Assembly: GCF_028583425.1 (NCBI RefSeq)
Contig: NC_072801.1
Location: forward strand, 18,062,001-18,126,000
Length of the DNA: 64,000 nucleotides
Source of the DNA: Eublepharis macularius
Lineage: Eukaryota > Chordata > Lepidosauria > Squamata > Eublepharidae
Direction of reading: 5' to 3'
The position numbers and the translations under genes are program-made. Positions 1-64,000 of the stretch are shown one piece after another; the first letter of the stretch is position 1; each line of letters opens with the position of its first letter. The notes beneath the pieces were generated by a model that saw only the letters and a program-made list of their open reading frames with translations, made no database searches and was not told the origin of the DNA.

Positions 1-206
1 AGTTATTCTCAGGTACCAGCATTTAAACTGCAGACCAAGGCACACACAATTGTGGGGCGGGTGAGGAGGCTGCTGCCTGTGGGGCTATCAAGATGGATGG
101 CAATTATTGGTGGCCCAGTCACTGGGGAGGAGTTCAGAGTCGGACTAGTGACCTCCTCCTCTATAATAATGGGTGGAGCCCAAGTTGATGAGTAGCTATG
201 CTTACT

Positions 207-460
207 CTAAGTAGCAGCTGCTGACTGCTTTTGTTGTTTAGGCATGCTTTTCGCCTTTTTAACAGGTGGTTTGGAGGCAGCACCTTCCGGACTGGTCAGA
301 TCCGGTGAGTAACATTTCCCACGTTTAGGTGAGTGACCAGGAAAGGGATCATTTGTCACCAAATGGGAATCCAATGGGAAGGATCTGAAGATCTGGCCCC
401 TTGGAACCAATAGCTGCCGTTTGGATTGGGCAGGTGACTCCATCGCAGCAGGTGACTTTA
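207..460 (-). CDS. MARF1: MARF1 coding exon 26 (predicted terminal exon)
   Basis: The acceptor CTGGCAG|TAAAG is the only one I found that fits the required phase; an in-frame stop lies just upstream. It encodes 83 residues ending [16 protein letters not shown] plus a few residues, then TAG at 207-209. The basic KPPVKK stretch resembles the human SPAKKQPKNR region. The human tail NRVKLAANFSLAPITKL is not seen. Either the tail has diverged or the true last exon differs. Confidence 0.6.
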
Positions 461-3400
461 CTGCCAGGGTAACGAGACTGAGCTAATTTTCTCCCACAGT
501 GCTATCTTGGGCCAAGAAGCTCTGTCACTTCTGGCATTTGGCGTGAGCCTCTGACATGTCTGTGTCCTGATATGTTGTGGGTTCTACCCAGACACAGCCA
601 AGACTGGGCTCATTGATGTGAGGCATTTTATTTCTCAACTCTTTAAAAAGCGAATCTTAAGACATGATGAGATCAAATGGAGATACACGAGTGAAGAGAA
701 GAGCTAGGAGGAAGCTAGTATATTTTTTAAATAACGCTTTATGAGACATCACTGTATCCCTTTTCATTCTTTCTGGGGGGTGGGGGAAGGGAATATAGAA
801 GACGACTTATCTGATGATGATCAAGACAAGCGAAGAGCGAAGAGAGAACCTTTCTCATGCGGTGCCAAAAAAGGAACTGAGGGAAGTTGGGCCACTCCAC
901 ACCACTACCCGCGTTTGGTGGGAAGCCCCTGAGTGTGTGCACCCCCTTACAGATTTTAAAAGCTTGAGAAATCTCTCCATGGCTGGTCTGCACATGCGCA
1001 GTCCCAATGTGTGCCTGCACAGAACACCGATCATGAACTAGTAGTTCAGTAACCTATTTGCACATGAGCAGCAAATTCCAGTGAGCAACAGCAACTCATG
1101 ATCTGAGCCATTTTACTGAATACTGACTTGAACCTATTTTGTCTGATTTTCTGAAGCCGGAAAGTATGTAAGATCTAGAAAAATAAGGATTGCAATCATG
1201 TGCACTGTAAAATACAGGAAGGTTGAAACAGGACTATAAAAACCAACAGGCATGCATGGGCAGAAAAATGGCACAAGGTAACTGAAATCTGCCTGTTTTT
1301 TTCATGTGCTAGAAAACATTGATTTTTTTTGTACTTAAAAGGTCTTTCACAGGTATATACCAACAGTAGGAAGCCAACAAATTACAATGCTTTAAGTGAT
1401 AAATGTGAATTTATCCTAAAGCCATCTGAAGCACGTATGAAAGAAATTTACAGAGCAGCTACTGATATTCTAAGGTCTTGTACATGGCACTTTCCAAATA
1501 CACAAGGAAAGAGAGGCATGTTGGTGCATATGGAAGCAGGTATGTCTCACTATCTGTGTGTGCGTGTGTGTGCTGCAGCCAGCCCATTCAGTTGAGCAGA
1601 ATACTTCAGGAAGGATTTCTATCTATGGAAGGCAGAGAACACCACTTGCCTAAGTTTTTGAAATTCTTTTTTTTTTAAAAAAGGCTGAAAAAATTGAGAA
1701 TTTCTGCTTTACTGTAAAACATCCAAAATTGACTTTAAAAAATGGACAACAATTCTATTCCATAGGAAAAACTGATTACATACAGCTAAAATATTGTGGA
1801 TGCCTTTCTCATCAATAATAAAGAGACCTTGCTCACAACATAGTATGTCCAATGTGCTAGCAAGTTTTATCTTTTGAGCTGGAAGCCCATTTTCCTCCTT
1901 ATTCAAGGAGGAAAGATAGAAGTACATCATTTGTACTTTTATCTTGCAGCTTAGGACATCTGGCCCTTTCAGGGGCTGTGCTCATTCTTACCAGACAGGT
2001 TCGATGGACGTTCTTCAAATTGAATGAGGTCTACCGATTCAAGAATGACAGGATCCGGCCTCAGCTGTGGGGAGGGGAGGCAGGAAGGGACCGGCTCACA
2101 CAATAGATCAATGGGAGATGTGTTTGTGAGGCAAAGAAGCTCTTGTTCAGTACGATTCGAAACTGCCAAAAAAACCAAACAAACCCCAGGTTGTACTATT
2201 TTAAAATAAATAACACGTTTCTGAAGATCAGCTTATGGACAGCCAACTGGAGTACTCCCTCAAATTTCCTTGTGGCTTTTTAAACCACCTTCCCCTTAAA
2301 CCGACATCCTGTTAAACTGCATCACAATACTGAGTTAAGCCTATTGAGAGGAAGCCTCTGTTCAAGGTAGGAACCTCCCCCCCCCCACAAATCAATAGTT
2401 TGCTTCATGCGAGGAGTTGGCCATGTGGTTTTCTAGCTCATGGGCTCTGACACCTCATCTTCGTAAGAGGGTGTTACAATGCACATAAATTCTCCCCCAG
2501 TTATTGTTCAAGAACCTGAAGATGAGTCGAGGTTAGAAATCTTCATGTGGCTTAAGACTTCTGTACAACCAAGTCCAGATGAAGCACAAACTATATTCAA
2601 AGAAGGTATATGAACAGAAGGTATTTTTGGACGACTAACTGAAGCATCAGACAATTTGTGGATTTTGAGGGTAGCTGCAAAGATTTTACACCCCCTACCT
2701 AATCAGTAGATGCAGGACGATAAGAACTTTGATAAGAAACCATCAGGTCTAAAAATAAGAGTACCCCATCACATATGAATCAATTCCAATCTTTAGTTTT
2801 CCTCAAAGGCCCTGCTCTATAATTCCCACTGTCAGAGGTAGGGGTGTGCGATCTGGGATTCATGATCCTGCTAAATAGTCGCATTTATGTTGATCCGGCA
2901 TGATCCGACTATGCGTGACCACACTGGAGAATTCTAGATTGGATCCAGGGAGCCAAACTCTGCTGGCCTGGATTATTCAGCCACAGACAGCTGCAGCAGA
3001 GGAAGAACGGCGGTGAGTGAGAGAGAAGCAGCATGAAGAGGCAAGCTCTGCGCTGTGGCAAGCAGAGCGGATTCGCATCCCATTCCGCCCCTCCACCTCC
3101 ACCCAAACACCAAAAGAGCCCTTCAAGCCAGCAGCGGCCACCTTTTAAGCTCCACAACTTCAACGAGCCTTACCCACCCACCCAGCCCCCGCTTCAGTTT
3201 GGCAGGATTCTCTGGTTGGACACTGGTTATGTTGGGCTTTGTTGGGTCAGTTTGCACAGGAGTGGGACTTTCATTTGGGACTGACTTTTGGCTAGGGGTT
3301 GCCTTTGCTTAAGGTTTCCCTTTTTGTGCTTACAATAAATACCAATAAATGACAATAAATAATACACAATCAATTACATTAGTAAAGTGCACAAATGTAT

Positions 3401-6400
3401 AACTGAGTCCAACTGTTAGAATTTAGTAGACCATAGTCACATAAGGAATCGGGTCCAACCTTCCTGAAACGGGGGCGGGGGGGGGCCCTTTAGTGGATAG
3501 GAAGGATTCAGTTCCCTGCAGATTTGTTGAAGTTTGCCTGGAACATTGGCCGGATAAATTTGGGATTCTCTAATCGGATTAGAGAATCTGATGCAGATTT
3601 CAGGGATATTCAATTTCTTTGGTATCCTTGAAACCCAAATCCAGATTGCCTGAATTTTTTTTTATGCACTCCCCTAGTCTGAAGGATGCTGCTTGTTACA
3701 TGGGACAGGGTCTTCTCAGCACCACCACCAAAAGTTACATAACTCCCTCTCCAGGCAGCATGACTTTACCCCTTTCTTTACTGGCCCTTAGATACCAAGA
3801 TAAATCTTTTGCTACACAAGGCATTTAGTATGTGGTTTGATTTTACTTGATTTAGTGTTAAATCTGGTTACATTTTTCAGTGCATTTGACGAACTTTGTG
3901 CCCATCTTCATCACTGTATTCTGTTTTTTTACTTGGATGTAACAGGATGTAACAACTAGAAATATCCCAGCCCAAACTGTTCACTTTACCTTTATTTGGT
4001 GCTTCTACTTTTAATTCTAAAGATTTGCTCGAACTTGGCACATCTGTGACTTGCCCATCATGGTCAGCAAGTTGGCTTCCTTGGTTCTCATCATCAGCAA
4101 CGGGAAGACCAGGTGAGTTAAAACGAGCTACAGGGAGACACATTGGTTGGTAATGTTGAGCTTAAGGGGAAAAACTACTCTTGAAGAAGGGCAGCTCAAC
4201 AACAACAGAGAATTACTTACTTTTCATATCATTCTTAAGGACAACGATTCTCTTGTGCCCATGACCTTTTATCCAGACTACCTGAAGAGCAACAAAAAAT
4301 CTTGTGTGAAAACCCAGAAGGCTGATTCCCCACTGCAATTCCTCAGTTTTAAATTTCAAAACTCTCCATTGACATTTGCCTTTGGGGGCATACTTTCTTA
4401 AAGTTATTAAATTTCATCTTGCATTAAGATTCCCTGAGTTTAAGCATATTTCATCAAAACTGCATGGGACAAAAAGCTAGATTTCCCTTATTCATTTTAA
4501 TTTAAACAAAATGAAATTTCTTTCCTCCTGAAGAGAGTGGCTTGCAAAATGTATCAAATGACAAACTGGAAAAAAAACCTCACATAAACCATCCTAACAG
4601 TAAAACCTGGTCATCATCATTCTGCTGTAGCACAGGGGTTAAGTGGTTCGGCTGCGAATCAGCACTCTACTGGTTCGAATCCCACTACTGCCCTGAACTC
4701 AGTAGGTGGCCTTGGGCAAGCCACTCCTCTCAGCCCCAGCTCCCCAGCTGTATTGTGGGGATAATAATAACACTAACTTGTTCACTGCTCTGGGTGAGGT
4801 ACTAATCTGTCTAGAAGAGTGGTATATAAGCACAGTTATTATTATTATTTGAGCTTTTTTAAAAAAAAGCACACTGGAATAGGGATGGCCTCACGGTACT
4901 TCCTAACAATCAGGCAAGAGGGTAACAATAAAACAAGAGGGTAACTCTCCCTTACCTCCTTCCGTTCCAAAAGCAGAAGCAATGGGCACAAAACCCGTTA
5001 ACTAGGCCATGCATCCATGTACCACCCAAAATGCATCAGCTGTACAAACTAATAAAGTGTTTCAGGTGGGTAGCCATGCTGGCGTGCAGTAGAACAGCAA
5101 GGTTCGAGTCTGGTGGCATCTGGAAGACCAACAAAATTTCCAGGGTATAGGCTTTCTAGAGTCAAAGCTCCCCTTTGGCAATAGCTGTGACTCTTGAAAG
5201 CTTATCCCTTGGAAATCTCATTGGGCTTTAAGCTGCTAAACCTCGAACCTTGCCAAATAAATAAATTAATCCAATTTTTTAAAACAATTTGTTGGGTGGG
5301 CCTTAGGCCAGTGCCACTCTGGAAAGTCTCAGCCGAGTCTACTTCATAGGGATACTGTGATGATTAAAAAAGGGTCAGGGAGATCCCCCCACATGCTGGC
5401 CTGACCTGCTTTCTTGCAAAAGCAAGCCAGCATGTGTGGCTTCTCCCTTACTAGATAAAGAGAGCATACTATCAAGCGCCTTCTTTCTTTTGAATGGAAA
5501 AAAATCTACAGTGCTAAGTCAGGCAAGCCCTGCTCTCCCAAGTATCTGCCTCTTCCTCTGCAAACTGTCGAGGGGACACAACATATCTATAGTTTTAAAA
5601 GCCTATGAAGCTGCACGTTAGTCAACTTGCATATTCTGCAATGTTAAAAAAAATAAATAAAGCAACAATCTACCGGTGGGATTGCCCCCAAGAGTTCCTC
5701 AAGATTATTGTAGCCATATGTTTTGGGATGCAACACCTCTCCTGTGTATTTTGTGTATGCTGTTGAGAATTCATGAAGAAAGATTTGCTGATAATGGTAA
5801 GTGTGAAGCAAACACCTCACTTTCTTGGCGAACACATACAGGTCAGTAAGCTTGACATATTCCACCTCATTGTTGGTTAAGACCTAGAAAGAAAAGTGCA
5901 CCTGAATCATCATCTATGCTCAATACTAACTTTCCATAAAGAAGCATAGCATGCATCAATGTGTAAGCAAAAAGGTAAAAAGGCCAATCAGTTATTATGC
6001 ACAGGAAAATCCCCAAATCCAGCTTTAATTCTTACACTGCCTCTTCCAGTCTGCGTAAGAGACAAATGACACTCAAGCTAGTTGACCACTCACACTGCTC
6101 TCTCATAAAAAGGTGAGAATATTCCTTGCTGCAAGATATTTGAAGTCTCCCTTTTTTATGAAGGATTAGAAGATGGCTCCGTGACCCAAATGCTCAATAA
6201 TGAACTGGTTTGTTTATGGACTGACACCACAGGCAAAAGAAAGCTGGGGGAAAGGGGCAGGGGAGAAGGTTATAAAGGCTTTCTCATTAAAAGGGAGGGG
6301 GATTTTGAAGCCATTTAAGAGAATATTCACAGGTACTCAGGGTGAACTCATGAGTCCCAGTGAAGTTCTGTCCATTTATTCTACCTTTATCCATGCAGAA

Positions 6401-9400
6401 TTAATTTAGAATCCAAACTAGTTGTTTAAACACAAGCAAGAAGCTCTACAAGAAATCAACAGCTGTGAGCTACGGAAAAGTCAAAATAAATACCTTCCCT
6501 GTGCCTACCCCTGCCTTTCATGCCGCCCAAACCCCTGGATGAAAGATGATTTCAATACAGTGACAAAGAGGCTGCAGAAGGCAGTTTAAAGTGCTGCCAC
6601 CCCCTCTCACGGGTACCCATCTTCCACCAGACCTCAAATCCATCCTGGCTCTTTTGCCTAGAATGAGAATTCTTTTTCAACTGCGATGGGCCAAATGCCA
6701 AATTTTGCTCCTGAAAGGACTAGTACGAGGAGCTTGGTCCCAAAACTGCTGTCCCTATACCTTAGGATAATGTCCGTCCCTATACCTTAGGAACTACCAG
6801 CAGCTGTACACATTTCTTGGCCACCAGGACTTTTACGATCCTTGTCTGATTTCTGTACAACTCTGTTCCTGCCCAGGCATTTGCTAGTCATAGTTTTCAC
6901 CCTTGCCCTTACAACAAAGGACAGCAGACACTGTAATCCTCTTGCATTGCAACAATTTCTCCGGCTAGAGGTTTCAGTCTATTTCCTTGCTCATTTCTAA
7001 GAGGCCAAACATGAAAGCTCTTAAGCGGCTCTCCCTTCCACCTTTTCTTCAACATAAACTGTACATCATTTTACATCTGAAGAGGCGATAATCACCTCTT
7101 AAATTCCTCTTTTTGCCTCTGGCCCTGAACTGTCCACGGTAGATAGGAATTGCTCAGTTTTATTGGTTTCTGTCTCTATGTCCATGCCGATTACATGCCC
7201 CCACTTCCCGCCCAAAGCAAGATAATGAACACAGCAGAATGCTCTTCTCTACTAGAAGGCTGAGCGTCACCGAACCATTAAACCAATGTGTTTAATTTTA
7301 ACAAGGAAGGGGACAGAAACCAACCTAGTGGGACCATGTCACTATCCAAGGCACCTCGAGCTAAGCAGTGGTTCCTTACCTCAACGAAGTAAGGCACACT
7401 CATCAGAAGGTCCGTAAAGGTCATGAAGCCATATTCACATGGATTGAGGGGAATATTGTGGGTCGTTTCATAATGCCTTTTAAGGTGCTCAACAGAGATG
7501 GAGGAGGTTTCATCCCAAGTCATCAGCAACACCAGAAGCTGAGCAGTCAAGTTCCGGAGAGACTTTTTATTTATAAGCTGGATCTGTTTACCGGATTCCA
7601 AGTCAACCACCTGAAGACATTTGAAATCAACTAAAATAAATCTGAACAAAGCAAAGTATTACGGGAGGGAATTAGAAAGGTTTGGCCCAGTTTAGGGGGC
7701 GCCGGGAAGAGGACAAAGGAGAGGTTTCACAGGAAACAGGGTTCAATATAACATCTATATTCGTTACCATCCCTACACCACTTCTGAACAAAACAGAAAT
7801 GCGAATTTTCTGAGAAGCCCATAAAACATATTGCTTATCTGCCCCTCCCCATATTGAACACTCACGTATCTGCTGCAATAGGATTCCCTCACCTTGTTTA
7901 TACTATAAACACAATTATCGGGATACCTTCTGCTTGCAAGCACACAAAACCGAAGTTTTAAGAAGTCTAACATTCCTAATGAAGCAATCTAATGATGCTC
8001 AGACCAGCCAGCATCTAAGAAAGTTTTTTATCTTAAAGCTTCCTGCTTCATGATGAGACACTTCCATTTTGCTGTAAAGCTGAACCTTTAAACAGAGAGC
8101 TCTGTCAGTTAAAAACTTGGCATTATTTTGTTTTGAAAGACATAATGATGTAGCTTCAGACCGCCCTGCCGGCAAACAAAGAAGCCCCCAATCTTGTCAC
8201 ACCAAGCAGCATTTCTACATCAACCTTAAAAAGGCTTACCTTTACGACATGACAAAGTTTTTGCATTAGAGCTGGAACAGAGCTGACGTTGTAGTCTTGG
8301 AGGCGCAATGAGTAACCAAATGTTTTTGCGTACTCGGTGAGCATATCTGCCATCATAAGGCATTTGTCTTTCTGAGCGCGGAGCAATTTAACAAACTGGG
8401 CTGCCAAAGCTTTCACCTGTTCTGCGTCTGTTAGAGTGAGAATTTTCTCTTCTCCGCATTCTAATACCTGATGGTGGAATTGAGCTCAGTTAGTAGGAGA
8501 GGGAGAGACTGCAGAAAGGCACTGTTCGAATGCCAAAGAGCACTAGCAATACATGCAGGTTTTTCTTTGCCATTTCACTGAAAATTCAGAACACTTGTTC
8601 TTTAAAAAAAAAACATATTAAGTGTTCTCTCAGGAGTTAACCTGAAGACTTAAAAGCCTTTGAAAACAAGCTTATGAACCATTTAAGAAGTCTGTCCATT
8701 GAGAAAGTACATTACAATCTTTCCAGGGCTTGTTAGTTGTACAGTAAGTGCACAACGGCAGAGATGCACAGGAACAGAGAAATAACCTAGTTTCTTAACT
8801 GAACTCATGGGGTTGGATCCACACTAAACTGGCAATTTCAACCCATTACCGCTTCCAGCTGCAGTCCCCCTCCCCCGTGTCATTGCTGAAGGTCCTAGGA
8901 GCAGCATTTCTTGGAGATCAGTGGGCACCAAGAAAGGAGAGGCAGGAAGTTACATTTTTCCATTGGGAAATTTAGTCAGGATCCAACCCCATGATCCTTT
9001 TCGTTGGTTCTCCTTTCTGTACCCTCCCCAGCCAAGCATACATTTTCACATAGATCCTTGCCCATGCTAGGCATGTATGTAGACTATTGCTACATGCAAG
9101 CGTCTGTGTACTGAGGTAGCATTGCAAGGAACTGTGTGGGCTGGGGTATAAAAACGGAAAGTGAACAGCACAGACTCTTATGCAAGGTCATACACAAGCT
9201 GTCACCACTGAAACAATCTGGTTAGCACAATGGGGCAAGTGCAAGTCCTGCAGGGATCAATAAAAGGACTTTTCTGGGGACATTCAACCGATGTGCTCTT
9301 GTTAGTAGCGGCTGGTCAAATAATCCTCTCTTCCAAGATCCAATCTGTCCTTCAGAGTTTGCACCGTTATGGGATGGGCCAGTTACTGACCTATCAAGTA

Positions 9401-12400
9401 TTTAAGAATGAATGCCTTTGTGAGAAGCAGGAATGCTACACTAGGATTTGGTGCCAACCCGCTTACAAACTAACCCGTGCAACTGTAAAAGAAATATTTT
9501 AAGACTGAAGTACGGGATTTTAAAAGGGTTACCTCTAGCCTTCCCCCTGCCCCAGGTAACTACAACTTACTTGTAAGACATCTGGTATGGCTTCAAAGAG
9601 TTCAAGTAGCTTGGTAAATCCGTAATAGGCAAGTTTGCATTGGCGACCAAAGTGATGGTGGTAAGAAGGGATAAATTTATCAAAAGGCATGCGGAAATAG
9701 GGTTGATGGCGCAGCAGGTCAACTACTTCCTTTGAAAACTGTTTTGTTCTCTCGATTTCCTCCTTGGTACGTTCTAAAAAATGCAAAACACAGTAACTGA
9801 AAAGCAATGTGAGGGAGTAAGACAGTGATGTCAATATTTAGCCCTCCACCAGTTACAAAATGCTCCTTCTCCTGTTCCAGTCAAAACAAGCTACTGCAAA
9901 AAGTTTCCCCATCGCAGACGTTAACCACTTAGGAGACGTTAACCACCGTTAAGGAGACAGGCATTTTGATACAAAAATTAAGATCTTTTAAGCTTACTGT
10001 ATGCTAGGTCACATGCTACATATAAATCTTTCTTATGGGCATAATATAAACATGTTTTTGGACTTTTACCTGTTATGCCTTAAACAGCTTGGGCATTACA
10101 CTAAACTGCAATCAGACATAACCAGGGTCTGATCAAATCCTTGTTAGACAACACACTGGAAAGCAACCTAACCAAAGATGATTGGCAACAAATGGAAGTG
10201 ACTAGCTAATCTGTGAAGCTGGCTTGTTAAACACAGCTTCTATTAACTGTGGCATTTTACCAAAAAACACATTTTTCATAGTCAAACATGAACACCAGAC
10301 GGGCAGTAAGGTTTTAATTTTGAATGCTTATGAAACTGTTAGGCAGCCTTACTTTCTCCCCCCTTTATACTGCATTGCTTACTAGATGTATTATACTAGC
10401 TGTTGTTCAGCATCTTCTAATTATGAAACCTAGTTTATTACCATGGAACTTCAATTAACTCAGAAAGTGCTCTTAACTTACTGAGCACTCATGAGTGCCA
10501 AATATTATTTGACCTCGGTGTCAGTGTGGGTGTGGGTGAGAGAGCGAGGGAGAGAGAGAATGATCTTCAAACGAGGACATACATACCTCTTTTGGGGATA
10601 CAGATGATCATTTCGTTATCCTGTTGGGACAGACAGATTGTTTTATCTGGAATTTCTGATATTAGATCAACTAACTCACATACTCCATATTCAGTAACAT
10701 CCCAGTCTTTTGAGAAACACCTAGAATATTCAGAAAGAAATGAGTTCTAAAGCAATGTGTTGAGTGATCAGATCATTCATTAGGCTAACTAAATGGGAAC
10801 AAAGGGAATGATATCAAAGTCCCATTGAATCTCATCCACCAACAGCACAAAGATATAAACAGTGCAATCAGAACACTTTATTTGAATCAAGACCACCCAG
10901 AAAAAAGACATTTTATTTGTGTTTAATGAATACTATGCAAGATGTACTGGTTCCCGGAACGGCCCAAAAGATTAAAAGGGGGAAAATATAGTGCTTTCTT
11001 AGGAAAAGGATTCAAAAGCAGAGGTCAATCTAGGCATAATGAAGAGGTGGATGTCTGCTTCTCGTCCTGCTGTTAGGGCTTTCAGCAGTTGATGCTTAAA
11101 AATCATCCTTACGGGATGGCCTTGCTCCACCATTAAAAGGTTCTGGAATAAAGTATTATTACAAATAGAAAGTATAGTGGGCCAACAGATTCCAAGAAAT
11201 CCAGAAAATATTTTTCTAGAATTAGATTTAAGACAAGTAGATAAAAACAAACTGGTTACAATAACAACTTTGTTAGCAATTGCTAGGATAGAGATTGCCA
11301 AGAAATGGGGAAATAAGAAAGGGCCCTCACTACAAAATTGGTACGATTCCATCTGGAACCATTTGATATTGGGTAAAGTGGATTGCTCTATAGGCATTCA
11401 GAATTTGGAAGCTTATCGAAATTTTTTTCAAGCAATTTTGTTTCCTATTGTGCAATTTTTGCAGGAAAAAGAAATTGCTTTTTCTAACATTCATTGTCAA
11501 GAACTATTGAATTTCTAGATGTATGGAACTCTTTAGGAATTGTTATATTTAGGAATGGTTATGTTTTAAGTTAATGTGTACAAAGGAGAAGTTTGTATAT
11601 ACACTGGGGTTGGTCTGGTATTGTCATTTTTTAAAAAAGAAATTAATTAAAAAAAACCATCCTTATGGCACTCTCGTACACACGCACTATCTATGAAGCT
11701 CACTAACAGCAGCCAACCCTTGATGCTTTAAAAGGAGTCATTTTAAAATTCTCCATAATTAGTTTTAGAGTATTTGTTTTTGTATCGTTATTTATTTCTG
11801 TCCTGCATTTCTCACTGAGACTCCAGGTGGATTACAAAATGTAGGTCAATACAATCAAATGCCAGGACATTCAACAGGCAATACAATAGGGTATGAATTG
11901 CAAGGCAGAAATTTGAAAACAACCAGAGAACTGATACAGAGCTGAAAACAACACTGAACCAGAACATAAGCAGACAGGCATGACAAACGAAGCTGACGGA
12001 CAGTGTTCCCTTTGTTTATGGCTTTTAAAAAATATTAATAAACATTGGCTGTTGTGGGTTTTCCGGGCTGTATTGCCGTGGTCTTGGCATTGTAGTTCCT
12101 GACGTTTCACCAGCAGCTGTGGCTGGCACCTTCAGAGGTGTAGCACCAAAAGGCAAAGGCAAAACGAAAGGCAAAGCTTCCCACCAGCAATATCACACGC
12201 AAGGAGAGAAATGCCATCAAGACCCTCAATGCAGATCCAGACATCATCATTCTACCAGCTGATAAAGGCAATGCTACAGTGATCATGAAAACAGAGGAAT
12301 ACAAAAAGAAGATTAAGGAACTCCTGGACCCCTCCACCTACAAAAAACTAAAACGAGATCCCACTTGCAAAATCACCAGGCTAACAAATGCGCTGATCAA

Positions 12401-15400
12401 GAATTCCTCACTACATCCCGACACGCACAGAAAACTATGCAAGACTGAAGCACAGCCACCTAGACTATATGGACTCCCCAAAATACATAAGGTTTCAGTC
12501 CCACTCCGACCCATTGTGAGTGCCATTGGTTCACCGACATATGAATTAGCTATACATCTGGCAGATCTCCTGCAGGACCACATCGGGAAAACCTCATCTT
12601 ACATCAAAGATTCAGCAGATTTCATCAACAAAATCAGTTCTCTGAAATTCAATCCACAAGACATACTTGTCAGTTTTGATGTTGTATCCCTGTTTACCAA
12701 GGTTCCAGTAAAAGACACTATTGCACTTATTAATCAGATTTTCCCAGAGGATGTAACAGCCTTATTCCATCATTGTCTGACAACCAGTTACTTCCAATGG
12801 GACAACGAATTCTATGAACAGATGGATGGGGTGGCCATGGGGAGCCCTCTCAGCCCAGTTATAGCAAACTTCTACATGGAACATTTTGAAAAAACAGCTC
12901 TAGAATCAGCACCCCACAAACCTAGTGTATGGTTCCGGTTTGTGGATGATACATTTATCATTTGGAGCCATGGGGAGGAAGAATTGATGGGGTTTTTGAA
13001 TCATCTCAACAACATCCACCTGAACATACAATTCACAATGGAGAAAGAAATCGAGGGAAAACTCCCATTCCTGGATACCTTGGTCATCCGCAAAGCAAAC
13101 TTTCAGTTAGGTTACAGGGTCTACAGGAAACCAACTCACACTGATCGGTACTTACACAAAAACTCCAATCACCACCCCCGACAGAAAAGAGGCATAATGA
13201 AAACATTAGTGGATCGTGCAAGACGGATATGTGAGCCGCACTTTCTCAATGAGGAAATTAATCATCTAAACCACGCACTTCAGGCAAATGGCTACTCCAG
13301 AAATGAAATCCGAAGAGCAATCAAACCCAGGATGAATCAAACAACCAAGGAAAAACAGTCTCCTACAGGAAAAGTGTTTTTGCCATATATCAAAGGAATT
13401 ACTGATCAGATGGGAAAGCTTATGAAAAAGCATAACCTTCAAGCAGTATTCAGACCCACCCGAAAAATACAACAGATGCTACGATCAGCAAAAGACAGTA
13501 GAGACCCCCTCACCTCTGCAGGAGTATACCGTATACCCTGCAGCTGTGGACAAGTTTACATCGGGACCGCAAAGCGTAGCATCCAGACAAGAATAAAAGA
13601 ACATGAAAGACACTGCAGACTTGGACAACCTGAAAAATCAGCAGTGGCTGAACATAGCCTAACTCAAACAGGGCACAGTATCTTATTCCAGGACACCAAA
13701 ATACTGGACAACACTTCCAACTACTTTGTCAGACTGCACAGGGAAGCCATTGAAATTCACAAGCATAAGCAAAACTTCAACAGGAAAGAAGAAACCTTAA
13801 GAATGAACAGAGCATGGTTTCCAGTTCTGAAAAACACCAGGCTAACAAAACATTCTATCCCCGACAATAGCCCTGCAGAGAAGATTAGCGCATCAAGTAC
13901 CAATCCATATGCAAAAGAACCTCCTCAGGATACAGTGAAGCCTCCCGCCATTAGCATTCCACACCCTGGGAAACTCTCACAGGATGACTCAGCTCAACCC
14001 CACCCCTCCTGAGTAGATACAAATGACCTACATCTTTTCCACACTGTGACACTGAGAGATCTCTGTCTTTTGGTGCTACACCTCTGAAGATGCCAGCCAC
14101 AGCTGCTGGCGAAACGTCAGGAACTACAATGCCAAGACCACGGCAATACAGCCCGGAAAACCCACAACAGCCATCATTCTCCAGCCGTGAAAGCCTTCGA
14201 CAATACATATTAATAAACAATCGCAATAATGGAAGTATCACACTATACAGAAAACACAAATAAAAGAGCAATTCAACAATGAAGAACAAGTATCACTTAG
14301 TCTTCCACAGATAGATATAATTAAACCAGCAGGCAATTATGCAATAACATTAAAAACATCATCATTAGTTCAAATTCTACAGAAAGTGCTTAAAATCTGG
14401 TTGCCTTTTGTGGATCTGCAGTGCAGCTTTTTCAATAGATTCAAAGTAGATATATTACTGTCCTTTCAGACATCTGACATTGAAACGAACTTCCTCACTG
14501 TCTCCCATTTCCTCTCAAGGGGACGGCTGCTTCTCTGAATCCCTGAGCATCCAATTAAATATTCAAAGCAGTGAGCATTTTGAACAGAGTTGTATGTACT
14601 TTCCATCACTGTCTGTTTAGAATGACAGCCAGTGCTGTGGGACACAAGAGTCAGATTAGGTTTGAAGAGAGAGGTTCCCTATTCTGCCATGAAGCACTCT
14701 GGGTGATAATGCTCACTCACCATTTTTGAGTCAAATCTACCTCACAGGGGCCGTTTTCACACTGCTTACCTTCCCTCGGAACGACCCGGAACATCGTGCA
14801 AAAAACGCAGAAGATCGTGTTTTCTTGCACAAGATTTGCACGACAACACACAAATCTCACGTGAGAAAATGCGATCTTCTGCGTTTTTTGCGCAATGTTC
14901 TGGGTCGTTCTGAGGGAAGGAAAGCAGTGAAAACGGTTAGTGTTGTTGCAAAGACAAAATGGAGGGAAAGAGACTAGGTAAGCTGTCCCAAGCTCCTTGG
15001 AGAGATGGTGGACCAATTTGTGGAACATTAACAGCTACTTGTTCTACGTTTACTGTTGAATTGTTGTTTTAGTCATGTGTTCTCTATACTGCAATGCTTT
15101 TGTTGCTTTTTATAAACTTGTTAATAAATAAATTAGCATTAAAATAATTTTAAAACCAAAATATGTAAACATGAGCCCATTCACTTACCAATGATAAGCC
15201 TGAAGAAACTCTCTCACAACAACCTGTTTACTGGCTTGGGACTTGAGAAGTTTCAGTAAGTCCTGGGTGAATCGCTTCACTTGGGCCCTGTGTGTTAAAG
15301 TTAACAGACGCTTGGTGCCTATACCAAGAATCTATAAGAAAAATAAAATGTTATGACCCCTTCTATGCAATTGAGTATTAAGGTCATGTTTGAGCTATTC

Positions 15401-18400
15401 AGAACTCAGTATTATAAGCATTCAAACAACATGTTCATACATGCATACAGTTGCAATGGACATGGCTAAGCTACGCTAATTCTTCACGTCATCATTCAAA
15501 CCTCCTCCTGATTTTCATCACTACCCTTTAGTGTGAATTTAAACTTAGCAGTTATTTGGGGGGGGGAGAACAGCCATCCACTACCAACCCCCCCCAAAAC
15601 AAAAAACAAGCCCCAACTCACTTGCAACACATGAGGCACAGCTTCTAGCAACTCCATTAACTTGGAGTACCCATAATCAGTCACACGACACTGCTTTGCA
15701 AAATGATGATGGTACATTGGGATGAATTTGCTGACAGGCATGATGCATGAGGGCTGGTTTTTCAGAAGATCGATCACTTCTCTGCTGAACTGGATGAGTT
15801 GTGGGTTACCCACAGGACTCTTAGAACGCAGCAGCCAAGGATCTATAATAGAGAGGGGAGGAAACAGACGTGGTTTGCCATTGCCTGCCTCTGCATAGTG
15901 ACCCCCCGCTTTCCTTGTTGGTCTCCCAACAAGTATTAACCAGGGCCCACCCGTCTCAGCTTCTGAGACCTGATAAGACTGGGCTAGTCTGGGACATCCA
16001 GGTCAGGGCAACCTTATCTTACAGTTGTACCCCCAAAAAATCAACAGGGCTTGGGAATCACATAAATGTGTTTTATTTATGTTATTTATAGCGCACCTTT
16101 CTCAGAGAGTCTCAAGGCAAATTTCACAGTGCAAGTCAACACAATCAACTGCTAGGACATTCAATGAACAAATACCAGCATGCCCACAGGATTGTGCACA
16201 CCAAGAGGGATCCCCCCCCCTCTCTTCTGCTTTGAACAGCTGGCATCCTTTGCCACACTGCGAACTTCTTTGGAAACTCTGCAGAGCTTTTTTTAAATTT
16301 TAAAGTGTTTCAACTGCATGAAGGGGATGGTGCTCTTCAAGACAGCAGGGAAAGGAGAAAACTTCTTTCCATGTGTTGCAATGCAACACATGGAACACAC
16401 TGTACATTCTTTGTAACACCCTCCCCGCACCCCCCAGGAACAATACAGTACTACACATCCTATCCTGAAAGCACATTTTTTTCAGTGGAACTCTGATCAA
16501 AGAACACAGGTTTTTTAAAAAATAATATCCTAATTGGACATAACACCTGCAGACTGCAAAAGGCTCAAGGCTCTTAAAGAAACTGGGTGTTACAAAAGTG
16601 CTAATTCTCTGCTAATATCTTTCAACCGAGCCTCCTGAGCTAGAAGAATGCATTATAACATCTGTGCCCCAGAAAACCGTGCACGGTATATAAGCACATT
16701 AAGAAAACTTAAGGGTACTTGGATTTCCGCCAATTCGCCCTCCCACTACTGTTCTGATGGGTTGCTGGCACCCAGGAAATGTGTGTGTGAGGGGGTGCTC
16801 AGTAGCCTGACCTTTAGTAGTGAAATACAATATCCCAAGTCCTGTTCTTATCTTTGGTATATGTGGTATAGCTGCATATTCCCCCTCATTCAAATGGGAA
16901 ATCAGGAGCAAGAAAGAGCTGCACGTTGTTCTGCCCCCCTGCCCCATACCTTTGTATAAGACAGCCTCTGTCCCTATTCTACAGCGTGCAGACCATCACA
17001 CACAAAGGAATAAGGTATCATCATGCAAGTCACTAACGCCAGACAAAAGCGCCAACAACTGAAAGAGCTGACAAAAGGCGTGAAAGATGTACCTGCTGTC
17101 GGTGGCGGTGGCTTGTTGTGTATCCACTTCACAACTTTAATGCCATTCTGTGCGGTGGCGATGTTAACACCAGGAACGCAGGTTATAAGGTGCTCCAAAG
17201 GCACACCTCCCTGCCCTTCCTGCACCATTTCTAGATTGTTGAACTCTGAAGCGTAGCAGTCAGGAAAGCTGGAAAAACCAAAATACTGAAAAGGCTGGAC
17301 TGATGCTAAAACATTAGATATGTTACTGACTTATAATATTTGATAAATTCTGTAGTAATATGGGCAAAAGCCGGGCTTTTTTTCCAGGGGGAACATGGGG
17401 GAACGGAGTTCCAGAACCTCTAGAAAACGGTCACATGGGATGGTGGCCCCGCCCCCTGATCTCCAGACAGAGGGGAGTTTAGATTGCCCTCCGGGGCCAC
17501 CAGCCATGTGGCCATTTTCTCCGAGGGCAACCCACTGAGTTCCACCACCTCTTTTCCCAGAAAAAAGGCCCTGGGCAAAAGTATGTACAGACTGGCAACT
17601 TTTACAGGCATTCTCCCGTGAAAAACGGTGCCAACCCACTTACAAACTAACCCGTGACTAACAGCAATTCGCAGAAAACTTTTCAGAGCCCATCAGAGTA
17701 ATGATGATTTCTATTGGAGTTGGACATAGATTATTAGAAGTTCTCCACTGTTTTCCACATAAAGATACAGACCCACAACAGCATTCAGACAGCTTTAAAC
17801 AAGGATTGTGTGCATGCTTATGTACTTACTTTGTGCAAGCACAAAAACATACAGGAGAGAGAAGGAAAATGGGGAACGATGGAGGGATGTGTCAAGGCTG
17901 AGGGAGAACAGCTCTGCAGTTCTGCTCTGCAACTGAACTCTTCCCCATGGCCGCAACAATTTAAGGGAAATGGAAAATACTCATGCTTTTTGAAAAATCT
18001 CAAGAGTTCAGATTTTCTTGAACTGGGATTTTATTTTAAAGAAGAATACCCACACTCACAGAGAGAGGGAGGGAGGTGCAGCTGGTTTACTCTATAAAAA
18101 CTCAAGACTTCCTCAAGCCCTATAAAAAGGATTCCCTCGATCTTTTTGTAGTAGTGTGTGAGAATCTACCTCAATCCAGATCCTTATTGCAGCCCTAGAC
18201 AAATCCCAGGTGTCAGGTCACAATGGCAACTGTTCCTGGCAACTGGAGCTGTAGACCAGAGATCCCCTACTGCTGCTGAAGGAATTGGGAAGGCCACAGC
18301 CAGGGCAGTGGGAGCAGGCCCAACAGTGGTACAGCTCAATCTCTGCTAAGCAAGCAATGCCGCCCCCGCAATCAACTGTCCAGGTGCAGCCTGACAGCAT

Positions 18401-21400
18401 CTCTCAGGTGGGCTACTTCTACAGCTGCTTCTGCAATGCTCATCGCAGCAAAACCCATCTTCCCCTTCCCTGGCTGTTCTGGCTTTGGCAGGAGGCGGCA
18501 AGGAAGCTGGTGGCTTGGTAACTGCCAGGTGCTCAAGTCCTCTGTTAAAACTTCTCAAGTTCCTGTCCACTGTGAAGCGAAGACACAGACTCTGGGATGG
18601 GAGGAGCAGGTGAGTGGAGCTTGGTTAACAGGTCCAAGGAAAACAGACCCAAATTAGAGGGGTGGGAAATCTAGAGAAAGGTCCTGATAGACCGGAGCAA
18701 AGGGAATTAAAACAGAAGTCCAGCATGGTACCTTAAAGGCTAGCTGCATTTATTCCAGCATGAGCTTTTGTGAGTCAGAGCTCACTTTCTCAGATGTAAA
18801 GGAGCCTCAGTGGGTTTCCTATGCTGTGGTTAGTGGGGGAGAGAGGGTCATAACTAGTTCAGCAAGCTTGTGCAGTTAGCTTGATTAAGTTGACTTTTAA
18901 AACATGAGAATTTCTTTCACGTTTCACAGTACAGGCAGCCAAACTGATATAATGTGTATATACAATATGATTTAATTTAATTGCTCTATTTGTCAGCCAC
19001 CTTTCAAGCCAAGGAGCTCAGAATATATACAGGGATCTCTTTACCCCCCATTTTATCACTGAAACTGGACCTCAAGGCCAACCTGAAGCTTGTCCTTGTG
19101 ATAGAATTTTAATGCCTGGGAATCTCCTGAGTGTATGTTGCACGTTCTTTCTGCTGTGCCATACTGGCTGCAATGTTAGTCTGTGGAAGAGGTATGAGTA
19201 GTAATAATGAATATTTCTTAGTGTTTTCTTGTATAGTGCAAGATCCTAGGATTATAATGGATGCGAGGTTTACACTAAGGTAAATGAAAGGCACTGAGTG
19301 CATCACATTTTAAGTTAGATTCCAGCAAACTTACATGCCCCTTATTCTTTAGAATTTGTACTTATTTACAAATCTGGCTTCTGAATGTTTGAGCTGTCTC
19401 CCAGATATAAAGACAGTTGGTTAAGGCTACCTTACTGTCCTTTATTATGAAACTTTATATGCTTCCTCTCCCGAGACCTGCTCAAGGTGGCTAACAACTA
19501 CAGCAATAGGACTACTTTACCTCAGTAAAGGCACTGTCCCCTCATGGGTTTGCAATAAACTATGAACTTGAGGTGCAAAGTTCTTCAGGGACAGAATCAC
19601 GAAAGGAACTTTGTAGGAGTCTGGATCAAATTCATGCTCACTAGAACAAGAAAGGAAAAAGTTATTTTTCTAGTCTACTTTTCTCAGTAAGACTCAAGGC
19701 AGATTACAAATTATTTTCTAAAAAGCCAACAAACATTCCCTCACCAACACATGAAAACTGGTCTACATAAATTAAAACACATCACTATAAAACAGGGCAA
19801 GACAAACAGTGCAATCAAAACCACCTAATTCCTACCCCCCCCCCCAATAAACTGATTTATTTTAAAAAATTGAGCCATATCATTACCCAGATATGTTTTC
19901 AGGACAGCCGAGAACTTTGTCAAGCTGGAAAAAGCAACTGATGGCAAGCACACAAATTTAACAGCAGTCCCGCTGGACCAGGGCCATCAAATCTACCACC
20001 CTGCCTCCCCACACAGTGGCCAGCACATCATCTTGTTGCTCTTCAGGTTTGCAGCCTAAACCTGATACAAAGCTGAACTTGAGTATTACTTCAGAGGAAA
20101 GGCTAAGCAAATGAGCAGGTCATCTCTGCCTCCATGCATGAACTCAGGATAATGCATTTAGTCTGAAGAGTCTAACTGGGCCAGTTTTCAAGATTTCAGA
20201 CAGCACAACTGCTGCACTGCAATTGAAAATTAAACGCCAGACAACTCAGCAACGTACCACCCATTTAAAAAACCCCGAAACATCAGCTTTAACACAGCAC
20301 AGTGTATTGCCGTGTTGACATTCATGTCCAAAGAGAAAGGGGACAGAACTGGAGGCGCAGCTCACCTGAAGTCTTTATTTATGCAGTGCTGTTTACAAAT
20401 GGGTTCGTGATATTCCAGCTCTTCGAATATGATAGGACTGCAGTTAGCTGAGGAGCCATCATGAGACTGTGAAGATCCCAAAGGACTCTGCCTGGCTTGA
20501 CTACTAGGTAGAAGACAGACGAGTCGCCCGTTGCTTTGGTCACGGATTACTACCACGTCTGTTAATTTATATAAGTCCGATACATTCAGCTTGTGTCCAA
20601 ACCTTAAAAGGCAGAACATTGAAGATATACTTTTTAGTAAAAGGGTTGGGGAAGAAAATACACATGTGTTTACCTGTCCCGGGGGGGTGGGGGGTGGGTG
20701 GGCGGATGGACACAGAGACAAGAACTTATACCACCCCTGCAAAGAATGACCATTTTTAAAAAACATCTTACATGTATGTTTTTTTTTTAAAAAAATAATA
20801 TGGTTTACAATTTTAGAAACGTACTTTTTTTCATAGATCGCTGTGAATTTGAAGAGAGGCAGACAACAAGCTGGAGCATCTTGAAGAATAGATATTGCTT
20901 CTGAACTGCAAACAGAAGTGATGTAGCATTATGGCAGGCAGGCACAGGAATTTCTAACTTTTGAGTCCATTTCCCCTTTTTAGATTAGTATAAAGTTAGC
21001 AAAAGGCCCTACTTTGTCCATGTTAAACTCTATATCCTCTGAAAGGGTCAGCAGCACACTCTTGTCTCCCAAGCGTTCCCCATTCACTGCCATCCTTAAG
21101 CCTAACAGTTGCTCAAGTCAGCACAGACAACCTCTTTCAACTGCTTTTTAAAATTTTACCTAACTAAGGACAGAGATTTATTGGCCGTTCCTGTAGCTAG
21201 CGAGACCTGGATCCTTTTGCTGCCAATTTTGCATCTGTGGAGACTGTTGACGGCGCTGATGGCTTCTTGGAGATTCTCCATCTGAACCATAGCCTTTAGC
21301 TGATAATCGGTGTGCGGACTGAGTTCTACAGTTTTTACCTGAAAGAGATAAGACAGGCACTGAAGTAAAATCCTTGACCGTAATTCTTCGCATCTCAAGA

Positions 21401-24400
21401 GGCACAAGGCCAGAACTGGCATATTCATGCTTATCTATGTATTTACAAAATTATTATAAGCAAGACTTAAAGGACTTCCACCCAGACAGGTGTGTTTTCC
21501 TTTGTCACTTCTCCTCTTCCAACCTGTTTTAATATTACGTAATAAATATCCAACCAGCACCAACTTAGACTCTCAGTCATATTGGCATTTAACGCTTTTA
21601 AACACAATTTTGAGAAGACTGAACACCATAAAACAGAATGTTAAAAAACACTACCGTGAGCATTTCTGAATGTACTGTTCAGTAAAGAAGTGTTACATAT
21701 AAATGATCAGATTCATTCTCTGAACACTGTTATACAGGAAAGCAACTACCTAGCTAAGCAAGATAACATTCAAGTCATGTGACTATAAAACAAGAAACAG
21801 AAGACATTAAGCTTTTCTTTTTTAAAAAACATACCTTGCCATGCCTAGAGAATGTTTCTTGCAAAATCTGTTGCAGCTCTTTTCTGGACAGCCGGTAGTC
21901 CAAATTGCTGACCTGAATATCAGTTCCATTTGCAAAAGGATCAGAACCTTCACTATTACCAGCCTGGTTTATGATATTGAAAGTAAGAGGTGATGATCTA
22001 TTTGAGAGGTTTGGAGACACACTCCTGGTGAAATAGAGGAGAGGAACACCTAGAATTGTTTGTTCCACAGATCTGTTTTACTTTACATTACCAATTCTTT
22101 TGATAGGTACACATGGACATGCCAAAACACAGTTCCCAAACAATTCAAAAGCAATTCCTTCCACATGTGGTAATGTCTCAAAGAACTGATCAACTTCCAC
22201 AGCATATGGACTGCAGTTACACATTTTTTCATTATAATTAATTTTAAGTAATACATATCATATACAACATACCTTCATACACACAGTGTGCCGCTCCCAC
22301 CTTTTTGGGAAAAAACCCAGAGTATAAGAATGTACAAAAGCCATGGGGAAACAAAAACTTGCAGCTCTACTACCAAGGGCAATGGTAACAGTAAAGCGGC
22401 TGGCTCCTATGCTAATTGTGAAAGCAGCAAAACCAGGCAGCGCAGACTTCTGCAGAAAAGTATAACTTTGTAAATTAATCAAAAGAAAACAAGGCCAAAA
22501 CACCACCTCAGGATTAAATATGCCCCAGGAGCAGAGACTGCTAAGAACACCTGAGAAGCATTTAAAGGGGTGTGTATGTTGGATATTAACCTGTCCCACC
22601 CTCTGAATCATGGAAGCAAAGATTTTGGGGAAGAGGTCTTTCTATATTGATCCCCCTCACAGGCCCCTAACTTGCCTCGCAGAAGTTCCATATTAGTGTT
22701 AACCTTTCAATTTGTCTCAAAGAATTGCTACCCTCGGTTTACCTGTCCAGTTGCGGGTGGTCAAATAACACCCAAGTGACACCGAAAACACTACACATGC
22801 AAACACTTAGGAAGACACAAGGTACTCTGCTTACCGAAGAGAAATATATCATTGTTCCAGATACAAATCTAATAGGTGTTGCATTTCACTTACTCTATGT
22901 TTATGCTACCCTCGCACAAGCTCGAACAGCAAAAGAGTGAACAGTTTATCCTATGCACACAGGCCAACATTGCAAATATTTCCTGTTTTAGCCTTGCATA
23001 CACACTATGCAGGAAAGCGCTTTCCTGGAATATTCAGAATCTTCCAAGATAGGCACGCTTTGCTTTTGGAACCTGTACGGAGCTCTGTTTAATGATAAAT
23101 ACTTACCTTGATGACCAGCAGCTCTGAGACATCAGTAAAGGACTGAGCTGTCTTGATGCTGTCAGCATACTGAAAGCAGATGGGTAACTGACTTGGAATA
23201 CATCATCCGTCTCTTTTCTTTCTACAGGAGAGTTGCTGACGCTTCTGGCTGTAAATGAGTCCTTTCTGCAGTGAAAGAGGAAAGAATGGAAATATTATTA
23301 ACTCTGTCGTTCTTATTTGAGTCTTGTCAAAACTCAGTCCCGCTCTTGACATACTTTTGACTGTTTTTATAAACCGATTCTCCTGTTCCAGTCTTTGTAG
23401 GTGCTGAATGTGCCGTATTAGAGTTACTAAGTGAAGGGATGCTCTCTCTTGACTGATCTTGCTGGCTTTCAGGATTTCTTACAATCTTGGGACTGAGTGC
23501 CGACTCAATACGACACAGCTCCTGGAAGGAAGGAAGGAAGGAAGGAAGGAAGGAAGGAAGGAAGGAAGGAAGATGTTAGAAAGCAACTTGTATTACCCAG
23601 AAGTCCACTACTGCTATGTGAAATCAGGATCATAGTGCAACGCATGGCAAAGAGACACCAATTTGTGACGGGCTCCACCCACTGAGTCACCATTTTGTGA
23701 CTGGCTCCCAAGGCTCTTGAAAAAAATTAAGCGGTTCCCAAAAACAAAAAGTCTGCCCTCCCCTACCACAACATGTTTGGAATTAAGCAAGAGCAAACCC
23801 ATCAAATAAATCTGTAAGGCTCTACTTCCCCATTTTAATATGAAAACTTATTAAATATTGCAGAGGTATAAGTTACCTGTAGGCTCTTGATGCTTGTGCT
23901 CTTTGTAGCCGACCCATGCGTTTGAAGGCCTTTCCCTGAAAGGCCTTTAGAGTTGGAAGACTGGTCAGTCGACTCTCTGTTTGTGAGGCACAGCTTTGCA
24001 TTCTTATTCACTTTTTTGGGAGACTTCACTTTTTCAGCTCCAACTGAGGCCGTGCTCTTGGTTTCAGCAAGTTCTTTGTTTTGGGGGGCGAATGACACGA
24101 CAATCCTGTTGCCGAAGACATCTTCGTTCTCCATTCGCTTCTGAGCACGCTCGGCACTGTCTTGATTTAAGAAGCGGAGGATGGCACTGCTGCCAGAAAT
24201 GGTCAGTACTTTGCCTCCGCAGTTGTCTGACAAACGCCGGAGCCTATAACAGACGCTTTTGGTATCCCGGTTTGTTGGCAAGTTGTAAACATATAACAGT
24301 GTATGGCATGCCTAGTTCAGGGAACAAAAGATTATTAATTTGGCTTTAGAGTATTGTTTTAAAATACTTGAACACCTGCCTTTCTCCCAAGTAACCTGGG

Positions 24401-27400
24401 ACCCAACAACATAAAAACAATTAGACAAAACCAATGGAGTCATTAAAACAAATGACGCACCAAAAGCTGAGACACAAATATTTTTGACAAGGGTGAGGTA
24501 CTCATAGCAGACCTTTGGCTGAAAGACTAATTGTGCTGAAGAAAAAAAAATCTAGAAACCTTCCCTATAAAGATCTCTTTAGTTTAAGCTTTTGGCTCCA
24601 CTCATGTGGATGCTGGTTAAGAAACAATCTTGGGTTCCTATTGCAAACAAACAGGAAAAAGAGGCACAGAGAACAAAAACCAGCTGTTCAATCCTATGTT
24701 AACAAATGTTTATAGATATTTCCATAATAGACCCGGTAAGTTACCCAATTTGTATGAAATTGTGCAATGCTGATAAGTGCCTGTCTCTTGGGGCCAGGTG
24801 GAAATCAGTGCTCCAATCTACTCCCCTAAAAAATGCAGGGAGAGGGGAGATAACTTACTGGTTTTTTGAGTGGTAATCGTGGAGGCAAATCTGAAATAAA
24901 TTCTTCAAATCTGATCAGCTCATGCGCATGATGCAGGAGGGCTTCAGAAGCCTGGTTTTTATGCACCAGTATGATGTGGAAACCATGGCGGTGTCTCAGG
25001 TCGCTGAGCTCTAGTGCAAAGTTCACATCAGCTGAAAAGCAAAAGACCGACACACACACACCAATAAACGAACGTAATTTTGACAGGTTCCTGTTTTCAC
25101 AGTCATATTAGGGCGTATTTAACTATGAAAACAGTATGTCCTCCTTTCCTCTCTCTCTTCCACAGCATGTCCCTATTTGCTGTCTTGTCTGAATTCCCTA
25201 GAATGGGAATTTCTAGAATGGGAACCAAACAATGCACACGTATCTATATGAAGAGGTCAGCTGCTCAGAATAACCAAACAATATAAATGAGACGTGTGCT
25301 ATGTTTTTAATGTAGCAGTTTTTCTGCATTTGCACTAACAGAAGAAAGAAGTTTCTGGATTACTTAAGAAAATGTCTGAATCTAATTTCGTTCAGTCTGT
25401 AAAAAAACAAAAACAAACCCTCACCACCCACTGATTTTCTTGCTCATCAACAAGCTCTTCTCTTCCCCATTTCAGAGTATGGGGGAGAAAAACAGGTATG
25501 CGGGAGACTACCAGAAGGGAGGAGAGATTATATGCAAAAAAACAAAAAAGCAGCAGCCTTGGTTGCCAGGGGCTTGGGCTTAGTGCATGCACTTTAAAGA
25601 TCTTAAAGTGTTCTCTTTCCCCATTAGCCGTACCGAACCTGCCCTAATGCGAGCTACATGCCATCTTTAGTATAGGACTTCTTCACAAATGAATGACTTC
25701 TTCACTGATCCAGGATATAGCAAAGGCGGTCTTAAAAAGAACTCAGAGAATAGGCCTATCAGTGGCTATTAACTATGAGGGATAAGTGAGAACTTCCATG
25801 TTTAGAAGCAACTTAGGCTGTGACTGGCTGAAGGTCACCCAGCAAGCTTCTATGGTAGAGCAGGGAACTGAAGCTGAACTGCCCAGACCTTAGTCTGTCA
25901 CTCTAGCCTCTATACCACACTGACCCCTCAGGGTCTGAACCAAACCGAGCAGTCTGATTTTTAAGACGGGAGCAAGAGTTCACCGAACAAGCCACAAGAT
26001 CTTAAGACAAAGACACTGTTCGGACGTACTGGAAACAAGGACCACGGTGGCGGGTGCAGCATGTGTATCGGCAAATCTTCTAAGACTCTGTCGGAGTTTG
26101 TCATCAGCTGCATTCTTTGCTGTGGCGTTGATGTGTGCAACCGTCACCTAAAGAAAAGAAGGAACATAATACTGATGGGCAGGGGTCATTTCGTAGAAAA
26201 AGAGCTGGAGGAACTCATTAGCATAACTCATTACCATATGGCATGCCCCTTGACATCACCAGTAGTGTGTCATTAGCATAACTGATTTGCATATGCCACA
26301 CCCCCTGACATCACCTATACTGGCTGTTTTGGACCCAATCCTGCCCATTCAGGGCCGAAATTGGGCCCAAAATGGCAAAAGGGGGCTAAAAATGGCTGAA
26401 AAGGGGCCCAAAATGGTCAGGATTGGGCCACTGCTGAGTGGGAGAGTGATCCACCACCCCTCAGAGGCCCGATCCGGGCTGAAATTGGCCAAAAATGGCC
26501 GAGAGTCAGGTGGGCAGGGCCACTTGACATACGACCTTTTGGGGGAACTGCCGGAACTGCGTTCCTGCGTGTTCCCCCTCAAAATGAGCCCTGCTGATGG
26601 GACCTGATAACCAATCATTATGTTGGCAATGTATATCCCAGAGAAAAGGTTATAAATGAATTGTATGAATATCTAAACAACTACTTGGAGTACTAGCAAC
26701 TTAGGTTTTAAAATTTTACAGTTATACAATAAAAAGTCCCCATCCAAAGCATTTCAGGTAGGGGCAGTGCTGATCAAAGTAATGAAGGTCACTATCAGTA
26801 TTCCCTTCAGTGCCAGAGGAAGGCAGGACAATGATCTGGGATTTGGTATGGCTCTAAGCATTAAAAAGAGGCACCCTGTCACCACTGCCACCATGCTGAA
26901 GAAAACAAGCGAGTACTAGAATTGATTAACTACATTTGCTGTTCGTTGCCTTAGATTCTTCTTTTTGAAATTGGGAGGGGCATAATTTTTCTTTTTAAAC
27001 AAAAACAATCCTCTACTATCCCTATATCACTGGCTGTGTTGGAAGACAACAACATCATGGGTACAGTAAAGCTAACTTGCAAGTAACTGCCACCTTCCAA
27101 AATCACCTTTTTCTTGAACTTTGCTATAGGGCAGTGCTTTCAAGGCTATAGAGCTGATGGGCTTTGGGCCTAAGTATTCCAAGATTTCCCTAAATGCAAG
27201 TCTCCTTCACACAACTGGAACAGCAAGCACGTAGTGTGCACAGAGACAGTTCAACCCCCAGCATTACCAACTCAGTGCAAGGGAAAACAAAGCCCTTGCA
27301 GTGCTGCTACCTGTCCCAATAAATGGTATCTGGCCATATGAACCCACAGCAAATCAGCACAAGAAGATACAGCTCTATACCTTCTCCCCATTTGTTGCCA

Positions 27401-30400
27401 CGTGAGAAGCCAAGCCATGTGAGGTAGGAGAATCATTTTTTAGTTTGTATACCTACACCCTCACTGTTAGGGAAACAGAGTCTAAAACCACCCTGTGCAG
27501 ATATCTTAGTACTGACAGTGCAAAGTAAAAAGGTTTTCATACATTTTCGCTATTGTATTTTTCACAAAAAATGCCTCTCAGTCAACTCCAAGACATACTT
27601 CAACCAGTTTTGTCTTCTGGAAACTATTATGGAATATTTACATGTACACTGCACATAAGCTAAATATGGCATACTTGTGGCCATATTTTGTTGTTAGTTT
27701 TTTCTAAATGAAAGCTAAATGTACGTTACGTGACCTCAGACACCACCCCCCAATGTGTCACTGGCTATAGCTCTTTCAGGGCTCTGAATGCTGTGTAGTA
27801 GCAAAGAGCACCTAACTGTACCCTAGTGGCCCTGACCAAATCTGTATTTACCACATTACTCTGCTTGTCTAGGTGAATAACTAAAGAGGCTAATATCCAA
27901 ACCAAACAAAAAACCCTTTCCAAAAAACCCTTTTCCATCATGACATCAGCTTCCAACGTTAAGCAACTGACTGTTGATCTGCTGTTTTAACCTAGAAAGC
28001 GGAATAATCAGCACCACAGGCTGTTAACCCAATAATGCACAGCTTGTTTTCACACAGCTTATCTTAGAATCTGAGCCAGTGTGACAACACACAGAGTTTC
28101 TAGTGGATACGAGGCTTTCCCACAAGCCATCTCTTCTTATTTTCAACACCACCTGTCCCGGAAGACCCCGAAGCACCAGTGTATTTTACCTGGCAGTTGT
28201 TCAGCTCCTCAATAACTTCTTTGTTCTCTTTACTGATGTCACACACACAAATGAATTCTGCCTCCCGGTGGCCTTTAAAAAACTTTTCACGGATTCGCTG
28301 TACAACTGCCACAGCTGAACGGCCTGATGGAACAGAGCAGTTTTCAATGTCCCAAAAAACTCCAATTGGAGGCAGGTTCTCTAGCACTTGGCTAGCCAGG
28401 GCGACTTCTGGAGGTCCTGTAATTAGGGGGTGGGGCGGGAAAGCATGGAGGAAAAAACAAACAAATCAATCAGGACTTTTCAATACTGCTTTTGTGAAAT
28501 CCTGCTGCATTTTCACAGGGTTGCCAGTCACACACACACAAAAGAAGCTGCCTTGTATGGAATCAGATCATTAGTCTATCAAGGTCAGTATTATCTACTA
28601 AGACTGGCAGTGACTCTCCAGGGTCTCAGGCAGAGGTCTTTCCCATCACCTGCTGCCTGGTGCTTTCAACTGGAGATGCCGGGGATTGAACTTGGGACCT
28701 TCTGCATCCCAAGCAGCAGCTCTTCCGCCAAGCCAGAGCCCCTCCCGCAACAACAACAAACATCAGAATTTACTAAGGAATTTTTAAGCCCTTCTAAGTA
28801 TATCTGAGGAAAGTTTCACTCATATTAAGAACAGCCAGACAAAACGAATCTATGATCCCTCATCCCACATCAGAGGTGCCCTTTTATGGCCAGTGCAACT
28901 GCTGTGCATGAACAGCAAAGGAGGGTTTTTTTTCCAGAGCAGCCCTATAGAGTCTTGGATAAAGTTGCTGTTTGTCACCAGCTCACAATGGCCTAATGAG
29001 ATTTGTACCATTTCAAGCACTGAAGCAAGTGAGTAGAACTGGGAACATCTAGATTTGCAAGTTAGGGCCTAGCTTGCATATTATGAGAGGCATACATAAA
29101 AAGAGAACAAAACAATTCATAGTTTTGTCATCATCTTTGGGGGGGGGAACCCATAGATGAACTATCTTCAGACAGAAACAAAACACTGTTATACCATATT
29201 TCTGTGGCAACTGTCCAAAGCTGCTTGCCAGTAGTAAGCTCTTCTCTTTCCTTGTCCCTTTGGTTCCGCAGCCATTACACAGTGGGACGGACACAGATGG
29301 CGCCTGAGCATTTGGAGGTGGAATATTGGGCCAGATTTTAGCTGCATCCACCAAACTCTCCCTGGATGGCTATTGGGAAAGAATTCATCATTGTTTTAGT
29401 GTACTTTCTTAATCACACCAACAAGAGAGAAAGGCACTTAATGAACCTTGGTCCCAAACACAGATGAAGAGCACTGTGATGCTATTGCAAGGGATTATTT
29501 AACCCAAGATCTCCTCTTTCCAGAGTTCTGGGTTGGCCACTGTTTTGGAACAGGCCCTGATAAACTTTCTTTGGCTCTAGGAGCCATCCCCAAAATTTAG
29601 GAACTAGACTTCAGTTTTGTATTTTGATACCATATTATCTGCTGTACCACAGTGGTTAAGTGGCTGGGCTACGAATCGCGCTCTGCAAGTTTGACTCCCA
29701 CTACTGCCATGAACTCTGCAGGTGGCCTTGGGGAAGTCATTTCTCTCAGCCCCAGCTGGACTGTGGTGATAACAACAACACTGACTTTGTTCACCGCTCT
29801 GAGTGTGGAACTAATGTGTCCAGAAGGGAAGTATATTACTATTATTATTATTACTGCAACCACAACCTAACCCTAAACTCTACTATTTCTTGTAATTTTA
29901 TTAAAGCTATGACAATTTTTTGTAATACATAAATATAGCGTTTCCATGTTTGTCATCACCACAACATAAAGCTAGCATGGAACCCCAACCCAATTTCTCC
30001 TCAATCACACACAATTCTATTATTGCTTTTAAAAGCTCTATTTAATTGAATATTGGAGCTAGTCTAGAAAGCAACTGGTTAAGAAATGAATTTATTTACC
30101 ACCAGTGAATTATGTAAAATTAATAAATAAAACAAGCAATGAAAACAACTTCAAGAGCATGTTATTTTTATGTCATACATATCCAGATGTGAAATGCTAA
30201 ATCTGTGTTTCTCCAGAGAATCACTGAAAGACTACAATAAAACCACTGCTGGAAATACGATCTCAGGCAGAAGGTTTTTTACATCACCAACTACCAGATG
30301 TTTTGATGCCAGGAACTGAACGAGATGCTCTACCACTGAGCCATAGACCCATTTGGGAGGCTCAGGCTATGACATTTCAACAGCTTCATGAAGGCAACAA

Positions 30401-32095
30401 TTATCTGCACAAATCTGTGCTCACCCTAAATTCAAAATACAGCCTAAACTAACCCTGGCCCACAGATTCTCAATGTAAAAGTAGAAGAATAAATCCCCAG
30501 AAATATTTTTCCTCCTTGTCAAGCTTTAAGAGAACCCTTATAATACACAGTATAAGAGAATACAAACCTTGCTCAAACACTCACTGCAGTAGTGAGAGCC
30601 CTTTAAACATACAGAAGGTGGCACTTTTAGCTGCAGTGAGGTGGTGCAAACACAAGAAGCGTGTTCCGATTGTGCAATGTGTTCTTCCAGAAGCCCTGTA
30701 GCCCCACTTGTGAATTCAGAGCAAGAACAGTAACCTGAAGATGTGTAGCTTTGATGGGCAGGAAACTGATGCCGTGTATGCACATTACCATGACAGGACT
30801 GAAAGTGGATTTTCCCGCAGTAGGGGAAGTGCGGACAGGAAGAGATGTTATTTTCTAGGCAGACTCCGGACAAGTCGCTTGCAATGCCTGCCAGGCCGCT
30901 CCTAACTGGAACAGTCTTGAGTGAGGACAGAGACGGATAAGCAAGCCCTGACCCTACTTGACAAGTGACTGTCCCAGTGCCTTGTGAGTCCAACACCGCA
31001 CCAGCGTGAATCAAAGCGCCGCCACCACTATGGAGCTGAGGAGCGGCATCAGAGCCACGAGCACAACAGCTTACTTTGGAACCAGATGAAAGTTGCATTT
31101 GCTTTTGCTGAAGCGAGTGAACGTCGGGAAGGGGGATAGCTGCTAACTGTGTGGAACCAGAGTGGTGAGGAGGTGAGGCATCCTTCAACTCCGCAGGACC
31201 TTTCTTGTTCTCCATGGGCTCATTCTGAGGGGTAAAGAGTCATTGCAGAGAAGGTTTAGTGCTACAGCAGTAATGAGGCTGCATCTTCAACAGACAGCGC
31301 TGTATAGAATAGAGACACAGGAAGTTTTCCTAAGTCTCACTGCTTCGTGAAATGTGCCCAGGTTTGCAGGCTTTGTTTACCAGAAGTATCTGTATGACAC
31401 ATTCTTCGTCACATCCTCCACCCCCACCCTGCCCGTTAGCAATATGGGAAAAAAAACACCTACTCTTATCACAAAAGCAATAAAAGGATATGTATATCTG
31501 CTAACTTCAGATTTCTAGATTTTCAAGTTTGCTTAACCCTGAGCTAAAGAATGTATGGATCATATTTACTGACTGCATCTCTCCCCCATTCCCTCCATAT
31601 AGTCAAATCTATATTTTACTAGGAAAGTAGTTAAGAGCTGCTAAGCAGATTTGTCTATTTCACCCGAATTGCTTCGGAAAGCTCCGATTCAGGACTCCCA
31701 AATCGGGCCCACGATGCTGGGCTCAATTCGGAAACCCCAAATCTTTATGAATCAGGTCCCATTTGGATTTTTATCCCCAATCAGAAACCCGAATTGCACA
31801 CCCCTAGTTATGAACAGTTACTAAAGTGGGAGGGGGGCTTCTTCCATCTTCAACAGTAGATTTTATATTGCTCCATGCAACACTCTTTATCAAATAGACC
31901 CCAGGCCTATGACACAGTTCCAAATTTATTAAGTTTACATCCAAATCCTACCGTCTTTGCAATGGAAGGCAAATTTTGTTCTGCAGCCAAAAAACAATTA
32001 GAGAATTTCCAGAGCCATGGTTTAGCATCCTTATCTTGCCGCTGAAGCCATCCAAGTGATCTAGTACAGAGGTCCTCCGTAGTATTTCTTTCCAT
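207..32095 (-). CDS. MARF1: MARF1, meiosis regulator and mRNA stability factor 1 (26 coding exons)
   Basis: Seen: 26 minus-strand exons with GT-AG borders whose phases all agree and whose lengths sum to 5,232 bases (1,743 codons plus stop). Domain order: N-terminal Cys/His-rich region (residues about 50-325), NYN ribonuclease (about 330-480, GVFWDIENC and [14 protein letters not shown]), RRM1 (about 500-580), RRM2 (about 775-850), eight LOTUS/OST-HTH repeats (about 860-1540) and a basic tail. Known of the family: MARF1 is an oocyte-enriched cytoplasmic endoribonuclease that lowers selected mRNAs and retrotransposon RNAs; LOTUS and RRM domains bind RNA and the NYN domain cuts it. Exons match the recalled human protein almost throughout; the last exon is the exception. 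The start is ATG at 32,093-32,095, giving [10 protein letters not shown]. The 3' UTR runs off the left edge; I saw no AATAAA on the minus strand in 1-206. The neighbour upstream is a lipid transfer protein gene on the same strand. Confidence 0.96.
461..1991 (-). other. MARF1 last intron, no gene seen
   Basis: Intron between coding exons 25 and 26. It holds a short TG-rich run near 1,555-1,575 and no open frame with recognisable protein similarity. I see no complete repeat element. Confidence 0.6.
1992..2162 (-). CDS. MARF1: MARF1 coding exon 25
   Basis: Residues 1603-1659. Reads [20 protein letters not shown], then [20 protein letters not shown] and [10 protein letters not shown], strongly matching human. 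Donor CTG|GTAAGA. Confidence 0.94.
2839..3676. mobile_element. hAT-like non-autonomous element with degraded 8-bp target duplication
   Basis: Ends are inverted (TAGGGGTGTGC at the left, GCACTCCCCTA at the right). The flanks GTCAGAGG and GTCTGAAG look like an 8-bp target duplication with two changes, the size typical of hAT. The interior is unique, partly G/C-rich sequence with no transposase. Lies in a MARF1 intron and looks old. Confidence 0.6.
3990..4127 (-). CDS. MARF1: MARF1 coding exon 24 (C-terminal linker)
   Basis: Residues up to 1602, less conserved: [20 protein letters not shown] and [13 protein letters not shown]. The phase fits both neighbours (two leading bases, one trailing). 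Confidence 0.85.
4221..4281 (-). CDS. MARF1: MARF1 coding exon 23 (micro-exon)
   Basis: 61 bases. Reads [20 protein letters not shown], identical in style to the human segment after LOTUS 8. Donor AAA|GTAAGT. It is too short to be found by ORF length alone. Confidence 0.92.
4615..4850 (+). repeat. tRNA-derived SINE
   Basis: The head has the A box (GGGGTTAAGTGGTTCGGCTG) and B box (GGTTCGAATCCC) of a tRNA promoter. A conserved body and an ATT microsatellite tail follow. The same family recurs at about 29,637 and, more distantly, at 59,520. Confidence 0.85.
5085..5240. repeat. Interspersed repeat with GAAAGCTTAT core
   Basis: A degraded copy of a sequence seen again at 18,715, 36,885, 45,160 and, in inverted pairs, at 60,780-61,341. 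Shared core: a tag like GTGGCACCTTAAAGACTA next to GAAAGCTTAT. Confidence 0.5.
5674..5883 (-). CDS. MARF1: MARF1 coding exon 22 (LOTUS 8)
   Basis: Residues 1467-1536, phase 0 both ends. Contains [40 protein letters not shown] and [10 protein letters not shown]. The final LOTUS repeat. Confidence 0.94.
5884..7379 (-). other. MARF1 intron, nothing recognised
   Basis: Intron between coding exons 21 and 22. It contains a local near-duplication around 6,755-6,790 (CCCTATACCTTAGGA twice, about 27 bases apart) and otherwise unique sequence. Confidence 0.5.
7380..7610 (-). CDS. MARF1: MARF1 coding exon 21 (LOTUS 7)
   Basis: Residues 1390-1466, phase 0 both ends. Contains [40 protein letters not shown] and [10 protein letters not shown]. 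Confidence 0.95.
8240..8467 (-). CDS. MARF1: MARF1 coding exon 20 (LOTUS 6)
   Basis: Residues 1314-1389, phase 0 both ends. Reads [20 protein letters not shown], then [20 protein letters not shown] and [19 protein letters not shown]. Confidence 0.95.
8805..8994. mobile_element. Foldback element with perfect 16-bp inverted ends
   Basis: Left end TCATGGGGTTGGATCC and right end GGATCCAACCCCATGA are exact inverted repeats about 190 bp apart. The interior has no coding capacity. Lies in the intron between coding exons 19 and 20. The superfamily is not clear because no target duplication was found. Confidence 0.6.
9571..9773 (-). CDS. MARF1: MARF1 coding exon 19 (LOTUS 5)
   Basis: Residues 1246-1313. 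Contains [40 protein letters not shown] and [13 protein letters not shown], the repeat most like LOTUS 3. Confidence 0.96.
10587..10720 (-). CDS. MARF1: MARF1 coding exon 18 (LOTUS 4, second part)
   Basis: Residues 1200-1245. Reads [20 protein letters not shown], then [20 protein letters not shown] and IPKR. Acceptor TCTAG|GTGTTT; donor AGAG|GTATGT. Confidence 0.94.
11133..11655 (+). mobile_element. L1 LINE, 5'-truncated 3' end
   Basis: Encodes an ORF2 C-terminal remnant ([20 protein letters not shown], then [13 protein letters not shown]) followed by a short 3' UTR and an A-rich tail. Similar flanks (ATCATCCTTACGG before, ACCATCCTTATGG after) look like a target duplication with a few changes. 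It lies antisense to MARF1 in the large intron. Confidence 0.7.
11785..11895. repeat. Short repeat, LINE/SINE 3' tail family
   Basis: Carries CTCACTGAGACTCCAGG and GGATTACAAAATG. The same unit recurs at 16,068, 34,355 and 49,355, so it is an interspersed family, probably the 3' part of a LINE or its SINE partner. Confidence 0.5.
12045..14206 (+). mobile_element. Penelope-like element with inverted terminal repeats
   Basis: Seen: a 13-bp duplication ATATTAATAAACA flanks the element exactly (12,032-12,044 and 14,207-14,219). Near-identical inverted repeats of about 105 bp lie at 12,047-12,152 and 14,068-14,172; they share CTGACGTTTCACCAGCAGCTG at the left, read inverted at the right. Between them is one long ORF with Penelope-type RT and a GIY-YIG endonuclease. 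Known of the family: such terminal repeats in direct or inverted order are typical, as is 5' truncation. The N-terminal end of the ORF is missing. The insertion is in the MARF1 intron between coding exons 17 and 18, antisense to the gene. Confidence 0.92.
12174..14012 (+). CDS. Penelope-like reverse transcriptase with GIY-YIG endonuclease
   Basis: The open frame runs from about 12,174 (no clean start; first in-frame ATG at 12,285) to TGA at 14,010-14,012. RT motifs in order: [38 protein letters not shown] (catalytic Asp), [17 protein letters not shown] and [11 protein letters not shown] (catalytic Asp pair). Near the C-terminus lies a GIY-YIG nuclease: [29 protein letters not shown] and a later REAIEIHKH with the expected Glu. 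Known role: target-primed copying of the element with a nick made by the GIY-YIG nuclease. The usual N-terminal region is absent, so this copy is 5'-truncated, but RT and nuclease are open without a stop. Confidence 0.9.
   Translation, partial: KLPTSNITRKERNAIKTLNADPDIIILPADKGNATVIMKTEEYKKKIKELLDPSTYKKLKRDPTCKITRLTNALIKNSSLHPDTHRKLCKTEAQPPRLYGLPKIHKVSVPLRPIVSAIGSPTYELAIHLADLLQDHIGKTSSYIKDSADFINKISSLKFNPQDILVSFDVVSLFTKVPVKDTIALINQIFPEDVTALFHHCLTTSYFQWDNEFYEQMDGVAMGSPLSPVIANFYMEHFEKTALESAPHKPSVWFRFVDDTFIIWSHGEEELMGFLNHLNNIHLNIQFTMEKEIEGKLPFLDTLVIRKANFQLGYRVYRKPTHTDRYLHKNSNHHPRQKRGIMKTLVDRARRICEPHFLNEEINHLNHALQANGYSRNEIRRAIKPRMNQTTKEKQSPTGKVFLPYIKGITDQMGKLMKKHNLQAVFRPTRKIQQMLRSAKDSRDPLTSAGVYRIPCSCGQVYIGTAKRSIQTRIKEHERHCRLGQPEKSAVAEHSLTQTGHSILFQDTKILDNTSNYFVRLHREAIEIHKHKQNFNRKEETLRMNRAWFPVLKNTRLTKHSIPDNSPAEKISASSTNPYAKEPPQDTVKPPAISIPHPGKLSQDDSAQPHPS
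14746..14942. mobile_element. Long-hairpin foldback element, GGCCGTTTYCACAC family
   Basis: Left arm starts GGCCGTTTTCACACTGCTTA and the right arm is its inverted copy with several changes. The overlapping ORFs on both strands reflect the palindrome. Related copies: 47,688, 51,866 and 53,484. Confidence 0.7.
15189..15331 (-). CDS. MARF1: MARF1 coding exon 17 (LOTUS 4, first part)
   Basis: Residues 1154-1200. Reads [20 protein letters not shown], then [20 protein letters not shown] and EFLQAYHW. Joins the next exon across a 4.5-kb intron that holds the Penelope-like element. Confidence 0.94.
15622..15842 (-). CDS. MARF1: MARF1 coding exon 16 (LOTUS 3)
   Basis: Residues 1080-1153. Contains [40 protein letters not shown] and [13 protein letters not shown], a clear LOTUS winged-helix repeat. 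A 5S-derived SINE lies about 25 bases upstream of the acceptor. Confidence 0.96.
15866..16012 (-). repeat. 5S rRNA-derived SINE
   Basis: Read on the minus strand, the head follows 5S rRNA: CTGATAAGACT/GAGACC region, then a match to GGGCCCTGGTTAATACTTG and GGGAGACC, followed by the tail GGCAATGGCAAACCACGT. Shorter and more worn than the copy at 45,345. It lies about 25 bases from the exon 16 acceptor. Confidence 0.75.
16068..16170. repeat. Short repeat, LINE/SINE 3' tail family
   Basis: Carries TTATAGCGCACCTTTCTCAG and GAGTCTCAAGGC, the same unit as at 11,785, 34,355 and 49,355. Confidence 0.5.
17093..17268 (-). CDS. MARF1: MARF1 coding exon 15 (LOTUS 2, second part)
   Basis: Residues 1021-1079. 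Reads [20 protein letters not shown], then [20 protein letters not shown] and [14 protein letters not shown]. Ends with one base of a codon that the next exon completes. Confidence 0.95.
17371..17573. mobile_element. hAT-like foldback element with 8-bp target duplication
   Basis: Inverted ends (CCGGGCTTTTTTTCC and GGAAAAAAGGCCCTG in its simplest form) lie between exact duplications GGCAAAAG (17,363-17,370 and 17,574-17,581). The interior shares GATCTCCAGACAGAGGGGAG with copies at 55,500 and 62,567. Non-autonomous, no ORF. Lies in the intron upstream of coding exon 15's donor side neighbour, exon 14/15 boundary region. Confidence 0.85.
17574..19520 (-). other. MARF1 intron interior, one old repeat
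   Basis: Part of the intron between coding exons 14 and 15. A degraded repeat lies at about 18,715-18,800 (family of 60,780). The rest is unique sequence; a small Cys/Gln-rich plus-strand ORF at 18,285-18,521 shows no recognisable domain. Confidence 0.5.
19521..19640 (-). CDS. MARF1: MARF1 coding exon 14 (LOTUS 2, first part)
   Basis: Residues 981-1020. Reads [20 protein letters not shown] and [19 protein letters not shown], matching human except for one or two changes. Confidence 0.94.
20366..20602 (-). CDS. MARF1: MARF1 coding exon 13 (LOTUS 1)
   Basis: Residues 902-980. Reads [20 protein letters not shown], then the highly conserved [20 protein letters not shown] and a [20 protein letters not shown] segment. 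Confidence 0.95.
20825..20905 (-). CDS. MARF1: MARF1 coding exon 12 (start of LOTUS 1)
   Basis: 81-base exon, residues 875-901. Reads [20 protein letters not shown], then TAIYEKK. Acceptor TTGCAG|TTCAG; donor AAA|GTACGT. It opens the first LOTUS/OST-HTH repeat. Confidence 0.93.
21160..21338 (-). CDS. MARF1: MARF1 coding exon 11 (RRM2, second part)
   Basis: Residues 816-874. Reads [20 protein letters not shown], then [20 protein letters not shown], the RNP1-side strands and last strand of RRM2, matching human closely. Confidence 0.95.
21835..22024 (-). CDS. MARF1: MARF1 coding exon 10 (RRM2, first part)
   Basis: Residues 752-815. Reads [17 protein letters not shown], then [20 protein letters not shown] and FSRHGKV, the first strand and helix of the second RRM. 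Phase 0 at the end. Confidence 0.95.
23107..23265 (-). CDS. MARF1: MARF1 coding exon 9 (linker)
   Basis: Residues 699-751. Reads [20 protein letters not shown] and [20 protein letters not shown], which match the human linker between the two RRMs. Donor AAG|GTAAGT is close to consensus. Confidence 0.92.
23355..23521 (-). CDS. MARF1: MARF1 coding exon 8 (linker)
   Basis: Residues 644-698, a low-complexity Ser/Pro/Gln linker ([16 protein letters not shown]...). The acceptor CAG is fed directly by a TTCC microsatellite read on this strand (23,524-23,572). Donor AAAA|GTATGT; ends with two bases of a codon. Confidence 0.88.
23524..23572. repeat. GGAA/TTCC microsatellite, about 12 units
   Basis: Uninterrupted GGAA repeats on the plus strand. 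On the gene's strand they read TTCC and end two bases from the CAG acceptor of MARF1 coding exon 8, so the array is the pyrimidine tract of that splice site. Confidence 0.95.
23877..24311 (-). CDS. MARF1: MARF1 coding exon 7 (RRM1)
   Basis: Residues 499-643. Begins [16 protein letters not shown], an RNP2-like strand, followed by [20 protein letters not shown] and [15 protein letters not shown]. This is a full RRM fold followed by a Lys/Ser-rich linker. 435 bases, phase 0 at both ends. Confidence 0.95.
24859..25031 (-). CDS. MARF1: MARF1 coding exon 6 (NYN domain, end)
   Basis: Residues 440-498. Carries the second acidic cluster ([20 protein letters not shown]) and ends [12 protein letters not shown]. 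Phase 0 at the end. The C-terminal acidic motif of the NYN fold is intact, so the nuclease looks functional. Confidence 0.96.
25825..25925 (-). repeat. tRNA-derived SINE, partial
   Basis: Read on the minus strand it starts with a tRNA-like head; on the plus strand it shows AAGGTCACCCAGCAAGCTTC and ends in TCTATACCACACTG. Same family as 53,930-54,128. Worn. Confidence 0.65.
26030..26147 (-). CDS. MARF1: MARF1 coding exon 5 (NYN domain, middle)
   Basis: Residues 402-440. Reads [20 protein letters not shown], then [19 protein letters not shown], matching the middle of the mammalian NYN domain. Too short to stand out as an ORF. Flanked by TTTAG|GTGACG and CCA|GTACGT; a hAT-like element begins 33 bases upstream of its acceptor. 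Confidence 0.93.
26180..26593. mobile_element. hAT-like non-autonomous element, 8-bp target duplication
   Basis: Exact flanking duplications CTGATGGG lie at 26,172-26,179 and 26,594-26,601. Ends CAGGGGTCATTT and AAAATGAGCCCTG are imperfect inverted repeats. The interior has repeated ATTAGCATAACT and TGACATCACC, then several GGGCCCAAAATGG-like units. No transposase. It lies 33 bases upstream of the MARF1 exon 5 acceptor. Confidence 0.88.
26602..28189 (-). other. MARF1 intron interior, nothing recognised
   Basis: The rest of the intron between coding exons 4 and 5. Mostly unique sequence, with no ORF showing protein similarity and no complete repeat. Confidence 0.5.
28190..28416 (-). CDS. MARF1: MARF1 coding exon 4 (NYN domain, first part)
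   Basis: Residues up to 401. Carries the first acidic motif of the NYN/PIN-like nuclease ([20 protein letters not shown]) and [23 protein letters not shown] nucleases hold a metal ion with such aspartates. Donor CAG|GTAAAA. Confidence 0.96.
28541..28745 (-). repeat. tRNA-derived SINE
   Basis: On the minus strand it opens with a tRNA-like head whose B box reads GGTCCCAAGTTCAATCCCC. The body ends in a segment whose plus-strand form is AGAAGCTGCCTTGTATGG. The same family is seen at about 30,240 and 50,480. Confidence 0.75.
29195..29369 (-). CDS. MARF1: MARF1 coding exon 3
   Basis: Residues 268-326. Reads [19 protein letters not shown], then [16 protein letters not shown]. The acceptor AATAG|CC was chosen because the downstream AG (CCAG|GG) breaks the frame and loses the residues that match human. 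Ends with one base of a codon. Confidence 0.93.
29637..29862 (+). repeat. tRNA-derived SINE
   Basis: The head GTGGTTAAGTGGCTGGGCTA and a B-box-like GTTTGACTCCC are followed by the shared body and an ATT tail. Second copy of the family at 4,615, in the intron between coding exons 2 and 3. Confidence 0.85.
30240..30355 (-). repeat. tRNA-derived SINE, partial
   Basis: Plus-strand text GATGCTCTACCACTGAGCCA is the inverted tRNA-like A-box head, as in the family at 28,541. Truncated body. Confidence 0.6.
30568..31224 (-). CDS. MARF1: MARF1 coding exon 2 (large N-terminal exon)
   Basis: Residues 49-267, 657 bases, phase 0 both ends. Starts [15 protein letters not shown] and ends [12 protein letters not shown]. 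It is rich in Cys, His, Ser and Gly with CxxC-like pairs ([18 protein letters not shown]), as in mammalian MARF1. An internal ATG at 31,215 corresponds to an alternative start sometimes annotated in the family. Confidence 0.95.
31655..31806. mobile_element. Partial hAT-like element, family of 2,839
   Basis: Repeated AATCGG/CCGAATT words and the right end TTGCACACCCCTA match the ends of the element at 2,839. The left end is not clear. Confidence 0.45.
31952..32095 (-). CDS. MARF1: MARF1 coding exon 1
   Basis: Residues 1-48, phase 0 at its end. Contains [13 protein letters not shown], which matches the mammalian N-terminus. The 5' splice acceptor is likely at about 32,104 (CATAG), leaving a few untranslated bases before the ATG. 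The donor is G|GTAGG. Confidence 0.92.
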
Positions 32096-32104
32096 TATAC
32101 AGCC

Positions 32105-34859
32105 CTATGACGTTCAACATTCTTACATATTTCCTTCCTTTCATTCTTTCTCCCTATGGAAAATGCAGAGATTTTGACATATATTTAGGACAACTTTGAT
32201 GCATTTCAACTGCTTATCCTACAGCATCACCCTAAGCATTCTCTTTCACTGAAGTAAAAAATTAGAAAGGTTAAACTCTGCATAGGATTGCACTGTTAGA
32301 CACTTCCAAGTACATTAACTTCAACGGCAAATACCAGGCCCTGAAGGGGTTCCAAAATACTGGGAAGCCTCTAGGCTTACGCAATCTTGTATTCATTTGT
32401 CAATATAACCCGGACAAAGTCGAACTTTTATTTCACTACAGAGATGCAAAACCGCAGCTAAAAAGTCAGCAAGAATGTCGCTCAGCCACACAGTACAGCC
32501 TGTGAATATTTTGTATCACTCACACCCATGTAATAAATAATAGATGTAACAGTCACCTTCATTTGTAAACCAGGAGACAGGTAAAAAAATCTCTCAATAT
32601 ATGGGCCATGTATTTCATATTAGCTGGCTAGATGACTATATGAAGACAGCCAACTGTCAGTATGCCTTTCTTTAGTTTGGCACCATCCACAGCAGACTTT
32701 AAGGTAAGGGAGAACCAGCTGCTCGATAAGAATTTAGGTAGCCTAAATTTCAGAATTTGGAGTCGCTGGGTTGGTAAAAATACCCACTGTATAAGACAAC
32801 AATCATGAATTTTATAACGCATGAAGAAAACCGTAAGCAGTTTGAAAACATGATTTGTGTGATTTGGTAAACTCACATGAACATGTACACCTGTAAAAGT
32901 GACAAGCTTCATTTTTTATTCTGTTGAATTGAGTCCTCTAGATCAACCGGATCCATTAAAACAATTAATGTCTTTGTTTTTATGCCTGTGTTTGAATTTT
33001 TTTGCATGAGTTTCCCCCCTCCACTAAGTAGCCTTTAATGGACTTAGAAAGGTAATTCAATTTAGGATTAAACACCATTTTAACAATTCCTAAGCATCTC
33101 CTTGGTCCCTTCACCATAACCTACTAGGGTTCAGGGAGAAAGGGTAGTAAAAATTTAGATGTCCTTCAGGATATTACAGTCCTCCCAAATACTACCACAA
33201 CACAACCAACTAGGGCTTGAAGAAAAAAACCCTCTCCTGCATGTGTATATATTTTTACTAAGTCTATGGGCAAAATAGTTAAAACTACCTTTTTAAAAGT
33301 TATGGGCACATCCTTAGCTCACAGTGCAAATGAATATAATTTTCATCAAGCAATATTAACATGCTTTCAACCATGCAGTAAATCAGCAGTTTAGATATGA
33401 TAATGCAGGCTTTCTGGCTTCTGGCCATGTGAAATAGTTAGCTACACCATGCTTATATATATATATTTTAAAAATAGCAGCATAGTAAATTGTATTACAG
33501 TACAAATGTTTGCTACTCATTCATACATTCTGCTTCAGGCTACTACCCCTCCCTTTGAAAGTGTATTTGTTCATACCTTTTAACTGCAGCTCTAATTTTA
33601 TAAACGCAGCCCTAAGCATTTAAAAGCAATTGCAATAAAAAGGTGGTTTTTCAGGCACAGTCAGATGTCCCACAAAAAGGTAGTTTTTCAGGACAGTCAG
33701 ATGTCTCCTTGTATGATACAAGGAGAATCTTAAAATATTTTAAAATTGCTACTGATATCCCGTGTCCTCTAAACCATATCCTAGTAGTGGTTTTTGGGGG
33801 GGAGGGAGGGGGAAGCAGTAAAGTTTTTGTCACTTCTCAAATTACCACAATTCCATGTCTCAAAATAAATACAACATAAATACCCGCATTCTATAAAATA
33901 GGTTTTACTCATTTGGGAATTTGATGTTAATTTCATTCTGTAACTAATAAAATATCTCTATACTGCAAGCTACTTTGCAAACACTTTGAGAAGCACTACA
34001 CAAAATATTTATATAATAAATATAACAAAAACCCTCTCTTTGGAAAGAGAGGGTTAATTCCATTTTGTAATAGACACACACTTATATTTACACTACAAAC
34101 TGCCATAGGAGCCCGAATTTAAAAATGTGGAAAATTCCTTTTAAAGGAGTAATGCCGTTTGTGCTGTGAATACTCACACATAGAAACAGAACAGAAAAAT
34201 GGCGTTATACATTCAGAAACATGGTATTAATTTCAGTATACGTGCACACATAAAACAACCTAAATACAATTTTTAACCCATTTGAGTAGACAATATTATA
34301 CTCACACGCTCTTAAACTAATACCACCGGAAGTGTATAACACCAAACGTTAGGTTTATTTTGCATTATTTATAGGCTGCCTTACTCATTGAAACTTAATA
34401 CGGATTACACAGTGAAAGTCAACGCAGTTAACACGAGGGGGCATCCAATAACATGAGTATTTAAATATATAGTATAGCAGAAGGAATCCTCTTTTTATTC
34501 TGTGGGGCTCACTGCCAAGGGAACTCTTTTTAGGATGGCAGCCATAGACACAATCCCCTTCCTAGTTATTTACACCTGGAAAGACTCAGGGGAGAATTCA
34601 CATCCCCTCCCTTGTCTCATCCCCCTTCCCCTTCAAACATAAAGACTTCCCCCCCCCCACCTCTCTGAGGCAGTGAGCGACTCGCCAGAGCTCCTATTGA
34701 AATAAGCGTCCTTCGTTTTTCAGAGCAAGATTCCAGCCTAGCAGCCCCCCCCCCTTAAAGACCGGCAAGATTGGCAAGGGGGTGAGCTTTCCAGAGCCAG
34801 ACTCCCTTCGTCAGGTACAAGGGGGCGAAGGGAGCTTCGCCTCTGGAAAGCGCCTCCCT
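32105..34859 (-). other. Probable MARF1 5' intron
   Basis: AT-rich sequence between the first coding exon and the CpG island. It holds an old LINE/SINE-tail repeat at about 34,355-34,450 and short A/T runs. No coding ORF is recognised. Confidence 0.55.
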
Positions 34860-35400
34860 CGGTGCTGAAGGGGCTCCTGGGCTCGTGTCTTGCTCTTTCC
34901 CTGCAGACCCGCACCCTCCGCTTTCAAGGCGCCACGAGCCTGTCAGGGGCACGCTCGGCAAACGAACTCGGGAAAGCGGCTGAGCTGCCCGGACTCCCCT
35001 CAGCCCTGAGGGGGCCGCCTGCCCGCCCGCGACCCACCCCCGGCCTCCTCGTTCCGCAAAGGGCGGCCGCGGGCCCTGAGGAGGCCGCCGCGAGGCCCCC
35101 GCTTCGCCTCACCGCTCCGCATCCCAGCCCCGCGCGCGCGCGTCCCGCCGCCGCTTCCTCCTCCTCCTCCTGGTCGCCTTCCTCCTTCTCCGCCTCTTTG
35201 TTTTGCTCCCGACCTCCTCCGCCTTCCGCCGCGGCCTCCCCGCTCTTTCCTGCCGTCAAGAGAGAGCGGCGCCCTGTCGTAAAAGGAATTAATTAAAAAA
35301 AAAAAAAAATGGAGCGCGGCCGCGCCGTGACGAGGCCGCCTCGGCTGCCTGCTTTCCCCGCCTTCTTTCATTTTTCCTCACTCTCCGAGGCTTGGCCGCG
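34860..35400 (-). promoter_or_regulatory. CpG island, probable MARF1 promoter and 5' non-coding exon
   Basis: A block much richer in C, G and CpG than its surroundings, with GCGCGCGCG runs and GC boxes, lying upstream of the MARF1 start codon and separated from it by a 2.8-kb stretch that reads as a 5' intron. Long ORFs here on both strands are composition artefacts (Pro/Arg/Gly-rich). The exact start site and the donor of the first exon were not determined. Confidence 0.75.
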
Positions 35401-37239
35401 TTGGAACAAAACAGACAGGGTGGATAGATAGACACGCACTTTGCGGGGCGGGTGGGGGGGGGGAGACGAAGAGGACGAAGGTGTTAAAAAAAGAAGTTTA
35501 AAACACGCACCCTGTAAAATGTCGGCTGTGGTGGTGCGTGTGTGGAGAAAGCAAAGCTAGAGGAGGGGAATCTGGGTCATTCCAGCGACTGCTTTCATAG
35601 ACTAGCAACATTTATCTGTCTGTCTAAAACCGCTGCATTTTTAAAAAGAATCCTCCCACCAAGTCAAAATTACTGTTATTGTTATACACAGTGCAAGTGA
35701 AAATGCAACTTAAATCACACAATCTTTTGTGGACTAGAGGCACTTCATCAGATGCACGAGTTGGAACTTCTGTTGGCAGATAGGGTCTCTCTCCAAAGAG
35801 GAGAAGACAGCCCCTTTGAAAAAAAAACCAGCTGTCGAGGTTTTTTTTTAAAAAATCCGTATGCAAGTTTATTTTTTTTTAATTTTCATATTTATTAAAA
35901 CCAAGTAAATATGTATTATAAAACACGTCATTAGTATAAATTTGTGTTGGTATTTAACATGAAATGTTACAATACGTTAGTAAGTCTTCCTATTGTGTGT
36001 GTGTGGCGGGGGGGGGGGGAAGAAATGGTTTGATAAATTTTATTGGGGGGATATATGTTTTCCCTAGAGATACAGTAAAAAAAAAAAAAGGAAACCATTT
36101 TTCCATGAAATTTGTTGTTTGGGGGAAATTTTCAGCTTGGTAAATTCCATCATTATTTTTTTTCAAATAAGAAGTGGTCACAGCCTTTGGAATACCAACT
36201 GGCAATTGTGGGTAGGGTATGTGCTTTCCATTTTAGTGCTATTCCATTTTTTGCTGCCATTAATAAAAGATCCCGCCTAAATGGTGGAATATCTACATCT
36301 TCGCATGCAGGTTTTTAAAAAAGATCCTACTGGACTTTCTGTTGTGTTTTACTGCAGCGGAGTAATGCAGCTACCTACTTTTTGTTACTTATTTATGTAT
36401 GCCATTCGTAGTCTGCCTATGTGGAACTGGACACAGGTGTTATGGAGGAAAACAACTGTGAAGTTGTTAAAGTTAAAGGGTCTTAGGTGGCATATAAATG
36501 GCCTAAAAAAATAAGTAATTTGAACCCCTGTTTCCCAGCACCAAGGTTGTGAACAGATTACTACCACCTTCCCCAAGGCTGTTTTCGGGGCCTTTAACAA
36601 ATCGTTTTAGCATAGTTTGCAATGTATGAGGCAGTGATTCTTGGGGTATTACAAACATCTCTGTTTTCACTGAAACACTGAGGAAACTCTCCAGAGTCTG
36701 GTTCAAGAGGAGACACTGGACCAACACCCTCTGGGAACTGGATAGTGGTAGTCCATGCGGTGGAGTCACTGTTTGTGGCAGAGATGTCTGTTCAAAATAG
36801 AACATGTTTGACATCCCTGCACTTTGGATGGGGGGTGACATCTGATAACTGCAAAAAGGAAACTCTGTTAGTCTGTTGCAATACAAATAAACAGGAGTCT
36901 TGGGGCACCTTAAAGACTAGCAAGATTTTATATGAACTTAAATTTCCATGGACTAAAGCCTGCTTCATCAGAGCTTTAACTCTTGAAAGCTCATACCTTG
37001 GAAATCCAGTTGGTCTTTTAAGGTGCTAACTGATCTCCAGACAACAGAGATCAGTTCCACTGGAGAAAATGGCTGATTTAGAAGGTGAGCTATGGCATTA
37101 TGCCCATTAGATTGTATGGGAGGAAGCAGCCCTTCAAGAACCTGGACTCGAGTCCCAACCATTCTTTTCCTCTCTGTGTTTTGCTGATCAAAAATGCTGC
37201 TTCCCAGGCTGCTTTAAGCCACGTAGGGAGAAAAGGGCC
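35401..37239. other. Intergenic, upstream of MARF1
   Basis: AT-rich, with several homopolymer runs. About 36,885-37,025 is a copy of the GAAAGCTCAT repeat family, joined to a fragment of the CTCCAGGCCACAGAGATCAG element at about 37,030-37,110. No gene is seen. Confidence 0.5.
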
Positions 37240-37388
37240 CACATAGTTAGGCCGCATAGACCTTAACCTAAATTAGCACATAGTTAGGCCACATAGACCT
37301 TAACCTAAATTAGCACATAGTTAGGCCACATAGACCTTAACCTAAATTAGCACATAGTTAGGCCACATAGACCTTAACCTAAATTAGC
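37240..37388. repeat. 37-bp tandem repeat, four copies
   Basis: Units start at 37,240, 37,277, 37,314 and 37,351. Each reads CACATAGTTAGGCCACATAG, then ACCTTAACCTAAATTAG. The copies are nearly identical (one change seen in the first), so the expansion is recent. It ends 166 bp before the LTR element. Confidence 0.95.
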
Positions 37389-37554
37389 ATCTAGAAAAGG
37401 AGAGGTGGGAGAACAAATAGATCAGCCCCACCACCCAACGGTTCATCTGTAAAGTTGTTTGCCAGGGCTTATGCAGAAGAGAGGCTTAAGCCAAAAGTTT
37501 CTTTTGGCTCTAAACTACAATATGAATTTGGCCCTAGATTTTATAGTATGTGTG

Positions 37555-38489
37555 TGTCCGAGGCCCGACACGCCGGCCTCGGACTCCCCCCACCCCCACC
37601 CCCCCGACGACGCAGAGCCCACCTACCGGGCGGGAGAAGCCAAGGACGAGGCCCCACCGGTGGAAGAAGGCCCCAGCGGCTGCGCCGCCGCTGCGCCGCC
37701 GCCCGCCGCCGCACCGGAGGAGAGGAGCCCGAGCGGCCACGACAGCGGGCGCACTCGGAAGCGGCGGCCGGCGCGGTCAGCGCTCTGGCGGCGACGGCCC
37801 CGTCCGGGCCGCGGGGAAGGCCGCAGCGAGCGGGGCGAGGCCGCGCCGGGCTGCCAAACGCCAGCGCAGGCGCCCTCGGCCAAGCAGGAGGGCGGCCGGG
37901 GCCAGCAGGGGGGAGGGAGGAGCAAGCCAGCCTGTGATTGGAGGGCGGCCCGGGGAAGGGCCAGATCGCCCCGTCAGGGGCCTAGCCCGCCGTCCATCAC
38001 AGGGCAGGAGGGAGGAGGGCAAGAGGCATTGGGGGAGAGCGGGGCAGCCCGGCTAGCAGCCCACCAACGGGGTAGAGGGAGGTGGGCCCAATGGGCTGGG
38101 ATGCAGGTGGCACAGGTGTTGGGATTGATGGTGGGTGGAAGCACTCGGGGGTGAGGGTGGAGCTGGAGTGGGGAAAGTATTTAAGGAGGCTCTGGAGGCA
38201 GGCCGAGGAGGAAGGTACTGGAAGAGACATAGCAGGTGCCCGGCATCCTAAGGCGAGCACCCTGCCATTTGTCAGCCGGCTGCCCTGAAGGTTAAGGCGC
38301 AGCCAGCCGGGTGGAGCCACGTGCTGACCGGCCCGCCGGTCAGACAAGGGCCGCCCTAGTCTGAGGCCGCCTGTGAAAGAGCCTCCACGCTTCCTTGGGG
38401 ACCCGCCCAGCCGCTCCAGGCTACCAGCACGGACCCGCCGGGACCGCCCCGCCCAGACCCGCCGCCAGGGGGCGTGCCACAGCCTGACA
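37555..38489 (+). repeat. 5' LTR of the Ty3/gypsy-type element
   Basis: 935 bp, TGTCCG...TGACA, very G/C-rich. It holds a likely promoter region (GGAAAGTATTTAAGGAGGC, TATA-like, at about 38,173). Same length as the 3' LTR. Confidence 0.95.
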
Positions 38490-41400
38490 TTGTGGTGGAG
38501 AATGCAGGCACTGATCCTGCTGTGAGGCGCCCGCGACCCCACCTTCCGACCCCGCCCGGGTGGACGAGGCCTCGCACCTATTTGCGCCCGGCAACATTCG
38601 GCCGGCCCAGGCTTGACTCCGAGGCGGTACCGACGGAGGGCACCCCCATGGACCAAGCAGCCGCCGCAGCGGCGGGCGGGGCCGGGCAGCCTGCGGCCCC
38701 TACGGCCCTGGACTTGGGCCAGCTCAGCCAATGGATGGCCGAGCAGCAAGTGCGGCTCCTGCGGGACCTGACGGCACAGCAGCAAGAGTCACAGGCTACA
38801 TTGCTCCGTGGACTGGCCCAGGCCCTGGGGGCCGGACCCGCCGCTTCGGTCCTCGGCCCTGTGCGGGGGGCCCCCTTTCAGCTGACCAAGCTGGGAGAGG
38901 CGGACGAGATAGATGCCTACCTGGAGGCATTCGAACGCACAGCGGAAGCCGCCCAGTGGCCCCGAGACCAGTGGGCATTCATCATTGGCCCTTATCTGAC
39001 GGGAGAGGCCCAGGCGGCCCTGAGGGCCCTACCCAAGGAGGAGAGCGCTGACTACCGGGTGCTGAAGGCCGCTATTCTCGACCGGTATGAGGTGACACCC
39101 GACTCCTACCGTCAGAAGTTCAGGTCCATCACCTACAAAAAGGTCGAGCGGCCCAGAGCCCTGATCAATGCGCTACGGGATGCCGCCTACCGGTGGCTGA
39201 AGCCCGCCTTGGAGGGCGAGAAGAAGATCGTGGATCAAGTGGTCCTGGAGCAATTGCTCAATATCCTCCCCCCCAAAGCCCGACAGTGGGTAGCCTGCAG
39301 CCACCCCGCGAGTCTGAAGGAAGCCACGGCCCTCCTAGAAAACTTCGCCGCGGCGGCCGACCCACGCGAGGCCCCCCGGGACACGGGCCCAGGAACAAGG
39401 ACCAGCGGGTCCTCCCCTCGGCCTCTGGAAAACCCGCGCCCGGGGAGGGCCAGGTCCGGGGCCCGGGAGGCGTCGGGGCCGCGACCGGGGGCTTCTCGGG
39501 CACCCCCGCTGCTCCCCGGTCGGGAGGGGGCCTGGGGCAGACCCCTGGCCGGGCCCGGACCGGAGGCCGCCCCAAAGAGTTCCCGAGACCCCGAAGACCG
39601 GGGCCCGTGCTTTAAGTGCGGCCAGCGGGGCCACTTCATCCGCGACTGTCCGCTGATGGAGTGTGACGCTGGCTGGGAAGAAGCCTACCCGGTGACGGCC
39701 CGCCCGCCAAGGCTGCCGCCGCTGATAGTGATGGTAGAAGTGGCAGGGCGGCGCCTGTCCGCCTTCTTGGATAGCGGCAGTTCCATTTCGATGATCCGCA
39801 CACGCCTGCTACCGCCCCACTTACCCATCGTCCGCTCGACGGCCGTGGCCTGCTTCCATGGCCACTCGGAGACCTACCCGGTGGTACGAGTGCCTCTGAC
39901 CTGCCGCGGCCAGACCTGGGAGGTAGAGCTAGCCCGAGTACCGGCCCTGCCCTACCCTGTTCTCCTGGGCCGCGATGCCCCCAGCTTCCACCAACACCTC
40001 CAGGCTGCACGCGGGCCCGAGGAAGCCTTGCCCGCGGAGGACCCGAGGGAGGGACCCTCCACGGTGAACGACCCCACAGCAGACCCGAACGCCCAGGATT
40101 GGTCGACGGACCCCAGCTTCATCGCCCGCCAAGCGGACGATCCCACTTTAGGTGGGCTCCGAGACGCCGTGGCGGTGAGTGAGGGGGTCGTGATGGATGG
40201 CAGGCGGGCTGGGAGAGTACCTCGGGTGATCCAGGAAGGGGGCGTGTGGTTCCGCATCACGAGGGCCAGGGGTGGCGAGGTCCGACAGCTTCTGGCCCCC
40301 CAAGGCTATCGACCACGTATACTCGCCCATGCACACGACCACAGCTGGGCCGGACACCAGGGACCTGCTAACACCTTGGCCCGGGTGCTGGCCCGATTCT
40401 TCTGGCCCTCGGTGTCCCGAGACGTGAAGGACTACTGCCGCACCTGCGAGGTCTGCCAGCGAACAGCGGGTCGGCCACCCCCGCGGGCTCCTTTGGCACC
40501 ACTGCCCGTGATCCGCACGCCCTTCGAGAGAGTGGCTATGGACTTCATAGGCCCGTTGCCGCGGACCGCCCGGGGATGCAGGTTCGTCCTCGTCCTGGTG
40601 GATTACGCCACTCGGTACCCGGAGGCCATACCCCTGCGGACGATGCAGGCGCCCGGCGTGACGCGCGCCCTGGTACGATTCTTCGCGCAGGTGGGCATCC
40701 CCAAGGAGCTGGTCACGGATTGTGGCACCCCGTTTACGGCCTCCGTCACCCGTCAGTTATGCCGCACCATGGGAGTACGGCAGATCTTCACCTCCATATA
40801 CCACCCTCAGACAGATGGCCTAGTGGAGCGGTTCAACCAAACGCTCAAACAGATGCTACGGCGTCTGGCCCACGACCGCCCAGCCCAATGGGACCTCTTC
40901 GTGGACCCCTTGCTGTTCGCGGTCCGCGAATCGCCTCAAGCGTCCACCGGCTTCACCCCCTTTGAATTAATATATGGGCGCAACCCTCGGGGGATCCTGG
41001 AAGTGATGGAGGGGCGGCGGGCCGAGTCGTCGGAACCCCCAGGGAGGCCCGCCCCTGAATATATGAAGGAGCTCCAGGAACGATTAGAAGCAGCCAGGAC
41101 TCTGGCCGGGCAGAATCTGGAGAAGGCCCAGGCGGCCCAGAAGGCCCGGTACGATCGCGGGACCCGGCTGAGAACCTTCAAGGAAGGGGATCGGGTCCTG
41201 GTCAACCGCCGCGTCTTCGGGCCCGGGCACCACGGTGACCCATGGCGGGGTCCCTTCCAGGTCAAGAGGGTATTGGGGTCCCATTCCTATGAGGTCCAGT
41301 GTGGCGCCTCCCCCCGTCAGTCCAAACGCCTGCACATCAACGACCTCAAGGAGTGGCAGGAGCGACCCTCCGGCACCTGCCGACTCGCGGACGACCCACT

Positions 41401-42889
41401 GGACCCGCCAACGGGAGAGCTCCCGTGGACGGACCGCCAGCCGGAGGAAAACGCGCCAGGGCTCGACGAGGCGTTGGAGCCCCACCAGCGGCAGCAACTC
41501 CGGGCGCTGCTGAAGGACTTGCCCGGCTGTTTTTCCACCCGTCCAGGACGCACCCACCTGGCTGAGCACAGGATTCCCACAGACCCCGGCCAAGTGGCCC
41601 GGGCAACCTGGAGGCCCCTCCCCCGGAAGCAATGGGAGGCCGTGGCCCGAGAGGTGGAGGAAATGCTACGCCTGGGAGTAATCCAACCCTCACACAGCGA
41701 GTGGCGCAGTCCCATTGTGCTGGTCCCGAAACCGGATGGGTCCGTGAGGTTCTGTGTCGACTACAGGGAGGTAAACAAGGTCGCAAAGTTCGACGCGTAC
41801 CCCATGCCCCGGGCCGAGGTGCTAATCGATCAGCTAGGCGCGGCTCGCTACCTGTCGGCGCTAGACCTAACCAAAGGATACTGGCAGGTTCCCATGGCCC
41901 CGGGGGACCGCGAGAAAACGGCTTTCGCCACCCCCCAAGGGCTGTTTGAGTTCAAGGTCATGCCTTTTGGGTTGCACGGGGCCGCCGCCACCTTCCAGCG
42001 GCTGGTGGACCGGGCGCTGGCTCAGTGCCAAGGTTTCGCCACCGCCTACATAGACGACATCTTAATCTACAGCCCTGACTGGCCATCCCACCTCCGCCAT
42101 CTCCGCCAAGTGTTACGAGCCCTCCGGGACGCAGGGCTGAAGGCCAACCCCACCAAGAGCCGACTGGGCTTCCAGGAGCTGAAATACCTCGGGTTCCTCG
42201 TGGGGCGGGGGCAGCTGAGGCCCCTCCCGGACAAGGTGGCGACACTGGAGGCATGCCCCCTGCCGAAATCCAAGAAGCAGCTTAGGGGGTTTCTGGGGCT
42301 GGTTGGCTACTACAGTAAATTTATCGCACAGTACGCCAGCCGAGCCAGCCCCCTTACGGACTGCCTACGCAAAGACCAGCCCAACCAGGTCCAGTGGACG
42401 CCGCCCCGGCGACAAGCCTTCCTCGACCTCAAAGCCGCTCTGTCCGGGTCACCAGTCCTGCGCAACCCTGACTTCGACCGGCCCTTCATTCTTCAGACGG
42501 ACGCATCCGATAGCGGGCTCGGGGCCGTCCTGTCCCAGGACCACGGCGGGCAGGAGCACCCAGTCCTGTTCATCAGCAGGAAGCTCCAGCCAGCTGAACG
42601 CCGTTACGCGGTCGTGGAAAAAGAGGCCCTCGCTGTCAAGTGGGCTGTCGGGGCGCTGCAATATTACCTCGCTAATAACCCCTTCACCCTCGTGACGGAC
42701 CACGCCCCCCTTGTCTGGATGTCCCGGCTTAAAGATCACAATGCACGCGTGCTAAGATGGTATCTGGCTCTTCTACCCTTCAGCTTTACGATCCGGCACA
42801 GGCCAGGGAAACAGCATGTCAACGCCGACTTCCTGTCCCGGATGTTCGCCGGGGAAGCCACGCCCGACGCAACGCAAAGAGGGGGGGGG
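38474..42889 (+). CDS. Gag-Pol polyprotein region of the LTR element
   Basis: Single open frame; the likely translation start is the ATG at 38,649 (MDQAAAAAAGG). In order: Gag capsid-like region; zinc knuckle CFKCGQRGHFIRDC at about 39,608; aspartic protease AFLDSGSSISMI at about 39,761; integrase H2C2 finger (about 40,330-40,460) and catalytic core (MDFIGPLP, VTDCGTPF, HPQTDGLVERFNQTL, about 40,537-40,850); reverse transcriptase (SALDLTKGYWQVPM, YIDDILIY, about 41,600-42,250); RNase H (LQTDASDSGLGAVLSQ, about 42,490-42,830). Known: most Ty3/gypsy elements place integrase last; here it precedes RT. The frame stays open into the 3' LTR. Confidence 0.93.
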
Positions 42890-43824
42890 TGTCCGAGGCC
42901 CGACACGCCGGCCTCGGACTCCCCCCACCCCCACCCCCCCGACGACGCAGAGCCCACCTACCGGGCGGGAGAAGCCAAGGACGAGGCCCCACCGGTGGAA
43001 GAAGGCCCCAGCGGCTGCGCCGCCGCTGCGCCGCCGCCCGCCGCCGCACCGGAGGAGAGGAGCCCGAGCGGCCACGACAGCGGGCGCACTCGGAAGCAGC
43101 GGCCGGCGCGGTCAGCGCTCTGGCGGCGACGGCCCCGTCCGGGCCGCGGGGAAGGCCGCAGCGAGCGGGGCGAGGCCGCGCCGGGCTGCCAAACGCCAGC
43201 GCAGGCGCCCTCGGCCAAGCAGGAGGGCGGCCGGGGCCAGCAGGGGGGAGGGAGGAGCAAGCCAGCCTGTGATTGGAGGGCGGCCCGGGGAAGGGCCAGA
43301 TCGCCCCGTCAGGGGCCTAGCCCGCCGTCCATCACAGGGCAGGAGGGAGGAGGGCAAGAGGCATTGGGGGAGAGCGGGGCAGCCCGGCTAGCAGCCCACC
43401 AACGGGGTAGAGGGAGGTGGGCCCAATGGGCTGGGATGCAGGTGGCACAGGTGTTGGGATTGATGGTGGGTGGAAGCACTCGGGGGTGAGGGTGGAGCTG
43501 GAGTGGGGAAAGTATTTAAGGAGGCTCTGGAGGCAGGCCGAGGAGGAAGGTACTGGAAGAGACATAGCAGGTGCCCGGCATCCTAAGGCGAGCACCCTGC
43601 CATTTGTCAGCCGGCTGCCCTGAAGGTTAAGGCGCAGCCAGCCGGGTGGAGCCACGTGCTGACCGGCCCGCCGGTCAGACAAGGGCCGCCCTAGTCTGAG
43701 GCCGCCTGTGAAAGAGCCTCCACGCTTCCTTGGGGACCCGCCCAGCCGCTCCAGGCTACCAGCACGGACCCGCCGGGACCGCCCCGCCCAGACCCGCCGC
43801 CAGGGGGCGTGCCACAGCCTGACA
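42890..43824 (+). repeat. 3' LTR of the Ty3/gypsy-type element
   Basis: 935 bp and almost identical to the 5' LTR. Preceded by the polypurine tract AAAGAGGGGGGGGG (42,876-42,889). The pol frame runs about 600 bases into it. Confidence 0.95.
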
Positions 43825-43829
43825 GTGTG

Positions 43830-45344
43830 ACTTTGGCTAGTATGGGAAAGGTCCATTGCACATAGTGAATTTGTGTTTTTGCACTCAAATCTAACAGCCC
43901 TGCCACCTCACATTAAGTAGGAGAGTGCTGGCCATAATTTGAGGGAATGGTGTGGGAACAGTATAATGGGTCTTGTATAGAGTTTCATGCCTCTAAGACA
44001 AAGACGGTCTATTTTATTTTTCGGTAACTTCCAACTGAATTAAGCCCCTCAAATGTCCTTTTGTTTCCCCTTCTTGGCTGATTAACAGAAGTCACTTGCA
44101 CGGCGAGATATCCCTAAAACTGATTAGGAAAACATTTATTATTAGATCGACATACTGAAATCTATTTAATTTACAATACCTACAGTAATTTAAAAAGGCA
44201 AGACATTTCCATACAATGATTTCTAACATACCATGACATTCTGCCTAGCTATTTGAAAGCACACACAAGATTGGATTAAGAATCAGATCAAGTGTACTGG
44301 GGAGATTGCTGGGAACGGAGTTTGAAGGCAAGATCAATACAGCAGTACTTAAGTAAAAATCTGGTTTTTAATATACTCATCAGTTGCATCCAAAGGAAAT
44401 ACGCATTTCAGACATCGATCTACATTTATTCTTTAACTCTGTAAGAGCTGCTGGAATTCAGAGGTCTGTGAACACATTTCCTCAGGCTTTAGCATGAGCA
44501 AAATTCTCTTCCTTTTTTTTCATAAAGTCTTCAGTTCTTAAACATAATATGAATTCATCCAGTGTCCACAAGCAGGAAACAGAAGGTGACAGAACAGTGT
44601 AAATATTCTCCCAAACACACTAAAGCAATTCAGTGATCAAAATACGTTCAGTCAATAATGTGGCCCCTATCAGTGGTCAGAGACTTGGCCTTGGATATCA
44701 GAGATCTGAGTGAGAATCTCTCCTCTTCCATGGACTCATTGCAGGGCCTTAGGCAAGCTGCTGTCTCTCAGCCTAGGTTCACCATCTGAAAAATGGAAAT
44801 AGTAGCTATTGTTGAGAATGCAAACTAAAATAAACTCAGGTCAAACTCCACTCTCAAGCGCTATGTTGGCGATTCTTGGGCAAGAAGCCAAGAGTTCTCC
44901 CCTGCTTGGCTTCTTCAGTCCCCGTACTGCACCTTGCTTCTGCTCACTGTATTTTTGATAGTTTCTTCAGATTTTGTTTTCAGCTACCAATAGAATGCAG
45001 CAGAACCCGATCAAACCTGACAGTGGATCCCACAGCTGAGAGTGAACAGTCCAACATCACCTTCCCATTAGGAAATGCCTGCCTGTTGACCAGGAGCAAA
45101 CGAGGAGGTAGAAGGGCTGGGAATGAACATATAGCTACAAATGTCACAAGACACGCCAAAAAGGAATCCAGTGGCACCACTGAGGAAATTTATTCCAGAG
45201 TAAGCATTCGTGAGTCAAAGTTCTCTTTAATTCACTGGCACGCAGAAACGTAAAATGCAATCATGCCTCATGGTCTTTTTTTGAAATTAAGAAAAGTTGT
45301 TTACTTTGAGAAGGAGAAGCAAAGATAAAATTTGGTCTACTGCT
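43830..45344. other. Intergenic, between the LTR element and the lipid transfer gene
   Basis: Unique AT-rich sequence. About 44,655-44,815 resembles a MIR-type SINE (its end reads CACCATCTGAAAAATGGAAAT). About 45,160-45,240 is another GAAAGCTTAT-family fragment. The last exon of the lipid transfer gene could lie here, but I could not recognise it. Confidence 0.45.
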
Positions 45345-45590
45345 CTGGTGATGGATGGAGAGTGCCTTCAAGTCAGAGTTGACTCATGGCAACTCCTGAT
45401 GGTTTTTTTCATGGCAGGAGACAAACAGAGGTGGTTTACCATTGCCTGGCTCTGCAGCCCTGGTCTTTGTTGGAGGTTTCCAATCCAATTACTAATCAAA
45501 GCCAACCTGCTGAACTTCTGAGATCTGATGAGATCAGGCTTACCTGGGCTATCCAGGTCAGGGCCCTTCTCTGAGACAAGGCTAATAATT
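45345..45590 (-). repeat. 5S rRNA-derived SINE
   Basis: On the minus strand it reads, from about 45,570, CTGATCTCATCAGATCTCAG and GATTAGTAATTGGATTGG, clear counterparts of 5S rRNA internal promoter sequence. The tail follows with GGCAATGGTAAACCACCTC and ATGAGTCAACTCTGACTTGA. It is a SINE3-type element, not a 5S gene. Confidence 0.85.
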
Positions 45591-46351
45591 GCACCTCAGA
45601 GCCACAGCATGCACATCAGGGCTGCAGAGATGGACCCCTTAGAAACATGGTTCCAGGAAGTGACATCATCACATGGGCCAAAGGGCAGCCTGGGAGTGCT
45701 TCTGCACTCACTAAAGGGCTAGATCAGCTTGCTGCGGGGCGTGATTCAGCCAGAAACAGGCCTGCTGCGGGGTGAGTTTTGGCCACAATCGGGCCGCTGT
45801 GGGCGCATCGTGCTGCCCAGGGGCATGCTGCGCCACCTGGGGGGGGGTGTCCTGGGGAATGCGCCCCCCCGCCGGCCAAGTAAGTAGGCACGGGGGGAGG
45901 AAAGGTGGGAGTAGGGATCCTCCACCCCAGGCAGGGGAATGGCACCCCTAGCAGTAACTGAATAACAACTTGCTGAGTTCTCCTCCTCTCTAAACACAGG
46001 TATATAAAGGCCTGAGTGTGCCTGGAAATCCAAGTAGAAGGGCTCCTGTCCTTTGGCTCTTAGACTGAGGGTCAAGCCCGGAGCAGGGCAGAAGATCAGC
46101 TGGGGGACAAAGAAGACTTGCTTGAACATTGGAAGCCTTCCCTCCCTTTCTTGGTTTTTCTTTCTGTGTATTGTTAGTTGCTTTGGGTCCCCACCACTAC
46201 CACCACCACCTTGGAGGAAGATGGAAAATAAATATGCTGAATAAGTAAACCAACTTCCCATCTACACCTTCTTCTCATACCTCAACCTGGCTGCCACGTA
46301 AGCTGAAAAAAAAGCCAGGATTTCTGTTAGGACCAGGAAAATAAAGCATAC

Positions 46352-62467
<16,116 letters not shown>

Positions 62468-62536
62468 CTGTGAGTACAAAAGGAGAAAAAAAACTTTTTC
62501 TGATTACTCTAATAAGGAAAGAGAACTTGCACAATG

Positions 62537-63034
62537 TAGGGTTGCCCACTTCAGGTTGGTAATTCCCAGGGCTTTTTTTCTGGGAAAAGAGGTGGTGGAA
62601 CTCAGGACTGCACAATGACGTCACTTTGGGTCAGCTGGAACAAGGGGGGAGTTTTTTAAAGTTTAAATCACCCTTGGTGAAAATGGCCACATGGCCGGTG
62701 GCCCCGCCCCCTGATCTCCAGACAGAGAAGAGTTTAGATTGCCCTCTGCGCTGCGGAGTGGCGAGGAGGGCCATCTAAGCTCCCCTCTGTCTGGAGATTG
62801 GGGGTGGGGCCACCAGCCATGTGACCATTTTTAAGAGGTGCCGGAACTCTGTTCCACCATGTTCCTGCTGAAAAAAAGCCCTGGTAATTCCGGAAGATTT
62901 GGGGGGTGGAGCCTAGGGCAGGTAGCATTTGGAGAGGGGAAGGACCACAGCAGAGTATACCACCATAGAATTCACCCTCCAAAACTGCTGTTTTCTCCAG
63001 GGGAACTGATCTCTGCCATCTGTTGGCAATTCTA
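62537..63034. mobile_element. hAT-like MITE (TAGGGTTGCC family), split by a second element
   Basis: Ends TAGGGTTGCC and GGCAATTCTA; flanks GCACAATG (62,529-62,536) and GCACAAGG (63,035-63,042) are an 8-bp duplication with one change. Interrupted at 62,567-62,883. Confidence 0.82.
62567..62883. mobile_element. hAT-like foldback element nested in a MITE
   Basis: 317 bp. Ends CAGGGCTTTTTTTCTGG and GAAAAAAAGCCCTG; exact 8-bp duplication GTAATTCC (62,559-62,566 and 62,884-62,891). The interior shares CTCCAGACAGAG with 17,371 and 55,490. Confidence 0.9.
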
Positions 63035-63042
63035 GCACAAGG

Positions 63043-63763
63043 ACAGTGGACAATGAGGTGCTCTGATTATCTTTTTGGAAGCCTTGCATCAGGATCTAAT
63101 CAGACTGGATACTCCGGGAATTCCAGGATCCAAGCATTTTTTTTTTTGATTATTTGCTGTCAGGTTCTGATTTGGATCAAGAGTTTACCTTAGGAGGCAG
63201 GAGGGTGTTTAACCTAAGCTTTAAACAAACTTAATTGGGGGAAATATATAGATACTTGGGTCTGGACAAGGGTACAGGGGGAAAAGTTCAATCCACTCCC
63301 CCTTGGTCCCAATCCAAAACAGGACATTTACCCAGCAAAAAAACATGAGAACTTGACAACAGGTCTCCCAGTACCTTGCCAAGCTGGTTTGCAAGATCCA
63401 ATGCAAAACAACGGAGGTCTTTGTTTGCATTTAGTCATGTGCATATAAAGTGGTGCTGCTAGTGGGTCTATGAAAAACCATGTGCCAAAGCCTCCCCCAT
63501 CTCTTGCCTCCCCTTGTGGCACCTGGCTGGCTTCCAGTATTGGAGTCAGAGCAGGATAAAAGTGCTTTGAACAACAGAGCTCCAAGGGGTAAAATGGAGA
63601 AACGGGAGTACAAACTGATCCACAAATCTATGAGCCACTGGAAACAACATGGGTAGGTCTGGCTGTCTGATACCAGGGTTACCAGGCGCTAGAAACAGGA
63701 GCAGTTCTGTTAAGTCAGAACGTTGTGGAAAGAAAGCCTTTTTGTTTTGACCCCAGCAACATA
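63043..63763 (-). other. Lipid transfer gene intron or unfound exons
   Basis: No recognisable exon. Open frames here (for example 63,328-63,585) have no similarity I can name. Confidence 0.4.
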
Positions 63764-63960
63764 GAGCCAAGCTAGAAGCGACGAATGACACTTGAATGGC
63801 AAGTGAACAGACTCACGTGTATTCCTCCCTGTTCACTTGCGCTCCACTTGCACTCCACTCGATCGGTGGAGTGCAAGTGGAGGGCAAGTGAACAGTGAGG
63901 AATACACGTGAGTCTGTTCACTTGCCGTTCAAGTGTCATTCATCACTTCTAGCTTGGCCC
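63764..63960. mobile_element. Harbinger-like foldback MITE, second copy
   Basis: Ends GAGCCAAGCTAGAAGCGACG and an inverse with a few changes (right end TAGCTTGGCCC). Same family and palindromic plan as 54,529-54,729; the flanking 3-bp duplication is not clear. Confidence 0.8.
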
Positions 63961-64000
63961 TCAGTACAACATTCTGTGCCAAGAAAAAGAGTACATCCAC

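Follow-up and report, generated by a model that had tools for sequence, protein, structure and literature searches.

A young Gmr1-like LTR retrotransposon with a SCAN-type capsid and integrase ahead of reverse transcriptase in Eublepharis macularius

To which lineage does an LTR retrotransposon belong when its integrase and reverse transcriptase (RT) are of Ty3/gypsy type, yet stand in the order usually linked to Ty1/copia? The question is raised by a 6270-bp element at 37555-43824 of a stretch of Eublepharis macularius DNA (the window, 64,000 nucleotides; C12:18062001-18126000 of an assembly of 2.24 Gb in 72 contigs). A sequence-only reading had described a young, whole-looking copy and had named the Gmr1 group as the exception with this order. 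Our analysis leads to the same group. We are highly confident that the element is a young, structurally complete Gmr1-like Ty3/gypsy LTR retrotransposon, the named Gmr1 elements being compared by description only. It adds a new member to a known group, whose domain order is an established departure from that of other Ty3/gypsy elements.

Anatomy and genomic setting

The whole LTR retrotransposon has exactly the span first read from the letters, and the GTGTG duplication described with it is found on both sides (Table 1). Its two 935-bp LTRs had been called equal; the length holds and the equality does not, one site out of 935 differing between them (37763 G vs 43098 A, a CpG site). At an assumed substitution rate of 1-2 x 10^-9 changes per site per year this corresponds to an age of about 0.3-0.5 million years, with a 95% interval up to a divergence of 0.006. 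The near-identical LTRs, the open frame and the duplication agree with the description of the copy as young and whole-looking. No further copy of the element was detected elsewhere in the window at E<=1e-3, and Rfam at gathering thresholds reported nothing in the window.

A primer tRNA was sought with ARAGORN on 8 genome loci matching the primer-site pattern. None of the six exact places holds a tRNA; a tRNA-Ala was present in one of the eight loci, at a one-mismatch place of the pattern, and is not tied to the element. With one mismatch the pattern occurs at 524 places in the genome vs 74 for the reversed control, and many of the listed places look alike and are perhaps SINE copies. Self-priming by the LTR was considered as well and is unsupported, the longest match being 6 bases.

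MARF1 lies on the minus strand in the left half of the window. Its matches to OST-HTH, MARF1_LOTUS, RRM_MARF1 and NYN fall within 15496-28465, and a solved MARF1 chain is matched too. Another frame, at 30538-31239, may be the first large exon of MARF1. A GC-rich stretch at ~34.7-35.4 kb, judged from open frames, may be the MARF1 promoter, in which case the element would lie ~2 kb upstream of it.

Table 1. Coordinates of the element's features within the window
Feature	Position	Strand	Evidence
Target-site duplication GTGTG, left copy	37550..37554	.	Sequence comparison of flanks
5' LTR, 935 bp, TGTC...GACA ends	37555..38489	+	LTR comparison
TATTTAA, possible TATA box in 5' LTR	38178	+	Sequence reading
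Candidate primer-binding site, 3 bases past 5' LTR	38493..38505	+	Sequence reading
Single Gag-Pol open frame, 1613 codons from first in-frame ATG	38648..43489	+	ORF translation
Capsid N-terminal half	38873..39097	+	Alignment with host ESCAN-like loci and L001 Gag
Capsid C-terminal half, SCAN domain	39098..39355	+	Pfam PF02023 2.3e-23; solved SCAN of ZNF24 3.1e-13
CCHC zinc knuckle of Gag	39608..39649	+	Pfam zf-CCHC, motif
Aspartic protease, LDSGSS at 39767	39728..39979	+	Pfam RVP 0.0011, just under cut-off; motif
Integrase: H2C2 zinc domain and rve core with DD35E	40298..40828	+	Pfam, PDB match, motif
GPF motif, integrase C-terminal module	41249..41257	+	Motif
Reverse transcriptase, YIDD at 42047	41723..42196	+	Pfam RVT_1, PDB best match Ty3, motif
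RNase H	42470..42778	+	Pfam RT_RNaseH 6.9e-36
Polypurine tract, abutting 3' LTR	42876..42889	+	Sequence reading
3' LTR, 935 bp, differs from 5' LTR at 43098	42890..43824	+	LTR comparison
Target-site duplication GTGTG, right copy	43825..43829	.	Sequence comparison of flanks

Domain order of Gag-Pol and its relatives

Pfam, run on four separate pieces of the element, returned SCAN, zf-CCHC, RVP, Integrase_H2C2, rve, RVT_1 and RT_RNaseH in this sequence, which together with the motifs bears out the first reading of Gag, protease, integrase, RT and RNase H following one another in one frame. The RVP match scores 19.7 bits against a curated cut-off of 20.7 bits, with the LDSGSS motif in place, and RVT_1 reaches 3.1e-22 in one piece and has a tail in the next at 0.0054, below cut-off. 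We also find DD35E, YIDD and the acidic motifs of RNase H, and read them as the signatures of integrase, RT and RNase H; the GPF motif is presumably the GPY/F-like module of the integrase C-terminus. In NCBIfam the integrase matched only transposase models, each below its cut-off. No chromodomain was matched by Pfam in the element and no env model in the piece past RNase H, elsewhere in which a weak MATalpha_HMGbox match falls under its cut-off. The final 199 codons of the frame sit inside the 3' LTR. Of 2000 random LTRs generated by a first-order model, 2.8% had a run at least that long, and the GC-rich LTR and its surroundings hold further long frames, so the extension could be due to chance and we claim no function for it.

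Comparison with the solved Ty3 chain 7q5b_A makes the order visible in another way. The integrase piece aligns with residues 1090-1286, the RT piece with 584-754 and the RT-RNase H piece with 759-1016, so that the element matches Ty3 in swapped sequence, with integrase ahead of RT. Ty3 was the best PDB match of the RT and RT-RNase H pieces and narrowly that of the integrase (9.6e-27, with foamy virus integrase nearly level at 1.3e-26), which together with the Pfam models sustains the Ty3/gypsy type first assigned to both enzymes.

From these parts we infer how expression, processing, assembly and present mobility of the window copy would proceed. RNA driven by the LTR would yield a single Gag-Pol protein, whose cleavage would release protease, integrase, RT and RNase H, and the capsid with its SCAN-type C-terminal half would assemble around the element RNA. 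Synthesis of cDNA would begin at a primer next to the LTR on its inner side and at the polypurine tract, and the product would be inserted with a 5-bp target duplication.

Relatives were sought in a single scan of the RT core against GTDB contigs, which gave 51 pattern matches; six MAG contigs among these (L001-L006) encode relatives, all eukaryote-like Ty3/gypsy elements. A search of IMG/VR viral contigs for relatives returned none. In L003-L006 RT stands ahead of integrase, with a chromodomain above cut-off in L004 and L005 and below it in L003, and the L002 contig ends after RNase H. The nearest relative found outside the host genome is L001 (RT 43% and integrase 44% identical to the window element), carried by a contig assigned to a Breoghania MAG, where its host is probably a contaminating eukaryote. 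As in the window element, a SCAN Gag (6.2e-10) is followed by integrase, RT and RNase H; the two SCAN halves are only 23.5% identical, and the Pfam scan of L001 reported neither a protease nor a CCHC model. Unrooted trees were built from 7 RT rows and from 6 integrase rows, among which L001 alone shares the window element's order; in both trees these two elements split from all others at 100/100. The composition of the window row in the RT tree is unusual.

Copies in the host genome

A copy count in the assembly and the divergence of the LTRs had been proposed as checks, and both were run. The LTR gave 361 first-look candidates, and all 40 that were scored are at least 97% identical to it. Twenty of them form ten simple pairs, three lie in one tandem array and 17 are single; for two of the single ones a partner LTR was found beyond the scored 40 (C1:78.77 Mb, C7:94.19 Mb). 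The LTRs of the ten pairs, the window pair included, show 1 to 12 differences each, with 45 of the 55 differences at CpG sites (gaps not counted), and at the rate assumed above the other nine copies would be about 0.5-6.5 million years old. Altogether there are 12 two-LTR copies including that of the window, 11 with a perfect 5-bp duplication and the twelfth with 4/5 bases, and 15 solo LTRs, 13 with a perfect duplication and the other two with 4/5 bases. A solo LTR was called when its flanks (1.5 kb for four, 0.5 kb for eleven) held no internal sequence. The tandem array, on C10, consists of three LTRs alternating with internal regions and the start of another internal region past the third LTR; a fourth LTR was found neither in the expected stretch nor in one further on, and in the first unit the capsid frame looks broken.

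A second copy on another chromosome repeats the arrangement LTR-CA-PR-IN-RT-RH-LTR. A first look with the RT core gave 16,627 candidates, some of them perhaps from other element families. The 150 that were scored are all 80-100% identical (38 at >=96%, 79 at 86-95% and 33 at 80-82%), and integrase was seen ahead of RT in two of these places, one from the 80% and one from the 82% group. The element family is large, multicopy, dispersed and young, with several subfamilies. It is no assembly error, since two-LTR copies lie on many chromosomes and the same order recurs in the second copy and in two subfamilies.

The SCAN capsid, host SCAN loci and placement

The SCAN domain of Gag had not been named in the sequence-only reading. 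Five solved SCAN sequences were matched by Gag, that of ZNF24 best; a single-sequence fold of the capsid had a mean pLDDT of 50.6, too low for use. The SCAN domain is reported to derive from the capsid of a Gmr1-like element (PMC4592553, PMC3406341, PMC3424704). In frogs it is carried, as in the window Gag, by over half of Gmr elements and, in the accessible text of the report, by Gmr elements only (PMC4131045). The SCAN-capsid link would not be visible to every method, since the capsid models of a 2024 study of domesticated capsid genes, as far as its accessible text goes, missed human SCAN proteins (PMC11011659). The SCAN capsid supports the Gmr1-like placement as a character independent of the domain order.

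The host genome itself is rich in SCAN, with 1642 first-look candidates, of which 150 were scored and all passed the cut-off at >=130 bits; most of the listed loci lie on C4:155-188 Mb. SCAN was found in none of 14 control genomes. The many SCAN and ESCAN-like loci, like the genome size, suit a lizard or another squamate. In eight of the 30 best host loci the capsid N-terminal half stands directly ahead of SCAN (E <= 4e-5; three further matches weaker than 0.05 were left out of this count), and a search of these 30 loci (~3.3 kb each) for protease, integrase, RT and RNase H found none at 1e-3. C2H2 finger arrays lie downstream in three of the four capsid-SCAN loci examined with longer flank, and these host loci resemble the zinc-finger genes of ESCAN type known from Anolis. 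Over both halves the window capsid is 32-37% identical to the eight host loci and 25% to L001. In a SCAN tree of 32 rows, in which no branch is starred, the two Gags stand apart on very long branches, that of the window beside two host loci (89/88) and away from L001. The direction of borrowing, from Gag to host SCAN, would be the one given in the literature, and we draw none from this tree.

Could the unusual order have arisen in another way? An assembly error or recombination that brought together integrase and RT from two elements would account for an order unusual in Ty3/gypsy, and the first reading had allowed for such a join. Against this chimera, all parts keep their order in the second copy on another chromosome, integrase precedes RT in two diverged subfamilies (80 and 82% RT, one place each), the RT and integrase trees agree and one open frame covers both domains; the recurrence of the structure in the assembly refutes it. 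No greater weight can be given to a Ty1/copia element with an RT merely resembling that of Ty3/gypsy, a grouping likewise foreseen at the outset. It would explain the domain order; Ty1/copia has a copia-type RT, whereas the window element matches RVT_1, Integrase_H2C2 and RT_RNaseH, with no Ty1/copia-type RT model among the Pfam matches at E<=0.01, and Ty3 is the best solved match of its RT, RT-RNase H and integrase, the last with foamy virus almost level. The type of the RT refutes this reading.

That a Ty3/gypsy lineage gained a copia-like order independently of Gmr1 is compatible with our trees, whose rows contain no named Gmr1 element, and we consider it very unlikely given a SCAN-type capsid, which the accessible frog report places in Gmr elements only (PMC4131045), and given L001, which combines the same order with a SCAN capsid. 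Slightly less probable still is that the SCAN half of Gag is no inherited part of its capsid and was taken back from a SCAN gene of the host. The Gag SCAN is indeed closer to the 30 best host loci (32-43% identical) than to L001, and its position beside two host loci in the tree would fit. Yet SCAN directly follows a capsid N-terminal half that itself matches eight of those 30 loci, L001 Gag also matches SCAN, and host borrowing from a tetrapod Gmr1 Gag would yield the same identities.

The Gmr1-like placement agrees with published descriptions, here as given in the accessible parts of the papers. Gmr1 of Atlantic cod and Gmr1-like elements have the same PR-IN-RT-RH order (PMC2582038), and integrase upstream of RT is also described in PMC8220671 and PMC3587641; with the SCAN capsid as a second Gmr1 trait and the order of L001, the exception invoked in the first reading stands. 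Gmr elements of Tetraodontiformes have a Gag-Pol of 1506-1634 aa (1613 here), a length of 6058-6465 bp (6270 bp here) and LTRs of 337-518 bp, against 935 bp here (PMC11117352). In Anolis, as here, Gmr1-like elements with a SCAN-type capsid share their genome with zinc-finger genes of the SCAN and ESCAN kinds, a likeness drawn by description (PMC4592553, PMC3406341). Ty3, the closest solved relative of the window RT, RNase H and narrowly the integrase, itself has RT before integrase. The chromovirus branch has RT first and a chromodomain past integrase, neither of which the window element shows, and Retroviridae have env and RT before integrase, whereas the window element is integrase-first with no env model matched. 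Against the placement stand the trees, in which L001 takes the place of the named Gmr1 elements, the protease below cut-off here and unreported in L001, the primer tRNA that was not found, the Gags apart in the SCAN tree and the odd make-up of the RT row. The literature search, with subscription papers mostly outside its reach, returned no paper on this very element.

An integrase-first order is already known for Gmr1-like elements, so the element brings no new kind of arrangement. Of greatest interest is that this element lineage lives alongside a very large host SCAN set. That capsid-derived host domains act against their source retrotransposons has been published as speculation (PMC4592553, in its accessible text). 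One may speculate, and we hold this to be rather unlikely, that a still-mobile lineage of the SCAN-source group and a very large, still-growing SCAN/ESCAN zinc-finger gene set share this genome and are in continuing conflict, host domains derived from capsids binding or poisoning those of the element. A young SCAN-Gag element with an open frame, together with a very large host SCAN set in a chromosome-scale genome, is a natural place for asking whether host capsid-derived domains counter their source retrotransposons.

Neighbourhood of the element in the window

The Gmr1-like element lies upstream of MARF1, whose exons perhaps extend to 31239 on the minus strand. The exon with a VWD domain belongs to a neighbouring host gene, which could possibly encode a large lipid-transfer protein, although this is a guess. 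The tRNA-Pro call resembles at its 3' end many genome-wide matches of the primer pattern (a search with the element's candidate primer-binding site) and, because of this likeness in sequence, it may be a tRNA-derived SINE.

Features in the window and SCAN-domain loci in the host assembly
Feature	Position	Strand	Remark
MARF1 exons	15496-28465	minus	LOTUS, RRM, NYN domains
tRNA-Pro	28671-28742	minus	ARAGORN call
Tandem repeat	37240-37424		37-bp unit, about 4 units; immediately left of element insertion
VWD-domain exon	52305-52574	minus	neighbouring host gene
Probable LINE fragments	12144-14012; 55696-56388	plus	RVT_1 match; zf-RVT match under its cut-off
SCAN-domain loci	C4:155-188 Mb; C2:4.8-13.9 Mb; C12:54-66 Mb		contigs of G000, the host assembly; window on C12

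Relatives in prokaryote MAGs and a tandem array

A Gmr1-like retrotransposon with a SCAN Gag was also observed on NZ_JASJAV010000046.1 (L001), a 6.4-kb contig of a Breoghania MAG; as this contig is binned as bacterial, it is probably eukaryotic contamination. Prokaryote MAGs were likewise the source of L002-L006, each a Ty3/gypsy contig.

Within the host assembly, the same element forms a tandem array with LTRs in common (C10:19559292-19570897; L015, L035), arranged as LTR-internal-LTR-internal-LTR followed by the start of a third internal region. LTR recombination was perhaps its source.

SCAN-domain loci of the host

SCAN-domain loci form a very large set in the host assembly, with 1642 first-look candidates, and all 150 that were scored lay above the cut-off. 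The N-terminal half of the element's capsid was also matched in 8 of the 30 best loci; these 8 are ESCAN-like.
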